Assembly: GCA_002722055.1 (NCBI GenBank)
Contig: PBKD01000014.1
Location: forward strand, 483,230-547,229
DNA: 64,000 nucleotides
DNA from: Rhodospirillaceae bacterium
Lineage (GTDB): Bacteria; Pseudomonadota; Alphaproteobacteria; SHVP01
Direction of reading: 5' to 3'
In this document: in pieces, positions 1-64,000 of the stretch
Numbering within the stretch: position 1 is the first letter of the stretch
Layout of the letters: every line of letters begins with the position of its first letter
Position numbers and translations under genes: made by a program
The notes under the pieces: generated by a model
The model's database searches: none
What the model was told of the DNA's origin: nothing
What the model saw: the letters and a program-made list of their open reading frames with translations, nothing else

Positions 1-375
1 AGAGTATATAGGGGGTATTTGTAAAGACTTTCCTAAAAGTGAACTAATTGCATCAGTTACTTGTGATTTAGTAGGCAAGTTTTTAGATTGATTTATTATA
101 TCACCTTCGAGATCTGCTGTAGCAGTTTCAATGCCCCAGTTAACATCAAACAGATAGGCTTTTTTCTCATTAAGAACATATGAAGAAACTTTTGTAGCTT
201 CTCCTAGAGCGATAGGAAGAACACCTGAAGCAAGAGGGTCAAGTGTTCCACAATGCCCCAGTTTTTTTACATTTAAAATGGACTTTACTATTCCTAATGC
301 CTTGGCAGACGAAATACCAGACGGTTTATTCAAAATTAGCCACCCGTTAATTCTATTTTTAGTTACATTACTCAT
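1..375 (-). CDS. truB: tRNA pseudouridine(55) synthase TruB (partial, N-terminal part)
   Basis: Makes pseudouridine 55 in the T-loop of tRNAs. The open frame runs from an ATG at 375 to the window edge with no stop, giving 125 N-terminal residues of a protein that is normally about 300. It shows the family's LNKPSG segment (about residues 15-20) and the catalytic motif GTLDPLASG (43-51), in which Asp46 is the expected nucleophile. The start codon overlaps the rbfA stop by 4 bp (ATGA), so the two genes are translationally coupled at the end of the nusA-infB-rbfA-truB operon. The C-terminal half lies outside the window. Confidence 0.95.
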   Translation of the reverse strand, partial: MSNVTKNRINGWLILNKPSGISSAKALGIVKSILNVKKLGHCGTLDPLASGVLPIALGEATKVSSYVLNEKKAYLFDVNWGIETATADLEGDIINQSKNLPTKSQVTDAISSLLGKSLQIPPIYS

Positions 376-746
376 TTATTTTTTTTTATATCTGAGAGTA
401 GTTTCTCTATTTTGTCTATTGTTTCGAAAGAGGAATCTTTCTTAAAAATAATTTCAGGAGTAAATCTTAAACCCAAACTTCTTCCAATTTTGCCCTGAAT
501 TTTTGGAGCTATAATATTAAGTTTTTCAAAAATGATATCTGAGTCTTTTCCGCTTAAAGGCACAATAAAAACTTTAGCCTTTTTTAAATCTGCAGTCATT
601 TTAACTTCAGTAACTGTCAAGGGAATATTGCTAAATTTGTTATCAAAAAAAGAATTCTTAATTAATTCTTCTGAAACCTTATGTCTTAAAAGTTCTCCTA
701 CTTTCAATTGCCTATTAGTAGGTAATTTTGAGAGGCTTTTTCTCAT
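372..746 (-). CDS. rbfA: 30S ribosome-binding factor RbfA
   Basis: Late-stage 30S assembly factor that binds the 5' end region of 16S rRNA and is important in cold adaptation. The 124-residue product has the family's usual length and single KH-like fold. It starts with a basic stretch (RQLKVGELLRHKVSEEL), followed by the conserved segment with LTVTEVKMTADLKKAKVF (about 43-60) and the C-terminal LRFTPEIIFKKD. It lies 25 bp after infB and overlaps truB by 4 bp, the standard bacterial order for translation-initiation and ribosome-maturation genes. Identification rests on both sequence pattern and position. Confidence 0.95.
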   Translation of the reverse strand: MRKSLSKLPTNRQLKVGELLRHKVSEELIKNSFFDNKFSNIPLTVTEVKMTADLKKAKVFIVPLSGKDSDIIFEKLNIIAPKIQGKIGRSLGLRFTPEIIFKKDSSFETIDKIEKLLSDIKKNK

Positions 747-771
747 AATTTTTCCAATAAATTACATATTT

Positions 772-3327
772 TTATAGGCTTCGAGCAATTTCTTCTGTTT
801 CAAAAATTTCTAATAAATCACCTTTTTGAACATCCTGATAATTAGCTATTCCAATTCCACAATCTGAACCAGATTTTACCTCTTTAGCATCATCTTTAAA
901 ATGCTTTAGTGTCTCAATTGTACTTTCATAAATTACTATCTCATCTCTTAATAATCTAACTTTAGCATTTCTTCTAGCTAATCCATCAATTACTTCACAA
1001 CCTGCAACTTTACCAACCTTAGAGACAGAAAAAACTTCTTTGACTCTGGCTTGCCCAAGCATATTCTCTTTTATTGTTGGGTCTAGCATTCCTGACATAA
1101 TAGATTTTATCTCATTAATTAAGTCATAAATTATTGAATAATATCTTATATCAACTCCTTCTAACTTGGCTTTTTCTCTAGCTTGCGCATTAGCCCGAAC
1201 ATTAAATCCAACTATTAATGCATTTGAGGCAAGCGCTAGAGAAACATCTGACTCATTGATTCCACCCACGGCACCGTGAACCACTCCAACAGAAACCTCA
1301 GAAGTACTTAACTTATTAATTGCACCATCTATAGCTTCTAGAGATCCATGAACATCTGTCTTTATAAGTACACTTAATACGCTAGCGTCTTCTCCTTCTT
1401 TCTTAAGAAACATTTGCTCAAGAGAGCCCTTTGATGATGCAGCTCTTGCTGCTTCATTTTTTCTTACTTCAGAAATTCTGAATGAAGAAATCTCTCTTGC
1501 ACGTGACTCATTTTCAATTACACCAAAATCATCGCCAGCTTCAGGAGTTCCGGTCAAGCCTAATATTTCAACCGGTTGTCCAGGAACAACTTCATTTATA
1601 TTTACTCCTCGATCATTTATCAACGCTCTTACTTTACCCCATTCTTTACCAGCAACAATAACATCACCAACTTTTAATCTACCTCTTTGAACTATAACTG
1701 TAGCAACAGATCCTCTACCTCTTTCTACCTTTGACTCTATAACGATACCCTCTGCAGAAAGACTGTTATTTGCTTTTAAATCCATTAATTCAGATTGTAA
1801 CAGAATTGCTTCCAGTAACTTATCGAGGCCTTGTTTTTTAGTCGCAGAGATTTCAACAGATAAAATATCTCCTCCCATATCTTCTATAAAGACTTCATGC
1901 TTTAATAAGTCTTGTTTTATCCTTTCAATATTTGCACCTTGTTTATCAATCTTATTTATAGCTACAATTAAAGGTGTTTCTGCAGACTTGGCATGTTTAA
2001 TAGCTTCTATTGTTTGAGGCATAACACCATCATCAGCTGCAACTACAAGAACTACTATATCAGTTACTTTTGCCCCTCTTGCCCTCATAGAAGTAAAAGC
2101 TTCATGGCCTGGAGTATCTAGAAATGTAATTTGTTGACTACTTTGCAAATTAACTTGGTAGGCGCCTATATGCTGAGTAATACCACCAGCTTCTGACGAT
2201 GTTATCTCACTTTTTCTCAATGCATCAAGAAGTGAGGTTTTACCATGGTCAACGTGCCCCATAATTGTAACTATCGGAGGTCTAGTAACTTTTTCAGAAT
2301 CTTTATCATCTTTACCAGTTAAAAAACCGATTTCGACGTCTGACTCAGAAAACCTCTTAGGCCTATGACCAAATTCTTCAACAATTAGCTCGGCTGTATC
2401 AGCATCAATAGATTGGTTAATTGTAACCATCACTCCCATTTTCATTAATGATTTTACAACATCTGCTCCTCTTTCAGACATTCTATTAGCAAGCTCTTGA
2501 ACTGATATTGTATCAGGTATCAAAACATCACGATAAACTTTTGATCTTGTTTCTGTTAAAGACTGCTCTTTAGCTTGCCTCTTCTCTCTCTCTCTTTGCC
2601 TACGAACAGAGGCTAAGCTTCTCGTCCTTTCGGTATCATCTAAAGCTTGACTTATAGTCACTTTTCCACTTCTTCGTCGATTAACGCCTCTATTTTTAGA
2701 TACAACTTTTTTTGATTCACCTCGGCCTGATTTTTTTCTACGACTTTCATCTTCATCAAAATCTTCATTATTATTAGGTGTATCCCTTTCACCTAGTCTT
2801 CGAGCAGCTGCAGCTGCAGCTTTTTTACGAGCCTCGTCTTCTGAACGCTTTCTTTTAGACTCAACCTCTTCTCGAGCAGCTGCAGCAAGACGTTCTGCCT
2901 CTGCCTCTGCCTCCTCTTTAATTTTTATAGTTGCAACCTCTTCAGCTTTTTTACGAGCTAATTGAGAGGCTTTTTTAGAGTCTTCTAATGCCCTTGCTCT
3001 TGCTATCTTTTCATCATCTGTTAAGGCCTTGAGAACTACTCTAGCTTTACTTTCACTTTCATTTTTTGATGCTGATTTTTTGGACTCATTTTTTAAATCA
3101 ATTTTCTCAACTGGTTTTTTTTCAGCCACAGAAAAATTTGTTGCTACTCTCTTTTTTGGAGAAGCCGTAGCCCTTTTTTTCTTTTTAACTTCTACAGTTA
3201 CAGTCTTAGATCTTCCATGTGAAAAGCTCTGTCTAACCTGCCCGGATGAAGGAACAGGTTTTTTCATTTCCAACTTACCACTTCCAGATAATCTAAGAGG
3301 TTTTTTTTCTTTTGAATCTTCAGTCAT
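772..3327 (-). CDS. infB: translation initiation factor IF-2
   Basis: GTPase that places initiator fMet-tRNA on the 30S subunit and promotes subunit joining. The protein has 851 residues. The first 250 or so are a low-complexity, highly charged Lys/Arg/Glu/Ala region typical of proteobacterial IF-2, with an Ala/Glu-rich helical stretch at about 110-180. An IF2_N-type segment (about 268-320) precedes the G domain, with G1 GHVDHGKT (357-364), G3 DTPGHE (404-409) and G4 NKID (458-461). Domains II-IV follow to the C terminus. It lies 32 bp downstream of nusA with no gene between. The ATG at 3327 is used. Confidence 0.97.
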
Positions 3328-3359
3328 AAAAAATATACCTAAAAAATTAAAACAATTTA

Positions 3360-4955
3360 CTATAGATCAGTATTTTGATCAGAACCAGATTGATTATTTG
3401 AAACTTCATTATCATCGATTTTTTCGATTGGATCATCATCAAACCAATGAGCTCTAGCTGACATAATTATCGCATTAGCATCTTCTTCAGATAAATTTGA
3501 ATTCGGGAGAAGCTCTAATAACTCATCACTAGCTAAGTCACCTAAATCATCTAATGTTTTAATGTTATTTTCTCCTAACGTAACTAGCATTTCTGGAGAA
3601 ACCCTTTCAATTGATGCTATATCATCTTGAACACCTAATTCTCGTCTCTTATTCTCATGTTCCCTATCTTTTTCTTGAATATATTGTTCGGCTCTAATTT
3701 TTATCTCCGAAGCAACATCCATATCAAAACCTTCAATTGATGCAATCTCTTCTGCATCAACATCAATAATTTCATCTGCAGAACCAAAACCTTCCGTAAC
3801 TAAAAGTTGGGCTATGGTCTCATCAACATCAAGTATCTCAATAAACATTTGACTTCTCTGTTTAAACTCTTCTTGTCTTCTTTCAGACTCCTCTGCTTCA
3901 GTAAGAACATCAATGTCCCAGCCAGTCAATTGAGAAGCCAATCTTACGTTTTGGCCTCTTCGACCTATTGCTAAAGATAATTGATCGTCTGGTACTATTG
4001 ATTCTATTCGCCTTGCCTCCTCATCTAAAACAACTTTTGTCACTTCAGCAGGTGCAAGAGAATTAACAATAAAAGTAGCATCATCCAATGACCATTGAAT
4101 AATATCAATTTTTTCACCCTGTAATTCATTAACAACTGCTTGAACTCGGCTTCCTCTCATACCAACACAAGCACCCACAGGATCAATTGATGTATCTTGA
4201 GAGGTAACTGCTATTTTTGCTCGGCTACCTGGATCTCTTGCAACAGATTTGATTTCGATAATGCCATCATAAACTTCTGGTACTTCTTGCGAAAAAAGTT
4301 TTGCCATAAAAGTTGGGTGTGTTCTAGATAGAAAAATTTGAGGTCCCCTAGTTTCCCTTCTAACGTCATAAATATATGCTCTAACTCTGTCTCCATTCCT
4401 AAAATTTTCTCTAGGGAGCAACTCATCTCTTCTTATTACTGCCTCTGCTCTACCTAAATCAACAGTTACATTTCCATACTCAACTCTTTTAACTATTCCG
4501 TTAACAACTTCCTCAATCCTGTCTTTATACTCTTCATATTGTCTCTCTCTCTCTGCCTCACGAACTTTTTGAACAATGACTTGTTTAGCTGTTTGTGCAG
4601 CAATTCTACCAAAGTCGATTGGGGGAAGAGGCTCTGCTATTATATCACCAACTTGAGCATCGGGGTTCTGTTCTCTTGCAGTATTGATATTTATTTCTGT
4701 GGCTTCATTTTCAACTTGGTCAGAGACCTCTAAGTATCTAAAAAGTTTGATCTCGCCAGTTTTTGGATCTATTTCAGCTCGAATTTCATTATCTGCGCCA
4801 TATTTAGATCTTGCCGCTTTTTGAATTGCCTCCTCCATAGCAGATATAACCATTTCGCGTTCAATAGATTTCTCTCTGGCTACTGCATCTGCAATTTGCA
4901 ACAACTCCAAACGGTTCTGACTAGTAATTGTATGTTCAGCCGTCTGTTCTTTCAT
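3360..4955 (-). CDS. nusA: transcription termination/antitermination protein NusA
   Basis: RNA polymerase-associated factor acting in pausing, Rho-dependent termination and rRNA antitermination. Domains in order are an N-terminal RNAP-binding domain (1-135), S1 (about 150-215), two KH domains (GMRGSRVQAV at about 266-275; IGRRGQNVRL at about 331-340), then two helix-hairpin-helix acidic repeats (about 370-500) and an acidic tail. The 531-residue length is usual for alphaproteobacteria. The ATG at 4955 follows an AGAGAGA-type ribosome-binding site by about 7 nt; a GTG lies one codon upstream. The start overlaps the end of rimP by about 20 bp, implying translational coupling. Confidence 0.97.
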   Translation of the reverse strand: MKEQTAEHTITSQNRLELLQIADAVAREKSIEREMVISAMEEAIQKAARSKYGADNEIRAEIDPKTGEIKLFRYLEVSDQVENEATEININTAREQNPDAQVGDIIAEPLPPIDFGRIAAQTAKQVIVQKVREAERERQYEEYKDRIEEVVNGIVKRVEYGNVTVDLGRAEAVIRRDELLPRENFRNGDRVRAYIYDVRRETRGPQIFLSRTHPTFMAKLFSQEVPEVYDGIIEIKSVARDPGSRAKIAVTSQDTSIDPVGACVGMRGSRVQAVVNELQGEKIDIIQWSLDDATFIVNSLAPAEVTKVVLDEEARRIESIVPDDQLSLAIGRRGQNVRLASQLTGWDIDVLTEAEESERRQEEFKQRSQMFIEILDVDETIAQLLVTEGFGSADEIIDVDAEEIASIEGFDMDVASEIKIRAEQYIQEKDREHENKRRELGVQDDIASIERVSPEMLVTLGENNIKTLDDLGDLASDELLELLPNSNLSEEDANAIIMSARAHWFDDDPIEKIDDNEVSNNQSGSDQNTDL

Positions 4956-5511
4956 CACAAAATCTCTCTTTCTTTAGTTTAATAAATTCTTCATTAGCCT
5001 TTTTAGATATTTCAATTAATTCTGAATTAAGAACTAATTTTGCCTCTCGTATATTTAATCTGTCTATCTCTATAATTTCTCCAGAAACATCCAAACATAA
5101 CACATTATCTTGAATAACAATTAACTTTCCACTTAAAGATTTTTTCCCCAAAAATTTTTTACTAAATTTTAATTTAATTTGAAAACCAATAAATCTCTTA
5201 AAATCTTTTTCTGTTACCAAAGGACGATCAATGCCAGGCGAACTAACTTCTAAATTATAGTTTGAAGGCAAATAATCTAAAGTGTCTAATACTGGAGAAA
5301 GCACACGACTAATTGTAGCACAATCTTTTGCATTTACTCCACCATCACCCTGAATTAAATTCAAATATGCATCCTTATGTTCAATCATAACTTGCAATAT
5401 TGTTACCTTTCCATCTATAAAAATTTTAACACGAACAGCTCTAAAACCTTTTTGTTCTACAATTGGCATAAGCAGTTTACTTAATTTATTTATTAACAAA
5501 TCCATCTTCAT
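4936..5511 (-). CDS. rimP: ribosome maturation factor RimP
   Basis: Needed for 30S subunit maturation. The body carries the family hallmark LEVSSPGIDRPL (about 85-96), followed by the SH3-like C-terminal domain. The open frame extends upstream to a TTG at 5553, but that extension translates a perfect terminator hairpin, so the ATG at 5511 (MKMDLL) or the one at 5505 is preferred. This gives about 191 residues. The gene heads the rimP-nusA-infB-rbfA-truB operon. No Shine-Dalgarno sequence outside the hairpin precedes the start. This suggests that leader structure affects both read-through and ribosome access. Confidence 0.9.
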   Translation of the reverse strand: MKMDLLINKLSKLLMPIVEQKGFRAVRVKIFIDGKVTILQVMIEHKDAYLNLIQGDGGVNAKDCATISRVLSPVLDTLDYLPSNYNLEVSSPGIDRPLVTEKDFKRFIGFQIKLKFSKKFLGKKSLSGKLIVIQDNVLCLDVSGEIIEIDRLNIREAKLVLNSELIEISKKANEEFIKLKKERFCDERTDG

Positions 5512-5534
5512 AAAAAAAGTGGGCTTTCGCCCAC
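5512..5534 (-). terminator. intrinsic terminator / attenuator in the rimP leader
   Basis: Read on the minus strand this is a perfect 6-bp stem GTGGGC/GCCCAC closed by a GAAA tetraloop and followed at once by seven U residues. It is the most GC-rich element in its surroundings. The U-tract abuts the rimP ATG at 5511. It could terminate metK-trmB transcripts, or act as an attenuator before the rimP-nusA operon. Confidence 0.8.
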
Positions 5535-5573
5535 CTAAGTCCCAAACTACCAATTTAAATAATTCTAAAACCG

Positions 5574-5601
5574 ATAATAATTATTTAAATTTACTCTTCA
5601 A
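5574..5601 (-). promoter_or_regulatory. candidate sigma-70 promoter for the rimP-nusA-infB operon
   Basis: On the minus strand TTGAAG (5596-5601) is followed after 16 nt by TATTAT (5574-5579). It lies between the trmB stop and the rimP leader hairpin. The transcript would start near 5567 and cross the hairpin before reaching rimP. Such matches are easy to find in AT-rich DNA, so support is moderate. Confidence 0.35.
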
Positions 5602-5604
5602 GTG

Positions 5605-6321
5605 TTATAAGGGCTTAGATTTTATAAATTTGAGAAAAATTGGTGAAATTCCCCTTTTTTTTGCTTTTATTTCGTATCTTGTGTCAACCCAAGTTTTAGG
5701 TTTTAATAGCCAATCCTCGCGTCTTTGAGCCGTCCATTTAAATGAAGGATGTTTCTGAAAATGTAACAGTGTATGCCTACAATAATCTTTATCATCTGAG
5801 ACAAACCACAAAATACCATTATTTATCAGTAGTTTAGAGAATATATCAATAATTTCTTTTTGAATTATTCTTCTTTTATGATGTTTGATTTTGGGCCAAG
5901 GATCTGGAAAAAGGAGGTATATGCAATCAAAAATATTTTGTGGAAGTAGGTATAAAATTTTAGTTACATCGCCAGGAAAAAATTTAATGTTATTTATGTT
6001 TTTTTGATTAATTTTTGATGATAAAGAAGCTATTCCATTAATATATTGTTCTACTGCGAAAAAACCTTTGTTAGGGTTTTTGATAGCCTCACTAACAATA
6101 AATTCACCTGAACCAGAACCTATTTCAAGAGACAAAGGATAATATGACCTATTAAAAAAAAAATTTGAATTAATTTTATCAGCTGTAACTGAGTTTGTTT
6201 TTAAAATCTTATTTAAAACTTCATTCTTAGCCTTACTGAGTGGCCGTCCAGATTTTCTTCCTTTATAACTTAATAGCTTTTCTTGTTCCAAAAAGGAATT
6301 GTTATTAGTTGAATTGATCAA
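5605..6321 (-). CDS. trmB: tRNA (guanine-N7-)-methyltransferase TrmB
   Basis: SAM-dependent methylation of G46 in the tRNA variable loop. The 238-residue protein has the class I motif EIGSGSGEF (66-74) and the TrmB signature [14 protein letters not shown] (138-151), which carries the catalytic Asp and substrate-binding residues. The C-terminal region has the usual TRYE segment. Its start codon overlaps the metK stop by 4 bp (ATGA), so it is co-translated with metK. The pairing is common in alphaproteobacteria, and metK supplies the cofactor. Confidence 0.95.
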
Positions 6322-7484
6322 GATAAAGTAGATTTTAAATCATCTATCAAGTCAAGTTTCTCCCATGAGAAACTTCCATTCTTTTCTGGCTCACGGCCGA
6401 AATGGCCATATGCTGCAGTCTTTTTATAAATAGGCTGATTAAGCTGTAAATGTTTTCTTATACCTCTTGGGGTTAAATCCATAATTTTTTTTATTACTTC
6501 CTCAATTTTATTATCTGAGACAATACCAGTACCATACGTATCCACATAAACCGACAATGGATGTGAGACACCAATCGCGTAAGATAGTTGAATGGAACAT
6601 TTGTCTGCAAAATTAGAAGCAACAATATTTTTTGCTAAATATCTTGCTGCATAAGCTGCCGATCTATCTACCTTGGTTGGGTCTTTACCTGAAAATGCGC
6701 CCCCACCATGAGGAGCGGCACCACCGTAAGTATCAACAATAATTTTCCTACCTGTTAAACCAGCATCGCCATCTGGACCACCTATCACAAATTTTCCAGT
6801 TGGATTAACAAAGAAATTTTTTTCATTACACATCCAACCTTCAGGAAGGGCTTTGATAACATATGGCTCTACTATTGATCTTATTTCGTCTTGTGATAGC
6901 CCTTCATCGTGCTGTGTTGATAATACTATTGAGGATGCTTCAACTGGTTTACCATTTCTGTACTCTAATGTTAATTGACTTTTGGAATCAGGTTTTATGC
7001 CTTTTATTTCTCCGGAATGTCTTGCTTCTGCCAAAAGTCTAAGAATTTTATGAGAATAAAAAATCGGCGCAGGCATTAATTCTGATGTTTCCCTGCAAGC
7101 ATACCCAAACATGAGGCCTTGATCGCCAGCACCTTCATCTTTATTTCCAATTGCATCTACGCCTTGAGCAATATCAGGTGATTGATTATGCACATAAATT
7201 TCTACATTAGCATTTTTCCAATGAAAACCTTCTTGTTCATAACCTATATTTTTAACTGTATTACGAGCTATATCTTCAATTTGATTTAAAATTTGATTAG
7301 GCCCTCTTACTTCCCCAGCAAGAACAATCCTATTAGTAGTAGTTAAAGTTTCAACTCCAACCCTAGCTTCTGGTTCAGCTTCTATATATGCATCAACAAT
7401 AGCATCAGAAATTTGGTCACATATTTTATCTGGATGACCTTCTGAAACCGACTCACTCGTAAAAAAATAATCACTTCTTGACAT
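6318..7484 (-). CDS. metK: S-adenosylmethionine synthetase
   Basis: Makes SAM from methionine and ATP. The 388-residue length is standard. Motifs seen are [16 protein letters not shown] near the N terminus (about 14-29), the ATP-binding GAGDQG (118-123) and the phosphate-binding [17 protein letters not shown] (about 256-272). It is followed by trmB with a 4-bp overlap. The 96-bp upstream gap holds a GGATAAG ribosome-binding site just before the ATG. I could not fit any known SAM riboswitch to that short gap. Confidence 0.97.
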
Positions 7485-7580
7485 TACTTATCCATTAATT
7501 TTATAAAAAAAATAATACTAATATCTATCTTTTAATTATTCAATTCAATTAAAAATTATTTTTTCCGTATAAAATAAATT

Positions 7581-9155
7581 TTACTGGTTATTAAATATTT
7601 TTTTTATTGCTTGAAACAAAAAAATAGAAGAAATTAGAAATATTCCTAACGTAAAAACTAAAATATCTCCAAATCTTGAATATATAGTGCTTTGTAAATT
7701 TCCGGGTAAAAAATGATCGATTATCCCAAATTTTCCATAAGGAAGAGATTTCAATACTCGCCCATAGGAGTCAATAACAGCAGATATACCTGTATTTGAT
7801 ACTCTTATTAGCGGCAGACCTTCTTCAATTGTTCTAATTCGGGCCATTTCAAAATGTTGCTGGGGACCAGCAAAATTTCCAAACCAGGCATCATTTGATA
7901 ATGATAGCATCCATTCAGGTCTAACTTTTGAATTCACAACTTCCCCTGGGAAGATTGCTTCAAAACAAATTAAGGGACTAAATGAGGGAAAGTTATCAAA
8001 TTTTATAGTTTTAGGCCCGCCCCCTCTTGAATAGTCAATAGGCCCAAATACTATTTTACTGAATCCAAAATAATCAAACAAATTTCTAAAAGGTAAATAC
8101 TCTCCAAAAGGAACAAGATGAAATTTGTTGTATGAATCAACTATATCTAATTTCTCATTTAATATTACAACACTATTATATAATTTAAATTTTTCTGGGT
8201 TATATTCATTGAATATTATTCTTGGCATACCAGTTATCAACATAGCATCATTCCGAAGTAAATCATAAATAGAGTCTTTGTTTAATATTTCATTTATTGA
8301 TGTGTATGTTAAGGCTGTTTCTGGCCAGATAAATAAATCTATTTCATTAAAATCCTCATACTTACTTAAAGAATAATGTTTCATAAAATTTTTGTATTTT
8401 AAGCTTTCTTTCCACTTTTCGTTTTGAACTATATTTGGCTGCACTAACCTCAATTTAATATTTTTATAATGATTTATGGAGTTATCTAACTTATAAGATC
8501 CGAAAAAATGCAATGTAAACAAAATTGCTATACCTAAAATAGGTATGACTAAATTTTGTTTCTTCTTTGACCCAACTAAAGAAAATGAACATGCAAAGAA
8601 AATTGCAAAAAAAGAAAGCCCATAAATTCCTACTACTGAAGCTATTTGAGATATTGTCAAAAAATCACTAAATGTATAACCAATTAAATTCCATGGGAAA
8701 CCTGTCAAAATGTTTCCTCTAAGCCATTCAAAAAATACCCAAAATACTGGAAAAATAAATACTAGCTGAACACTATTTTTTGATAAATGTTTTGTTATGA
8801 GTGTAACAAGCCCAACAAACATTGATAAGAATGCAGGTAAAATAAATATCGCGAAAGGAATTAACCATGCATTCTCTGCAGGATCTACTAACATAGGATA
8901 GGCCATCCAATGCAAGCTAAAAACAAAAAAACCAAAACCAAAAAACCATCCTACTAAAAAAGATACCCTTAAACCATCACACCCTTTTAGCAGCCATAAT
9001 AAGCCAACAAAAGAAACGATAAGTATGGGAAAAACATTGAAAGGCGGTATAGCAGTTACCGCTAGTGAACCAAATATAAATGAAGTTACATATCGTTTAA
9101 AACCATAAGTATTTCTAAGAAAATTTTTTATATTATTTAAAATTTTAGTAAAAAT
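7581..9155 (-). CDS. lnt: apolipoprotein N-acyltransferase Lnt, probable non-canonical start
   Basis: Inner-membrane enzyme that N-acylates the lipid-modified cysteine of lipoproteins. The C-terminal nitrilase domain carries the triad regions WPETAL (Glu), PFGEYLPFR (after the Lys region) and PLICFEAIFP (Cys), followed by a last transmembrane helix. A TTG at 8915 would remove the first two membrane segments. Translating upstream in the same frame gives typical Lnt N-terminal sequence (AVTAIPPFNVFPILIVS, then WFFGFGFFVFSLHWMAYP) with no stop back to the corC UAA at 9159-9161. That 80-residue extension contains no ATG, GTG or TTG. An ATT at 9155, 8 nt after GAAAGAG, would give 524 residues, the family's normal size. 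The product is secure; the start is inferred. Confidence 0.85.
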   Translation of the reverse strand: MFTKILNNIKNFLRNTYGFKRYVTSFIFGSLAVTAIPPFNVFPILIVSFVGLLWLLKGCDGLRVSFLVGWFFGFGFFVFSLHWMAYPMLVDPAENAWLIPFAIFILPAFLSMFVGLVTLITKHLSKNSVQLVFIFPVFWVFFEWLRGNILTGFPWNLIGYTFSDFLTISQIASVVGIYGLSFFAIFFACSFSLVGSKKKQNLVIPILGIAILFTLHFFGSYKLDNSINHYKNIKLRLVQPNIVQNEKWKESLKYKNFMKHYSLSKYEDFNEIDLFIWPETALTYTSINEILNKDSIYDLLRNDAMLITGMPRIIFNEYNPEKFKLYNSVVILNEKLDIVDSYNKFHLVPFGEYLPFRNLFDYFGFSKIVFGPIDYSRGGGPKTIKFDNFPSFSPLICFEAIFPGEVVNSKVRPEWMLSLSNDAWFGNFAGPQQHFEMARIRTIEEGLPLIRVSNTGISAVIDSYGRVLKSLPYGKFGIIDHFLPGNLQSTIYSRFGDILVFTLGIFLISSIFLFQAIKKIFNNQ

Positions 9156-9158
9156 ACT

Positions 9159-10082
9159 TTAATCTCTTTCATCTTTGATTTGAGTTATTTTTCTTATAAT
9201 TAGTTTTTTTACTCTTCTTGCATCAGCTTGAGTAATTTCAAATTCAAAACCACCATTATGTGAAATTACTTCACCTCTCTGGGGGACTCTTCCAGCTAAT
9301 GATGCTACGACACCTGCAACCGTATCAATTTCTTCATCATGATGTTCCGGAAGAAAATCAGCACCTATTGATTTTTCAACATCAGCAGTTGATGCTCTTC
9401 CAGAAGCTTCAATGCTTCCATCAGACAAAATATTAAACAGAGGTTTCTCATCCTCATCGTGCTCGTCTTCTATATCTCCCACAATTGACTCCACTAAATC
9501 CTCAATTGTAACTAAGCCATCTGTACCACCATATTCATCAACAACAAGTGCCATATGAAGCCTTTTAGTTCTCATGGTTAAAAGAAGATCTGGAACTGAC
9601 ATTGATGGCGGAACAAACAATGCCTCCTTTAGGTGAGAAGATAGCTTGAAAGCCTTTCTTCTATCCCAAAATTTAACTATATCCTTTATGTGGATTACAC
9701 CAGAAACATCGTCTAAATTATCTTTGTAAACGGGCATTCTTGAATGAGATTCTTTTTGGAATGCCTTAATTATTTTATCTATTGAGCTTGATAAGCATAC
9801 GGCAACTATGTCAGCTCTTGGTATCATTACATCATTAACTTTTAAATCACCGAAAGACAGAAGGTTTCTTAATAATAATTTAGACTCTTCATCTAACTCA
9901 CCCTGCTCCTCTTCATGCTGTTCTATAAGATTTTTTAAATTATTTGAATTTGTAATATCTTCATTTTTTAAAAAGCCAAAATTTAAAAGTCGCTCAACTA
10001 AAGTTTTTTTTAGCTGAAACGAGTTTGATGAGTTACTATCAGTATTGGTGTTATTTTTTTTATTTAAATTATTCTCTTTCAT
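9159..10082 (-). CDS. corC: CBS-pair/CorC-HlyC domain protein (CorC family)
   Basis: Cytosolic hemolysin-like/CorC protein linked to cation (Mg/Co) homeostasis. The 307-residue protein has a variable acidic N terminus, a conserved segment with VNDVMIPRADIVAV (about 85-98), two CBS motifs covering about 100-225 (HSRMPVYKDNLDDVSGVI; MALVVDEYGGTDGLVT) and a C-terminal CorC_HlyC transporter-associated domain (about 240-305). It lacks the DUF21 membrane domain, as CorC proteins beside lnt and ybeY usually do. It sits 6 bp after ybeY. Its UAA stop is directly contiguous and in frame with the lnt reading frame. Confidence 0.92.
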   Translation of the reverse strand: MKENNLNKKNNTNTDSNSSNSFQLKKTLVERLLNFGFLKNEDITNSNNLKNLIEQHEEEQGELDEESKLLLRNLLSFGDLKVNDVMIPRADIVAVCLSSSIDKIIKAFQKESHSRMPVYKDNLDDVSGVIHIKDIVKFWDRRKAFKLSSHLKEALFVPPSMSVPDLLLTMRTKRLHMALVVDEYGGTDGLVTIEDLVESIVGDIEDEHDEDEKPLFNILSDGSIEASGRASTADVEKSIGADFLPEHHDEEIDTVAGVVASLAGRVPQRGEVISHNGGFEFEITQADARRVKKLIIRKITQIKDERD

Positions 10083-10088
10083 AAATAT

Positions 10089-10583
10089 TTAATCAATTAA
10101 CTCAGTACTATATGGGTTTTTATAACCCAAGATGCCTAGTACCTTTATTTCAATTCCCTCCATAACTTTAGAATCTATTTTATTTTTATGACTATAACCT
10201 ATTAGGTGAAGTAAGCCATGTATTATAAGATGAATTAAATGCGCACTTAAAGTTTTTTTTTGTTCACATGATTCTTTATGTACACTCTCATAACCTATAG
10301 CAATATCTCCGATATATCTCCTATTATATTTAAACAAAAGATCGGAGTCTTTTTCTTGAGAAAATGCTAAAACATTGGTTGGGCTTGGCTTTCCTCTATA
10401 TTTATGATTCAATTCTTTCATTTCCAAGTCTGAAGTTAGTCTAATAGACAACTCTATATCTTCGTCTATTTCTATTACACTAATAGTTTTAATTACAGCT
10501 AGTTTCACATTAGAAGCTAATTCAGGTTCTATATTATGCCAATTTTTGTAGTCGATAATAATATTTACATCAGGACTGGCCAA
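10089..10583 (-). CDS. ybeY: endoribonuclease/rRNA maturation factor YbeY
   Basis: Zinc-dependent single-strand endoribonuclease acting in 16S rRNA 3'-end maturation and ribosome quality control. The H-x3-H-x5-H zinc signature is clear (HLIIHGLLHLIGYSH). The open frame extends upstream to a TTG at 10640, overlapping phoH by 41 bp. A TTG at 10583, preceded by an AAGG ribosome-binding site and lying just after the phoH stop, gives 164 residues and matches the family's usual 150-165, so I prefer it. It lies in the phoH-ybeY-corC-lnt order found across proteobacteria. Confidence 0.92.
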   Translation of the reverse strand: MASPDVNIIIDYKNWHNIEPELASNVKLAVIKTISVIEIDEDIELSIRLTSDLEMKELNHKYRGKPSPTNVLAFSQEKDSDLLFKYNRRYIGDIAIGYESVHKESCEQKKTLSAHLIHLIIHGLLHLIGYSHKNKIDSKVMEGIEIKVLGILGYKNPYSTELID

Positions 10584-10599
10584 ATTAACCTTATTACTT

Positions 10600-11544
10600 T
10601 CATTGGTTTTGAGTTTTGTCACTATTTTCGTAGGCCTCAACCATTTTTATAACTAATTGATTTCTTACAACATCTTTACTATTAAATCTAATAAAAGCTA
10701 TATCTTCAATATTATTTAATATTTCTGTTGCTTGCTTCAAACCTGATAATTGATTATTACTCAGATCAATTTGAGATAAATCTCCTGTTACTACCATCTT
10801 TGAGTTTTCACCTATCCTTGTAAGTATCATCTTCATTTGCATAGGTGTAGTATTTTGCGCCTCATCTACAATAATATAGGCATTAGCAAGGGTTCTGCCT
10901 CGCATAAATGCAAGTGGTGCGACTTCTATTTCACCACTTTCTAACTTTCTAAAAACTATCTCTGCAGGAAGCATATCGTATAGCGCATCATATAGTGGCC
11001 TAAGATATGGATCAACTTTATCCTTTAAATCCCCAGGTAAAAAACCAAGCCTCTCCCCAGCCTCTACTGCTGGACGAGATAGAATTATTCTATCGACTTC
11101 ACTATTTAATAATGATTGAACTGCTGCCGCAACTGCTAAATATGTTTTGCCTGTGCCTGCTGGTCCAATTGCGAAAACTAAAGAATTTTCTTTCATCAGA
11201 TTAAGGTAAGATTTTTGGTTCAATGACCTAGCAATAATTTTTCTTTTAGATGTATTTATATAAACAGGACCACTATCATAATTTTCTTTTTTACCATTTA
11301 TCATTTTCAACTCACCTTCGACATCACCTAAACTAATTTCTGAACCATCCTTTAATCTTCTGTATAAATTTTTGAGAATTAAACCTACATTTTTACAATT
11401 TTTTGATTCTCCAAATATTTCTATATGATTACCTCTATAATTGATCTTGGTATCAGTATTTTTTTCTAACAATATAAGGTGTTCATCCTCTCTACCATAT
11501 AGCGCTGGAAGTAATGAGTTATCGTCAAAAGTAAATGAAAGCAT
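10600..11544 (-). CDS. ybeZ: PhoH-like P-loop ATPase (YbeZ type)
   Basis: Cytosolic ATPase/putative helicase that works with YbeY in RNA metabolism. The 314-residue protein has Walker A GPAGTGKT (127-134), Walker B YIIVDEAQN and the following TRIGENSKMVVTGD segment typical of PhoH. A KH-like N-terminal region (about 30-90) precedes the ATPase domain. It lies between miaB and ybeY in the conserved miaB-ybeZ-ybeY-corC-lnt order. The often used name PhoH reflects homology to the phosphate-starvation protein; no phosphate regulation is visible here. Confidence 0.93.
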   Translation of the reverse strand: MLSFTFDDNSLLPALYGREDEHLILLEKNTDTKINYRGNHIEIFGESKNCKNVGLILKNLYRRLKDGSEISLGDVEGELKMINGKKENYDSGPVYINTSKRKIIARSLNQKSYLNLMKENSLVFAIGPAGTGKTYLAVAAAVQSLLNSEVDRIILSRPAVEAGERLGFLPGDLKDKVDPYLRPLYDALYDMLPAEIVFRKLESGEIEVAPLAFMRGRTLANAYIIVDEAQNTTPMQMKMILTRIGENSKMVVTGDLSQIDLSNNQLSGLKQATEILNNIEDIAFIRFNSKDVVRNQLVIKMVEAYENSDKTQNQ

Positions 11545-11579
11545 AATGAAATTATATAATTATTATTTTTTCCAAACAA

Positions 11580-12917
11580 TTAATTTATCGAACGTGCTTT
11601 TAAACAATTACTTTCAACACTTTCAACAAACACATTAAATGTTTGCCCAATAAGACTTTTACTACATTTAATTTTAACCGGCTGTAAATATTCCGACTTT
11701 CCTATGAATTCATCACCAGAAGAAGAAACTTTTTCAAGCAAGATATTTAATTTTTTCCCAACAAAAGAGACATTAAATCTTGTTCTCTCACGATTGAGAA
11801 TTTTTTGGAGCTCATAAAGTCTATTTTTTTTGATCTCATCAGAAATTTGATTATTTCTTAAAGAAGCAGGCGTTCCAGGTCTTGGGCTAAAAATAAATGA
11901 AAATGACTGAGAAAATTTTACCTCTTCTACTAAATTAATAGTGCTTTGAAAATCATTTTCTGTTTCACCTGGGTATCCAACTATAAAATCACTTGAGAAA
12001 GAAATTTCAGGTCTCACAACTTTTAATGAGTCAATAATCTTTTTATAATCCTCGATATTATGTCCCCTATTCATATCTTTGAGTATTTTATCTGATCCAG
12101 ATTGCACCGGAAGATGAATAAGTGGCATTAGTTTTTTTTGATACCCAAAAAGATCAATTAAGTTTTTTTTCATATCCCTTGGATGAGATGTTGTAAATCT
12201 AATTCTATCTAAATTTTCAATTTCAGCAATTCGATTAATTACATAATCTAAGCCAACCTCTTTACCATTATTTGCTTGACCGTGATATGCATTAACATTT
12301 TGACCTAGCAAGGTAATTTCTTTCACACCACTAGAGACTAAAACTTTTGCCTCGGCAACTATTTCTTCGACAGATCGTGAGTATTCCGAACCTCTTGTAT
12401 ATGGAACCACACAAAATGTACAAAATTTGTCACAACCCTCTTGCACTGTTAGAAAAGAGGATAATTGTTTTTTATTTAAATTATCTTGAGGAATTAGATT
12501 GAACTTTTCCTCCAGTGGAAAAGAAATATCTATTTCTGCTTTATCAAATTCATCTACTTTTTTCAATAAATCTGGGATCTTATGGTAAGTTTGAGGTCCA
12601 ACCACTATATCGACAAAGGGAGCACGCTTTAATATTTCATCACCCTCAGCTTGAGCAACACATCCTGCAACAACTATAGACATCTTTTCGCCAGCTGATT
12701 TTTTTTTTGCTTTAATTTTTCTTAGTCTTCCAAGATCTGAGTATACTTTCTCACCTGCTTTCTCACGGATATGGCATGTATTCAGAATAACTAAATCAGC
12801 ATCACTAGGGTTATCAATTGACGAATATCCGCTTTTACTCAAAATTTCTAACATTTTATCTGAGTCGTATACGTTCATTTGACAACCAAAGGTTTTTATA
12901 AATATATTTTTATTCAA
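11580..12917 (-). CDS. miaB: tRNA-2-methylthio-N6-isopentenyladenosine37 synthase MiaB
   Basis: Radical-SAM methylthiotransferase that modifies i6A37 of tRNAs. The N-terminal UPF0004 domain has the three auxiliary-cluster cysteines at about 12, 48 and 85 (FGCQMN, NTCHIREKA, VAGCVAQ). The radical-SAM cluster CDKFCTFC has Cys162, 166 and 169. A C-terminal TRAM domain (about 370-440) completes the protein. The length of 445 is typical. It belongs to the long co-directional housekeeping series and lies downstream of plsC. Confidence 0.96.
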   Translation of the reverse strand: MNKNIFIKTFGCQMNVYDSDKMLEILSKSGYSSIDNPSDADLVILNTCHIREKAGEKVYSDLGRLRKIKAKKKSAGEKMSIVVAGCVAQAEGDEILKRAPFVDIVVGPQTYHKIPDLLKKVDEFDKAEIDISFPLEEKFNLIPQDNLNKKQLSSFLTVQEGCDKFCTFCVVPYTRGSEYSRSVEEIVAEAKVLVSSGVKEITLLGQNVNAYHGQANNGKEVGLDYVINRIAEIENLDRIRFTTSHPRDMKKNLIDLFGYQKKLMPLIHLPVQSGSDKILKDMNRGHNIEDYKKIIDSLKVVRPEISFSSDFIVGYPGETENDFQSTINLVEEVKFSQSFSFIFSPRPGTPASLRNNQISDEIKKNRLYELQKILNRERTRFNVSFVGKKLNILLEKVSSSGDEFIGKSEYLQPVKIKCSKSLIGQTFNVFVESVESNCLKARSIN

Positions 12918-12971
12918 TTGACTTATCTCATTACATAATGCTTTAAAAATACTTTTTTATAACTATTTTAT

Positions 12972-13748
12972 TCATTCTAGTCGACCAGAAATTGCTTTTG
13001 ATAAACCATTTGATATTACTTCTTCACAGTGTTCAGATAATTCTTTTCTTGAATTAAATGTTCCTATGGTTTGGGGTTCATGAAAAATAATTACAGACTC
13101 TGCAGGCCCAGCCAAAAGCAAATTTAAAATATGTGATATTAAACTCATTTCACCAAACCATGCAAATAAAGGTCTTTCACTAAGACCAGCTGGAAGACCA
13201 TTTACCCCAGTGTATGCAATTGTTATGGGTTGAATGGTTATTTGATAATCTGCTTGATTTAATTCTGCAAGCGAAAATAAACTAGACTTAAATGGTAAAA
13301 CTTTTTTCCCATCACTACTGGTTCCTTCAGGAAATAAAAGCAAATTATCACCAACTAATAACCTACTAGCCATTATTTTTTTCTGAGCTATTAGGTCTTT
13401 GATAGATCTCTCTATAAATACTGTTCTTTGAAGCTTAGCAAGTAAGCCAAAAAAAGGCCAATCTTTCACCTCTCTTTTTGCAATAAAACTTACTTTTAAA
13501 GAGGAACTAATTACTAAAATATCTAGCCATGAAATATGATTAGAGACAATTAATAGAGGTTTTTCTGATGTACATTTTCCATATTTAATTACTTTTAGAC
13601 TAATTAATCGTATAACAAACTTATGATAATGGTGAGGAATAAAACCAGGTTTGATGTTTAAGGCTACAGATATAAATTGAAAAATGATTAAAATCAGCGT
13701 TACTAAAAAAAATATTGTAAGGATCAAGATCAGTCTTATGAAGCTCAT
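12972..13748 (-). CDS. plsC: 1-acyl-sn-glycerol-3-phosphate acyltransferase (PlsC family)
   Basis: Membrane acyltransferase that makes phosphatidic acid from lysophosphatidic acid. An N-terminal transmembrane helix (about 5-28) is followed by the HX4D catalytic motif in SNHISWLD (about 70-77) and the substrate-binding FPEGTSSDG (about 139-147). The 258-residue length fits. It sits between fur and miaB, its usual alphaproteobacterial position. An OlsA role in ornithine-lipid synthesis is also possible, since an OlsB-like gene is present in this window at 46020-46793; I cannot tell from the sequence. Confidence 0.9.
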   Translation of the reverse strand: MSFIRLILILTIFFLVTLILIIFQFISVALNIKPGFIPHHYHKFVIRLISLKVIKYGKCTSEKPLLIVSNHISWLDILVISSSLKVSFIAKREVKDWPFFGLLAKLQRTVFIERSIKDLIAQKKIMASRLLVGDNLLLFPEGTSSDGKKVLPFKSSLFSLAELNQADYQITIQPITIAYTGVNGLPAGLSERPLFAWFGEMSLISHILNLLLAGPAESVIIFHEPQTIGTFNSRKELSEHCEEVISNGLSKAISGRLE

Positions 13749-13784
13749 AGAAATAAAAACCTATCAACTAAATAATGACTAACA

Positions 13785-14201
13785 TTATTTATCTTGATCT
13801 TTTGGAACACCATATAACTCAAGTCTATGATCTACTAATTTATAGCCTAGTTTATCTGCTATTATTTTCTGAAGTTCTTCTATTTCTTCATCTCTGAATT
13901 CGATTACTTGTCCCGTTTTTAAATTTATTAAGTGATCATGATGCTCTTCTGGAATTATTTCATATCTAGCCCTAGTTCCGCCAAAATCTGAACTGCTGAT
14001 TATACCCGCATCCTGAAATAATCTCACAGTTCTATAAACAGTAGCAATTGAGATTTCCGGGTCAATAGTAATTGCTCTTTCATGTAGTTTTTCAACATCT
14101 GGATGATCATTTGATTCTGAAATAACCTTAGCTATAGTCCTCCTTTGACCAGTCATTCTTAAACCTTTATCAACACAAATTTTTTCAATAGTCTGAGCCA
14201 T
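13785..14201 (-). CDS. fur: Fur-family metal-responsive regulator
   Basis: DNA-binding repressor of the Fur superfamily. The N-terminal winged helix covers about 1-80 (recognition region with ISIATVYRTVRLFQDAGII). The dimerisation/metal domain follows, with EEHHDHLINLKTGQVIEF (about 87-104). The C terminus LVDHRLELYGVP matches alphaproteobacterial Fur/Mur. No CxxC zinc motif is present. In this class the protein may respond to manganese or iron (Fur versus Mur), which sequence alone does not decide. It stands between plsC and rimI-tsaB, a conserved location. Confidence 0.9.
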   Translation of the reverse strand: MAQTIEKICVDKGLRMTGQRRTIAKVISESNDHPDVEKLHERAITIDPEISIATVYRTVRLFQDAGIISSSDFGGTRARYEIIPEEHHDHLINLKTGQVIEFRDEEIEELQKIIADKLGYKLVDHRLELYGVPKDQDK

Positions 14202-14292
14202 TTGCTCTATTTAACCTCTTAAATTAAGAATAGATATGTTTAAATTTATATATATTAACTATAATATACCAAAAAACTTTTTAGGATTCTAT

Positions 14293-14532
14293 ATGTGCGA
14301 TAAAAATAAATTTTTTATTGATGTAACCAAGGAAATCTGCCCAATTACATTTGTAAAAGTTAAGATTAAACTCGAATCTATGCCACCAGGTAAAAATTTA
14401 GATGTTAAATGCAAAGGTAAAGAGGCTTTTGATAATATTTGTAAATCAGTTTTAAATAGCGGTCATCATATCTCATCAAAAAAACCCTCCCTTAATTTTG
14501 AAAATAATATAATTAGTATTAAGAAGATATAG
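14293..14532 (+). CDS. TusA-family sulfurtransferase-like protein
   Basis: Small (about 79 residues) TusA/SirA-fold protein. After the short start at MCDKNKFF it shows CPITFVKVKIKLESMPPG, the family's Cys-Pro helix, with Thr in place of the second Pro of CPxP. This variant is familiar from alphaproteobacterial TusA-like proteins. The fold ends with a short strand. The ORF extends upstream to 14236, but an AGGA ribosome-binding site precedes the ATG at 14293, so I use that start. It is transcribed against its neighbours and converges on rimI with a 14-bp overlap. Its sulfur-relay partner is unknown. Confidence 0.8.
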   Translation: MCDKNKFFIDVTKEICPITFVKVKIKLESMPPGKNLDVKCKGKEAFDNICKSVLNSGHHISSKKPSLNFENNIISIKKI

Positions 14533-14989
14533 TTTTTTTTTTCATAATATACGCATCTTCTTTTTTTCCATGATTTTTCTTATAGTATCCTTCTCTAACA
14601 TTTAATATTTTAAATCCTAACTTTACATATAAATTTATTGCATATGTATTTTGAGTTGATACTTCTAGAAAAATATTTTCTTTATTATTATTTTTGTATA
14701 TTTCTATTATATTCTTAAGTATATAATAACCAAATCCTTGTTTTCTAAAACTTTCTTTTATTCCAAAATTAACTATTTCTACTTCATTCTCTACAGTTGA
14801 AAATATTCCAATTCCTATTGAGACCTTATGTTCATTATAAAATAAAAATGATTCAATATAGGATAGATTGATATATTTTAAAAAATTTTCTTTAGACAAT
14901 TTTTCTATAAATATAGTTTTATAGATTTGATAAAGTAATATTTTTTTTTCTAAATTATGAGTTTTTTCCAAATAGAATTCTTTTTTCAT
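14519..14989 (-). CDS. rimI: GNAT acetyltransferase, RimI-like (ribosomal protein S18 alanine N-acetyltransferase)
   Basis: GCN5-type N-acetyltransferase. The acetyl-CoA loop is seen as RKQGFGYYILKNII (about 92-105), followed by the typical LEVSTQNTYAINLYVKLGFK and the tyrosine-bearing REGYYKK. The 156-residue length fits RimI. It lies 6 bp after tsaB, its usual partner in the tsaB-rimI pair. Codon use is extremely A/T-rich and the central part diverges from typical RimI, so the exact substrate (S18 or another protein) is inferred from synteny. Confidence 0.85.
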   Translation of the reverse strand: MKKEFYLEKTHNLEKKILLYQIYKTIFIEKLSKENFLKYINLSYIESFLFYNEHKVSIGIGIFSTVENEVEIVNFGIKESFRKQGFGYYILKNIIEIYKNNNKENIFLEVSTQNTYAINLYVKLGFKILNVREGYYKKNHGKKEDAYIMKKKTISS

Positions 14990-14995
14990 ATATAA

Positions 14996-15649
14996 CTATG
15001 TATTCAAATATATAGGATCACAACCGTAGTAATTTGTAATTGTATTATTTTCAACTAAATCATTCAAAATATAAGAAATTAAAGTTGAGGGTAAAAATTT
15101 ACTTGAATTATTCTCATACAAAATTATTTGATAATTCTCAATAAGTTTCTTGATATCACTTATCAAGTTACCGGTAACTGTACACTTATTTACTGAGAGA
15201 AAGTCCATCAAATCCATTAAATTTAATTTCGTGGGAGTATTTTTAGGGCTTCCTAAATGAGAAAAATACTGAAAATATATTTCTTTACCTCTTGCTTTAT
15301 TTATAACAATTATATCCCTGTTATTGTCAGTATTTATTCTTGCTTCATAGGCTAAAATCTGAAGTGAACTTACTCCTACTATTGGTTTTTTTAGAGATAA
15401 TGCTAGTCCCTTAGCAACCGAAATGCCCACTCTTACTCCAGTATAGCTTCCAGGCCCCCTTGAAATACCAATTAAATCTATATCATGGAATTGAATTTTT
15501 GCTTTTTTAACTTGTTCTTGTAAAATAGGAATTATTACTTCTGAAGACCCATGATCTTGGAATAATATTGTTTCAGATAGAACTTTCCTATTTCTTGATA
15601 TAGTTAAAGAACATGAGTTAAGAGAAGTATCAAAAGCTAGAATTAACAT
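14996..15649 (-). CDS. tsaB: tRNA t6A synthesis protein TsaB
   Basis: Non-catalytic partner of TsaD/TsaE in threonylcarbamoyladenosine-37 synthesis. The 217-residue ASKHA-fold protein has the N-terminal LAFDTSLNSCSLTI strand-turn and the family's GISRGPGSYTGVRVGISV (about 64-81). It starts the long minus-strand housekeeping series and is followed immediately by rimI. The C-terminal half is weakly conserved, as is common. Confidence 0.93.
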   Translation of the reverse strand: MLILAFDTSLNSCSLTISRNRKVLSETILFQDHGSSEVIIPILQEQVKKAKIQFHDIDLIGISRGPGSYTGVRVGISVAKGLALSLKKPIVGVSSLQILAYEARINTDNNRDIIVINKARGKEIYFQYFSHLGSPKNTPTKLNLMDLMDFLSVNKCTVTGNLISDIKKLIENYQIILYENNSSKFLPSTLISYILNDLVENNTITNYYGCDPIYLNT

Positions 15650-15674
15650 AATTTAATGGTATGTTGTATTTATT

Positions 15675-16226
15675 ATGAAATTAATTGAAATTTTACCTGA
15701 TCAACAAAATATTTTAATTTCCTTAGCATATGCAAGTAATAATAACTTCATTGGTAAAAAAATATATAAAAAAGAAAAATCTTTTCTAAGGCAAGAGGCA
15801 ATTTTGGCTCTAAATAAGACAATACATATAGCAAGTAAAATGGAACTTAAAATTAAAATTTTTGATACTTTCCGCCCGGTAGAAGCCCAACAAATAATGT
15901 GGGACTTTAACCCAGATCCTAAATATATTGCCGATCCAAAATTAGGTTCTCCTCATTCTAGAGGAGTAGCGATAGACCTAACATTATGCACTAAAGATAA
16001 TGTCGAACTTGATATGGGGACTCCATTTGATAGCTTTAGCGAGAAATCTCATCACGATTGGTTGGATTTTGACCATGATATTATTAAAAATAGAAGCTTA
16101 CTTCTAGGCATTATGACTTTATCTGGTTGGGATTTTTACAACAATGAGTGGTGGCATTACCAACTGTTTGAACCAAAAAAATACCCACTTCTAACTGATA
16201 AAGCAGCAGGAACGAACTTAATATGA
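15675..16226 (+). CDS. ddpX: D-alanyl-D-alanine dipeptidase (VanX/DdpX, peptidase M15D)
   Basis: Zinc metallopeptidase that cleaves D-Ala-D-Ala. The 183-residue protein has the M15 signature SPHSRGVAIDL with zinc ligands His94 and Asp101, and the catalytic/zinc pair in EWWHYQLF (Glu158, His161). Arg67 in FDTFRP is the usual conserved Arg. No signal peptide is visible, so it probably acts in the cytoplasm on recycled dipeptide rather than in vancomycin resistance; vanH/vanA are absent. The stop overlaps the next gene's start by 4 bp, coupling it to a NodB-type deacetylase. Confidence 0.9.
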   Translation: MKLIEILPDQQNILISLAYASNNNFIGKKIYKKEKSFLRQEAILALNKTIHIASKMELKIKIFDTFRPVEAQQIMWDFNPDPKYIADPKLGSPHSRGVAIDLTLCTKDNVELDMGTPFDSFSEKSHHDWLDFDHDIIKNRSLLLGIMTLSGWDFYNNEWWHYQLFEPKKYPLLTDKAAGTNLI

Positions 16227-17260
16227 ATAAAACTATAATTTTTTTTCCTTTAATTATACTATTATTTCAAATTTTTTTAACCCAGAAAGCTTTTTCTGAC
16301 AACTATAGTAGTTCTGCCTCTATTCTTTTATATCATCGATTTGGTGAAGATAGTTATCCAAGTACAAGTTTAAGTATTGAACAACTTGAAAAGCACATAG
16401 AAATTCTTTCAAAACCCGAATACAACGTAATGCGTTTAGAAAATGTAGCCTCTGCTATTACTAGAGGTGAAAGCCTACCTGATAAAACTGTAGCTATATC
16501 TATCGATGATGCATTTAAATCTGTATATACAGTTGCATGGCCAAGATTAAAAGAAGCAAACCTTCCGTTTACTGTTTTTGTAAGCACAGAAACTATTGAT
16601 AAAAAATATACAAGTATGATGAGTTGGGATCAGATTAAAGAATTATATAAATCAGGAGTTACTATAGGTAACCATTTATCCTCTCATGAAAGCATGATTC
16701 AACTTGATTCTAATACATGGAAAAATAAGATAGATTTTGCACAAAAAAGGCTCACAGAAATTTTAGGTGAGGAACCATCTTTATTTGCCTATCCTTATGG
16801 TGAAGCGAATAATGAGATGAAATCTTTTTTAAGAGAAAGAGGTTATGCTGCAGCTTTTGGTCAGCATTCAGGTGTTGCTTCAGAGTATTTAGATCCTTTT
16901 TTTCTACCAAGGTTTTCTTTTAATGAAAAATATGGTGGTTTAGATAGACTGAAACTGGCAATTAATGCATTGCCCATTCCTATAAAAGATATAACTCCAA
17001 AAAAAATAATTATTGAAAATAATCCACCATTCTTAGGATTTACAGTAATTGATAATGCATTAAACCTTAGCAGACTTCAATGCTTTGGATCTAGACAAAA
17101 CAAACCTTCAATAATTGAAATACTACCTGCGAAAAGAGTCGAGATTAGGTTTCAAGAAAAATTCAAGAGGGGACGGAACAGAGTTAACTGTACTCTACCT
17201 TCAAAAAATAATAGATGGCACTGGGTTGGTTTCCAGCTAATATCTAAAAGTAGTCCCTAA
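16223..17260 (+). CDS. secreted polysaccharide deacetylase (NodB/CE4 family)
   Basis: Extracytoplasmic carbohydrate esterase 4 protein. A signal peptide (about 1-25, FFPLIILLFQIFLTQKAFS) precedes the NodB domain. Metal and catalytic residues are visible as ISIDDAF (Asp95-Asp96) and GNHLSSH (His151, His155), and a later FAYPYGE motif carries the expected Pro-Tyr loop. The C-terminal ~80 residues form an extra strand-rich region with two cysteines (LQCFGS, VNCTLP). It is translationally coupled to the dipeptidase gene and converges on a glucosaminidase gene, suggesting a cell-wall substrate such as peptidoglycan GlcNAc or MurNAc. The substrate is inferred. Confidence 0.85.
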   Translation: MNKTIIFFPLIILLFQIFLTQKAFSDNYSSSASILLYHRFGEDSYPSTSLSIEQLEKHIEILSKPEYNVMRLENVASAITRGESLPDKTVAISIDDAFKSVYTVAWPRLKEANLPFTVFVSTETIDKKYTSMMSWDQIKELYKSGVTIGNHLSSHESMIQLDSNTWKNKIDFAQKRLTEILGEEPSLFAYPYGEANNEMKSFLRERGYAAAFGQHSGVASEYLDPFFLPRFSFNEKYGGLDRLKLAINALPIPIKDITPKKIIIENNPPFLGFTVIDNALNLSRLQCFGSRQNKPSIIEILPAKRVEIRFQEKFKRGRNRVNCTLPSKNNRWHWVGFQLISKSSP

Positions 17261-18224
17261 ATCCAACTTTATCAAATCTTTGCAAATTATTTGAAAGTAT
17301 TATTGATTTGACTAATTTGACATAGTCTTTTCTTTTTACAGAATAATTGTCCAGAGTATCCGCTAGAGAGAAAATATCTAAGTTTTTATTTTTATTCATT
17401 TTTTCTCTTTGATTTCTAAACTTTCTATATGCTCTATGATAATTTAAATTAAAGATATACTGCTCTACAGATTGTTCTAATTTGTCAAAAGATCTAATCT
17501 CATGGTATTGACCGGGAGATCTATTTAAAGGGACCAACCCAGTCCCACTTTTATAAGTCCACTGGCCAAACACAGCATTACCATTTTTTGCAAACCTAGA
17601 AGTTCCCCAACCTGATTCAATTATCGATTGAGCCAGCGCTAAAGATGGTGGAATAGTATTATGTCTATTTAATAAACTTTTAAAATCATATAACTTTAAG
17701 TCATATTGATTAAATTTATCTATTAACCAAATTTTTTGAGTTAATGTGATTTTTACTCCCTTTCTTTTTTTATTTTCCAAAGACAAAATAAAAGTTCTAT
17801 CATTTTCTATTTTTTCATTAGCCTGAAGAATTAAGGGTAAAAGAATTTTAATAAATAAACTCTTCTTTAGATCTACTGACTGAACTTTATCAATATCAAA
17901 TGGCAATCTTGAGACATATATTCTTGGCACAGAGTCTTTACTTTTTATTATATTATCTAGCTCAAAATTAATTTTTTTAAAGGTTTTAATTAAATCAGAT
18001 GAGGAACGAATAAATACAGCAAACTCGTTAGAGTGGTTAATTTTAAATAAATCTGGACCAATGGCTGGAGAAACAAAATCAGATTGGTTTTTTATTTTTC
18101 CTCTCATAATGGTTGCAGAGTGAGTTACTAAAGATGGAAAAATGAAATGGGATATAAATATAACCCCCAATATAGCAAATGTTAAATTTCTAATACGCTT
18201 ACGATTTATAATTTTATATTCCAT
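17244..18224 (-). CDS. Bax-like protein with glucosaminidase domain (GH73)
   Basis: Probable N-acetylglucosaminidase or peptidoglycan-binding envelope protein. An N-terminal signal anchor (about 14-32) is followed by a charged linker and the glucosaminidase domain (about 190-310). The key glutamate lies in LAQSIIESGWGTSRF, and the later FGQWTYKSG and YHRAYRKFR segments are typical of Bax proteins. The length of 326 fits E. coli Bax. It converges on the deacetylase gene with a 17-bp overlap. A functional link with the deacetylase and dipeptidase is inferred from proximity. Confidence 0.85.
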   Translation of the reverse strand: MEYKIINRKRIRNLTFAILGVIFISHFIFPSLVTHSATIMRGKIKNQSDFVSPAIGPDLFKINHSNEFAVFIRSSSDLIKTFKKINFELDNIIKSKDSVPRIYVSRLPFDIDKVQSVDLKKSLFIKILLPLILQANEKIENDRTFILSLENKKRKGVKITLTQKIWLIDKFNQYDLKLYDFKSLLNRHNTIPPSLALAQSIIESGWGTSRFAKNGNAVFGQWTYKSGTGLVPLNRSPGQYHEIRSFDKLEQSVEQYIFNLNYHRAYRKFRNQREKMNKNKNLDIFSLADTLDNYSVKRKDYVKLVKSIILSNNLQRFDKVGFRDYF

Positions 18225-18492
18225 AATGCCAAAAAATTCCTAAATCTTATTTGTATAGCCATCATTAACGTACTTAATGGTTAAAATTAAATTAACCATA
18301 TTTATACTACAAATTGGGTTTTATCTGTTATATAGCACAATATAGAGTGTGTAACTATAAAATTGACCATATAATCTCTAAGGGATTGATTATTATTAAT
18401 TTTTTCTGAGAAAAACTTATTTTCCTAGAATAGACTATAAAACATAAATATGTTTGTTTTGGAACTATTCAACCATCAAAAAAACGAATTTT
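18225..18492. other. 268-bp intergenic region upstream of the Bax-like gene
   Basis: AT-rich spacer between the usp stop and the bax-like start, one of the longest gaps in the window. It holds the palindrome listed separately at 18277-18299 and several TATA-rich stretches. No tRNA fold, riboswitch or open frame with coding signals was recognised. Confidence 0.5.
18277..18299. repeat. 8-bp inverted repeat, possible operator
   Basis: ATGGTTAA and TTAACCAT form a perfect palindrome separated by 7 nt. No T-run follows on the minus strand, so it is unlikely to be a terminator for usp. It lies 53 bp upstream of the Bax-like start and could be a protein-binding site. Confidence 0.4.
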
Positions 18493-18966
18493 TTATGATA
18501 ACTCATCTATTTGACCATCAGTTAAGTCTCCAGGAACAACAGTAACAGGTATTCTAATACCTGATGATCTTCCTACTAGCTGAGAAACTAAAGGACCTGG
18601 ACCATCTGACCCTGAAGCAGAACCTAGAACAAGTATTTTAATATCTAGATTTTTATCAATTAGATCCATAATTACTTTATCAGTTTTACCCTCAATAATT
18701 AAAGATTCTGATTCAATACCCCATTGATCTTTAATTTCATTACATAACCTTGAAAGTAAATCTTTTGCATCATCCTTCGCCTCTTGTCTCATTCTTTCTT
18801 CTACAGCTAACCAGTGCTGAAAGTCTGCCGGATAAATTACTCTCAACATTAAGACTATACCTTGAGTTCTAGATGCTCTTCTGCAAGCAAAACGAAGCGA
18901 TTTCCTACATTCAGGAGTATCATCAACAATCACTAAGAGCTTTCTTTTGTTTTCAGTAATAACCAC
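18493..18966 (-). CDS. universal stress protein (UspA family)
   Basis: Single-domain 157-residue Usp protein. The N-terminal strand KLLVIVDDTPECRKSLRFA and the C-terminal nucleotide-binding pattern LVLGSASGSDGPGPLVSQL followed by IRIPVTVVPG (G-2x-G-9x-G[S/T]-like) are seen. It starts at a GTG (18966) and lies just downstream of trpS, as in many alphaproteobacteria (trpS-usp). It probably binds ATP or AMP and acts in stress physiology; the specific role is unknown. Confidence 0.9.
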   Translation of the reverse strand: MVITENKRKLLVIVDDTPECRKSLRFACRRASRTQGIVLMLRVIYPADFQHWLAVEERMRQEAKDDAKDLLSRLCNEIKDQWGIESESLIIEGKTDKVIMDLIDKNLDIKILVLGSASGSDGPGPLVSQLVGRSSGIRIPVTVVPGDLTDGQIDELS

Positions 18967-19005
18967 TTTTTACACCTTAAATGAAAATCATTTAAACATT
19001 TTTTG

Positions 19006-20001
19006 TTAAGTTAGAAAACCAACAATATTTTTTACTTCTTTTAAAACTGGCCTTGAGATCTCCTCAGCCTTATAAGCTCCCTCTTTCAAAATTTTATTTA
19101 ACTCATCTTTGTTATTTAATAATTCTTTTATTTCCGCTCCTACTGGCTGGAGCTCTTTAATAATACATTCAGTAAGATCATCTTTCAAAACAGAAAAAGT
19201 ACCTCCACCATAATCTTTAACAATTTCGTCCTGTGTTTTACCCATTAAGGCAGCAAAAATACCAATTAAATTTTTTGCTTCTAATCTATTTGAAAGTTCA
19301 GAGGGGGAATCCGGAACAGGAAGAGAATCGGTTTTTGCCTTTTTAATTTTAGCAGAAATCTTCTCAGGAGAGTCTGTTAAATTTATTCTAGAAAAGTCTG
19401 AGTTATCTGATTTACTCATTTTCTTTGAACCATCTCGTAAGTTCATTACTCTGGTAGCTTCTCCAATAATTAGTGGCTCAACTAAAGGAAAATAATCAAT
19501 ATTATAATTATCATTAAAAGAAGCCGCTATATCTCTTGTTAATTCAAGGTGTTGCTTTTGATCATCTCCAACAGGAACATGAGTTGCTTTATAAGCAAGT
19601 ATATCTGCTGCCATTAAATTTGGGTATACATATAAACCAGCAGATGCTTTTTCTTTGTTTTTGCCTGCTTTATCCTTAAATTGAGTCATACGATTTAACC
19701 AACCAATTTTTGCTGTACAATTAAATATCCAAGCAAGTTCAGCGTGCATTGCCACCCTACTTTGATTAAATAATATTGAATTATTAATATCTATACCCGA
19801 TGCAATTAAAATAGAAGCTACTTCAAATATGTTATCATTTAATTCTTCTGGATTCTGAAATGTTGTAATTGCATGCATATCAACAACACAGTAAATACAT
19901 TCATATGAAGACTGAAGATCAACCCAATTTCGAACAGCACCTAGATAATTACCTAGATGGAGATTACCAGTTGGTTGTATACCAGAGAAAATTCTTTCCA
20001 C
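19006..20001 (-). CDS. trpS: tryptophanyl-tRNA synthetase
   Basis: Class I aminoacyl-tRNA synthetase charging tRNA-Trp. The HIGH-type motif is GNLHLGNY (12-19) and the KMSKS loop is KKMSKSD (about 199-205). The 331-residue length is standard. It starts at a GTG (20001). It lies between murJ and usp on the minus strand, the order murJ-trpS-usp being common in alphaproteobacteria. Confidence 0.96.
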   Translation of the reverse strand: MERIFSGIQPTGNLHLGNYLGAVRNWVDLQSSYECIYCVVDMHAITTFQNPEELNDNIFEVASILIASGIDINNSILFNQSRVAMHAELAWIFNCTAKIGWLNRMTQFKDKAGKNKEKASAGLYVYPNLMAADILAYKATHVPVGDDQKQHLELTRDIAASFNDNYNIDYFPLVEPLIIGEATRVMNLRDGSKKMSKSDNSDFSRINLTDSPEKISAKIKKAKTDSLPVPDSPSELSNRLEAKNLIGIFAALMGKTQDEIVKDYGGGTFSVLKDDLTECIIKELQPVGAEIKELLNNKDELNKILKEGAYKAEEISRPVLKEVKNIVGFLT

Positions 20002-20019
20002 TTACCTATTCCTTATAAA

Positions 20020-21564
20020 CTAACTCGACTTATTTATTTTTGATTTTAAATCTATAAAGCTAATTGTATTTAATAACTTTGAAGTTAACATATATACTAA
20101 TAGTCCAGATAAAACTAATAAAATTAATATAGAAATTTTATTAAAATATTGCATATTATTATTAATAATGAAGGTTTCTATAAATATAAGAAATATTACC
20201 ATTAACACAGAAGATAATAATATTTTTAAGATTGTTTTAATTAAGACAAAATCTGGAACCCACCAAGATTTATACAATAAAATTATAAATAATAATATCA
20301 CGTTAAACCAGGCACTTATTGCAGTAGCCATTGCTAAGCCTATGTGTTGATAATATTGAATTAAAAAATAATTTAATATCACATTTAAAGTAACTGAAAG
20401 GACTGCGATTGTTACAGGTATGGTTGTATTTTTTCTAGAAAAGAATGATACAGAAAGAATTTTCAACAATATATAAGCTGGTAAGCCACAAGCATAAGCT
20501 GTTAAAGCTTGTGATGTTAAAAATGAGTCATTAAATAAAAAAGCACCTCTTTCAAAAAGAGGCCTAATTATTTCTTGAGAGAAGAATATGAATGAAAACA
20601 TAGCAGGTATTCCAAAAAAAAGCCCTATTTCTATTGCTCTGTTTTGTAAGTTAACAGCTTCCTTTTCTTTATTAGTAATTATTTTTTGAGATAGTATAGG
20701 CAATAAGGCCGTGCTTAGAGCGACACCAATAATACCCAGGGGTAATTGATTAACCCTGTCTGCGAAATATAAGAATGATATAGAGCCTTTAGGAAGTAAA
20801 GATGCAAAGATTATATCGGTTAATAAATTAATCTGCACTACACTTGCTCCAATTACACCTGGTAAAAATAATTTAAAAAATTCTATATGTTTTTTTGAAT
20901 AAGAAGGTAATGTCAGAAAAATTCTGATATTTAGCTTATGTAGAGGAAAAAAAAGCCATAAGAGTTGAAATATTCCAGCTAAAGTTACTGCAATTGCAAT
21001 AACTTCTCCTGAATTTTTATTAAAATAATTTGTTAAAGAAATCCCAAAGATCAACACAACATTTAGAATTATTGGAGTGAAAGCTACTGATGCAAATTTT
21101 CCCAATGAATTTATTACACCAGAAAATAGAGTAACTAAACTTATTAAAATAAGATATGGAAAAGTTAATCTACTGAGTTTTATAGTTAGTTCGGACTGCT
21201 CCCCTCCAGGTAGATAGCCAGGAGCAAAAATTAATATTATTGAAGGCATGAAAACTTGCGCTAATATAACAAAAATTATAGTAACTAAAAGTAATAGGGA
21301 TAATATTCTTTCAGCAAATATAATTGCTTTTCTCTGCCCATCAACTTTTAATATTTCTGAAAATATTGGTATGAATGCAGCATTGAATGCTCCCTCTGCA
21401 AATATTCTTCTAAAAAAATTTGGTAATTTAAAAGCAACTAAAAATGCATCACTTGTGATACCAACACCGATAAAACTTGCCAATAGAAGATCACGTATAA
21501 AACCAAGAACTCTACTTATAAAAGTAAAAAAACTTATTGAAAAAAATGCTTTTTTAATAATCAA
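20020..21564 (-). CDS. murJ: lipid II flippase MurJ
   Basis: Polytopic inner-membrane MOP-superfamily flippase that moves lipid II across the membrane for peptidoglycan synthesis. The 514-residue protein has about 14 hydrophobic segments. The N-terminal SRVLGFIRDLLLASFIGVG and the FFRRIFAEGAFNAAFIP segment (about 50-66) are diagnostic. The start is a TTG at 21564 after an AAGGG ribosome-binding site. It lies between glnD and trpS as usual, except that a divergently transcribed exporter gene has been placed between it and glnD. Confidence 0.95.
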   Translation of the reverse strand: MIIKKAFFSISFFTFISRVLGFIRDLLLASFIGVGITSDAFLVAFKLPNFFRRIFAEGAFNAAFIPIFSEILKVDGQRKAIIFAERILSLLLLVTIIFVILAQVFMPSIILIFAPGYLPGGEQSELTIKLSRLTFPYLILISLVTLFSGVINSLGKFASVAFTPIILNVVLIFGISLTNYFNKNSGEVIAIAVTLAGIFQLLWLFFPLHKLNIRIFLTLPSYSKKHIEFFKLFLPGVIGASVVQINLLTDIIFASLLPKGSISFLYFADRVNQLPLGIIGVALSTALLPILSQKIITNKEKEAVNLQNRAIEIGLFFGIPAMFSFIFFSQEIIRPLFERGAFLFNDSFLTSQALTAYACGLPAYILLKILSVSFFSRKNTTIPVTIAVLSVTLNVILNYFLIQYYQHIGLAMATAISAWFNVILLFIILLYKSWWVPDFVLIKTILKILLSSVLMVIFLIFIETFIINNNMQYFNKISILILLVLSGLLVYMLTSKLLNTISFIDLKSKINKSS

Positions 21565-21653
21565 AAATTTCTAACCCTTATAATTATATTTACTATATTA
21601 AAAAAATATATTGATTATAATTAACATATTTTAAAAACAAAAATTAGAATTTT

Positions 21654-22862
21654 ATGAAAAATAGTTCAAATAAATCAACTACTCTTCTTATCATAGCACT
21701 AAGCATGCTAACTGCTTTTGCACCGTTGTCAGTTGACATGTATTTACCTAGCTTACCTATGTTAGCTAAAATATATGACGTTAATGAGGCAACTATTCAG
21801 CTAACTCTTAGCAGTTTTCTTTTTGGCTTTGCTGTAGCTCAGTTAATTCATGGCCCTTTATCTGATAGATGGGGCAGAAAACCGGTAATTTTTTTGGGCA
21901 TAACAATATATATAATTGCGTCTTTGGGGGTGATTTTTTCTTCAAAAGTTGAAGCCATGATATTTTTTAGATTTTTTCAAGCTTTTGGAGGCTCTGCTGG
22001 ACCGGTTATTGCCAGGGCTATAGTTAGGGATACCTTTAGTAAAGATAAGTCTTCGCAAATATTGTCAATACTTTTCTTAGTAATGAGTATGGCACCTTTG
22101 CTTGCACCCTTAATTGGAGGACAAATTTTATATTTTTTTGGCTGGAAGTATATTTTTATAACTTTAATTATATTTTCATTTATCTGCTTGATACTTACTT
22201 TTGGAATAAGGGAGTCTCTACCAAAAACTTCTCGGTCGAAAATAGGTTTTTTTAGTATTTTAATAATTTATAAAAATCTATTATTACATAAAAAATTTAT
22301 AGGATATACATTATGTATGAGTTTTGGGTTTTCTGGTATGTTCGCATATATATCTGGATCTCCTTTCTTTATAATTGATTATTTAAATTTTTCTCCTCAA
22401 CTTTTTGGTTTTTTCTTTTTTATAAATGTTCTCTTTCTAATTATTGGATCAACAATAAATGCGCTATTTGTTAATAAATATGGTAGCGAAAAAATGCTAT
22501 TTATAGGAATATCACTTTCAGCAATTTTTGGCATATTTATTTTTCTAAATATTTTAATTTATCCCAAACTAAATTATACAATAATTTTTTTTATAACTTT
22601 GTTTATGCCTTCAGTAACAATTACAGGAGCTAATGCAACTGCAGCAGCGTTAAATTTATTTCCAAAAAACATAGGTTCAGCAGCCGCCGCAATAGGAGCT
22701 GTGCAATTTATGATAGGAGGTATATCTGGTTACGTTGTTGGAGAACTATACTTTTTTACATTTTATTCAATGGCAATTGTGATAGGTATTTCAGGCTTAT
22801 TAAGTTTTTTCTCATATATCTTTATACTACGCCGCATTAGTTTGAATTTTTTTTCTAGATAA
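21654..22862 (+). CDS. Bcr/CflA-family multidrug efflux transporter (MFS)
   Basis: Drug:proton antiporter of the DHA1 MFS family. The 402-residue protein has 12 predicted helices. Motif A is seen as GPLSDRWGRKPVIFLG between helices 2 and 3, motif C-like glycines follow in helix 5, and the start resembles Bcr (LSMLTAFAPLSVDMYLPSLP). It is divergent from murJ and converges on glnD with a 36-bp overlap at the 3' ends. The substrate cannot be deduced. Confidence 0.9.
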   Translation: MKNSSNKSTTLLIIALSMLTAFAPLSVDMYLPSLPMLAKIYDVNEATIQLTLSSFLFGFAVAQLIHGPLSDRWGRKPVIFLGITIYIIASLGVIFSSKVEAMIFFRFFQAFGGSAGPVIARAIVRDTFSKDKSSQILSILFLVMSMAPLLAPLIGGQILYFFGWKYIFITLIIFSFICLILTFGIRESLPKTSRSKIGFFSILIIYKNLLLHKKFIGYTLCMSFGFSGMFAYISGSPFFIIDYLNFSPQLFGFFFFINVLFLIIGSTINALFVNKYGSEKMLFIGISLSAIFGIFIFLNILIYPKLNYTIIFFITLFMPSVTITGANATAAALNLFPKNIGSAAAAIGAVQFMIGGISGYVVGELYFFTFYSMAIVIGISGLLSFFSYIFILRRISLNFFSR

Positions 22863-25604
22863 ATTATTTTTATTAGTATCGATTTTTTCCTTTAAAAAAT
22901 TAATTATTTTGTTTATTTTTCTTTTGTTAGTAACTTTTAATCCAAAAATATCTTTTACATAAAATACATCAACTGCTCTCTGACCATAAGTAGAAATATG
23001 AGCACTACTAATTTGTAATTCTAAGTTTGCAAGGCTTTCTGTGACCTCATAAAGAAGACCCCGCTTGTCATGAGTAGTCACCTCTAGAACAGTATGAAAA
23101 TTACTAATATTATTATTTATAGATATTTTTGTTTCTATCTCAAAATAATTATTATTTTGTTCTAAACTTAACTTTTTATTATTATATTCATTTACCAGCC
23201 AGTTTTTATCTTTAAGGGAATTCTCTATATATCTAAATATTTTTTCTAAATCTGCGTATTCAGAGTAAGGCAAGCTTATTGAATTTTGCACCCAAAAAGT
23301 ATCTAATGCCATTCCATGCTTTGTGGTGCTTACTTTTGCATCAAGAACAATGGCTCCTGCAAGAGTTATAGAACCAGCAAGACTAGAGAAAAGGCCTGGG
23401 TGATCTGGAGCATATACGTTAATTTCTGTTACAGCGTTTATTATATCATTATGCCAATCAATTTTTAAAACCTGATTTAAAAAATTTTGATTTTTTAAAA
23501 TATTTGCGTGTCGTATTTGACTTGATAAATCATTTGATAGCCAGTATGTATCATAATGAAGATTAACAAATTTTTTAAAATCTTCTTTAGACCATCCCTT
23601 TAAATTACTTTTTAGTTTATTAATAGCTATATTTTTTCTCTTATTTAGTGGTGTCTCTACTAAACCGTCCATCAGATCATATGTAGATAGATATAAATTT
23701 TTTATAAGCTGACCTTTCCATGCATTCCAAGTATTTGGTCCAACAGCTGAAATATCTGAAATTGTGAGTAAAAGCAGCATGTCCAATCGTTCTTTTTTTC
23801 CAACAAATTCAGCAAAGTCTTCTATTGTTTTTAAATCCCCTAAATCTCTTTTGAATGCTGTATGGCTCATAATCAAGTGCCACCTAACTAACCAAGCAAC
23901 TTCGTTCACTTCATCTTCATCAAGGCCAAATCTCGGACATAAGTCTCGTGCAATTTGTTCTCCTATCTTTGAATGATCACCTGATTGGCCTTTAGCTATA
24001 TCATGAAGAAAAACTGAAAAGTACAAAACACGACGAGAAGTAATATTTTTTATTATTGCACTGGCTAACCTATGGTCATTATTTAGTTCACCTGATTCTA
24101 TTTTATTTAAAATACCTATAGCTCTGATGGTATGTTCATCAACAGTGTAAAAGTGATACATATCGTGTTGAGTTTGCGCAACAACTCTTCCAAATTGCGG
24201 AATAAACCTTCCAAGTAATCCGGATTCATTCATTTTTCTTAGGGTTTTTTCTGGGTTTTTTTTAGAAACTAATATTTGTAAAAAAATAGAATTGGACTCG
24301 TTATCTTTTCTTAATTTGTATATTCTATATAAATTTCTAATTAAAATTGTAGTTGCTTTTGGATGTATTTCGATATCATAAGATTGTGATATAGCAAATA
24401 ATTTTATAATATTTTCTGGTTTATTAAAAAAACGATCTTCATTAATTATTGTTATTCTATCTTGGTATTCTGCAAAAATGTCGTTATTTTTTTTTAAAAT
24501 AGTATCGATTTTTTTAGTTAATTTTTTTTTAAAAAGATTTTTTTCGGAATCTATATTAGAAAAAAAAATTCGCGATAAAGAACCTACTTCATTAGCTGTC
24601 AAATAGTATCTTTTCATAAATCTTTCAACAGAATTATTTGATTTCGTAGTTCTATAATTTAGTTTTTTACTTATCTCTATCTGATGATTAAAAGTAAGCC
24701 TTTCTTCTGCATAACCTGATAAATAGTGCAACCAAAACCTTACAGTCCATAAAAAAGTTTTAGATTTTTTATATTTGTTAATCTCATTATTTGTAAAAAA
24801 ACTTGAATTAAAAAATTGATCAATATTTTCTATATTATTTGAATATTTAGCAGCCCAAAAAATAGTCTGAATATCTCTCAACCCCCCTTTTCCTTCTTTA
24901 ATATTAGGTTCAACTATATACCTTGATTCACCAAATTTTTTGTGTCTTATATTTTTTTCAATTAATTTAGAATTAACAAAAGAATTCTTGTCATTCAAGA
25001 CTACTTCTTCATAATATCTTTTTCTTAATTTATCATAAAGTTTTCTATCACCGCAGATATACCTCGACTCAAGAATGCTTGTTTTAGTAAAAATATCGTT
25101 TTTAGAAATTTTTATGCAATCATTAATTGTTCTAACAGATTGACCTAATTTAAAACCAAGATCCCATAAAGAGTACAGTATGTATTCAACTACTTGTTCA
25201 CACCAGAAGGTAAGCTTGTATGGATGTAAGAATATCAAATCTATATCAGAGTAGGGTGCCATTTCTGACCTCCCGTATCCTCCAGTAGCAATTAATGCTA
25301 GTCTTTCTGATTTTGTAGGGTTTGTTGCTCTATATATATGGAGTGTTCCAATCTCAAATAGTGTCCTTAAAACCTGGTCTATTAGAAAAGAATTTAGGTT
25401 TGCAGCTTGCATACCATTTTGATTTTTTTCAAATCTTTTTCTTATTTCTTTTTTTCCTACTTTTATTTCCTCTGCAAGTAATCTTAAAATTAATCTCTGA
25501 GAAGTTTCAGATTTCAAATTTTTTTCTTTAGCTATCAGTGAAATCTTTGTAGCAAGTTTTTTTCTATTAATTATGTTTCTTTGGTCAAGTAATAATTTAG
25601 GCAT
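22827..25604 (-). CDS. glnD: bifunctional uridylyltransferase/uridylyl-removing enzyme GlnD
   Basis: Nitrogen-status sensor that uridylylates and deuridylylates PII. Domains in order are nucleotidyltransferase with GGYGRSEMAPYSDIDLIF (108-125, metal ligands Asp120 and Asp122), a linker, an HD domain (FLHDIAKGQSGDHS, about 530-545) and two ACT domains (about 715-790 and 835-905; VYAPDHPGLFSSLAGSI and THDKRGLLYEVTESLA). The length of 925 is normal. In many alphaproteobacteria glnD lies next to mutS; here about 17.7 kb separates them. Confidence 0.96.
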   Translation of the reverse strand: MPKLLLDQRNIINRKKLATKISLIAKEKNLKSETSQRLILRLLAEEIKVGKKEIRKRFEKNQNGMQAANLNSFLIDQVLRTLFEIGTLHIYRATNPTKSERLALIATGGYGRSEMAPYSDIDLIFLHPYKLTFWCEQVVEYILYSLWDLGFKLGQSVRTINDCIKISKNDIFTKTSILESRYICGDRKLYDKLRKRYYEEVVLNDKNSFVNSKLIEKNIRHKKFGESRYIVEPNIKEGKGGLRDIQTIFWAAKYSNNIENIDQFFNSSFFTNNEINKYKKSKTFLWTVRFWLHYLSGYAEERLTFNHQIEISKKLNYRTTKSNNSVERFMKRYYLTANEVGSLSRIFFSNIDSEKNLFKKKLTKKIDTILKKNNDIFAEYQDRITIINEDRFFNKPENIIKLFAISQSYDIEIHPKATTILIRNLYRIYKLRKDNESNSIFLQILVSKKNPEKTLRKMNESGLLGRFIPQFGRVVAQTQHDMYHFYTVDEHTIRAIGILNKIESGELNNDHRLASAIIKNITSRRVLYFSVFLHDIAKGQSGDHSKIGEQIARDLCPRFGLDEDEVNEVAWLVRWHLIMSHTAFKRDLGDLKTIEDFAEFVGKKERLDMLLLLTISDISAVGPNTWNAWKGQLIKNLYLSTYDLMDGLVETPLNKRKNIAINKLKSNLKGWSKEDFKKFVNLHYDTYWLSNDLSSQIRHANILKNQNFLNQVLKIDWHNDIINAVTEINVYAPDHPGLFSSLAGSITLAGAIVLDAKVSTTKHGMALDTFWVQNSISLPYSEYADLEKIFRYIENSLKDKNWLVNEYNNKKLSLEQNNNYFEIETKISINNNISNFHTVLEVTTHDKRGLLYEVTESLANLELQISSAHISTYGQRAVDVFYVKDIFGLKVTNKRKINKIINFLKEKIDTNKNNLSRKKIQTNAA

Positions 25605-25715
25605 TTTTATAAATTGATACTAATTTATTAACTAATCAATCATATTTTTGATTTAATTTTTTTTTTATTTGATTTAAGTGTACAATACAAATCAAATGAA
25701 CGCGGAGAGCCAGAT

Positions 25716-26636
25716 ATGAATGAAAATATCAAAAATTCAAGTAGTGTTATTCCTTTTCTACTTCTTGTTTTAGGGGCTATAATTTACGGAAGTTTTTTTT
25801 CTGCTCAAAGTATAGCTTTAAAACTTGGTGTTTCCCCACTTGGATTAGCTTTTTGGCAAGGATTTCTTGGTGCAATTATTCTTATATTCTTTTCCTTATT
25901 ATTCAGAGAAATGCCTAAATTTTCATGGGACCACGTAAGGTTATATAGCTCAATATCCCTTTTTGCCTTTTCTATTCCCCTTATAGCTGTTAGTTTCGCT
26001 GCTCCTCACGTGCCTCCTGGAATATTGGGCTTAATAGTAACCTTAGTACCATCACTAACCTATTTATTTGCATTCCTTGCAAAGCTTGAGAAATTTAATT
26101 GGCTTTCAACTAGTGGTTTAGCCTTTGGGCTTGCTGGTGTAGTTATTATTGTTTTTTCAACAAACAGTATTGAAGGTTCCTTTTCAGGTACATGGTTTAT
26201 TATTGCATTAATAGCTCCACTGGGATATGCAGCTAGTAATACTGCTGTAGCATTAATTAGACCTGCCGAAGCAACTACCATTCAGTTGTCAACTGGGGTG
26301 TTATGCTTTTCAGTTCCTATCTTACTGATTCCAATGCTTTTTGTTGATGGATTTTATTTTTTTAAAAATACTGATTATCAGGGTTTTTCTGCTGTTTTAT
26401 GGGCAGGAATCACAAATATTGTTATATTCATCACATTATTTGAAGTAATTTACAGACGTGGACCAGTTTTTTTCTCGCAGTTTAATTATATTACTCCAGC
26501 AGCAGCTTTATTATGGGCATATTTAATATTTAGCGAGAATATTCCTTTTATTGTTTGGTTTGCAATCATATTAATGATTATTGGACTATATCTAGCTAAC
26601 AGAGGAACAGCACTAAGCCTTCAAAAAGGGAAATAG
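25716..26636 (+). CDS. EamA/DMT-family transporter
   Basis: Drug/metabolite transporter superfamily permease with ten predicted helices in two EamA repeats. The first repeat begins LGAIIYGSFFSAQSIALKLG and the second ends VFFSQFNYITPAAALLWAYL. The 306-residue length is typical. The ATG follows a GGAGAG ribosome-binding site. One base separates its stop from the next EamA gene, so the two are probably co-transcribed and may form a heteromeric pair. The substrate is unknown; position suggests a link to the catabolic genes nearby. Confidence 0.85.
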   Translation: MNENIKNSSSVIPFLLLVLGAIIYGSFFSAQSIALKLGVSPLGLAFWQGFLGAIILIFFSLLFREMPKFSWDHVRLYSSISLFAFSIPLIAVSFAAPHVPPGILGLIVTLVPSLTYLFAFLAKLEKFNWLSTSGLAFGLAGVVIIVFSTNSIEGSFSGTWFIIALIAPLGYAASNTAVALIRPAEATTIQLSTGVLCFSVPILLIPMLFVDGFYFFKNTDYQGFSAVLWAGITNIVIFITLFEVIYRRGPVFFSQFNYITPAAALLWAYLIFSENIPFIVWFAIILMIIGLYLANRGTALSLQKGK

Positions 26637-26637
26637 A

Positions 26638-27555
26638 ATGAAATCTCTAAGAATAGCCTGGATCTTACTTCTAGGAGGTGCTTCAATTTATGGAGGTATT
26701 TTTTCTGCAAACAAATTAGTTTCAGAAGCTGGAGTTCCATTTATTGCATACACATTTTGGCAAGCGTTAATTGGTGGATTGATGTTATTGGTGGTGGGAA
26801 TTATAACAAATAATCTTCCTAAATTAACATCAGAACATATCATTTCATATATAATAACAGCACTTCTCGGCATTGTGATCCCTATTCTTATCCTTACTTT
26901 CATTGGTAACAGACTACCTGCTAGTATAATTGCACTTGCATATACTCTTATTCCGGGAATGACATTTATATTTGCTGTCATTCTTCGCTTAGATAAACCA
27001 CGCTGGCTTTCGATTGGAGGACTTGTTTTTGGATTGATTGGTGTTTCTGTTTTGTTGCTTCCAAAAGGAACGTTACCAGCAAATAACTCAGTACTTTGGG
27101 TGCTGCTTGCTCTCGTTATGCCTGTGCTTTTTGCTACTAATAATGTTTACATTGCTAAAGTTAAACCTCCAAAAGCTAATGCTTTAATGCTTTCAACAGG
27201 CCTTTTGTTAACTGCTGCAGTTGTAACCTTCCCAATTATGCTGGCAAGCGATGGAATATATCTTTTTTGGCAAACATCCAGCAGCACTACATGGATAATA
27301 ATTTGGACGGGCTGTATAAACATGGTTAGTTTTTTCTGTATGTTTGAAATAATACGCCGTGCGGGAGCAATCTTTTTTGGTCAGTATAACTACGTTATTG
27401 TTATATCAGGAATTGTTTGGTCAATTCTTATTTTTAATGAAATACTTTCTTTTTGGTTTTGGATAGCTCTGGCTTCTATGCTTATAGGACTGTACCTTAG
27501 CAATGCTGGGACAAATCAAAGCATCAGAGAGCTTTCGAAAAAATCATCGCAATAG
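26638..27555 (+). CDS. EamA/DMT-family transporter, second of a pair
   Basis: Second ten-helix EamA permease (305 residues), starting one base after the preceding gene. It opens LLGGASIYGGIFSANKLVSE and ends with the block around FGQYNYVIVISGIVWSILIF and WFWIALASMLIGLYLSNAG. The last ~65 residues closely match the remnant at 42226-42448, showing that a related copy once stood at the other end of the block. It converges on the PuuE-like gene. Confidence 0.85.
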   Translation: MKSLRIAWILLLGGASIYGGIFSANKLVSEAGVPFIAYTFWQALIGGLMLLVVGIITNNLPKLTSEHIISYIITALLGIVIPILILTFIGNRLPASIIALAYTLIPGMTFIFAVILRLDKPRWLSIGGLVFGLIGVSVLLLPKGTLPANNSVLWVLLALVMPVLFATNNVYIAKVKPPKANALMLSTGLLLTAAVVTFPIMLASDGIYLFWQTSSSTTWIIIWTGCINMVSFFCMFEIIRRAGAIFFGQYNYVIVISGIVWSILIFNEILSFWFWIALASMLIGLYLSNAGTNQSIRELSKKSSQ

Positions 27556-27608
27556 TACAATACTTGATATGACCAACCAAAAAATAAAAAATATTACAAA
27601 GGGTTATT

Positions 27609-28526
27609 TCATTTTAATGGAAATTTTGAGTGCCAATGCTTTGCAATATCAATTCTTCGACACAACCATACATTTTCATGTTTTGACAAGTATTCCAAGA
27701 ACTTGATAATTGCCATTGCACGCCCAGGCCTACCGGCCAAACGACAGTGCAGCCCTATAGAAAGCATTTTCGGTGAACCACTTTTACCTTCGGCATACAA
27801 TAAATCAAAACTATCTTTAAGATATGAAAAAAATTGATCACCTGAATTAAAACCCTGTGGAGTAGCAAAGCGCATATCATTTGCATCTAATGTATACGGA
27901 ATAATTAAAAGATCGTCATTGTACCAATAAGGAAGGTCATCAGCATACGAATCTGCAGCATAAAGAAATCCACCTTCAGCCGATACCAAATCAAGAGTAT
28001 TCATTGAGCTTCGACCTGTATACCAACCAAATGGGCGTTCTCCTGTAACTTCTGTGTGAATTTTTATTGCCTGATGCATATGTGAACGTTCTTTATCTAT
28101 TGAAAAATCTTTATAATCAATCCACCTTAAACCATGGGAAGCTATTTCCCATTTGGCCTCTTTCATAGCTGATACAACTTCTTTATTTTTTTCAAGAGCT
28201 GTTGCAACTCCGTAAACCGTAACAGGTACTTTGTTTTCAGAAAATATTCTAAACAATCTCCAAAAACCTGCTCTAGAACCATATTCATAAATCGATTCCA
28301 TATTTGCATGACGCATGCCTTCCCATGGTTCAGCTGTTACAATTTCAGATAGAAAGGCTTCTGAAGCTGAGTCACCATGCAAAATATTGTTTTCACTACC
28401 CTCTTCATAATTTATCACAAACTGGACAGCTACATACGAATTTCCAGGCCATTTAGGATCTGGTGTTTTTTTTCCATAACCTATTAAATCTCTTGGATAA
28501 GTATCGTTTTGTGAACCTTTGTTCAT
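27609..28526 (-). CDS. PuuE-like allantoinase/polysaccharide-deacetylase-fold protein
   Basis: Member of the CE4-fold subfamily that includes cofactor-independent allantoinase PuuE, which opens allantoin to allantoate. The N terminus YPRDLIGYGKKTPDPKWPG, the VQFVINYEEGSE segment and the WEIASHGLRWIDYKDF block (about 130-145) match that subfamily. The ORF extends to a TTG at 28559, but the ATG at 28526 has a GGAG ribosome-binding site, so I start there (305 residues). No other purine-catabolic gene (uricase, allantoate hydrolase) was found nearby, so the substrate may be another cyclic ureide. Confidence 0.8.
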   Translation of the reverse strand: MNKGSQNDTYPRDLIGYGKKTPDPKWPGNSYVAVQFVINYEEGSENNILHGDSASEAFLSEIVTAEPWEGMRHANMESIYEYGSRAGFWRLFRIFSENKVPVTVYGVATALEKNKEVVSAMKEAKWEIASHGLRWIDYKDFSIDKERSHMHQAIKIHTEVTGERPFGWYTGRSSMNTLDLVSAEGGFLYAADSYADDLPYWYNDDLLIIPYTLDANDMRFATPQGFNSGDQFFSYLKDSFDLLYAEGKSGSPKMLSIGLHCRLAGRPGRAMAIIKFLEYLSKHENVWLCRRIDIAKHWHSKFPLK

Positions 28527-28612
28527 TGTTCTTGCTCCATTTACATTGCTATACTGCAAATGAGTTCTTATGATAAATACTGCTAATTAAAACTATATAT
28601 AATTTATCTTTT

Positions 28613-29878
28613 CTAACTATCTAATACAACAGAAGCGATAACTCTAGAAATTATTTCTGTTGATTTAATTAATTCTGTTTCACTAATATTTTCATCCTTA
28701 CCATTTATACCCGCTGCAATAATATCTATATTTCCTGGACCATATCCAACTGTAGGAATTTTATAAGACCCAAACCAACGAGCATCTGTATAAATAGGAA
28801 GCCCTAGAATTGGAATATCAGAATCCAAAACAATAGCAGCTTCTTTTTTTATGATTTTTGCCCATTCTAATTGAGACTTTGTTGCACAAAGAGGTTGAGC
28901 TACGCGCACAATCTCAAAATCAATTTTTACTTCTTGATTATTTTTAAAGGTCTTAATCAATTTTTCTAATTCAGAAATAGCCTTATCTGTACTCTCATCT
29001 GGCAAAGTCCTTCGATCTAACCATATCTCAATATCTCCAGGAGCCATTCCAAAATAATTGCCACCTTGAAACCGGGTAATATTAATTCTAGATGTTAAAT
29101 TTTCATGCGATTTAGATTTAATTCGTCTCAAATTATTATCTAAATCTAATAATTGATTTGAAAAAGCAACAGCAACACGCATAGCCTCCTGATCAGTTTT
29201 TATAAAAGCCTGATGACAGGCTAAACCGCTAATTTTAATTTTAGATAAAACACAACCACACTGCTCTGTGATTACTGCCTTTGTAAAACCTGGGCAAATA
29301 ACTCGCTTTGGACGTAAATTCATTTCTTCTAGTAAATATGCAGGACCATTATCACCTCCTGAACCTTCATCAGCTGTTATGGCCAAAAGAACCGAGCAAT
29401 TTGTTTTGCTTGAAAAAATATTTTTTGTAACTGCTCCAGCGTATGTATAAGCAGCAACATCCGATTTTCCTAAGGCGGCACCACGACCATAAATATTTCC
29501 AAACTCTTGATGAGCCTTATAAGGATCCTTTGTCCACCCATCACCTACTGGCGGGGCATCAATGTGAGAGTTTAACAAAAGATCCGGTTCATTTGTCCTT
29601 GGACCCAGCCAACCAAGAACAATTGGTATTGCTGTTTTATTGGCTTTCTCTATATTTATAAATTCAGTATCTAAACCAATTTTGGTAAATTCTTCTTCTA
29701 CTCGCTTAGCTCCAAGCATGCAGTCTCCTGGTGGGTTTTCAGTTTTAATTTTTAGTAAATCTGAAAAAAACCCGACTAAATTATTTTTTTCTTCGAAAAC
29801 TGATTGAGCCAAATTAGAATTTCCATATTTTTTTTTATTTTTTTGTTTTTCAAACTTAACAGACATTAATTTTTCCAT
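28613..29878 (-). CDS. M20-family metallo-amidohydrolase (ArgE/DapE/ACY1 type)
   Basis: Zinc-dependent amidohydrolase/deacylase. Metal-site motifs are LLLNSHIDAPP (about 105-115), GRGAALGKSDVAAY (about 133-146) and TADEGSGGDNG (about 169-179, catalytic Glu), followed by the dimerisation domain (about 215-325). It is 421 residues long. A second ATG at 29866 is an equally good start. It resembles ArgE/DapE deacylases more than the AllC/HyuC carbamoyl-amidase branch. It is divergent from the N-carbamoylsarcosine-amidase-like gene across an 86-bp gap, which likely holds both promoters. The substrate is unknown, probably an N-acyl or N-carbamoyl amino acid. Confidence 0.82.
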   Translation of the reverse strand: MEKLMSVKFEKQKNKKKYGNSNLAQSVFEEKNNLVGFFSDLLKIKTENPPGDCMLGAKRVEEEFTKIGLDTEFINIEKANKTAIPIVLGWLGPRTNEPDLLLNSHIDAPPVGDGWTKDPYKAHQEFGNIYGRGAALGKSDVAAYTYAGAVTKNIFSSKTNCSVLLAITADEGSGGDNGPAYLLEEMNLRPKRVICPGFTKAVITEQCGCVLSKIKISGLACHQAFIKTDQEAMRVAVAFSNQLLDLDNNLRRIKSKSHENLTSRINITRFQGGNYFGMAPGDIEIWLDRRTLPDESTDKAISELEKLIKTFKNNQEVKIDFEIVRVAQPLCATKSQLEWAKIIKKEAAIVLDSDIPILGLPIYTDARWFGSYKIPTVGYGPGNIDIIAAGINGKDENISETELIKSTEIISRVIASVVLDS

Positions 29879-29964
29879 GTATTATAAAAAAACAATTTGT
29901 TTATTGTATCGTAAAAATTATATAATCCAAGTTAAACAATTTTTTTATTTTTTGGGGGGAAATT

Positions 29965-30660
29965 ATGGCACTAGATGATAAAGTGAGAAATGCTCTTGAT
30001 ACTATATTTGCTGCAGATTCAGAGCTTTATGCTGATAGAGGTTGGAATACACGCAACGGTTTTGGGAAAAATCCGGTATTACTAAATATAGATCTTGCAA
30101 ACGCATGGACACGCCCAGGTTACAAGTTTTCTTGTAATGATATGGATGAATTAATTATCCCAGGTGTACAAAGTCTATTAAAAGCATGTCGCTCCAAAAA
30201 AATTCCCATAATATATACTACCACAGGATTTTGTAGTGCTTTTGATATGGGGGCGTTCCCAGTAAAAGCGCCATCCTGGAATGATCTTATTCTCGGCACT
30301 CCTGCTTGTGAGATTGATGAACGCGTTGCGCCTATATCTGGCACTGATACTTTAATTGTAAAAAAAAGACCCAGCGCATTTGCAGGAACTCATTTAGGAG
30401 GTATTTTGCGTGCTGCTAAAATAGATACTTTAATATGCACAGGAGTAACGCTTGCTGGATGTGTTCGGCACACCGTAGAAGATGCTTTGGGAGAAGGATT
30501 CCGAACTGTTGTAGTGCGCGAATGTGTTGGAGATAGAGCGCCTGCAGCTGTTGAGTGGAATTTATTTGATATTGATATGAAATACGCAGATGTAGAACCC
30601 CTTTCAAAAGTTCTTGACTACATTGAAAAGTTTGAACCTTCTAGCTCAAGTATAACTTAA
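29965..30660 (+). CDS. isochorismatase-fold amidohydrolase, N-carbamoylsarcosine amidase-like
   Basis: Cysteine hydrolase. Members of this branch convert N-carbamoylsarcosine to sarcosine, CO2 and ammonia. The triad is visible as Asp43 (LNIDLANAW), Lys133/134 (IVKKRPSAF) and Cys166 (TLAGCVRHTVEDA). The 231-residue length and N terminus fit N-carbamoylsarcosine amidases. Biuret, ureidoacrylate or maleamate hydrolase activities are alternatives. It has a GGGGGG ribosome-binding site, and hyuA starts 2 bp after its stop. It therefore forms an operon with ATP-dependent hydantoinase subunits, the arrangement expected for N-methylhydantoin degradation. Confidence 0.8.
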   Translation: MALDDKVRNALDTIFAADSELYADRGWNTRNGFGKNPVLLNIDLANAWTRPGYKFSCNDMDELIIPGVQSLLKACRSKKIPIIYTTTGFCSAFDMGAFPVKAPSWNDLILGTPACEIDERVAPISGTDTLIVKKRPSAFAGTHLGGILRAAKIDTLICTGVTLAGCVRHTVEDALGEGFRTVVVRECVGDRAPAAVEWNLFDIDMKYADVEPLSKVLDYIEKFEPSSSSIT

Positions 30661-30662
30661 GA

Positions 30663-32723
30663 ATGAAATATAGACTTGGAGTAGACGTCGGAGGGACGTT
30701 TACAGATTTAATTTTATTCAATGAAAATGACTCCACTAATGGTAAGGTATTCTCTGTTAAGCTTCCATCAACACCTGAAGATCCATCAATAGGTGTTATA
30801 GATGGAATAAGAAGAATATGTAAAAAAGCAAATGTTCAAGTTAACGATAGCATTCACATTATGCACGGCACTACAGTTGCTACTAACGCTATTCTAACGG
30901 GCAATGGAGCACGAGTTGGTCTAGTTACATCCACAGGTTATAAATATGTTCTCCAAATAGCACGTTCCTTCATCCCGGGTGGACTTGGTGCATGGGTAAT
31001 TTTTAATAAATCACCTCCATTAGCGCCTCTGAGCCTGACAGTCGAAGCAGATGAACGAATTGATGATAGGGGAAATATTCTTCAACCTCTTGACGAAAAT
31101 AAGCTTCGAATTTCTCTAAAAAATTTAAATAAAAAAAATATAGAAGCTCTAACAATTTCATTTATAAATGCATACGCTAATGACGTTCACGAAAAAATTG
31201 CTGAGCGAATTGCTAAAGAAGAACTTCCTGATATTCCTATATCAATATCATCTTATGTGAACCCCGAAATACAAGAATATGAAAGAACAATTACAACTGT
31301 TTGTAATTCTTTTGTGAGACCAATAGTATCTAAATATGTACGTAACCTTAACAGCAAAATTAAAACATTCTCAAAAGATGTCAAATTACACATACTGCGT
31401 TCAGACGGAGGCTTAACTTCTCCTGCTGGAGCAGAAATGATACCAGTAAACCTATTAATGAGTGGACCCGCTGGTGGTGTTGCTGGTGCTATATGGAATG
31501 CCAAAAAAACAAAATATAAAAACTTTTTGACTTTTGATATGGGAGGAACCTCAACAGATGTTTGTGTAGTGAAAGATTTAAATCCTCAAACTCGACGTGA
31601 AACAACTGTTGGAGATCTTACGGTAAGAGCATCATCTCTGGATGTCCGTACTGTTGGAGCTGGAGGTGGATCAATAGCTCACGTTCCAGACCTGACTGGA
31701 GCCTTAAGAGTTGGACCGCAAAGTGCTGGTGCCTTACCCGGTCCCGCAGGCTACGGCAAGGGTGGCGAAAAACCAACTGTTACAGATGCCAATATAGTGC
31801 TCGGCTATTTGCCCGAAACAGCCTATTTAGGTGGGGATATGAAAATTTATAAATCAAAAGCTATTCCGGCTATTCAATCAATTGCTGAAAGTCTTAAATT
31901 TAATATAGAGCGTGCAGCTGAAGGTATCTACAATATTGTTAATGAAAGGATGATAGGGGCCCTTCGTTTAATTTCAATTCAACAAGGATATGACCCTCGA
32001 GATTTTGCTCTAGTAGCTTTTGGAGGTGCAGGTCCAATTCACGCTAATGCTTTAGCCAATATCCTTGGATCATGGCCAGTAATAGTACCACCTGCCCCAG
32101 GTGTTCTCTGTGCTTATGGTGATGCAACAACATATGTAAAAGACGAAGCTTCTCGTACAATCATGAAACGCTTTTCTGAAACAACTAATAATGAGATTTT
32201 AGAAATTTTTGACCAACTAATTGAAAAAGCATCAGCAGCATTAGACCTAGAGGACATTCCACGTAACAATCAAACCATTACCCTTGAAGCGGACATTCGT
32301 TATACAGGTCAAGTGCTGCATAGAACTGTAACTATAAATAAAGATGTTTTTATTCGAGAAGGATTAAATGGCCTCGGTAAAACCTTCGATGAACTCCATA
32401 AACGTCTCTATACTTTTGCCTTAGATACTGAACGTGAAATTATTAACTTGAGAGCTATTGTTGAAGATAAAAGTCTCATATTAGATGCTCCCAAAATTAA
32501 GCCTGGCAACTCTGATTCAGAGCATGCGAAAGTAGGGGAACAAAAGACATTTTTTAATGGTGGTTATTGTATTTCAAAAATCTATGACAGATCCAAATTA
32601 TTATCTGGAAATAAGATACCAGGACCAGCTATACTGATACAACCTGATACTACCACTTTGATTATACCTGAACATATAGGCTATATAGATGAAATTGGAA
32701 ATATTATAATTCAACCTATGTAA
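30663..32723 (+). CDS. hyuA: hydantoinase/oxoprolinase subunit A (HyuA), copy 1
   Basis: ATP-binding subunit of the ATP-dependent hydantoinase/5-oxoprolinase family, which cleaves cyclic amides. The 686-residue protein has the N-terminal ASKHA phosphate loop GVDVGGTFTDLIL (about 6-18), then HGTTVATNAIL (about 69-79), and the central hydantoinase_A domain with LMSGPAGGVAGA and FDMGGTSTDVCV. Acetone or acetophenone carboxylase-type and caprolactamase subunits share this architecture. It is co-transcribed with the amidase upstream and hyuB downstream (17-bp gap). Substrate assignment to N-methylhydantoin is contextual. Confidence 0.88.
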   Translation: MKYRLGVDVGGTFTDLILFNENDSTNGKVFSVKLPSTPEDPSIGVIDGIRRICKKANVQVNDSIHIMHGTTVATNAILTGNGARVGLVTSTGYKYVLQIARSFIPGGLGAWVIFNKSPPLAPLSLTVEADERIDDRGNILQPLDENKLRISLKNLNKKNIEALTISFINAYANDVHEKIAERIAKEELPDIPISISSYVNPEIQEYERTITTVCNSFVRPIVSKYVRNLNSKIKTFSKDVKLHILRSDGGLTSPAGAEMIPVNLLMSGPAGGVAGAIWNAKKTKYKNFLTFDMGGTSTDVCVVKDLNPQTRRETTVGDLTVRASSLDVRTVGAGGGSIAHVPDLTGALRVGPQSAGALPGPAGYGKGGEKPTVTDANIVLGYLPETAYLGGDMKIYKSKAIPAIQSIAESLKFNIERAAEGIYNIVNERMIGALRLISIQQGYDPRDFALVAFGGAGPIHANALANILGSWPVIVPPAPGVLCAYGDATTYVKDEASRTIMKRFSETTNNEILEIFDQLIEKASAALDLEDIPRNNQTITLEADIRYTGQVLHRTVTINKDVFIREGLNGLGKTFDELHKRLYTFALDTEREIINLRAIVEDKSLILDAPKIKPGNSDSEHAKVGEQKTFFNGGYCISKIYDRSKLLSGNKIPGPAILIQPDTTTLIIPEHIGYIDEIGNIIIQPM

Positions 32724-32740
32724 AGAAATAGATAAAATTA

Positions 32741-34618
32741 ATGACTGCAAATTTAATAGAGAGTAATAGTAGTGATTTTCAAGAAGTCGATGTTGACCCT
32801 GTAGCCTTAGATATAATTGAAAATGCATTACGAAATGCACGAGAAGAAATGGATGCAGTGCTTTTTCGCACAGCGATGTCTCCAGGTATTCGTGAACAAC
32901 ATGATGAATTTCCAATGATTGCCAACAGAGAAGGCAAAATGATTGTTGGTCAATTTGGTGCATGTATCCATGTTTTTTTGGATTCATATTCTGGAGATAT
33001 TCGTGAAGGAGATGTTTTTCTAACAAATGACCCTTATGCATGTAATGGCGCCATTAGCCACTCTCCAGACTGGCTTGTTATAATGCCTATTTACAAAGAC
33101 GGCCGAGTAATTGGCTGGGCTGCAATGTTTGGACATATGACTGACACTGGCGGCCGAAGTCCTGGCAGCATGCCAACTGACGCTCAGCAAATTTTCGAAG
33201 AAGGAATTCTTATTCCACCTACAAAAATTTACGACGCTGGCAAACGTAATGAAGAAACTTTAAATTTGATTTTGCGAAATTGTCGAATGCCCGATTGGAA
33301 CAAAGCAGATCTTGATGCGTTAATTGCTGGTTGTCAGCTTGCGGGCAAGCGCGTTAGAGAGATATCAGAGAGATTTGGTGACAATGTATATTTTTCTTCA
33401 TTAAAAAAATTGCTTGACCGAACACATGACGCAATGCGTCAAATTATTAACACTACTATTCCTGAAAAAAAACAGTATTTTGAAGACTATCTTGATGACG
33501 ATGGAATCGGGATGGGCCCTTACAAAATTGCATGCTCAATGTGGCGAGAAGATGGAAAATTAATTCTTGATTTTGAAGGGACTGACCCGCAATCATCTAG
33601 CTCAGTAAATTTCTATTGCAATGAAGAAATGACAAAAATGCATTCTGGTGTCTTTTTGATCATGCTTGCCGATCCACAAATCCTATTCAATGATGGTTTT
33701 TATGATTTAATGGAAGTTAGAATTCCTAAAGGCACTCTTTTAAACCCTAAATGGCCGGCAGCTCTTTCTTGTAGAACCCATGGTCTAGCAAGATCTATGG
33801 ACGTTTTAGCGGGTCTATTTGGTCAGGGAAATCCTGACTATTTATGCGCAGCAGGATTTTCTGCAAGTCCACACTTTCTTTACTCAGGATATGATAAACA
33901 TGGTAAATGGTTTCAGCTTTTTCATATTACCTTCGGAGGAGTTGCTGCAGCACCATCTGGAGACGGTGCTGATGGGCATGGTATGTGGCCTGATTTCATG
34001 AATGTACCAAGCGAACACCTGGAATCAATTCTTCCTTTACGAATTGAAACACATGCTATTATTCCTGATTCTGGAGGTCCTGGTTACCATCGCGGTGGTA
34101 ATGGAGTTCATACGGCATACCGAATTCTCAATAAAGGCCAGATTTCAATTCATGACGATAGATGGTTAACCCACCCCTGGGGTGTTAACGGCGGTCTACC
34201 TGCAGCACGTAGTTCTAAATTTCTTGAACGCAGCAATGGTGAAACCAAAACTCTCGGATCAAAATGTGATCGTATAGAAGTTCTGCCTGGGGATATTGTG
34301 CACTATCGAACATGGGGAGGCGGAGGCTGGGGAGATCCTTTAACTCGACCCGTTGAAAAAGTTTTATTCGATGTTGAAGCAGGTCTTGTTACCCCTAAGG
34401 GCGCAACACGTTATGGTGTTGTCATTGGTCAGGATAATAAAGTGAATATAGATGAAACTAAAACCTTGCGTAATAGTATGAAAAAGGAAAGAGGAACGAT
34501 CGAATTATTCAATCGCGGCGGCACAGTTGAAGAACTATTAGCCCGGTGTGAATTAGAAACAGGTTTGCCTGCTCCCAATCCTCCAACTTTTCCTCATTGG
34601 GTCCAAAAGAAAAATTAA
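32741..34618 (+). CDS. hyuB: hydantoinase/oxoprolinase subunit B (HyuB), copy 1
   Basis: Catalytic partner of HyuA. The 625-residue protein shows hydantoinase_B features: VDPVALDIIENALRNAREEM near the start, TNDPYACNGAISHSPD (about 96-111, metal-binding region), HMTDTGGRSPGSMP, and the C-terminal GGPGYHRGGNG and GGGGWGDP loops. It is slightly longer than copy 2 (584). It ends the three-gene operon with the amidase and hyuA copy 1 and converges on the racemase-fold gene. The 158-bp gap after it shows no clear GC-rich terminator. Confidence 0.88.
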   Translation: MTANLIESNSSDFQEVDVDPVALDIIENALRNAREEMDAVLFRTAMSPGIREQHDEFPMIANREGKMIVGQFGACIHVFLDSYSGDIREGDVFLTNDPYACNGAISHSPDWLVIMPIYKDGRVIGWAAMFGHMTDTGGRSPGSMPTDAQQIFEEGILIPPTKIYDAGKRNEETLNLILRNCRMPDWNKADLDALIAGCQLAGKRVREISERFGDNVYFSSLKKLLDRTHDAMRQIINTTIPEKKQYFEDYLDDDGIGMGPYKIACSMWREDGKLILDFEGTDPQSSSSVNFYCNEEMTKMHSGVFLIMLADPQILFNDGFYDLMEVRIPKGTLLNPKWPAALSCRTHGLARSMDVLAGLFGQGNPDYLCAAGFSASPHFLYSGYDKHGKWFQLFHITFGGVAAAPSGDGADGHGMWPDFMNVPSEHLESILPLRIETHAIIPDSGGPGYHRGGNGVHTAYRILNKGQISIHDDRWLTHPWGVNGGLPAARSSKFLERSNGETKTLGSKCDRIEVLPGDIVHYRTWGGGGWGDPLTRPVEKVLFDVEAGLVTPKGATRYGVVIGQDNKVNIDETKTLRNSMKKERGTIELFNRGGTVEELLARCELETGLPAPNPPTFPHWVQKKN

Positions 34619-34776
34619 ATTTTGAAAACTCCATCTCTCTAAATAATTCTTTGTAAAATTTTTAAACAGTAATTAATTTAAAAAGATACTTTTAAGTTTT
34701 TACATCAAATTTCTTCTATAGTTCATTTTTAAAACCAAGTTTAATCAGTAAATGATTATACATGTTAAGTTTTAGT

Positions 34777-35535
34777 TTAGATTTTACTAGCAGCCTCCAT
34801 CATAGTCTCTATAATTTTTTGTTTTGGTTTATGTGGTTTAGGATAAGCTTTACGACTATGTGTTAACCCTAAACCAAGCAGACATTCAGCTAACTTATAG
34901 GTTAAAGGGCCTGGATTAATTATTGGTACTGGTAAGTTTTTAGAAAGAAATTCATGTGCTTGATGCATCGTGGTTGAACCAAGTAAAATAACTTCTGCAC
35001 CATCATCTTCTATACATTTCATCGAAGCTTCTAAAAGTTTAGGAAAAACTTCCTCTTCTTTTCCTCCTAGTAAATTCTCAACATCTGGCATAACATTAAT
35101 TGATCGAATTGACACAAGTCTATCTGCAACTCCATATTCTTGAGCTGCTTTTTTGTAGCCTTGAATCCATCCGTCCCATTGAGTAACGACTGACATTGTA
35201 TTCCCTAATACTAAGGCTGTCATAAATGAAGCCCTAGCAGGTCCAATGACAGGAATATCAAGTACTGAGCGCATAGCATTCATTCCAGAGTCGCTCATTG
35301 TATCTACGCACACAGCATCAAAGCCTTCATTCTGTGCATTAAGACCAACTTCAAATAATGCTAAGTCAGCAATAGCTGAATCATGATAACTATCTAAAAG
35401 GTCTGGACCAGCCCTAACCCCTCTAAATTCAAATTCAATATCTGGACCAAACGATACGGTGTCGAGCTGAGCTTGTCGATTACCCAGACCTTTTTCGTCA
35501 AAAGCAAAAGGTACTATAACAAGAATTTTAGCCAT
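34777..35535 (-). CDS. Asp/Glu/hydantoin racemase-superfamily protein lacking both catalytic cysteines
   Basis: 252-residue protein of the HyuE/Asp-Glu racemase fold. The two positions where hydantoin racemases carry cysteines read DAVCVDTMSDSG (Thr79; expected A-C-F-G-D-P-G) and VILLGSTTMHQ (Ser187; expected G-C-A-G-M). Cys76 lies three positions away and is unlikely to substitute. Two-base racemisation is therefore improbable. It may be a lyase, isomerase or hydrolase within the superfamily. It has a GGGAG ribosome-binding site and is probably transcribed after hyuB copy 2, from which it lies 82 bp downstream. Confidence 0.78.
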   Translation of the reverse strand: MAKILVIVPFAFDEKGLGNRQAQLDTVSFGPDIEFEFRGVRAGPDLLDSYHDSAIADLALFEVGLNAQNEGFDAVCVDTMSDSGMNAMRSVLDIPVIGPARASFMTALVLGNTMSVVTQWDGWIQGYKKAAQEYGVADRLVSIRSINVMPDVENLLGGKEEEVFPKLLEASMKCIEDDGAEVILLGSTTMHQAHEFLSKNLPVPIINPGPLTYKLAECLLGLGLTHSRKAYPKPHKPKQKIIETMMEAASKI

Positions 35536-35617
35536 TATTTTACTCCCTATTTAGCAAATTTATATCTAATGAATATAAACACAATACCACTTCTAAATTT
35601 AACTTCCCGGCATTGTT

Positions 35618-37372
35618 TTATTTTTTATTACGTTGATCTCTACAAGATTCTGTGGCAGCAATATCAATTTCATTATTCTCATCTATCACTACACCGTATA
35701 CTTCAAATGCATGATCACTAGTATAGTACCCATCAATCACATCCGCTCTTACTTGATCGGTGGGACGTTCAAATGGGTCACCGTAACCTCCTCCTCCTGG
35801 GGTATACACAGCAATACAATCACCTGCTTTGATCCTTTTCGCAGATACTTTAGCAGGCCAACTTTCAATGGAATCAGATTTATCAATATTCCATTTTTCA
35901 AGTTTGCCTACAGTACCTTGTTCTCCACCCAAAAACCCCCATGGTATATCTTCGTGTCTATCTGACTCATGCACAACAAACCCATCTGTTAAAAAACGTT
36001 GAATTTTAACAATCCCGAGACCTCCTCTATATCTACCTGCCCCAGGAAAAATATCATCTCTTAGTTCATATCGATCACAGATTAAAGGCAAATGCATGCC
36101 AAGGTCCTCAATCGGTTGATTGCGTGTGTTACGCATTAATTCATCAATTGAATCAGGTCCATCCGAATATGGGCGACCTCCATAAGAAGATTCGTTTATT
36201 TCTATCAATATCCAATATTGACCATCTGGCTTTAAACCAGAGTAAGAAAATGCTGACAATGTCGCTCCACAACCTGCCGTAACCTTGTTAGGTATTACTG
36301 GAGCGAGTGCTTTACTTATAAGATCAACTAAACGCTGACACTGAGAGAACCTTGACTGACAAGGAGCCGGAAATGTTGGATTAAATATGGATCCTTCGGG
36401 AGAAAAAACTTCGATAGGACGAAAAGATCCTTCATTTTGTGGAATGTATTCAGTATTTGTATAAGTATCAAGCAGAAGAGCTCTAAAAGCAAAGTAACAA
36501 GTAACTTTTGTCGATCCCTCAAAAGGAACATTATATGCTGTAGGTACTTGTTGCGATGACCCAGTAGTATCAACTTTTGCTGAATCACCCTTTATTGTGA
36601 TTGTCACCTTGAGTGGTAATTTTTTTTCTCTATTTACTCCATCATCATCTAAAAATCCTTCCGCAATATATTCTCCATCAGGTATTTCATTTATTCTACG
36701 TCTTAGCATTCCTTCTGAATAATCCATAAGTTCAGAACAAGCAGAAGTAAGTGTTTTTTTTCCATATGTTTGAAAAAGTTCATGAAAACGTCTTGCACCA
36801 AGTTGAACAGAAGCAACTTGAGCCTCTATATCACCTAGCACATCTCTAGGCACTCTAGTATTTGAACCAATATACTGCCAAAGAGCATTGTTTAGTTTGC
36901 CACCCTCGTAAAGTTTCAGACCTGTAAAAAGCATGCCTTCTGCAAACACATCAGGAATATCGATTACTATTCCTGGAGTTGCAGCTCCTAAATCAACATG
37001 ATGAGCTGTATTAGCAGAAAAACCAACTAATTCATTTTCAAAAAATACAGGAGCAATACAACAAATGTCTGGAACATGACTTGCACCGTGATAAGGATGA
37101 TTATGCAAAACAATATCTCCAGGAAGCCATTCTCCTTGCATAGTTTTTTCTACACCCCGCATATATCCAGGAATAGACCCTATATGCATAGGAGTGGAAT
37201 CTGATTCACAAAGAGTATTAAAATTTTTATCAAAAAGCCCTGCGCCAAGATCTTCTGATTCTCTGACTATTGATGAATAAGACATTCGATAAAGCACATG
37301 TCCCATTTCTTTTGCAATTGTGTGCAATGCTCCACCAATTACTTGTAAAGTTATCGGATCGATATTAGTCAT
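35618..37372 (-). CDS. hyuB: hydantoinase/oxoprolinase subunit B (HyuB), copy 2
   Basis: 584-residue hydantoinase_B protein. It begins MTNIDPITLQVIGGALHTIA and shows the metal-region variant LHNHPYHGASHVPD (about 92-105), FSANTAHHVDLG, the FPGAGRYRGGLG loop and the terminal PGGGGYGDPFERP. A strong GGGAGG ribosome-binding site precedes the ATG. Unusually it is divergent from its likely partner hyuA copy 2 across 259 bp, instead of sharing an operon with it. The racemase-fold gene follows on the same strand. The differing NDPY/NHPY motif suggests that the two HyuAB systems act on different substrates. Confidence 0.87.
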   Translation of the reverse strand: MTNIDPITLQVIGGALHTIAKEMGHVLYRMSYSSIVRESEDLGAGLFDKNFNTLCESDSTPMHIGSIPGYMRGVEKTMQGEWLPGDIVLHNHPYHGASHVPDICCIAPVFFENELVGFSANTAHHVDLGAATPGIVIDIPDVFAEGMLFTGLKLYEGGKLNNALWQYIGSNTRVPRDVLGDIEAQVASVQLGARRFHELFQTYGKKTLTSACSELMDYSEGMLRRRINEIPDGEYIAEGFLDDDGVNREKKLPLKVTITIKGDSAKVDTTGSSQQVPTAYNVPFEGSTKVTCYFAFRALLLDTYTNTEYIPQNEGSFRPIEVFSPEGSIFNPTFPAPCQSRFSQCQRLVDLISKALAPVIPNKVTAGCGATLSAFSYSGLKPDGQYWILIEINESSYGGRPYSDGPDSIDELMRNTRNQPIEDLGMHLPLICDRYELRDDIFPGAGRYRGGLGIVKIQRFLTDGFVVHESDRHEDIPWGFLGGEQGTVGKLEKWNIDKSDSIESWPAKVSAKRIKAGDCIAVYTPGGGGYGDPFERPTDQVRADVIDGYYTSDHAFEVYGVVIDENNEIDIAATESCRDQRNKK

Positions 37373-37631
37373 TCCAATACCTCCCTTTTTTTTTAAACGT
37401 ATTTTACCCTAAATTTGGAGCAGAATACCTATTAAACATTAATGTAAGCCATAATAATACCATAATTAAATATTTTTAGGTATTTTATAATTATTAGATA
37501 ATCTATAATTTGAATTTTTGTTTAAAACTATAGTTAAATTTTAAAATATTTCTAAATTTAAACATTTAATATTTAAAATTTTTCTAAATGATTTATTTTA
37601 GATACATAATACAAATTGAGAGGAAATTTCT
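37373..37631. promoter_or_regulatory. divergent promoter region of the hyuB/hyuA copy 2 pair
   Basis: 259 bp of very AT-rich DNA between divergent genes. The hexamer AATACC or its complement occurs four times in 109 bp: 37376-37381, 37424-37429, 37456-37461 and (as GGTATT) 37479-37484. The last two form a 6-bp inverted repeat with a 17-nt spacer, a plausible operator. The first overlaps the hyuB leader. Confidence 0.4.
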
Positions 37632-39722
37632 TTGAGCAAAATAGGCGTTGATGTTGGAGGAACTTTTACAGACCTTATTCTGGAAAAAGAAAATTCCGAG
37701 GCTGAAAAAAATAAGGTTTTTGTTCACAAAGTTCCAAGCACCCCTAAAGATCAGTCAATAGGGGTTATACGTGGCGTTATCGAGATATGCGAAATGGCCG
37801 GAATAGACCTCAATGAAGTCAAAACTATTGTCCATGGAACTACAATAGCAACCAATGCAATTATTGAATATGATGGTGCAGAAGTTGGAATGCTCACTAC
37901 AAAGGGTTTTCGTGATATTCTTCATATGGCTCGACACAAGCGTCCTCACAATTTTTCAATGCAATTTGATGTACCCTGGCAATCAAAACCTTTGGTTAAG
38001 CGTCGAAATCGAATACCAATAACAGAGAGAATATTGCCACCTGACGGAAAAATTGAAACTGAATTAAATGAACAAGATGTACGAGAGGCCGCAAAGTTAT
38101 TAAAAAAGCAAGAAGTCGAAGCAGTTATTATTTGTTTTATTTTTTCTTTTTTAAATAATAAACATGAAATTCGTGCAAAAGAAATTTTGAAGGAAATTAT
38201 CCCAGATATTTATATAAGTTGTTCATACGAGGTTGCTGATGTTATCCGAGAATATGAACGATTTTCTACAGCTGCTATGAACGCTTTTGTTGGTCCTCGC
38301 ACTTCTTTTTACTTACGCAACTTAGAAAACTCATTACGTTCAAAAGGTGCTAATGCAGAAATACGTGTCATGCAATCCAATGGAGGGGTTACAACCATTG
38401 AAGGTGGTAGTCAAAAACCAGTGACGATTCTTATGTCGGGGCCAGCAGGCGGAGTAATTGGAGGAAAATGGGCTGGAGATTTATCTGGGGTTAAAAATTT
38501 GATAACTGTCGACATTGGAGGTACATCTGCAGATATAAGCGTTGTCCCTAATGGTAATGTAAGAATTATGAATCCTAGAGACACTAAAGTCGCTGGATAC
38601 CCTATTCTTGCTCCAATGATTGATTTAGCAACAATCGGCGCTGGAGGAGGCTCTATTGCTTATGTTGACGAAGGCGGTGCATTCCGTGTTGGCCCTCGAT
38701 CTGCTGGAGCTGAACCAGGTCCTGCCTGCTATGGAAAGGGTGGAACAGAACCAACAGTAACTGATGCACAAGTTGTACTCGGTCGTCTTGATCCCAACCA
38801 CTTTTTGGCTGGCGGCATAGAAATTAAACCTGAACTTGCTATTAATGCCATAGAAAATAATTTATGTTCAAAACTAAATTTAAGCGTAAAAGAGGCTGCA
38901 TTAGGAATAATTCGGGTAATCAATTCTAATATGTCACTCGAAATCCGAGCTAATTCAGTTGCTCAAGGCATAGATCCAAGACAATACTCTCTAGTAGCCT
39001 TTGGAGGAGCAGGGCCATTACATGGTGTTGATTTAGCAAAATCTGTATCTGCAAAAGAAATAATAATTCCACCTGCTCCGGGAATAAATGCTGCAACCGG
39101 TCTACTTGCTACAGATATGCAGTACGAATTTACCAGATCAGTTTTAATTACAATAAGTGAATCAGAGCAATCTGACCTTGATAAACTTAATGCTGAACTC
39201 AATGATCTCATGAATATCGCTCAAAAAGCACTAGAAGTTGATGGAGTCAAATCAATAGGTCAAAAATTTACACGTATAGCTGAATGCAGATATCAAGGAC
39301 AAGGATTTGAATTGCGGGCTGAATTTCCTGATGGCCCCATAACATTAAATAATAAGGATATTTTAATAAAAAATTTTCACGATTCACACATGCGTGATTA
39401 CGATCATGCCTTTGAAGAACAAAATGTTGAAATTATAACCTTGCGCGTGATTGCTCTTGCCACCACTGAAAAACTTAATTGGTCTAAACTCGAAATTGGT
39501 GACGGTAAAAACCCTAAAGATGCAATAATGTATGAAAGCCCTACTACTTTTGAAGATGGAACTGTATTAGACACACCACGTTATGATCGGAACAAACTCA
39601 AATTTGGGCAGACTATTTCCGGGGCCGCAATAATTACGCAGCAAGATTCAACAACTTTTATTCCACCAGACTACATCGCTACAATTTCAGAATATGGCAA
39701 TTTAATTATTAGAGAAAGCTAG
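37632..39722 (+). CDS. hyuA: hydantoinase/oxoprolinase subunit A (HyuA), copy 2
   Basis: 696-residue ATP-binding subunit with GVDVGGTFTDLILE at the N terminus, HGTTIATNAII (about 67-77), LMSGPAGGVIGG and VDIGGTSADISV. The terminal region ends with GAAIITQQDSTTFIPPDY, typical of the family. The start is a TTG at 37632 preceded by GAGAGGAAA. It is divergent from hyuB copy 2. The region with GGGSIAYVDEGGAFRVGPRSAG is shared with copy 1 (SIAHVPDLTGALRVGPQSAG), indicating paralogy, but the two differ throughout, so they are not a recent duplication. Confidence 0.88.
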   Translation: MSKIGVDVGGTFTDLILEKENSEAEKNKVFVHKVPSTPKDQSIGVIRGVIEICEMAGIDLNEVKTIVHGTTIATNAIIEYDGAEVGMLTTKGFRDILHMARHKRPHNFSMQFDVPWQSKPLVKRRNRIPITERILPPDGKIETELNEQDVREAAKLLKKQEVEAVIICFIFSFLNNKHEIRAKEILKEIIPDIYISCSYEVADVIREYERFSTAAMNAFVGPRTSFYLRNLENSLRSKGANAEIRVMQSNGGVTTIEGGSQKPVTILMSGPAGGVIGGKWAGDLSGVKNLITVDIGGTSADISVVPNGNVRIMNPRDTKVAGYPILAPMIDLATIGAGGGSIAYVDEGGAFRVGPRSAGAEPGPACYGKGGTEPTVTDAQVVLGRLDPNHFLAGGIEIKPELAINAIENNLCSKLNLSVKEAALGIIRVINSNMSLEIRANSVAQGIDPRQYSLVAFGGAGPLHGVDLAKSVSAKEIIIPPAPGINAATGLLATDMQYEFTRSVLITISESEQSDLDKLNAELNDLMNIAQKALEVDGVKSIGQKFTRIAECRYQGQGFELRAEFPDGPITLNNKDILIKNFHDSHMRDYDHAFEEQNVEIITLRVIALATTEKLNWSKLEIGDGKNPKDAIMYESPTTFEDGTVLDTPRYDRNKLKFGQTISGAAIITQQDSTTFIPPDYIATISEYGNLIIRES

Positions 39723-39753
39723 CAGTTAACAAATATATATATAGCTTTTAATT

Positions 39754-40950
39754 CTATGATATAGAACCAATGCCGTACGCTCCACTTAAGAGCAAATCTT
39801 CTTTAAACCTACTATGACTATATGGAGAAATATCTATATCTTGTTCAATACCAACAGCTTTTTGCGCCAACATTTTACCAACGGCAGGTGCCATTTTAAA
39901 ACCATGCCCAGAAAAACCATAAGCTAGAATTAGACCTTCCCAGCCATCCGGCTCTCCTAACACAGGATTCCAATCTGGTGTTATATCATAAGCACCAACC
40001 CAATCATTTGTTACTCTTGCATTTTCAAATGAAGGCATGCGATTGGAAATTTGCCGTCCTTGATTTATGATAAAATCATCAACTATTTCTTCATCCATTA
40101 AATCAGGATGCTTAATTGGATCTCCATGATCCCCTGTGCCAACAAGAACAACCCCTCCACTCGAAGGTCTAAAGTACATTTTATTTTTTGTTGAAAGATC
40201 TTTAATTATTGGGAGCTTAAAATCATATTCAGATTCTGACTTTAAAGTAATAACTGAATGTCTAGAAATATCTAAATATGTGTCAATATTTAAAGGATCC
40301 GTTAAATCCTTAATCCATGGACCCGTTGATAAAATTATTAAACCAGCGTGTATCACTCCACTTTCAGTATCAACGCCAATAACTTTATTTCCTTTTGTTA
40401 AAAGTTTTTTAACTCCTTGATTAGTAATTAATTCTACACCTTGTCTTTTTGCTGCATTTGCAAAACCTGTTGTTGTAAGATATGGGTCCGCATAACCCGA
40501 AAAAGGTTCATAACCAACTGCGCCAATATCATTAAGATTTAAAAGGGGATGAAACTCAAGGGCTTCTTTATGTGATATTTGCATTGTTTCAGCACCAATT
40601 TCTTTTTGCATTTTGAGGTTCTCAACAAGTTTATCGCTTGTTTCACCTTCAGGAGCTAAAATTAAATATCCAGATTGAACAAATCCACTTTCAAGACTAG
40701 TGTCACCTAAATATTTCTTGAAATCTCTAAAAATTTCAATGCTTTTAACTGTAAGCGCCGTATTACTAGGGACAGAATAGTGTGAACGTATAATTGCACA
40801 TGAACGAGCAGTTCCTCCAGAACAAATTTGACTTCGCTCAATAAGGCCCACTTTAGAATTACTAAGCTCAGCTAAATGATATGCAGTAGAAGAACCTACT
40901 ACACCACCGCCAACTATCAAAATATCAAATGAATCTGTCATTTTATTCAT
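39754..40950 (-). CDS. FAD-dependent amine oxidoreductase (DAO family, sarcosine oxidase/dehydrogenase-like)
   Basis: Flavoprotein of the D-amino-acid oxidase/SoxB superfamily. The N-terminal dinucleotide fold reads LIVGGGVVGSSTAYHLAEL (about 10-28) with the ERSQICSGGTARS segment next. The C-terminal FSGHGFKMAPAVGK is the usual FAD-contact loop. The 398-residue length fits single-subunit or beta-subunit sarcosine/dimethylglycine-type enzymes. The ATG at 40950 is used; a TTG precedes it. Its place in the island makes oxidation of sarcosine, released from N-carbamoylsarcosine, an attractive but inferred role. Confidence 0.82.
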   Translation of the reverse strand: MNKMTDSFDILIVGGGVVGSSTAYHLAELSNSKVGLIERSQICSGGTARSCAIIRSHYSVPSNTALTVKSIEIFRDFKKYLGDTSLESGFVQSGYLILAPEGETSDKLVENLKMQKEIGAETMQISHKEALEFHPLLNLNDIGAVGYEPFSGYADPYLTTTGFANAAKRQGVELITNQGVKKLLTKGNKVIGVDTESGVIHAGLIILSTGPWIKDLTDPLNIDTYLDISRHSVITLKSESEYDFKLPIIKDLSTKNKMYFRPSSGGVVLVGTGDHGDPIKHPDLMDEEIVDDFIINQGRQISNRMPSFENARVTNDWVGAYDITPDWNPVLGEPDGWEGLILAYGFSGHGFKMAPAVGKMLAQKAVGIEQDIDISPYSHSRFKEDLLLSGAYGIGSIS

Positions 40951-41121
40951 CAAAATAATTAATATAAATTTTACTATAGTACAAATCGTAATTGAAAGGT
41001 ATGCTAAATTAAACTAAAAGTACATAAATATATATATTAGAATAATAAAATATTTATTTTATTGCCCAATTATAATGTTTATTTACAAAATATTAATTTA
41101 ACAGAAAAATTAAGAAAATTC

Positions 41122-42180
41122 TTGACGCATAAAATTTACAAAATACAAACTAGAGGTTCTAGTCGTGAACGTGGAAAACAACATGGCCAACTTCTAGCTG
41201 ACCCTATAAATAAGGCAATCCAGTTCTACCAACAAATGTTCCAACAACATTTGAAAATTGGGATTAAAGAAATCAGACAACGGTCAAAAAAATATTTTGA
41301 CCCTCTATCAGAATCATTTCCTGACGTTTTTAAAGAAATGGAGGGAATTGCAGAAGGCTCAAAACAACAATTGCATGATATACTAATGCTCTCTGCTCGC
41401 TGGGAAATCACTTTTGAACATTTAAAAGTTGGAGAATGCTCTAATCTGTTTGTTGGCTCTGATCGATCAAAAAATGGAGAAACTTTTCTTGGAATGAATT
41501 GGGAATGGCGACCAGAAGTAATGGATTTTCGAGCTGTTATTACAGCTTATTGCGATGATCAACCAGATAGTATAGTTGTTACTGAATGCGGACAACCAGG
41601 TAAGTTCGGCATAAATGAATTTGGCATTGCCGTTATTGAGACTGGCCTTGCCTGCAGTAAATCTCGTTCAATTGGTAAGGTTCCTTTTGCACCATTAATT
41701 TGCCAAGCTCTTCGATGCAAAAGTTTGGAAAGTGCACGAAATACAATTCACCAATACCCTCCAGAAGCTACAATAAATTTTATTCTAGCAGATGAACACA
41801 GTAACGGTTGGTGTATAGAAGCAACTCCAACTGGCCTATATGAGCACAATCTTCAGCCGTCAGATTTGTATTGGCATACTAATCATTCTAGATTAACAAA
41901 GGAGCGATGTGAATTTGATGATAGTCTTCTAAGAGGAGCACGTTGGGAAGAACTTTTGAAAAATATTAAGCTCGCGAATCGTAAACAAGTTGAAAGCTGG
42001 CTTGCTGATACTAAAAACGGAAGTAATGCTATATGTAAAGCTCCAGATATTACTCTTGCGAATAAAGCTACATGGCTTCAAACATTGTGTTCAGCTGTAA
42101 TAAATACAAAATTAAAAGAAATTTGGGTTAGTGACGGCCCTTCTTTTAAACATCCTTATGAACGAATTTATTTTGAATAA
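41122..42180 (+). CDS. C45-family Ntn hydrolase (acyl-CoA:6-APA acyltransferase/carcinine hydrolase-like)
   Basis: Autocatalytically processed Ntn-fold amidohydrolase. The N terminus KIYKIQTRGSSRERGKQHGQ and the putative processing/nucleophile site in VGECSNLFVG (Cys about residue 107) match peptidase C45. The later GMNWEWRPE and LADEHSNGWCIEATP segments are also typical. The ORF opens with a TTG at 41062, but the TTG at 41122 puts the start at the usual place before the family's first strand. It is divergent from the flavoprotein gene. The substrate is unknown, likely an N-acyl amide. Confidence 0.75.
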   Translation: MTHKIYKIQTRGSSRERGKQHGQLLADPINKAIQFYQQMFQQHLKIGIKEIRQRSKKYFDPLSESFPDVFKEMEGIAEGSKQQLHDILMLSARWEITFEHLKVGECSNLFVGSDRSKNGETFLGMNWEWRPEVMDFRAVITAYCDDQPDSIVVTECGQPGKFGINEFGIAVIETGLACSKSRSIGKVPFAPLICQALRCKSLESARNTIHQYPPEATINFILADEHSNGWCIEATPTGLYEHNLQPSDLYWHTNHSRLTKERCEFDDSLLRGARWEELLKNIKLANRKQVESWLADTKNGSNAICKAPDITLANKATWLQTLCSAVINTKLKEIWVSDGPSFKHPYERIYFE

Positions 42181-42225
42181 ACATACTTTGCAAGATTGCT
42201 CTAAATTGATAATAATTTATAATTA

Positions 42226-42448
42226 TCTGAAATGTTTTACTGTTTTAATTATATTTGAAATAATCAGAATTGCAGGACATGTTTTTTTTGGCCAATACAA
42301 TTATGTCATCGTTATTGCTGGGTTTTTATGGTATCTTATATTTGTTAATGAGAATTTAACCTCTTGGTTTTGGATAGCATTTCTTATAATGATTGTAAGC
42401 CTCTATCTAGGAAATGCCGGATCTAAACAAAATTTAGAAAATGAATAA
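42226..42448 (+). pseudogene. remnant of an EamA/DMT transporter (C-terminal fragment)
   Basis: About 70 codons matching the C-terminal end of the EamA gene at 26638-27555: FEIIRIAGHVFFGQYNYVIV here against FEIIRRAGAIFFGQYNYVIV there, then WFWIAFLIMIVSLYLGNAG against WFWIALASMLIGLYLSNAG. No start codon or N-terminal helices precede it. The upstream sequence is the end of the C45 gene in another frame. The natural stop is retained and overlaps the next EamA start by 8 bp, so the fragment was once the first gene of an EamA pair. It marks a deletion or rearrangement junction near 42180-42230. Confidence 0.75.
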
Positions 42449-43337
42449 AAAAAATTTTTGTTATATTCTTCTTTTAATTAGCGGCACTGGTTTTGGTAGT
42501 GTTTTTATTGCAAACAAATATGTTGCCATCTCAGGTTTACCTACAACAGCTTACCTTTTTTGGTTCACATTTGTAGGGAGCGCTTTAACTTTAATTCCCG
42601 TATTGCTCTCAAAAAAAAAATATAAATTTAGTTTCTTATCTATAGTTCATTTCCCCGCAGCTGCCTCTTTAGGAATGTTAGTGCCTTTCGGTGTCGTTGC
42701 ATCTATTGCAGACAAACTTCCAGCAGGAGTTTTAACATTATCATTTTCACTCGGTCCTGCTTTTACATTTCTTTTATCATTTTTTTTTAGAATGGAAAGA
42801 TTCAGATATATTAAAATATTTGGTATAATATTAGGTTTCATTGGTGTTTGTTTTATCGTATTTCCTGAAACTAGCCTACCAAACCCTGAATCAGCTCCTT
42901 GGATAATATTTGCGTTACTTGCTCCGATTGGCGCTGCTTCAAATAATATAATTGTAGCAAAATTAAAACCACCTAATGTTAGTCCAATTTTTCTTACTTT
43001 TTACTTATTATTTTCTGCTACAATAATTATGTTTGTTATCATGGTAATTAATCATGGTTTTATATTTTTTTGGGATTACGGAAACCTTGCTATTTTAGGA
43101 GTTTGCTGGGCTACAATTGTTCAAGTTATTGGTTTCATTATAATGTATATTATTATCCCGAGGGTAGGACCAGTATTTTTTTCTCAGATAGCTTATGTAA
43201 TGATATTTAGTGGTTTTATATGGGCATACATATTTTTTAAAGAAACACCATCTTTATGGATTATTTTTGCAATAATTTTTATGGTTTTTGGGTTAATATT
43301 TACAAATTCAAGTAGGGAAAAATTTTTTAATTTTTAG
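42441..43337 (+). CDS. EamA/DMT-family transporter at the right end of the island
   Basis: 298-residue ten-helix permease, intact, with LISGTGFGSVFIANKYVAIS at the start and VFFSQIAYVMIFSGFIWAYI near the end. It overlaps the EamA remnant by 8 bp and the 3' end of mutS by 11 bp (convergent). It belongs to the same subfamily as the pair at 25716-27555 and stands in the same orientation. The substrate is unknown. Confidence 0.83.
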   Translation: MNKKNFCYILLLISGTGFGSVFIANKYVAISGLPTTAYLFWFTFVGSALTLIPVLLSKKKYKFSFLSIVHFPAAASLGMLVPFGVVASIADKLPAGVLTLSFSLGPAFTFLLSFFFRMERFRYIKIFGIILGFIGVCFIVFPETSLPNPESAPWIIFALLAPIGAASNNIIVAKLKPPNVSPIFLTFYLLFSATIIMFVIMVINHGFIFFWDYGNLAILGVCWATIVQVIGFIIMYIIIPRVGPVFFSQIAYVMIFSGFIWAYIFFKETPSLWIIFAIIFMVFGLIFTNSSREKFFNF

Positions 43338-45987
43338 TATTTATCAGCGATTTAAGTAAGTAAATTTTTTCTAGAGCTTCCTTTGGTGAACAATTATCTG
43401 GTTCTATTTTTTGTAGCAATTCAAGAATTTCGGAAACTTCGTTTTCTAAACTATTTTGTTCAGATACTTTAAACAATGGTAGTTCTAATGAATTTTCAGA
43501 GTTCTTTTCTTTTACCTCTCTTTTTTCAAATAACGAAAGTACCTCTTTTGCTCTTAATACAGCAATTTTTGGAAGTCCTGCGAGTTTTGCTACTAAAATA
43601 CCATATGATTTATCTGCTGAACCAGGCTGTACTGAGTGTAAAAAAATAATTTCGCCATCCCATTCTTTAACTTTTAAATGATATAATTTTAAATTATCTA
43701 AACTAGTTTTTAAAGACGTAAGCTCATGATAATGTGTTGCAAACAATGTTCTAGATTTGTTTAAATCATGTAAATGTTCAATCGATGCCCACGCTATAGA
43801 TAAACCATCATAAGTAGCAGTACCTCTTCCTATTTCATCTAAGATAACTAACGAATTTGAAGTAGCTTGATTTAAAATGCCAGCGGTTTCTGTCATCTCA
43901 ACCATAAATGTAGATCTACCTCTGGCTAAATCATCACCTGCACCAACCCTACTAAATAATTTATCCACAATACCTATATGAGCAAAATCTGCAGGAACAT
44001 AAGAACCAATTTGAGCAAGCAAAGCGATAATTGCATTTTGTCTTAAAAATGTTGATTTTCCTGCCATATTTGGTCCGGTTATGAGCCATAAACAATTGTC
44101 ATCAGATAAATCACAATCATTAGAAATAAACAAATCTCCGTTTAAACGAATTATTTGCTCAACAACAGGATGCCTTCCTCCTAAGATTTTAAAAGATTTA
44201 GAATTGTCAATTATTGGTCTTGTATATTTATTTTCTATAGCACTCATTGATAAAGCTAAAAATAAATCTATTTCTGCTATTGCTTTAGCATTACTATATA
44301 AAATTTTACTAGAATCTAGAACTAGAGAAGAAATTTTATTAAAAATTTCAGTTTCTAATTTTACTACTCGTTCAGCCGCGCTTGCAATTTTACCCTCGAG
44401 TTCACCAAGTTCCACGGTTGTAAATCTTTTGGTATTTGCCATTGACTGTCTATGTATAAAAAAATTTTCAAACCCTTCAATTTTTCTTTCATAAATTTTA
44501 TCAGCAAATTTATTTGTAACTTCAATAAAATAACCTAATATATTATTATTTCTTATTTTTAATGAACTAATACCTGTGATTGAAATATATTTTTTTTTTA
44601 ATTCTTCTATATACTTTTTACTGCTATCTCGTAAATTTTTAACTTTATCTAATTCAATACTATAAGCAGTTTTAACAAAGCCATCTCGTAAATTTATAGG
44701 TAGAACCTCAATAAGAGATTTTTTTAACTCCTGTATCAAATTTGGATTGATCACTAGATCTTCAATTTGAGTCGATAGTTCTTCAGGTAGTTCGCTACCT
44801 GAAAGTATACTTTTAATATTTGTAATACAAATTAAAGCATCTCTTATCGAGCCAAGATCTCTTGGGGTATTCCTTCCTAGAGATATTCTAGATAGAATTC
44901 TTTCTATGTCAGGTATAGAAATCATGTTTGTTTTAATATTTTCACTTAATGAATTATTATTATTAAAAAATTCAACAACATCCAAACGTTTTTTTATTTT
45001 TTCTACATCATAAAGTGGAGCACTAAGATATTTTTTTAATAGCCTTCCTCCTGAGCTTGTTGATGTTTTATCAATAACTGAGATCAAGCTGCCTCCCTTA
45101 AACCCAGAATTACTTGATAAAATTTCTAAATTTTTAAATGTAGAATGATCAATTAACATTTCTTTTATTTTATTTTTCGATATAAGGCCTCTTATATTTG
45201 GCAATTTACCTTTTTGGGTTCTAAAAATATAATCTAATAAATATCCAGCTGATAAAATCTCTTCTTTATTAAACTTCTGAAGCTCACTATTTTCATTTAA
45301 ATTATGAGCATTTTTTATTTTTTTATAGCAGTCGATTTCAGATATTTCTTTCGTAATCTCAGAATAACTATAATTACTAATAGCTGAAATCAGTACTTCT
45401 TCTTCTTCTTTAGAGTTGCATTTGAAAATAACCTCATTTGGCTCGATTTTTTGCAGTTCAGAAATAAGTTGATTTTTTTTAATTTTTTTTGAAAAAAAAT
45501 CACCTGTTGAAATATCAATCCAAGATAAACTTACGTAGTTTGAATTATATAAAATAGATAAGAGAAAATTAAAGTTTTTTGGTTCTAGTATGTTATCTTC
45601 TGTTATTGTTCCAGGTGTTATTATTCTGACAACTTCACGACTCATAAGGTTTTGCTTACCTAAAGATTCCTTTTCGTTTATAGTTTTCCTCTGCTCACAA
45701 ATTGCAACTTTTGAACCGTGTTTAATTAATTTTGATAAGTAAATATCAGAAGAGTGTGCTGGCACGCCGCACATAGGTATATCCTGACCATTATATGAAC
45801 CTCTTTTGGTTAATGTGATTTCTAGAATTTTAGCTGCCTCAATAGCATCCTCAAAAAATAGCTCATAAAAATCACCCATTCTAAAAAATAATAAACAATC
45901 TAAATGATTCTTTTTTATGGATAAATATTGAGCTACCATAGGAGTAGCTTTACTGCTTTCTATATCACTTATATTTATACTTTTCAT
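43327..45987 (-). CDS. mutS: DNA mismatch repair protein MutS
   Basis: Mismatch-recognition ATPase. The 886-residue protein has the N-terminal mismatch motif GDFYELF (Phe-x-Glu), connector, lever and clamp domains, and the ATPase with GPNMAGKST (about residue 635), STFMVEMTETA and LVILDEIGRGTATYDG. The C terminus holds the usual helix-turn-helix dimerisation region and an acidic tail. It stands alone with its promoter side facing the OlsB-like gene. mutL is not in the window. Confidence 0.97.
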   Translation of the reverse strand: MKSINISDIESSKATPMVAQYLSIKKNHLDCLLFFRMGDFYELFFEDAIEAAKILEITLTKRGSYNGQDIPMCGVPAHSSDIYLSKLIKHGSKVAICEQRKTINEKESLGKQNLMSREVVRIITPGTITEDNILEPKNFNFLLSILYNSNYVSLSWIDISTGDFFSKKIKKNQLISELQKIEPNEVIFKCNSKEEEEVLISAISNYSYSEITKEISEIDCYKKIKNAHNLNENSELQKFNKEEILSAGYLLDYIFRTQKGKLPNIRGLISKNKIKEMLIDHSTFKNLEILSSNSGFKGGSLISVIDKTSTSSGGRLLKKYLSAPLYDVEKIKKRLDVVEFFNNNNSLSENIKTNMISIPDIERILSRISLGRNTPRDLGSIRDALICITNIKSILSGSELPEELSTQIEDLVINPNLIQELKKSLIEVLPINLRDGFVKTAYSIELDKVKNLRDSSKKYIEELKKKYISITGISSLKIRNNNILGYFIEVTNKFADKIYERKIEGFENFFIHRQSMANTKRFTTVELGELEGKIASAAERVVKLETEIFNKISSLVLDSSKILYSNAKAIAEIDLFLALSMSAIENKYTRPIIDNSKSFKILGGRHPVVEQIIRLNGDLFISNDCDLSDDNCLWLITGPNMAGKSTFLRQNAIIALLAQIGSYVPADFAHIGIVDKLFSRVGAGDDLARGRSTFMVEMTETAGILNQATSNSLVILDEIGRGTATYDGLSIAWASIEHLHDLNKSRTLFATHYHELTSLKTSLDNLKLYHLKVKEWDGEIIFLHSVQPGSADKSYGILVAKLAGLPKIAVLRAKEVLSLFEKREVKEKNSENSLELPLFKVSEQNSLENEVSEILELLQKIEPDNCSPKEALEKIYLLKSLINTKN

Positions 45988-46019
45988 AACTCGAAATATT
46001 TTTAAAGATAAATCTAAAA

Positions 46020-46793
46020 TTACCTGACAAAGTACTCTCTATATTTTTCTGGCACATCCTCCATAGCCAAAATCATAAATACATCAGTCGTTTTAAATTG
46101 ATAATCAATAACTGCTCCATCACCACACACTCCACCTAACCTTAAATAAGCTCTAATTAACGGAGGAATAGATTTTATTGCTTTTCTTACATCAATATCT
46201 TCTTTTTTCATCAAGTTCATATCAATATATCTTTCCTCTACAGCATTTACCATTAAACTATCTGGAGCTAAATGATAATGATAAAGATAAGACAATGGTA
46301 ATTTTATATTTTTAATATCACTACCAGGAAAACTTGCACACCCAAATATTCTTGTTAAATCATTATCGGCATAATAATGGGCTAAACCTTTCCAAAGCAG
46401 TTGTATAGTTTGATTGTTCCTATAATTAATATGGACACAAGACCTCCCAATTTCACATGCTTTATGATCTTTAATACTATCAACTAAGTTTTTAAGATTA
46501 TATTCAGATGATGAGTAAAATCCGTCATTTTCCCTGGCTATTTTATCAAGTAACATTCTATAAGCACCTACAACCGGGTTTTCGGTTTCTTTTTTATGAT
46601 CGATTACAAGCATATGGTCACAATACTCATCAAATTTATCAAAATCTTTTCTGTATTTAATCATATCTTCATTCGGCTTTGCTCCCATCTCTTCATAAAA
46701 AACTGAGAAACGCAGCTTTTGAGCTAACAGAATCTCTTCCTTCGAATTAGCAAGCCTTACTTCAAATCTTTTATCTGGAGATAATACCTTCAT
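46020..46793 (-). CDS. olsB: OlsB-like GNAT acyltransferase (ornithine N-acyltransferase)
   Basis: 257-residue acyl-ACP-dependent N-acyltransferase-like protein. The pattern KLRFSVFYEEMGAKP (about 26-40), YCDHMLVID, VVGAYRMLL and CEIGRSCVH is that of the hemolysin-like/OlsB family, which adds a 3-hydroxy-fatty acid to ornithine in ornithine-lipid synthesis. An AGGAG ribosome-binding site precedes the ATG. It lies 32 bp upstream of mutS on the same strand. An OlsA partner is not adjacent; plsC elsewhere in the window could serve. In known marine bacteria these lipids replace phospholipids under phosphate stress. Confidence 0.78.
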   Translation of the reverse strand: MKVLSPDKRFEVRLANSKEEILLAQKLRFSVFYEEMGAKPNEDMIKYRKDFDKFDEYCDHMLVIDHKKETENPVVGAYRMLLDKIARENDGFYSSSEYNLKNLVDSIKDHKACEIGRSCVHINYRNNQTIQLLWKGLAHYYADNDLTRIFGCASFPGSDIKNIKLPLSYLYHYHLAPDSLMVNAVEERYIDMNLMKKEDIDVRKAIKSIPPLIRAYLRLGGVCGDGAVIDYQFKTTDVFMILAMEDVPEKYREYFVR

Positions 46794-46922
46794 GCTGCTC
46801 CTCTGGGTTTTTTCTAGACCCTTATACTAGAAATAACTTATTTTGCTATAATATATTTTATTTTAAAATATATACCCGTATGTTTTAATGAAAAAGATTT
46901 TAATTATAGAAATCTCTAAAAT

Positions 46923-47672
46923 ATGGATTTAGATATGGAAAAATGCCAGGTATGTGATTGTAAAAACTATACAAACTATGATGAAAATAATGGAACCATA
47001 TTAGTAGAATGTTCAGAATGTGGGTTTATTTGGTTGAATCCTTTACCCATACAAGAGGACATCGAAAAATTATATAATAATGCCTACCAGAATGTTTCAA
47101 GTAGTTATTTTTCTAAAGTGCGAAAAAAAATGAATAGATCAAAAAGAAGATCAAAATTTTTAGAAAAATTTATACTAAAAAAGAATAATATAAAATTTCT
47201 TGATATTGGCTCTAATGGTGGTTTTATGGTAGAGGCTGCAAGGTTACGTGGGCATGAAGCAACCGGCATAGAAATTGATCCGTACTCAATTAAATACGCA
47301 AGACAACATTACACAAAAAATGTTTTTTTTGAAGGGAATCTTGAGGCATATTATGATAAAAATTCTGAAAAAAAATTTGATATTATCTATTGCTCCGAAG
47401 TTATCGAACACCTAGTAGATATTAATAAATTTATAATGTTAATAAAAAAATTACTTGATACTAATGGAATTGTTTTTTTAACGACACCAGATATTAAGCA
47501 CTGGAGAAGACCAAAGGATTTAAGGAAATGGGATGCTTACTGTCCACCTGACCATTGTTTATATTTCAATAATAAATCATTATCAAAATTATTAACAAAA
47601 TTTGAATTAAAAATAATTAAAAAAATGATTGCATTTAAACCAGGAATAAAAATTATAGCTAAACATATCTAA
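46923..47672 (+). CDS. zinc-ribbon class I SAM-dependent methyltransferase
   Basis: 249-residue protein with an N-terminal zinc ribbon (CQVCDCKNYT ... VECSECGFIWLNPLP, about 7-43) followed by a Methyltransf_23-type domain. Motif I is FLDIGSNGGFMVEAA (about 91-105), and IYCSEVIEHLVDI (about 154-166) is the post-II acidic region. Such proteins usually methylate sugars or small molecules in polysaccharide or secondary-metabolite clusters, but here the gene stands alone. It is oriented against its neighbours and converges on the peptide-binding protein gene. Its substrate is unknown. Confidence 0.8.
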   Translation: MDLDMEKCQVCDCKNYTNYDENNGTILVECSECGFIWLNPLPIQEDIEKLYNNAYQNVSSSYFSKVRKKMNRSKRRSKFLEKFILKKNNIKFLDIGSNGGFMVEAARLRGHEATGIEIDPYSIKYARQHYTKNVFFEGNLEAYYDKNSEKKFDIIYCSEVIEHLVDINKFIMLIKKLLDTNGIVFLTTPDIKHWRRPKDLRKWDAYCPPDHCLYFNNKSLSKLLTKFELKIIKKMIAFKPGIKIIAKHI

Positions 47673-47687
47673 TTTTATTGAATTCAG

Positions 47688-49487
47688 TCATTTCTTCTCC
47701 CACCACGTTTCAAGAACATATCCATAAATAGGTGTTTTATTTGGTCTAACAATCTTATTCCAATACGCAACTCTATCAATTTCAATATGATACATAGGAA
47801 TTACAAAAAAATTGTGGAGCAATACCCTGTCAAGAGCTCTAATATAATTAACTAGATCTTTTCTATCGGTAGTCTTTGTTATTTTCTCTATTAATTTATC
47901 TACGCCTTTATTTTTAATTCCAATATAATTTCTTGTTCCATTTTCATTTGCTGCCTTAGAGCCCCAATAGTAGGCTTGCTCATTTCCAGGCGATAAAGTT
48001 ACTCTCCATTTGTTTATTATCATATCAAAATCGTAAGTCTGCCTTCTTTTTTGATATTGAGCAGAATCAACAGTTCTAATACGTGCATCTATTCCTAATT
48101 TTTTTAAATTTTTAGTAAAAATAATTGCTATTCTCTCATTATCTGGGTTAACTAAGAGTATTTCAAATTTTAGAAATATTTTTTTCCCGTTTTTTAATTT
48201 CTTTATTCTTTTACTATTTTCGATGATCCAGCCAGATTTTTCTAAAAGAGCGTTAGCTTTTTTTAATCCAACACGGATTTCATTATTTGTTTCTGAAGAC
48301 TGAGGTCTATATTTTTGTATGAAGACACTTTCAGGAATATAATCTTTTATTGTGTTTAAATATTTTTTTTCTTCAATAGATGGCAATCCAGATGATGCTA
48401 GATCAGAGTTCGCAAAAAAACTATCTGTCCTTTTGTATACATTATTAAATAAATTTTTGTTTATCCACTCAAAATCAAATGCGTAACCTATTGCCTTTCT
48501 TACATTTAAATCTTTAAATATCTCTTTTCTTGTATTAAACACAAAAGCCTTCATTCCTGACGGTCTACTATTTGGAATTTCCTCTAATTTTACCATACCA
48601 TTTTTAGTAGATGAAAAATTATATGCAGATCTCCATCGAGTGGCAGAATATTCCGACCTAAGATCAAATTCACCTGATTTAAATGCCTCCATCAGAACAT
48701 TTGAATCTCTGAAATATTCGTAACTTATATAATCAAAATTGTTATGACCTACTCTTATAGGTAATTCGTTACCCCAATAGTTTTTAATTCTTTGGTAAAC
48801 AATTTTTCTTCCTGGAATTATTTCCTTAATTTTGTAGGGCCCACTTCCAATTATTGGATTAAGAGTAGTTTTATTGAATTCTTCTTTACTAAAAAAATTT
48901 TTTGATAATATAGGCATAAGTCCCATTAACAGAGGTAACTCTCTATCTAATGCTTCTTCTTTGAACGAAAACTTTACAATATTAGTACTAATCTTTTCAG
49001 CTTTAGAAACTTTATTGTAGAACAAACGCATATTTGCTCTACCTTCCTTGCGTAATAAATTCCATGAAAAAATTACATCGTCAGCAGAAACTTTAGTGCC
49101 ATCGTGAAACTTTGCTTCTGGTCTTATAAAAAACTTTACCCAAGATCTATCATCTGGGACATCTACTGACTCTGCTATCAAACCATATAATGAAAAGGGT
49201 TCATCCCAAACTCTGCCCAACAAACTTTCAAAAACATACTGCCTACCTGCAGCAGGAGATCCTTTTATAATAAACGAATTTACAGAGTCAAAAGAACCTG
49301 TAACACCCAGTCTCAAATGTCCGCCCTTTGGTGCATTGGGATTAGCATAATCTAGATGCTTAAAATCTTTCAGATACTTAGTATTTCCATGCATAGCAAT
49401 TCCATGCATAGGTTCAGATTTAACTACAAAAGAAAAAGAAACAAACAAAATTAGAATAAAAATAATCAGATTAAATTTTTTTTTCAT
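47688..49487 (-). CDS. YejA-like extracellular solute-binding protein, family 5
   Basis: Periplasmic peptide/oligopeptide-binding protein. A signal peptide (about 1-24) is followed by the YejA-type start HGIAMHGNTKYLKDFKHL and the SBP_bac_5 core (YANPNAPKGGHLRLG; FHDGTKVSADDVIFSWN at about 105-125). The 599-residue length fits YejA. No permease or ATPase genes (yejB, E, F) are adjacent, so it either uses a transporter encoded elsewhere or is an orphan receptor. The next gene upstream starts only 2 bp away, placing it in an operon with three membrane proteins. Confidence 0.87.
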   Translation of the reverse strand: MKKKFNLIIFILILFVSFSFVVKSEPMHGIAMHGNTKYLKDFKHLDYANPNAPKGGHLRLGVTGSFDSVNSFIIKGSPAAGRQYVFESLLGRVWDEPFSLYGLIAESVDVPDDRSWVKFFIRPEAKFHDGTKVSADDVIFSWNLLRKEGRANMRLFYNKVSKAEKISTNIVKFSFKEEALDRELPLLMGLMPILSKNFFSKEEFNKTTLNPIIGSGPYKIKEIIPGRKIVYQRIKNYWGNELPIRVGHNNFDYISYEYFRDSNVLMEAFKSGEFDLRSEYSATRWRSAYNFSSTKNGMVKLEEIPNSRPSGMKAFVFNTRKEIFKDLNVRKAIGYAFDFEWINKNLFNNVYKRTDSFFANSDLASSGLPSIEEKKYLNTIKDYIPESVFIQKYRPQSSETNNEIRVGLKKANALLEKSGWIIENSKRIKKLKNGKKIFLKFEILLVNPDNERIAIIFTKNLKKLGIDARIRTVDSAQYQKRRQTYDFDMIINKWRVTLSPGNEQAYYWGSKAANENGTRNYIGIKNKGVDKLIEKITKTTDRKDLVNYIRALDRVLLHNFFVIPMYHIEIDRVAYWNKIVRPNKTPIYGYVLETWWEKK

Positions 49488-49489
49488 AA

Positions 49490-50161
49490 TTAAAATAACC
49501 TTTCATGAGATAAACCTATAAAGGCTGCTAGACCAGCAAAAACCCAAATACCAATAACAAAAGGAACTGCATGGTTAAGAGACCTCTTCATTTTATCTTC
49601 TACATTATTAGTAGAACCATTTTTACTCAACTCCATAAATGCTTCCATAAATGGTTTAAATGTAATCCTAATTCCTACCCCACATATAATTGTAAAAGAA
49701 AAGAAAACAATTTTTAACACAAGCCAGTCGGACTTAAACGGGTATTTCATAATAAAAGAGCACATGCATGATAAAAGTAGCAAAATTATAAATATAAATC
49801 TAAGATAAAGATCAATTTTTGCTAACTTTGTTCCTAATAAGCTTCCCTCTTCTTTATGAATTTTAAGTACCAAAAGAATCCACAAAATAAAAATTATAAA
49901 AATAATTAAAAGCAGCTCAATACTTTGGGGGCCAAGATTTGTCAGATATGATAATGTTAAGCCAACAGGAAAAGTTAGCAATAGCATATATCTTGGTATC
50001 ATATCCACCCAACCAAGCATTTTCAAAATCTGAAGTCTAGTCTCAAAAGAGTAATTCGGATTTACAATAAGTCTTGCAGAATAAAATACTCCAAGGTCTG
50101 CACCAACCCAATATACAAAAGTAAGTAAGTGAATTAAGAGCCAAAAACTATACCAATCCAT
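49490..50161 (-). CDS. integral membrane protein of unknown function, tandem paralogue 3
   Basis: 223 residues with about six hydrophobic helices. I do not recognise the family with certainty. The first helix carries the pattern shared by all three tandem copies: a histidine, then YW-x-G-[AG]-D-[LI]-x-V-F-Y (here HLLTFVYWVGADLGVFYSAR). A cytoplasmic MKRSLNHAVPFVIGIWVFAG-like segment precedes the last helix. The layout is reminiscent of CopD/DUF2269-type membrane proteins, in which a helix-1 histidine is conserved. It sits 2 bp before the YejA-like gene. Confidence 0.7.
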   Translation of the reverse strand: MDWYSFWLLIHLLTFVYWVGADLGVFYSARLIVNPNYSFETRLQILKMLGWVDMIPRYMLLLTFPVGLTLSYLTNLGPQSIELLLIIFIIFILWILLVLKIHKEEGSLLGTKLAKIDLYLRFIFIILLLLSCMCSFIMKYPFKSDWLVLKIVFFSFTIICGVGIRITFKPFMEAFMELSKNGSTNNVEDKMKRSLNHAVPFVIGIWVFAGLAAFIGLSHERLF

Positions 50162-50170
50162 TGATTACTC

Positions 50171-50842
50171 CTAAATACCTGGTTTCGATATTCCTATATA
50201 AGACAATAAAACTAAACCTATCCAAAGCGAAATAACCCAGGGTTTGACCTTATTTCTAGATAAATTTAGTTTTTTTTCAATTTCTGGTGTAGATCCATTT
50301 TCAATTAATTTTTTAAACGTGGGAGTGAAGTCTGAGTAAGAATATCTTATTCCAAAACTACAAATTAGAATAAAGCCATAAAGATAAAATTTTAATAAAA
50401 CCCACTCTTCAATTAATATTACATCTAGGAAATATAAGAATGAAACACCTAAATATACAAAGCATATTAATATTATACGCATAGAAGTATCAAGGTATGA
50501 ATATACTTTTCCTATATATGTTCCTCTTTGTGTTATAGAACCAGTAATAAAAAAAAACCAAAAAAAGAAAGGCACCCAAACTAAATAAATTAATTCACCA
50601 ACCTCAGAAAAGTAACCCAAACCAACAAGAAGCATAATACCAACAGGAAAAATTAAAATATTTGCTATATTTGGGAACCAATTAACGAAACTAATTATTT
50701 TAATTATAGCTAACCGAGTTTCTATACTATTTTTATTATTTGTTAATTGAGAAGATCCGTAAAATACAGATATGTCAGCTCCTAACCAGTATACTAAAAT
50801 TAATACATGAAAAATTAACCAAAAAATTTGAATATCTACCAA
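50171..50842 (-). CDS. integral membrane protein of unknown function, tandem paralogue 2
   Basis: 223 residues, again about six helices. The shared motif reads HVLILVYWLGADISVFYGSS (about 12-31). The copies also share a region reading ENGSTPEIEKKL followed by a terminal helix (KPWVISLWIGLVLLSYIGIS). It is the most divergent of the three copies. It lies 9 bp from copy 3 and 33 bp from copy 1 on the same strand. Function unknown; see copy 3. Confidence 0.7.
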   Translation of the reverse strand: MVDIQIFWLIFHVLILVYWLGADISVFYGSSQLTNNKNSIETRLAIIKIISFVNWFPNIANILIFPVGIMLLVGLGYFSEVGELIYLVWVPFFFWFFFITGSITQRGTYIGKVYSYLDTSMRIILICFVYLGVSFLYFLDVILIEEWVLLKFYLYGFILICSFGIRYSYSDFTPTFKKLIENGSTPEIEKKLNLSRNKVKPWVISLWIGLVLLSYIGISKPGI

Positions 50843-50875
50843 AATAAAATTTACCCTATTTAAAAAAATAAAAAA

Positions 50876-51559
50876 TCAAATTAAAGGTTTCCATATTCCA
50901 ATAAATGCTGCCAAGGAAATTAAAAGCCAAATAGCTTTTACCCATCTTCTAGCATTAGCTGCTGATTTAGTAATAACCTTTTCAATTTCTGGTGAAGAAC
51001 CTTCCTGAGTCATTTTCCCAAAAGCTAGTATATAAGGCTTTGCCGAAATTCTGATCATAATTCCACAAAATATTGTTAATGCAAATAATAGAACTTTTAG
51101 AGCTAACCAATTTTCCAATAATGGATAATTATTAAAAAAAGATGTGAATGATATAATTAATAATAAAATAAATAAAACATATCTAATAATTAAATCAAAC
51201 TTTGCCCAAGGAGCTTTTTTTTCTAGATCTTTTGTTAGATGCAACCACCACACTAAAATTAACCAAGCAAGACCAAAAATCCAAAAAAATATGATTATCC
51301 AATTTGGTATTACCCAAAGATTATTAATAGCCACAAGCGAAAAACCAATAGGAATCATTAAAACCATGGTTGTTTTTGGAGCCATATCAATATTTGAAGT
51401 GATTTTTGCTATAAGTTGTCTAGTCTTGATATCATAATTAGGAGAATTTCTAAATCTTGATGAATAAAATACCCCCAAATCACCACCTAACCAGTAAACA
51501 AACAATAAAATATGTAACCATAAAATTATCGACTCCAGAAACATAATAAAAACTCCCAA
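50876..51559 (-). CDS. integral membrane protein of unknown function, tandem paralogue 1
   Basis: 227 residues, first gene of the tandem triplet. The motif is HILLFVYWLGGDLGVFYSSR (about 16-35), and the C-terminal EGSSPEIEKVI plus terminal helix corresponds to copies 2 and 3. All three are co-directional with the YejA-like gene, forming a four-gene operon. The conserved His/Trp/Asp/Tyr set in helix 1 could bind a cofactor such as heme or a metal; this is inference only. Confidence 0.7.
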   Translation of the reverse strand: MGVFIMFLESIILWLHILLFVYWLGGDLGVFYSSRFRNSPNYDIKTRQLIAKITSNIDMAPKTTMVLMIPIGFSLVAINNLWVIPNWIIIFFWIFGLAWLILVWWLHLTKDLEKKAPWAKFDLIIRYVLFILLLIISFTSFFNNYPLLENWLALKVLLFALTIFCGIMIRISAKPYILAFGKMTQEGSSPEIEKVITKSAANARRWVKAIWLLISLAAFIGIWKPLI

Positions 51560-51607
51560 AAAACCTCTAGCTGCTATCAGGAATAATTATACAGCTAATT
51601 CAAAGTC

Positions 51608-51649
51608 AAATTAAAAAAAATTATTATATCTAGTAAGTTTTTTTAATTT
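51608..51649. terminator. candidate AT-only hairpin after grpE
   Basis: AAATTAAAAAAA (51608-51619) and TTTTTTTAATTT (51638-51649) are 12-bp complements separated by 18 nt and overlap the grpE stop. The stem has no G:C pair, so termination would be weak. It could act on either strand. Confidence 0.3.
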
Positions 51650-52290
51650 TCGCTCTTTGTATCATTATCTATAGGCTTTTTTGCAACACCAACCATAGCT
51701 GGCCTTAATAATCTATCCTGAATTACATAGCCCGATTGTAATACTTGAATAACTGTACCCGGATCATGATCACTTGTTTCTTCTTCAAACATGGCTTGAT
51801 GAAATTTTACATCAAACCGTTCTCCCATAGGTTTAACCTCATTTATCCCATATCTATTTAGAACTGAGATTAATTCTCTCTCTGTTAGCTCAACACCCTT
51901 AATTAAGTTCTTAAATGATTCAGATTTTTCTTCATCATCATCTTTACTTATACTTTCCAATGCCCTTCTTAAGTTATCAGAAATAGATAATATTTCTCTT
52001 GCAAATCCTGTAATTGCATATTTATTTGTGTCCTCTAATTCTTTTTTGCTTCTCTTTCTAATATTTTCAACTTCTGCCATTGACCTAAGTAATTGATCTT
52101 TAAGATCAGAAACCTCGTTTATTAAGTCACTATCTTTTTCATCATTTGAAGCTTGTTTTTCTTTGTCAATGTCTTCTAAATTTTTTTCAGTTAGTTCATC
52201 TTGTTGTAATTCATTATTGTTTGACTCTTCTTTTTGCAAGTCATCATTCGAATTACTTTTTTCAATTTTATTATCTTTATTTTTTACCAT
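51643..52290 (-). CDS. grpE: nucleotide exchange factor GrpE
   Basis: Co-chaperone that releases ADP from DnaK. The 215-residue protein has a long acidic/Gln-rich N-terminal tail (1-60), a coiled-coil helix (about 60-110, LLRSMAEVENIRKRSKKELE) and the C-terminal beta domain with GVELTERELISVLNRYGI and GTVIQVLQSGYVIQDRLLRP. It overlaps the hrcA stop by one base (TAATG), so the two are translationally coupled. dnaK and dnaJ are 8 kb away. Confidence 0.96.
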   Translation of the reverse strand: MVKNKDNKIEKSNSNDDLQKEESNNNELQQDELTEKNLEDIDKEKQASNDEKDSDLINEVSDLKDQLLRSMAEVENIRKRSKKELEDTNKYAITGFAREILSISDNLRRALESISKDDDEEKSESFKNLIKGVELTERELISVLNRYGINEVKPMGERFDVKFHQAMFEEETSDHDPGTVIQVLQSGYVIQDRLLRPAMVGVAKKPIDNDTKSEN

Positions 52291-53357
52291 TATGTTTTCC
52301 TAATTTTAGATATTCTACTCTGAAGAAAGTGACTAACTGTCCTAGCTGTATAATCAACCATTGGAACTATCTTTGCATAATTAATATGAGAAGGTCCAAT
52401 TACTCCTACAGCCCCAATAATTTGTCCCTTGCTATTCATATAGGGAGAAATAATTGCCGAACAACCAGTATTAGTAAAAAGGTCATTTTCTGATCCTAAA
52501 TAAATTCTTACACCTTCTGCTTTTTTTGCCATATTAAGTAATTTAATTAAACCCTTTTTTTTCTCTAAAGCATCGAAAAGTTCTTTAATTTTTTCAAGTT
52601 TTTCAATCTCTTGAACATCATCAAGAAGTTTAGAGTGACCACGAACAATAAGTTTTTCTTTTTCTTGAATCCCAGTCCATACAGCTATCCCTTCTTTTAC
52701 AAAACTACTAGACAAAGAGTCTAACTCTATATCCAGAAGTTTCTTTTCTTTTTCAATTTCTTTAGTAATTTCATTAAATTTCATTCCCACTAACTGTCTA
52801 TTTAAATAATTAGAGGCTTCATTCAATACTGAAATAGTCCAACCCTGAGGTGTTTCTATAATCCTGTTCTCAACCAGCCCATCGTCTGTAACTAAAATCA
52901 CCAGAACTCTGTCAGGCGATAGACCTATAAACTCTATATGCTTAAAAGGTACATCAGTTTTAGGGGCAAAAACTAAACCTGCACAATTAGATAAACCGGA
53001 TAAACTCTCGATTGCATCAGACAAAATATCATCTATTCGATTACCTGATCCAGCAGCAATTGAGTCAATTTTATTTCTATCATCTTTAGAAACATCACCA
53101 ATTTCAAGCAAACCATCAAGAAAAAACTTAAGACCTTTAGTAGTTGGAACGCGGCCTGAAGAAATATGAGGAGAATATAGAAGCCCATTGTCAACTAATT
53201 CAGCCATTACAGTTCTTATTGTTGAGGGTGATAGGTTTATATTTAACCTTTCTGCCAAAGAAACTGAGCCTACAGGATCTCCGGTCTCAATATAGGCCTC
53301 AACTAAGTTCTTAAAAATCTCTAAATTTCTTACGCTAAGTTCCTGAATATTTGACAA
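52290..53357 (-). CDS. hrcA: heat-inducible transcription repressor HrcA
   Basis: Repressor that normally binds CIRCE elements and is titrated by GroEL. The N-terminal winged helix is seen as EAYIETGDPVGSVSLAERLN and LSPSTIRTVMAELVDNGLL, with the GAF-like domain after it. The ORF extends to a TTG at 53393, but a TATAAT -10 element overlaps those extra codons. A TTG at 53357 with a GAGG ribosome-binding site 9 nt upstream gives the usual start (MSNIQELSVRNLEIF) and 355 residues, so it is preferred. It is coupled to grpE. Confidence 0.93.
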   Translation of the reverse strand: MSNIQELSVRNLEIFKNLVEAYIETGDPVGSVSLAERLNINLSPSTIRTVMAELVDNGLLYSPHISSGRVPTTKGLKFFLDGLLEIGDVSKDDRNKIDSIAAGSGNRIDDILSDAIESLSGLSNCAGLVFAPKTDVPFKHIEFIGLSPDRVLVILVTDDGLVENRIIETPQGWTISVLNEASNYLNRQLVGMKFNEITKEIEKEKKLLDIELDSLSSSFVKEGIAVWTGIQEKEKLIVRGHSKLLDDVQEIEKLEKIKELFDALEKKKGLIKLLNMAKKAEGVRIYLGSENDLFTNTGCSAIISPYMNSKGQIIGAVGVIGPSHINYAKIVPMVDYTARTVSHFLQSRISKIRKT

Positions 53358-53384
53358 TAGGTTTTCCTCTTCCCAAATTAACTC

Positions 53385-53390
53385 ATTATA
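53385..53390 (-). promoter_or_regulatory. -10 element (TATAAT) of the hrcA-grpE promoter
   Basis: Perfect TATAAT on the minus strand preceded by TTG, 28 bp upstream of the preferred hrcA start. No clear -35 at 16-18 nt. No CIRCE (TTAGCACTC-N9-GAGTGCTAA) was seen. Confidence 0.45.
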
Positions 53391-53400
53391 CAATTAGACC

Positions 53401-53428
53401 TTGAAAGAATGCTCGTCAATCTTATGAT
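53401..53428 (+). promoter_or_regulatory. sigma-70-like promoter of rph-rdgB-hemW
   Basis: TTGAAA (53401-53406), 16-nt spacer, TATGAT (53423-53428), about 53 bp before the rph start. The -35 preceded by C also resembles an RpoH CTTGAAA box. Confidence 0.5.
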
Positions 53429-53480
53429 ATGTACTGAAATTACATAAAATCATAATTTGTATATAAAGCTAGGATTTTTA

Positions 53481-54221
53481 ATGTTAACTAAGAATAATTT
53501 AATTTCTAGACCTTCAGGTAGAAAATTTGATGAATTAAGGAAAATTTATCTTAAAAAAAATACTTTAAAACATGCCGAAGGTTCTTGTTTAATTAAATTT
53601 GGTAATACGCATGTGATCTGTTCAGCTACAATAGAAGAGAGAGTGCCGCCTTGGTTAAGAAATTCAGGAAAAGGTTGGGTCACCGCTGAATACGGCATGT
53701 TACCCAGATCAACTAACTCTAGAGTAAATAGAGAATCAGTAAGAGGGAAACAAAGCGGGAGAACACAAGAAATTCAGAGATTAATCGGAAGATCCTTGCG
53801 GTCAGTTGTTAATCTTAAAAAATTAGGAGAAAGACAAATCATAATTGATTGTGATGTAATTCAAGCTGACGGGGGCACGAGGACTGCCGCAATAACTGGA
53901 TCTTTTGTCGCGCTTCACGAATCAATCAATTGGCTAATTAAAAAAAATAAGATATTGGAGACACCGATTGAAAACCAAGTTGCAGCAGTATCATGTGGGA
54001 TGTATCGAGGAGTCCCAGTTCTTGACCTTGATTATAAAGAAGACTCTGAAGCTGAAGTTGATGGAAATTTTGTATTAACTTCAAATAAAAAAATTATAGA
54101 AATTCAAAGTACTGCTGAAACTAAGCCTTTATCTGAAAAAGATTTTTTAAGTTTATTCACTCTAGCTAAAAAAGGTATTAGTGAATTAATTTTAAAACAA
54201 ACTGAAATTCTAAGCAAATAA
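53481..54221 (+). CDS. rph: ribonuclease PH
   Basis: Phosphorolytic 3'-5' exoribonuclease that trims tRNA 3' ends. The start used is the ATG at 53481 ([15 protein letters not shown]), preceded by CTAGGA; the ORF begins 24 bp earlier without a ribosome-binding site. Typical segments are [46 protein letters not shown] and [17 protein letters not shown]. The 246-residue length is normal. It is divergent from hrcA and followed one base later by rdgB. Confidence 0.96.
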
Positions 54222-54222
54222 A

Positions 54223-54816
54223 ATGAAAAAAAAATTAATAAACAAAATTGTAATTGCCAGTAATAACAAAGACAAAGTTCAAGAGATTAAGAGATATTTT
54301 AATAAAATAAATATAGAGTTGATCCCATCATATAAACTCAGTATACCTGAGCCTAAAGAGACTGAAAAAACCTTTAAAGGTAATGCTTTTTTAAAGGCTT
54401 CTTATACTGCAAAATTAACTAATTTGACTTCTCTTGGGGATGATTCTGGTTTAGTAATACCCTCTCTAAATGGAAAACCTGGAATATTCTCAGCAAGATG
54501 GGGAGGGCCAAAAAAAGATTTCAATCTAGCTATGAAAAAAGTTAACAAGAAACTTAAAGGTAAAAGTAAATTTGCCTGGTTTGTTTGTAGTATAGCAATA
54601 GTTTCTCCAAACAATATGAGCAAAATTTTTGAGGGTAGAATTTATGGAAATCTAACTTGGCCCCCAAAAGGGGAGCATGGATTTGGTTATGATCCTATAT
54701 TTATTCCATTAGGTTATGAAAAAACTTTTGGAGAAATGAAAAAAGAAATTAAGGAAAAAATAAGTCATAGATCCATAGCATTTAATCAGTTTTTTAAAAA
54801 TATAAATTTGTTCTAA
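54223..54816 (+). CDS. rdgB: XTP/dITP diphosphohydrolase (RdgB/HAM1)
   Basis: House-cleaning pyrophosphatase for non-canonical purine nucleotides. The 197-residue protein begins with the strand-loop IVIASNNKDKVQEI and carries ETEKTFKGNAFLKA, LGDDSGLVIPSLNGKPGIFS and the substrate loop GEHGFGYDPIFIP. It lies one base after rph and one base before hemW, the standard alphaproteobacterial rph-rdgB-hemW trio. Confidence 0.95.
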   Translation: MKKKLINKIVIASNNKDKVQEIKRYFNKINIELIPSYKLSIPEPKETEKTFKGNAFLKASYTAKLTNLTSLGDDSGLVIPSLNGKPGIFSARWGGPKKDFNLAMKKVNKKLKGKSKFAWFVCSIAIVSPNNMSKIFEGRIYGNLTWPPKGEHGFGYDPIFIPLGYEKTFGEMKKEIKEKISHRSIAFNQFFKNINLF

Positions 54817-54817
54817 A

Positions 54818-55990
54818 TTGAAATCACTAGGAATTTATATTCATTGGCCTTGGTGCAAAACTATATGTCCGTATTGTGATTTTAATGTAAAAAAATTTGA
54901 AGAAATCGATACGGATACTTGGCTAAAAGCATACATTAAAGAAATAAAAAATATCTCTTTATTTACTAATTTAAAGGAAGTAAAAAGTATATATTTTGGC
55001 GGAGGAACTCCTTCTCTTATAAGTGCAGAATTTATTGAAAAAGTTATCAATTTTATTAGTAATAATTTCTCTATTTCCTCAAGCGTAGAAATTACAATTG
55101 AAGCAAATCCTTCCTCAACAAAATATAATAATTTATATAACTTCAAGTTAGCTGGTGTGAATCGAATTTCTCTTGGTGTGCAATCTTTTAATAATAGGGA
55201 TTTAAAATTCCTGGGAAGAGACCATGACTCTTATCAAGCTAAAAAAGCAATTAAACATATTAATACATTATTCAATAAAGCAAATTTTGATATTATTTAT
55301 GGTATACCTGATCAAAAAATTTCTACATTTAAAAAAGAATTGAATGAGATATTTAATTTTGCTCAATCACTTGGACACTTATCTATCTATCAGTTAACTA
55401 TTGAACCAAGAACTCCTTTTTATAAACTATTAAAATCTGGAAAATTAAATCTACCTTCAGAAGAAAAATTAAGTGATATGTACTTTATGATTCAAGAAAT
55501 ATCAGAAAGATATAAATTACCACAATATGAAATTTCTAATCACTCAACTTTTGGACATGAAAGTATTCATAATCTTGGTTATTGGCGATATAATCAATAT
55601 TTAGGAATTGGTCCTGGAGCTCATAGCAGAGTTTCAAAAAACTCAAACAGAATGTCGTTAATTCAAATAAAATCTCCAAAGGAGTGGCTAAATGCTGTGA
55701 TAAAAGACACAAATGGTATCGCAAATAAAGAAATACTATCTAAAAATGAAGCTGCCATGGAAGTTCTAATAACCGGACTAAGATTAAAAGAATTTTTACC
55801 AAATGATAGGTTTAATCAATTTTCGAAATTAAAGCTTGAAGAAATAATAGAAAAACCTCTTATTAAAGGGCTTATAGAAGAAGGTTTGATCGAAAGTAAA
55901 AAATCTAAAATAAGGACAACATCAAAAGGCAAGGCTGTACTAAATAGTATATTATACAGATTCGATAAGGTAATTAATTCAAATTATTAA
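54818..55990 (+). CDS. hemW: heme chaperone HemW (radical SAM, coproporphyrinogen III oxidase-like)
   Basis: Radical-SAM heme-delivery protein related to HemN. The 4Fe-4S motif is CKTICPYC (Cys13, 17, 20), followed by FGGGTPSLI, VNRISLGVQSF and a C-terminal HemN_C domain. The length of 390 fits HemW. The extra N-terminal cysteine of true HemN is absent. It starts at a TTG (54818) one base after the rdgB stop. It converges on the LppC-like gene with a 17-bp overlap. Confidence 0.93.
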   Translation: MKSLGIYIHWPWCKTICPYCDFNVKKFEEIDTDTWLKAYIKEIKNISLFTNLKEVKSIYFGGGTPSLISAEFIEKVINFISNNFSISSSVEITIEANPSSTKYNNLYNFKLAGVNRISLGVQSFNNRDLKFLGRDHDSYQAKKAIKHINTLFNKANFDIIYGIPDQKISTFKKELNEIFNFAQSLGHLSIYQLTIEPRTPFYKLLKSGKLNLPSEEKLSDMYFMIQEISERYKLPQYEISNHSTFGHESIHNLGYWRYNQYLGIGPGAHSRVSKNSNRMSLIQIKSPKEWLNAVIKDTNGIANKEILSKNEAAMEVLITGLRLKEFLPNDRFNQFSKLKLEEIIEKPLIKGLIEEGLIESKKSKIRTTSKGKAVLNSILYRFDKVINSNY

Positions 55991-57629
55991 ATGTCTCGGG
56001 TGAAGGATCTATTATTTTAAACCCTTTTTTATTTATTTCTAGAACTGCTAAACCTCTTTCAGCTAAGCCTTCTTGATTAAACCTAAATAAACCATCAACC
56101 CCAGTAAAGCCTGATGAATTATTTAAAATAGACATATTGATTAACTTTTCATTTCCATTTCTTGATAAAACTACTGCTAAAGCGGTGGCATCATAACTTA
56201 AACTAGCTAGTCTGTGAGGATCTTTTTCATAAATTTCTCTATATTTTTGCCTAAAACTCTTACCAACTTCCGGAGATGGACCAGCAAACCAGCCCCCAAC
56301 CAACGCTGGCTCCAAACCAATACCAGGTTCATCCCAAAGACCTGTTCCAAGAATTTTTATAGTTCTAGGATCTACATCATAAAAAGCTAGTAGCGGAGCA
56401 ATCGATCTTAATCTTGCGCCCCCTTCAGGTATCAATATAGCTTCAAAATTCACTTCACCCATTGTCTCTTTTTCTTCAAGACGTTCAAGAGCTTTTAATG
56501 CAACAGGATCACCCTGAACTAATAATTTTTCTCTGTTTTCTATTAAAAGTTTTTTTCTATCCTCATAATCTGTTATTTTTTTTATAACATCTCTATAATC
56601 ACCTTGTTTGATATCGTATTCTTCAATTTTATTTAGTCTACCTCCATACATTGGAATATAAGTTTCTATTGCATTAATTATTTTTTTACCATACGCACTT
56701 TCAGGAACAACTGCGGCATAATTTTCTATTCCCTGAGAACTTGCAAAACTTATAATTCTTTCTATTTGCTGTTCTGGAGAAAAACCTAGTAAATAAATAT
56801 TTTTTCCGGATATAGAACTATCATTCGAAAATGCAATTACGGTAATATTTGCTGACTCAACAATGGGAGAAATAGCTTTTACTGAGTTACTAAAAACCGG
56901 ACCTAATACCATTTCTGCTCCATTAGAGATTAAATCATTAATTGCCTCAATTGAACCTTTTGGTGTTCCTTGAGTATCTCTTGGTAATAGTTCAAAATTT
57001 TCATCCGACAAATCAAAAATTGCCATTGTTGCAGCATTCAGCATCGCTGATCCTAATTCTGAATTAGAACCAGAAAGAGGCAATAATAAACCTACTTTTA
57101 TTTTACTTGATAATATTTCAGGAATTGATTTAAGAATAGCTTCATCTTTTGGAGTTGATATATTTTTTTCCTTATTACTTTCATTCGTAATGTTATTTCC
57201 ATTTTTTATTATTGAGGATTTATCTTGAGATATATTTTGATCCGTTTTTTTAATATTTTTTTGAGATATAGAATCCTTATTAGTTTTTACATTATTTTCT
57301 ATATTTAAAAATCTATTTGAAAAATCTTTATCACTTATAGAATTACTTTTAAAAGTTTTAGTGATTCTTTGTTTGTTAGTTTTTTCTGCATCTTTAGTCA
57401 GTCCTAAATTTTCTATATTTTTTTTATTTATTGATTTAATATTTACTTCATTAGATGAATTTTTAAGAACTTGCGGTTTAGGGTTTTGATTAATATTGTT
57501 AGTTGATATATTTTCTAACTGTTTTTCAGCACATGCGCTTAAAAAGATTAACATAAGTAAAATTACGTAATAAAATGTTTTTTTTGAAATAAAGAAAGTT
57601 TTAAAAACTAATGCTCTCAAGAAAATCAC
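55974..57629 (-). CDS. LppC-family lipoprotein (penicillin-binding protein activator, LpoA-like)
   Basis: 551-residue predicted outer-membrane lipoprotein. A signal peptide ends in a perfect lipobox LSAC (about Cys33). A low-complexity Asn/Lys/Ser linker follows (about 35-170), then a type 1 periplasmic-binding fold (from about 175, IKVGLLLPLSGSNSELG). In known homologues this domain activates peptidoglycan synthases. Its 5' end overlaps the divergent rsmI start by up to 19 bp; a TTG at 57620 is an alternative start. The lppC-rsmI divergent pair is conserved in proteobacteria. Confidence 0.88.
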   Translation of the reverse strand: MIFLRALVFKTFFISKKTFYYVILLMLIFLSACAEKQLENISTNNINQNPKPQVLKNSSNEVNIKSINKKNIENLGLTKDAEKTNKQRITKTFKSNSISDKDFSNRFLNIENNVKTNKDSISQKNIKKTDQNISQDKSSIIKNGNNITNESNKEKNISTPKDEAILKSIPEILSSKIKVGLLLPLSGSNSELGSAMLNAATMAIFDLSDENFELLPRDTQGTPKGSIEAINDLISNGAEMVLGPVFSNSVKAISPIVESANITVIAFSNDSSISGKNIYLLGFSPEQQIERIISFASSQGIENYAAVVPESAYGKKIINAIETYIPMYGGRLNKIEEYDIKQGDYRDVIKKITDYEDRKKLLIENREKLLVQGDPVALKALERLEEKETMGEVNFEAILIPEGGARLRSIAPLLAFYDVDPRTIKILGTGLWDEPGIGLEPALVGGWFAGPSPEVGKSFRQKYREIYEKDPHRLASLSYDATALAVVLSRNGNEKLINMSILNNSSGFTGVDGLFRFNQEGLAERGLAVLEINKKGFKIIDPSPETFNNLN

Positions 57630-58528
57630 CCACTATAAATAATTATAATACTTATAAGAATAACAACCCAGACGAAACAAGTAAATTAGAAGCTGGTCTT
57701 TATATTACCTCAACTCCCATAGGAAATTTGAAAGACTTTACAATAAGGGGAATAGAGACACTACATCATGTAGATATTATTGCTTGTGAAGACACTAGAA
57801 GAAGTAGAAAGCTACTTAATTTCTATAATATAAAAAATAAATTAATTTCGTTTCATGAGCATAATGAAAAAAAAGTTTTACCTAAACTAATATCAATTTT
57901 ACTTAATGGGAAATCTATAGCATTGATATCAGACTCTGGAACACCACTAATTAATGATCCAGGATTTAAATTAGTGTCTGAGTGTTTAAAAAAAGAAATA
58001 CCAGTAAATCCTATTCCAGGTGCATGTTCTATTATTACGGCCTTATCCGTTTCAGGAATGCCAACTAATAAGTTTTTTTTTCTAGGTTTTTTCCCCACCA
58101 AATTAAATGAAAAGAAAAGATTAATTTCATTAATTAATACCATAGAATGTAGCATAGTTTTTTTTGAGACACCTAAAAGACTAATTAAGACATTGAGTTT
58201 CTTTAAAAATTTTTTACCAGATAGAGATATATCTGTCTGTAAAGAATTAACAAAGCTTCATCAAAAAATATATATTGATAAGATTTCAAATATTTTATCT
58301 TATGATGAACTTAAAAAACCCAAAGGTGAATATGTACTGATTTTAGGCCCAAAACCAAATGATGATCTCGATATACGCGATGTAGACACTATGTTATTTG
58401 AAGCACTAAAGTTGATGAAAGTTTCTGAGGCAGTTGCGCAAGTATCTATATTAACAGGAGCAAAAAAGAAGAACCTTTACGATAAAGCTCTTAAATTAAA
58501 AAAGATTGCTAAAGATAAAAAAAATTAA
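57611..58528 (+). CDS. rsmI: 16S rRNA (cytidine1402-2'-O)-methyltransferase RsmI
   Basis: SAM-dependent tetrapyrrole-methylase-fold enzyme acting on C1402. The 305-residue protein has GLYITSTPIGNLKDFTIRG (about 30-48), ACEDTRRSRKLL, SDSGTPLINDPGFKL and FFETPKRLIKTL. The N-terminal 28 residues are a low-complexity Asn-rich extension with no alternative start inside. The usual yraN gene does not follow; a BON-domain gene is next, 71 bp downstream. Confidence 0.95.
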   Translation: MLSRKSPTINNYNTYKNNNPDETSKLEAGLYITSTPIGNLKDFTIRGIETLHHVDIIACEDTRRSRKLLNFYNIKNKLISFHEHNEKKVLPKLISILLNGKSIALISDSGTPLINDPGFKLVSECLKKEIPVNPIPGACSIITALSVSGMPTNKFFFLGFFPTKLNEKKRLISLINTIECSIVFFETPKRLIKTLSFFKNFLPDRDISVCKELTKLHQKIYIDKISNILSYDELKKPKGEYVLILGPKPNDDLDIRDVDTMLFEALKLMKVSEAVAQVSILTGAKKKNLYDKALKLKKIAKDKKN

Positions 58529-58599
58529 TCTTGAATATTTTTTATTTGAATAATTATGTTATGGTGTAGTATCAATTTTTCTTAGCAAGGAGACTTAAA

Positions 58600-59208
58600 T
58601 TGCACGGCATTTTCTCAACAAATAAATTAACTTTATATTTTTGCCTCCTGTTACTTAGTATCGTTAGTGGGGGTTGTGCTCAAGCAATATTAACAGCTGG
58701 CGCTACTACTGGAGTAGCAATAGCTCAAGAAAGAACATTGGGCGATGTTATAGATGATACTGCAATTATTGTAAGTATAAAAGATAAACTTTTTTCTCTC
58801 AGTGATGATGTTTTTCTTAGAGTAAGCATAAAGTCCTCAGAAGGAAGAGTTCTTTTAACTGGAAATGTAGCCAAGACTGAGCATAGGATTGAAGCCTCAA
58901 AAATAGCTTGGAATACTAAGGGAGTTAAAGAAGTATATAACGAAATTAATGTAAGAGATAGATCAAATATAAAAAATTACTTTAAGGACATTTTAATATC
59001 AAATGAATTAAGACTAAGAATATTAAAAGAGAAAGATATCTCTGCATTAAACTATAATATAGAAACAGTAAATCAAGTTGTCTACATAATGGGAATAGCT
59101 AACAATAATAATGAGTTGTCTTTAGTAATGGATCAAGCACGGAATATAAGAGGTGTTGAAAAGGTTTTAAGTTTTGTCATTCTAAAAGATGACGAAAGAA
59201 GAAAATAG
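58600..59208 (+). CDS. BON-domain lipoprotein (OsmY/DolP-like)
   Basis: 202-residue periplasmic protein with two BON domains (about 55-115 and 125-195) after a signal peptide ending near SGGC (about Cys27). The -3 position is Ser rather than Leu, so lipidation is likely but not certain. Typical BON segments are DTAIIVSIKDKL, VLLTGNV and VYIMGIANNNNEL. The start is a TTG at 58600 with a strong AAGGAGA ribosome-binding site. Homologues (DolP) maintain outer-membrane integrity. It lies between rsmI and gshB. Confidence 0.88.
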   Translation: MHGIFSTNKLTLYFCLLLLSIVSGGCAQAILTAGATTGVAIAQERTLGDVIDDTAIIVSIKDKLFSLSDDVFLRVSIKSSEGRVLLTGNVAKTEHRIEASKIAWNTKGVKEVYNEINVRDRSNIKNYFKDILISNELRLRILKEKDISALNYNIETVNQVVYIMGIANNNNELSLVMDQARNIRGVEKVLSFVILKDDERRK

Positions 59209-59249
59209 TATTTGAGAGCTTAATAATTAAAAAATCAGGGAATTTTTTG

Positions 59250-60206
59250 ATGGAATGTGTTGTTGCAATTCAGATGGACCATATATCTTCTATTGATATT
59301 AAAACTGACTCTACATACATCTTGGCGCTTGAGGGACAAAGAAGAGGTCATACAATTCTTCATTATGAAGTAAAAGATCTATTTTTAGAAAATAATGTAT
59401 TATATGCAAATACCCAAAAATTAATTTTAAGAAAAAATGAAAAAAATTTCTATGAACTTTTACCAGTTAAGAAAACTAAACTTAAAGATGTGGATATAAT
59501 TTTAATGAGACAAGATCCTCCATTTAATATGAATTATATAACTGCAACTCATTTGTTAGAAAAATTAGAACCAAATGTATTTATTCTTAATAATCCAAGT
59601 AGTGTAAGAAACTCTCCAGAAAAATTATTAGTAACGAAGTTTAATAAATTAATGCCACCAACATTGATTTCTTCCGATGAAAAAGAAATATCAAATTTTA
59701 GAAAAAAATATAAAGATATAGTTATTAAACCATTATTTGGTAACGGTGGTGAAAGTATAATTAGGGTAAAAAATAATGATCAAAATTTTTCTTCTATAAT
59801 TGAAATTTTAAAAAAAATGTATGAAGAGCCATTAATGATTCAACAGTTTATAAAAGAAGTAACTAAAGGTGATAAAAGAATAATCCTGCTAGATGGCGAA
59901 ATTCTTGGAGCTATAAACAGGATTCCAGCTAAAGGTGAGATAAGAGCAAATATGCATGTTGGGGCTAGACCAGTAAAAACTAAATTATCTAAAGAAGAAG
60001 TAGAAATTTGTAATGTAATAGGGCCTGAATTAAAGAAAAAAAAGCTCTTTTTGGTTGGAATTGATGTAATTGGTGGGAAATATCTAACAGAAATAAATGT
60101 AACTTCTCCCACTGGATTGCAAGAAATAAATAAATATGAAAAAAAACGATGCGAAATTGATATTTGGAATTACATAGAAAAAGCCATTAAATATGAGAAA
60201 AATTAA
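59250..60206 (+). CDS. gshB: glutathione synthetase
   Basis: ATP-grasp ligase that joins gamma-glutamylcysteine and glycine. The 318-residue protein has VVAIQMDHISSIDIKTDSTY at the start, LMRQDPPFNMNY (about 90-101), the ATP-grasp VIKPLFGNGGESI and the metal-binding region IDVIGGKYLTEINVTSPTG. The ATG at 59250 is preferred over a TTG one codon upstream. It sits in the rsmI...gshB order typical of alphaproteobacteria. Confidence 0.95.
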   Translation: MECVVAIQMDHISSIDIKTDSTYILALEGQRRGHTILHYEVKDLFLENNVLYANTQKLILRKNEKNFYELLPVKKTKLKDVDIILMRQDPPFNMNYITATHLLEKLEPNVFILNNPSSVRNSPEKLLVTKFNKLMPPTLISSDEKEISNFRKKYKDIVIKPLFGNGGESIIRVKNNDQNFSSIIEILKKMYEEPLMIQQFIKEVTKGDKRIILLDGEILGAINRIPAKGEIRANMHVGARPVKTKLSKEEVEICNVIGPELKKKKLFLVGIDVIGGKYLTEINVTSPTGLQEINKYEKKRCEIDIWNYIEKAIKYEKN

Positions 60207-60282
60207 AAAATTTACTATTTATTAACAATTTACTTAAATTTGTTAAATTTTTGCAATTACTTAAAAATCATACCTAACTAAT

Positions 60283-60310
60283 CTTGCAGGTAGAAATATC
60301 AACACTATAT
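60283..60310 (+). promoter_or_regulatory. RpoH (sigma-32)-type heat-shock promoter of dnaK
   Basis: CTTGCA (60283-60288), 16-nt spacer, CTATAT (60305-60310). This fits the alphaproteobacterial RpoH pattern CTTG-N(16-18)-CYTAT. It lies about 60 bp before dnaK, with an AGGAG ribosome-binding site just before the ATG. Confidence 0.6.
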
Positions 60311-60369
60311 ACACCAATGTAGATGCTTTAAGTCCAAAGCATTAAACTTGGGATACAGGAGATATCATT

Positions 60370-62307
60370 ATGAGTAGGGTTATAGGTATAGACTTAGGAA
60401 CAACTAATTCCTGTGTCGCTATTATGGAGGGAAACGAACCAAAAGTAATTGAAAATATTGAGGGTGGTAGAACAACACCTTCCATGGTTGCTTTTTCGGA
60501 AGATAAAGAGAAACTTGTTGGTCAAAGCGCCAAAAGGCAAGCTGTAACAAACCCGGAAGCCACACTTTTTGCTATAAAACGTCTCATCGGTAGAACTTTC
60601 GATGACCCTATGACAAAAAAAGATATAGATATGGTTCCGTACTCCATTATCAAATCGGATAGCGGTGATGCATGGGTGGAGGCAAGAGGCGAAAAATATT
60701 CACCAAGTCAAATATCCGCTTTTATTCTTCAAAAAATGAAAGAGACCGCAGAAAGTTATTTAGGCGAGTCAGTGGAAAAAGCAGTAATTACTGTTCCCGC
60801 TTATTTTAATGATGCGCAAAGACAGGCAACAAAAGATGCCGGTAAAATTGCAGGACTTGAAGTTTTAAGAATAATTAATGAACCTACCGCTGCTTCCCTA
60901 GCCTATGGCCTTGATAAAAAAGATGGAAAAACAATTGCTGTATATGATTTGGGAGGTGGAACATTTGATGTATCAGTTCTAGAAATTGGTGATGGTGTTT
61001 TTGAAGTTAAGTCAACTAATGGTGATACATTTTTAGGTGGAGAAGATTTTGATATATCTCTTCTCAACTATCTTGCTAGTGAGTTTAAAAAAGAAAATGG
61101 AATTGATCTAAGAAAAGATAAGCTTGCTTTACAAAGATTAAAAGAATCTGCTGAAAAAGCTAAGATTGAACTTTCAAGCTCTATGCAAACAGAAATAAAT
61201 CTTCCATTTATAACTGCTGATAAAACTGGACCTAAACATTTAACTATGAAACTAACAAGAGCTAAACTCGAAGCTTTAGTTGAAGATTTAATTAATCGTA
61301 CAATTATACCCTGTGAAAAAGCTCTAAAAGATGCTGGCCTCACTGCGGGTGAAGTTGATGAAGTTGTGCTAGTTGGTGGTATGACAAGAATGCCTAAGGT
61401 TGTTGAAAGGGTAAAGAATTTTTTTGGAAGAGAACCTCATAAAGGTGTTAACCCGGATGAAGTTGTAGCCATGGGTGCGGCTATCCAGGCAGGTGTGTTG
61501 CAAGGTGACGTAAAGGATGTATTGCTATTAGATGTAACACCTTTATCTCTTGGAATAGAAACACTAGGGGGGGTATTTACAAGACTTATAGATAGAAATA
61601 CAACAATACCAACTAGAAAGTCACAAGTTTTTTCTACAGCAGACGATAACCAATCTGCAGTAACTATCCGGGTTCATCAAGGTGAAAGAGAAATGGCCGC
61701 AGACAATAAAATTCTTGGTCAATTCGATCTCGTTGGAATTCCCCCCGCTCCAAGAGGAATGCCACAAATTGAAGTTACTTTTGATATTGATGCTAATGGT
61801 ATAGTCAATGTTTCTGCTAAAGATAAAGGTACAGGTAAAGAACAACAAATAAAAATTCAAGCATCTGGTGGCCTAAGCGATGATGAAATAGAGAAAATGG
61901 TTAAAGAGGCAGAAGCTAACAAAAGCCAGGATGAAGCTAAAAAAGAAAAAGTTGAAGCTAAAAACCAAGCTGAAGGTTTGATTCATAGTACTGAGCAAAA
62001 CCTTAAAGACCATGGAGATAAAATTTCAGAAGAAGAAAAAAATGTAATAGAAACAGCAGTTGAAGATTTGAAAGTAGCTAAGGAATCAGATGATATTGAT
62101 GACATTAAATCAAAAACGGAAGCTCTGGTTCAAGCCTCAATGAAGTTAGGCGAAGCTATTTACAAAGCTCAGGCTGAGCAGAATTCAGCAACTCAACCAG
62201 GTTCAGATCAAACTTTTGATGAAACAAGCTCTAATGATACCTCTAATCAAAATGAAGATGTGGTTGATGCTGACTTTGAAGAAGTAGATGATGATAAAAA
62301 AGATTAA
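60370..62307 (+). CDS. dnaK: molecular chaperone DnaK (Hsp70)
   Basis: ATP-dependent chaperone. The 645-residue protein has the ATPase signature [13 protein letters not shown] (5-17), [35 protein letters not shown] and [13 protein letters not shown]. The [14 protein letters not shown] linker leads to the substrate-binding domain. The C terminus is acidic and low-complexity, ending EEVDDDKKD. It is followed by dnaJ after 65 bp, and grpE/hrcA are separate. Confidence 0.98.
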
Positions 62308-62322
62308 AATTTGATCTTTTTT
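62296..62322 (+). terminator. weak hairpin between dnaK and dnaJ
   Basis: AAAAAAGAT (62296-62304) and ATCTTTTTT (62314-62322) form a 9-bp stem with one G:C pair and a 9-nt loop across the dnaK stop. It could act as a partial terminator or processing site lowering dnaJ relative to dnaK. Confidence 0.3.
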
Positions 62323-62372
62323 GTGTTAGCTTTATCAATATTCTAAAACTTAAATAACTGGAAAATAATTTC

Positions 62373-63506
62373 ATGTCGAAAAGCGACTATTATGAATTGC
62401 TTGGTGTTGGCAGGGATAGCTCTGATGCAGATATAAAAAAGGCCTATAGAAAAAAGGCTATGCAGTTTCATCCTGATAAGAACCCAAACAATCCATCAGC
62501 AGAAGCAAAGTTTAAAGAATTATCAGAAGCATATGATGTTTTAAGAGATGATAACAAAAGATCAGCCTATGATCGTTATGGTCATGCTGCATTTGAACAA
62601 GGGATGGGGCAAAGTCATGGAGGAAACTCAGCTTTCGATTTTGCTTCTTCTTTCTCGGATATTTTTGGAGACATTTTTGGAGATTTTATGGGTGGTAGTA
62701 ATCAATCTTCAGGAAGAGGAGCGGATCTAAGGTACAATATGGAGGTAACACTAGAAGAAGCTTATAAAGGAAAAAAAGCAACAATTAAAATCCCAACCTC
62801 TGTAGCTTGCTCAGACTGTAACGGAACTGGTTCTGAAGGAAAAAGCTCCCCACAAGCATGTAGAATGTGTAATGGTGCAGGCAAAGTAAGAGCTCAACAA
62901 GGTTTTTTTACAATTGAAAGAACATGTCCCCAGTGCCAGGGAGCAGGCTATCAAATAATTAACCCATGTAAAAAGTGTTCTGGAAATGGAAGATTAAGAA
63001 AAGATAAAGCTTTATCCGTCAGCATACCTGCAGGCATAGAAAGTGGTGTTAGAATTAGACTTTCTGGTGAAGGTGAGGCAGGGATGCGAGGTTCTTCTCC
63101 AGGAGATTTATATATATTTGTGAATGTTAAACAGCACAACTTATTTCTAAGAGAAGGGCCACATTTATTTTGTAAAGTACCAATTTCGATTACAACCGCT
63201 GCATTAGGCGGAAACGTTGAAGTTCCTACTCTCGAGGGGAAAAGAGGTAAAATAAACATCCCTGCTGGTACTCAATCAGGAAAACAATTTAGATTAAGAG
63301 GAAAAGGTATGCCTCCTCTAAAAGGGCATAACCTTGGTGGTGATTTACATATAGAAACTCATGTTGAAACTCCGGTAAATTTAAGCAAAAAACAAAAAGA
63401 ATTATTAAAAGAATTCGAAAATGAGGGAAAAGGTAGTTCGCAAAACCCTCAATCAGAAGGTTTTTTTTCTAAAGCAAAAGAATTGTGGGATGAATTAAAA
63501 GACTAA
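62373..63506 (+). CDS. dnaJ: molecular chaperone DnaJ (Hsp40)
   Basis: Co-chaperone that stimulates DnaK ATPase. The 377-residue protein has a J domain with HPD (33-35), a Gly/Phe-rich region (about 75-120) and a zinc domain with four CxxCxGxG repeats ([32 protein letters not shown]). C-terminal peptide-binding domains complete a class A DnaJ of usual length. It lies 65 bp after dnaK, and a methyltransferase gene follows. Confidence 0.98.
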
Positions 63507-63542
63507 TGTAAAGTAAACTAAATTATCATCAAGGTTTAGATT

Positions 63543-64000
63543 TTGCACCCAGAGAGAAAAAATAGATTACAACCCCCATCAATAAGACATGAGGGAAAGC
63601 ACGGGCTTTCACCAAATCTTTTACACGATGATGTGGCCCGTCTGGACTTTCAAATGACTTCTAATTTTTTTGTTTCTCAGGAAATTCTTCCTGCTGCTAA
63701 ATTAAGTTGGAAACATAAACAGCAACCTAAATTTTTCAAAACTTATAATCGTTTGCCAAAGAATCGTAAGGAAGTAAGAAATTTTATGAAGGATGATTAC
63801 TTGTGGAAAATTTGGAGCTCACTGAAAAGAAATAATCAAGAAATGAGCTATTATAATCGCGGAGAAATAATTCAAAGAGAAGAAATAAAAATTAATGAAA
63901 AATATAAAAATCAGAAAAAGAAACTAGGAAATATTTTTTTGAATTCTAACCTTCAGGTTCCTGATTATATTACAAAAATAGATATTCATTGTATGCCGAA
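63543..64000 (+). CDS. class I SAM-dependent methyltransferase (partial, N-terminal part)
   Basis: Open frame running off the window end from a TTG at 63543, preceded by AAGG at 63531-63534. The 152 visible residues match the N-terminal half of an alphaproteobacterial methyltransferase often encoded just after dnaJ: DDVARLDFQMTSNFFVSQEI, YNRLPKNRKEVRNFMKDD, WSSLKRNNQEMSYYN and the start of an IDIHCMP motif near the edge. The SAM-binding motifs would follow beyond 64000. The target is unknown. Confidence 0.75.
   Translation, partial: MHPERKNRLQPPSIRHEGKHGLSPNLLHDDVARLDFQMTSNFFVSQEILPAAKLSWKHKQQPKFFKTYNRLPKNRKEVRNFMKDDYLWKIWSSLKRNNQEMSYYNRGEIIQREEIKINEKYKNQKKKLGNIFLNSNLQVPDYITKIDIHCMP

Follow-up and report, generated by a model that had tools for sequence, protein, structure and literature searches.

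A probable rimP-leader attenuator packed against the rimP start in an alphaproteobacterial rimP-nusA-infB cluster

The rimP-leader was the most ubiquitous attenuator in the survey of Naville and Gautheret (2010; PMC2965389), whose account of the element describes a GGGc...gCCC stem followed by a U-tract and places it in Firmicutes, Gammaproteobacteria and "the majority of species". The same account proposes NusA as the effector, based on the conservation of the stem and on older E. coli data. For the E. coli operon, two terminators are described upstream of rimP, and NusA is said there to contribute to the regulation of its own expression (PMC6511841). In B. subtilis, the nusA leader is reported in a 2025 review to undergo NusA-stimulated termination upstream of the NusA gene (PMC12288461). 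A search of the alphaproteobacterial and Caulobacter literature on rimP returned nothing evidently related (one review appeared unrelated by its title), and rimP and nusA are absent from the main text of Meyer et al. 2009 on Pelagibacter (PMC2704228).

Here we describe a hairpin of this type in the window, that is, the whole 64,000-nucleotide stretch of Rhodospirillaceae DNA that was analysed. The hairpin reads AGGUGGGC-GAAA-GCCCACUU with further U residues behind it, and it lies ahead of rimP-nusA-infB (Table 1). Its core is composed of GTGGGC (5534-5529), GAAA (5528-5525), GCCCAC (5524-5519) and T7 (5518-5512), followed by an ATG at 5511-5509, all on the minus strand; the stem with seven U residues directly ahead of rimP, as given in a preliminary description of the locus, is thereby confirmed. 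Adding the pairs G5535 with T5518 and A5536 with T5517 extends the stem to eight pairs.

Table 1. Features of the rimP region, in positions of the window
Feature	Coordinates	Strand	Description
infB (IF-2)	772..3327	minus	downstream, in the same cluster as rimP-nusA; presumed name, from the translation and gene order
nusA	3360..4958	minus	product is the candidate feedback effector; GTG start as mechanically listed; NusA_N, S1, KH_5
rimP	4936..5505	minus	start is the ATG common to the genus, alternative ATG at 5511; RimP_N, DUF150_C
rimP-leader hairpin and T-tract	5512..5536	minus	AGGTGGGC-GAAA-GCCCACTT; basis: fold, alignment, pairing, model R1
promoter-like TTGAAG-N16-TATTAT	5574..5601	minus	between trmB stop and hairpin; family-conserved pattern
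trmB	5605..6321	minus	upstream, co-directional; Methyltransf_4

The predicted fold has an energy of -13.7 kcal/mol (z -3.9; shuffled mean -4.7), which was equalled by none of 200 dinucleotide shuffles. The genome of 2,156,134 bases (2.16 Mb) has a single occurrence of the pattern GGGCN4GCCCN2T5 and none of its reversed control. A terminator scan of 12 kb returned six sites against 4.9 expected in shuffles, and the rimP-leader hairpin was the only one of the six with five G-C pairs. As terminator-like sites are not in excess as a class, a match of this kind carries little weight as such, and the evidential weight lies in conservation rather than in the local scan.

To assess conservation, 60 genomes were searched for RimP (the one containing the window, two others of the genus, seven further members of the family and 50 of the class), and 52 had it. 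With a fixed detector, whose core pattern was written after these sequences had been seen, the canonical hairpin was present in 35 of 50 same-class stretches upstream of rimP, against 0.11 expected in dinucleotide shuffles. The alignment of these 35 rows has GUGGG or a close variant as the 5' arm throughout. Pairing holds in 97.8% of its cells, and changes on both sides occur at four pairs, figures of which neither was reached in 500 shuffles, although the preselection of the rows for stem formation favours this result; slid versions of the alignment paired in 33 to 62% of cells.

A model built from the 35 canonical rows (R1) scored the hairpin, itself a training row, at 35.1 bits, compared with 13.1 bits for the runner-up in the window. 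At E <=0.05, R1 matched upstream of rimP in 40 of the 50 same-class loci first examined (five of them outside the training set) and in one of two same-class loci added later, giving 41 of 52 in total, 35 being training rows and six not. The 11 same-class loci with no R1 match at E 0.05 were L007, L021, L023, L052, L054, L055, L061-L064 and L097. One of these (L007, genome G004) belongs to the window's family, the contig of L052 ends 139 nt upstream, and L023 and L054 have weaker matches above the cut-off (E 0.48 and 0.16, respectively). R1 also matched just upstream of rimP in all seven non-training loci drawn from a contig scan (E 6e-7 to 0.033), on contigs labelled Alphaproteobacteria, bacterium, Nitrospirota, Deltaproteobacteria and, in three cases, Elusimicrobia, whereas the E. 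coli rimP leader hairpin matched it weakly (13.8 bits, E 0.44). The stem and U-tract before rimP are thus conserved in relatives, and the preliminary reading of the locus as an attenuator withstood this check. Most of the sampled same-class genomes have, ahead of rimP, a terminator-like leader of conserved sequence that is the same as the one described in other bacteria. Conservation of sequence across lineages is likewise a property of the published rimP-leader, as the survey presents it (PMC2965389).

In the three Elusimicrobia leaders (L035:1438-1471, L037:1433-1466 and L036:1459-1492) the hairpin is near-identical with a loop of 8 nt, GGTGGCTGAAGTTCAGGCCGC, and seems to be a form particular to that lineage.

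R1 lacks specificity for rimP. Among the matches listed for each genome, down to about E 0.02, and read by eye, the rimP leader ranked first genome-wide in 32 of the 52 genomes with rimP, 31 of these 32 being in the training set. Another listed place outscored it in 13 of the 52, with the leader listed lower in six of those 13; in two the places of the matches lay outside the listing, and in five of the 52 there was no R1 match anywhere at E 0.05. In a phylum sample, 119 of 150 genomes had an R1 match at E 0.01. Ten of 30 phylum loci examined had rimP adjoining the match (two of them from training genomes) and RimP was undetected in the other 20, so that R1 evidently picks up ordinary terminators too. 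The window's own genome has four R1 matches at E 0.05, of which the three listed are the rimP leader, L099 (28.5 bits) and L100 (24.5 bits), the last being a stretch inside a reading frame. A regulon of rimP-leader elements was considered and set aside, there being no second leader-like site among these three. L099, the second-best listed match (~1031-1065 of that locus; C7:108530-108564 in the genome), is an ordinary-looking terminator, GCGGGCGA-TTTTA-TCGCCCGC-T9, between convergent reading frames.

The hairpin resembles the rimP-leader of the survey (PMC2965389) in several respects. GGTGGGC-GAAA-GCCCAC corresponds to the GGGc...gCCC stem, with a G-rich 5' arm and a C-rich 3' arm, and a stretch of U, here T7, comes right after it. 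Both elements stand directly ahead of rimP-nusA-infB with no visible antiterminator; in the predicted fold of the present leader none could be seen. The distance to the gene start, given in the survey as 4-130 nt, is here 6 nt for a start at 5505 or 0 nt for a start at 5511. Judged by its sequence features, which match, the element is an ordinary member of the published rimP-leader kind, and its sole oddity is the tight packing against the start. The B. subtilis nusA leader, as the review outlines it (PMC12288461), shares with it a leader terminator upstream of nusA; control by NusA is reported for that system and would apply to this one by analogy.

With the gammaproteobacterial rimP leader of Rfam (RF01770) the element shares the type of terminal hairpin. 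The E. coli K-12 form, the positive control, scored 102 bits (gathering threshold, 47 bits); at its end is a hairpin of the GGGC..GCCC type followed by T7, 17 nt ahead of the annotated start of rimP. RF01770 differs in being a longer gammaproteobacterial form, with 102 positions and an additional upstream hairpin. It gave nothing over 47 bits in the window or the genome and did not appear in the region even at E 10. Across the window's own genome at up to E 10 it gave seven sub-threshold places, none of them at rimP (150 of 308 candidates scored). No Rfam family reached its cut-off within the window, and the region's eight low-scoring matches at E 10 or better, the L20 leader and MCS4 among them, lie far under their thresholds and were taken as chance.

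We consider it likely that the element is a rimP-leader transcription attenuator, with negative feedback by NusA as the most likely form of control. RNA polymerase using a promoter just behind trmB would transcribe a leader of ~30 nt and then meet the GGUGGGC-GAAA-GCCCAC-U7 terminator. In vivo, some polymerases would stop at the U-tract and the remainder would read through into rimP-nusA-infB. NusA, encoded by the second gene of the cluster, would strengthen hairpin-dependent pausing and termination and so limit its own synthesis, a dependence that we extrapolate from B. subtilis and E. coli. Readthrough from metK-trmB would run into the same terminator.

The candidate promoter is a TTGA..-N16-TATTAT-like pair (N17 in L007), a pattern composed post hoc after the family sequences had been viewed, which all ten family loci have between trmB and the hairpin, against 0.08 expected. 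Its distance to the hairpin core downstream is 65 to 81 nt in these loci, and the spacers are mostly unlike. Outside the family the pattern was found in just 2 of 38 loci (0.23 expected), and the promoter is therefore proposed for the window's family only; a promoter scan of 12 kb overall gave no excess (50 found, 49.0 expected). From the usual distance to such a pair, the transcript start might be guessed to lie at ~5567.

An alternative is that the hairpin simply terminates metK-trmB transcription and abuts rimP by chance, rimP being transcribed via readthrough or from elsewhere. It does sit in a 93-nt gap behind trmB, which runs in the same direction and has its stop at 5605, and many of the examined loci likewise have a TrmB of the same orientation ahead of rimP. 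Against this, the interval from U-tract to start is too short for a promoter, and no TrmB was detected ahead of rimP in 15 of the 35 loci with the canonical hairpin (L010, L024-L026, L045, L047-L051, L053, L056 and L058-L060), in 11 of which only ~700 nt were available for the search. Moreover, the upstream gene is divergent in three loci that all have the hairpin: L059, where it encodes a Tim44 domain, and L035 and L037, where it is an MFS gene. In these three the hairpin cannot serve the upstream gene, which argues that it goes with rimP and not with metK-trmB. Such divergent-gene loci help to tell attenuation from simple upstream termination, and we regard the latter as improbable. L058 was not counted as a further divergent case, as the reading frame upstream of its rimP matches no Pfam family.

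The U-tract had been described as ending exactly at the rimP ATG, and this holds for the ATG at 5511; in the same frame a second ATG follows at 5505, 6 nt beyond the U-tract. Congener G001 keeps both. Congener G002 retains the second ATG but has GTG in place of the first, with an in-frame TAG after it, so that 5505 is the start common to the three genus members. Hence rimP probably starts at the second ATG, with the first as an alternative in the window's own genome. By a crude count (first-ATG starts, spurious ORFs kept in), an SD-like 4-mer precedes only 15 of the 48 window ORFs of at least 150 aa and is missing from 33 of the 48, which makes the missing Shine-Dalgarno sequence at rimP unremarkable. 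The same count speaks against an RNA thermosensor or a hairpin that masks the ribosome-binding site, readings suggested by the 5' arm, whose GGUGGG is the one SD-like sequence in the vicinity of the start. In the family members L004-L006, the GUGGGC arm is present together with a GGAG between the hairpin and the coding region, and the arm therefore need not be a masked ribosome-binding site; a thermosensor would also have no need of the conserved U-tract. Both readings seem to us very improbable. The preliminary description had offered an attenuator or a thermosensor at rimP: the former, with NusA as candidate effector, fits the conservation and the published leader, and the latter found no support.

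Attenuation might also be combined with translational control, the hairpin lying inside the ribosome footprint on the start codon and thus hindering 30S binding on readthrough transcripts as well. In the three genus members 0-6 nt separate the U-tract from the start, whereas in L004-L006 a GGAG stands between hairpin and coding region. However, this arrangement comes from three genomes of a single genus, and a ribosome starting translation may be able to open the stem; dual control is, in our estimation, unlikely. A related and equally tentative idea, which we would not favour at present, is that in this genus the rimP-leader has moved into the region of translation initiation; a 25-nt element with no separate ribosome-binding site would then be both a NusA-dependent terminator and a translational gate for rimP. 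The tight packing in the genus provides a small test case for the coupling of termination to translation initiation.

Elsewhere in the neighbourhood, a small ylxR gene is often found between nusA and infB. Here the nusA stop ends at 3360 and infB starts at 3327; the two are 32 nt apart, and ylxR would not fit. On the other side of the hairpin, the minus strand of 6318-12917 carries genes that, from their translations, we take to be miaB, a phoH-like gene, ybeY, a corC-like gene, lnt and metK, in this order.

Follow-up and report, generated by a model that had tools for sequence, protein, structure and literature searches.

What does a marine alphaproteobacterium degrade with an operon that combines a HyuAB-type cyclic amidase and an isochorismatase-fold amidase? 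In marine metagenomes, creatinine use has been deduced from the annotation "HyuAB + isochorismatase" (e.g., PMC6742649, PMC7848895), and a first-pass annotation of a 64,000-nt stretch of a Rhodospirillaceae bacterium genome (contig PBKD01000014.1, positions 483,230 to 547,229; hereafter, the window) had proposed the same route, via N-methylhydantoin. The gene classes that it named, i.e., the amidase, HyuAB, and a DAO flavoprotein, are all intact ORFs located where it had placed them.

The amidase (29965..30660, + strand; PF00857, 93 bits; best PDB match 1nba, E 5e-58) is followed by HyuA1, the ATP-binding subunit of an ATP-dependent cyclic amidase (30663..32723, +; PF01968, 298 bits), and by HyuB1, the metal-binding hydrolase subunit (32741..34618, +; PF02538, 484 bits). 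The three genes have the same direction, with gaps of only 2 and 17 bp, so they form a co-directional operon (29965-34618), as had been proposed. The amidase is 46% identical to 1NBA, and its D43, K133, C166, and R191 align with D51, K144, C177, and R202 of that protein, which we take to be the catalytic Asp, Lys, and Cys and the substrate-binding Arg; the clade-signature residues NATGFRW are also retained. In the phylogenetic tree, it groups with 1NBA apart from the other isochorismatase-fold amidases (clade support 100/98), and the scores and the tree rule it out as a biuret hydrolase, RutB, or a maleamate-type enzyme. On sequence grounds, we thus assign it to the N-carbamoylsarcosine amidase (NCSA) clade, and the class given by the first-pass annotation stands. 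The PDB entry 26st, named NCSA, was dropped as a functional anchor as it falls outside the 1NBA clade. The window NCSA occupies its own subclade, and the host orthologue of the NCSAs linked to sarcosine oxidase (sox) and N-methylhydantoinase is a second copy on another contig (C15); the window enzyme may thus act on a new substrate.

HyuA1 keeps D8, D292, and the GxxPGP motif, and the metal ligands of HyuB1 are D55, H107, D110, and H132. In the HyuA tree, HyuA1 lies in a clade separate from the crystallised N-methylhydantoinase 7HK5 (support 100/99), and HyuB1 does likewise in the HyuB tree; the trees of both subunits rule the pair out as an N-methylhydantoinase. Indeed, HyuA1 and HyuB1 share 37% and 34% identity with the stand-in for 7HK5 from Pseudarthrobacter (L101), a locus where near-identical relatives of 7hk5 and 1nba adjoin each other.

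A second complete pair, which the first-pass annotation did not mention, lies within the coordinates that it covered. HyuB2, the metal-binding subunit (35618..37372, −), and HyuA2, the ATP subunit (37632..39722, +), are divergently transcribed with 259 bp between them, outside the NCSA operon. They are 49-50% identical to 7HK5, and their scores to it greatly exceed those to caprolactamase (683 vs 377 bits for HyuA2, 585 vs 214 for HyuB2). HyuA2 clusters with 7HK5 (support 99/98), as does HyuB2 (SH-aLRT 99), and the alternative grouping with HyuA1 is disfavoured (p-AU 0.036, for a group named after the first tree had been seen). Both subunits can thus be placed in the N-methylhydantoinase clade, where they also group with NCSA-linked plasmid homologues. 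The ATP motifs of HyuA2 (D7, D294, and GxxPGP) and the metal ligands of HyuB2 (D41, H99, D102, and H124) are kept; the actinobacterial N-methylhydantoinase has Gln at the position of His124, so the active sites are not identical. The proposed N-methylhydantoin route through HyuAB and NCSA is consequently supported in part: such a pair is present, but it is HyuA2/HyuB2 (35618-39722), whereas the operon pair belongs to a different clade.

The window pairs share with the caprolactamase CapAB (PDB 6YRA, PMC8453981) the fold, the motifs for ATP, and a metal site of the Asp-His-Asp-His type, but they are 30-35% identical to it, lack its vicinal Cys pair, and reach about half the bit cut-off or less (HyuA1 and HyuA2 518 and 551 bits, HyuB1 and HyuB2 214 and 267, against an NCBIfam equivalog cut-off of 1000). 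The likeness to the Arthrobacter-type system (7HK5 + 1NBA) is closer, and comprises the NCSA clade, its active-site residues and signature, and the clade of HyuA2/HyuB2. Unlike in that system, the window Hyu2 subunits are unfused and divergently transcribed, HyuB2 carries His rather than Gln at one predicted metal ligand, the NCSA operon holds an extra, different HyuAB, and no creatinine deaminase was found in the host genome.

Among 69 independently fetched NCSA-clade loci (L059-L127), 40 have HyuA and/or HyuB no farther than about 10 kb away, so the association is more than chance. Clustering of the ORFs recurring near NCSA gave families that, in high-GC loci, partly consisted of spurious antisense ORFs; these families were used only when a family search or tblastn agreed. 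Relatives of HyuA2/HyuB2 adjoin NCSA and, in Mesorhizobium, also sarcosine oxidase. More in detail, a rhizobial plasmid of Mesorhizobium sp. B2-1-8 carries in one cluster soxBDAG, glyA, L-serine ammonia-lyase, LysR, NCSA, HyuA2, HyuB2, and an NCS1 transporter, its Hyu pair being 59-61% identical to that of the window. This strain and the host share the NCSA clade and a sarcosine oxidase, but the host sox genes are on another contig with their own NCSA, and a search of the host genome for an NCS1 transporter of the hydantoin type gave no match.

Around these genes, the window encodes a PuuE-type allantoinase of the polysaccharide-deacetylase fold (27609..28559, −; TIGR03212, 519 bits vs a cut-off of 425), an M20 amidohydrolase/peptidase (28613..29878, −; PF01546), and a hydantoin/allantoin-racemase-fold protein (34777..35535, −; PF01177), all three absent from the first-pass annotation. 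The M20 protein was left without a specific family, as it scores 154 bits, below the cut-off, with the ArgE/DapE subfamily model. Beyond a DAO-family FAD amine oxidase/dehydrogenase (39754..40953, −; PF01266, 207 bits; best PDB match 1y56_B) lies a C45-family autoproteolytic acyltransferase/hydrolase (41062..42180, +; NF040521, 179 bits vs a cut-off of 85). Three ORFs, named by eye, encode EamA-type transporter-like membrane proteins: the first (25716..26636, +), the second (26638..27555, +; 34% identical to the first), and the third (42441..43337, +; 32% identical to the first).

The stretch 25099..43186, which lies between glnD and mutS and carries these genes (the third EamA-like one in part), is putatively an exchangeable island, delimited by mapping the mismatches between the window and two contigs (C110 and C182) of a second species (G001). 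The outermost flanking mismatches are at 25,098 and 43,187. Between them, the sequences are almost 100% identical: 25,099-27,673 has zero mismatches, 27,674-30,024 is a mosaic, and 30,025-43,186 has four mismatches. The first EamA-like protein has a 100% identical counterpart in G001, and the right breakpoint (43,186) falls within the third EamA-like gene. The flanks and about 82 kb elsewhere show 74-91% identity per kb, and the genomes are otherwise about 82-85% identical. The near-identity of this block thus points to a recent transfer of the whole ~18-kb cluster between species, with an assembly artefact as the alternative.

These results are compatible with an island for the scavenging of nitrogen from cyclic ureides (hydantoin-type compounds) that has recently passed from one species to another within a marine alphaproteobacterial genus, a reading to which we give about an even chance of being right. 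We infer its substrates, reaction direction, coupling to sox, and uptake as follows. HyuA2/HyuB2, with ATP, would open N-methylhydantoin or hydantoin to an N-carbamoyl amino acid, from which the NCSA-clade cysteine amidase would release NH3, CO2, and sarcosine or glycine; this conversion is plausible. The soxBDAG enzyme, whose genes are on another contig, would then oxidise the sarcosine. HyuA1/HyuB1 is a candidate for the ring opening of a second cyclic ureide or amide, and cleavage of the product by the same amidase, or by the M20 enzyme, may follow. The PuuE-type, racemase-fold, FAD, and transporter-like proteins could extend the range to further C-N compounds. The entry point would not be creatinine. 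Against this reading count the separate subclade of the window NCSA, the position of the divergent HyuB2 and HyuA2 genes outside the NCSA operon, the failure to find an NCS1 transporter, and the His/Gln difference at the HyuB2 active site. More tentatively, and with the balance somewhat against it, the NCSA-clade amidase re-paired with HyuA1/HyuB1 could represent a new two-enzyme marine cyclic-ureide pathway, spreading between marine species within the 18-kb island.

Alternatively, the substrate of HyuA1/HyuB1 and the amidase could be some other cyclic ureide, imide, or lactam, in line with the HyuA1/HyuB1 clade at large. Coherently with this, relatives of the pair usually accompany isochorismatase-fold amidases other than NCSA (in haloarchaea, Acidiphilium, and many relatives), and some adjoin CoA-transferase and HMG-CoA-lyase-type genes. 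However, the partner in the window, and in the loci L060 and L070, is instead an amidase with the NCSA signature, and the AU test rejects its grouping with the HyuAB1-linked amidases (p about 1e-46), which makes this explanation rather unlikely.

Doubtful to a greater degree is a cluster converting 5-substituted hydantoins to amino acids through HyuAB, an M20 N-carbamoylase, and a racemase, as in the HyuABC hydantoinase cluster of Pseudomonas NS671 (PMC8453981). ATP-dependent HyuAB, an M20 enzyme, and a hydantoin-racemase-fold gene are indeed co-located in the window, and the order M20-NCSA-HyuA1-HyuB1, with M20 divergent from NCSA, recurs in Mesorhizobium 61-13 (L070). Nevertheless, Thr79 and Ser187 replace both catalytic Cys of the racemase-fold protein (alignment to 3qvj and 5lfd), and an active hydantoin racemase is unlikely; the Thr/Ser pair is retained in both L046 copies, and the Ser in L094 as well. 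Moreover, the M20 protein is of a different subfamily, a single TIGR01879 gene (hydantase/HyuC-type) turned up in the genome, outside this cluster (C14, 104.8-106.0 kb) and adjoining another HyuAB, and the amidase here is of the NCSA clade.

Creatinine utilisation, in which creatinine deaminase, HyuAB, NCSA, and sarcosine oxidase would act in series, appears largely refuted and very improbable. NCSA, an N-methylhydantoinase-clade HyuAB, and sox are all encoded by the host, and a creatininase-family gene was detected in 7 of 10 genomes from its family. The 99%-complete host genome, covered by family searches and selected stretches, has no creatininase (PF02633), nor have the two other genomes of the genus. 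The PF07969/PF01979 search of the genome, outside which the PF00383-fold deaminases fall, found no CodA-like creatinine deaminase, in agreement with its reported absence from the window; of the three amidohydrolase-superfamily genes retrieved, two encode dihydroorotases and the third a different protein. Creatinine use is unsupported because neither enzyme was found. Furthermore, the operon HyuAB is of the wrong clade, and the DAO protein, described by the first-pass annotation as sarcosine oxidase-like, is below the cut-off in all specific NCBIfam models, scoring 118 bits against a cut-off of 480 and 113 against 529 with the monomeric and heterotetrameric sarcosine-oxidase models. Judging from gene content, the actual sarcosine oxidase of this genome is the soxBDAG on C15, preceded by the second NCSA: SoxB scores 682 bits, above the cut-off, SoxA (1067 vs 1164) and the SoxG-like protein (63 vs 144) are below theirs yet in place, and the SoxD-like protein is an 86-aa ORF recognised by eye.

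Lastly, the use of allantoin, opened by PuuE and completed by other amidohydrolases, is the least credible reading, since, despite a PuuE above its cut-off, a protein resembling allantoin racemase, and PuuE-like genes lying some 5 kb away from the L061 NCSA, the genome has no detected OHCU decarboxylase and no convincing urease gene (a 23-bit match falls in a 571-aa amidohydrolase ORF), and the adjoining M20 enzyme is above no allantoate-hydrolase cut-off shown.

Taken together, the window most likely holds known enzyme types in a new pairing, within an exchangeable island for the scavenging of cyclic-ureide nitrogen. The annotation "HyuAB + isochorismatase" mixes enzyme clades and, by itself, is no proof of a creatinine pathway, and the island is a source of defined enzyme sets for assay. 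If the scavenging reading is true, hydantoins and similar ureides, a fraction of dissolved organic nitrogen about which little has been mapped, are a nitrogen source for open-ocean bacteria, and the capacity to use them travels between species as one unit.

The window lies in a 2.16 Mb genome, 99% complete, of a marine alphaproteobacterium from the same genus as MarineAlpha2_Bin1. A published study assigns MarineAlpha2_Bin1 to the GTDB order GCA-2701885, whose members all came from sea water with normal oxygen levels (PMC8879329). The first-pass annotation had proposed a possible N-methylhydantoin/creatinine route at positions 29965-40950, composed of HyuAB, an N-carbamoylsarcosine amidase (NCSA) and a sarcosine oxidase-like enzyme of the DAO type. 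ORF calling and family profiles confirmed that each of these three enzyme classes is represented by an intact ORF where it had been placed. The amidase (29965-30660) stands in a row with HyuA1 and HyuB1 (30663-34618), with gaps of 2 and 17 bp, and the same interval also includes a second pair, HyuB2/HyuA2 (35618-39722), and a racemase-fold protein. Genes for a PuuE allantoinase, an M20 enzyme, a C45 hydrolase and three EamA-like membrane proteins are found nearby. Within its 2.16 Mb, the genome (loci L039-L050 and L170) has eight genes for HyuB and nine or more for NCSA-like amidases, and on contig C14 (104.8-110 kb) a TIGR01879 hydantase adjoins another HyuAB.

The closest solved relative of the window amidase is the N-carbamoylsarcosine amidase 1NBA (E 5e-58, 46% identity). 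In the alignment, every residue matching D51, K144, C177 and R202 of 1NBA is kept; the roles of these residues we take to be those described in the 1NBA literature. The phylogenetic tree places the window amidase inside the 1NBA clade with support 100/98. The window subclade, 1NBA and the proteins linked to sox (heterotetrameric sarcosine oxidase) genes have in common the signature N, A, T, G, F, R and W at 1NBA positions 54, 55, 57, 60, 63, 146 and 209; it was found in none of the seven other paralogues of the genome that were checked, and it is to be read as descriptive, since its positions were chosen after the sequences were seen. Tree placement and residues agree with the proposal of an NCSA-type enzyme in the operon. 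Among the constrained trees, the one grouping the window amidase with the amidases usual for HyuA1/HyuB1 was rejected, and the one holding it with actinobacterial proteins alone was not (p 0.32).

Which HyuAB pair is of the N-methylhydantoinase type was assessed against a Pseudarthrobacter locus (L101). A fused protein of 1288 residues encoded there matches the crystallised N-methylhydantoinase 7HK5 almost perfectly (2660 bits), and the protein next to it is likewise almost the same as 1NBA; for this reason the locus is a good reference. Against 7HK5, HyuA2 and HyuB2 scored 683 and 585 bits, HyuA1 and HyuB1 422 and 226 bits. In the trees, the N-methylhydantoinase clade takes in HyuA2/HyuB2, whereas HyuA1/HyuB1 fall in a separate clade with a paralogue from the same genome (L040), Acidiphilium and haloarchaea. 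Assignment to the N-methylhydantoinase clade holds for the second pair but not for the pair in the operon. Both pairs keep the ATP motifs, and they also keep the metal ligands that mutation proved essential in caprolactamase (PMC8453981). At one metal-ligand position, the actinobacterial N-methylhydantoinase (L101:5680-7410) has Gln, whereas caprolactamase and the window HyuB2 (35618-37372) have His.

Gene neighbourhoods were then compared among relatives. Plasmid homologues of HyuA2/HyuB2 adjoin NCSA in Paracoccus, Azoarcus, Mesorhizobium and Ancylobacter; soxBDAG belongs to the Mesorhizobium cluster too, as does an NCS1 transporter, and the Ancylobacter genes lie about 9 kb from a creatininase. 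The usual partner of HyuA1/HyuB1 relatives is another amidase type, the exceptions being the window, L060 and L070 (Mesorhizobium 61-13), in which an NCSA-clade amidase is followed by HyuA1/HyuB1. At L138 and L140 (a haloarchaeon and Acidiphilium), HyuA1/HyuB1-type genes and their amidase adjoin genes for CoA-transferase and for citramalate synthase or HMG-CoA lyase, hinting at a separate pathway.

The racemase-fold protein (34777-35535) has Thr and Ser in place of both catalytic Cys residues. The same replacement occurs in two tandem copies elsewhere in the genome (L046:13594-15140), which suggests a conserved subfamily of probable non-racemases.

The DAO protein, annotated as sarcosine oxidase-like, scored under every specific cut-off. 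On contig C15 of the same genome, a second NCSA is followed by SoxB, a SoxD-like ORF, SoxA and a SoxG-like ORF, and in the tree this NCSA groups with proteins linked to sox genes or N-methylhydantoinases. A third HyuAB pair, on contig C3, belongs to the same N-methylhydantoinase clade as HyuA2/HyuB2. It is thus plausible that the genome encodes a route from N-methylhydantoin via sarcosine to glycine, with part of it outside the window.

A creatinine entry step was not recovered within the families searched. The family search found no creatininase in this genome or in two other genomes of the genus; the enzyme is present in 7 of 10 genomes of the family. The search for a creatinine deaminase covered the amidohydrolase superfamily, CDA-fold deaminases lying outside it, and returned just two dihydroorotases and one unassigned protein from this genome. 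Matches in controls, among them the E. coli genome, show that the search itself works.

Comparison with a second species (G001) gave 0 mismatches at 25,099-27,673, a mosaic stretch with more than 100 mismatches at 27,674-30,024, and four mismatches at 30,025-43,186. Beyond this block identity drops to about 77-90% per 500 bases, and six other loci (about 82 kb) show 74-91% per kb. Overall, about 18 kb (25,099-43,186; L059 and L178) are almost 100% identical to G001, the rest of which is at about 82-85%. The breakpoints are sharp, one within glnD and the other just before mutS, and dS ranges from 0.14 in the M20 gene down to zero in HyuA1, RacE, HyuB2 and HyuA2. The shared block may be the product of a chimeric assembly, as both genomes are drafts and at least one is a metagenome bin; however, the mosaic stretch speaks against a simple chimera. 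In G001 the block is divided between two contigs, with one junction on each. The simplest reading of these sequences is that the whole island was recently swapped by homologous exchange via glnD and the gene preceding mutS.

Half of the chemistry first proposed is right, in that the window has both a HyuAB pair of the N-methylhydantoinase clade and an amidase of the NCSA clade. Their arrangement is another one, however, and neither a creatinine entry step nor a sarcosine oxidase in the window was supported. The reading we favour, at about even odds, is that the region is an island for scavenging cyclic ureides, with N-methylhydantoin or hydantoin among its predicted substrates. N-methylhydantoin would then be converted to sarcosine and on to glycine by enzymes encoded partly beyond the window.
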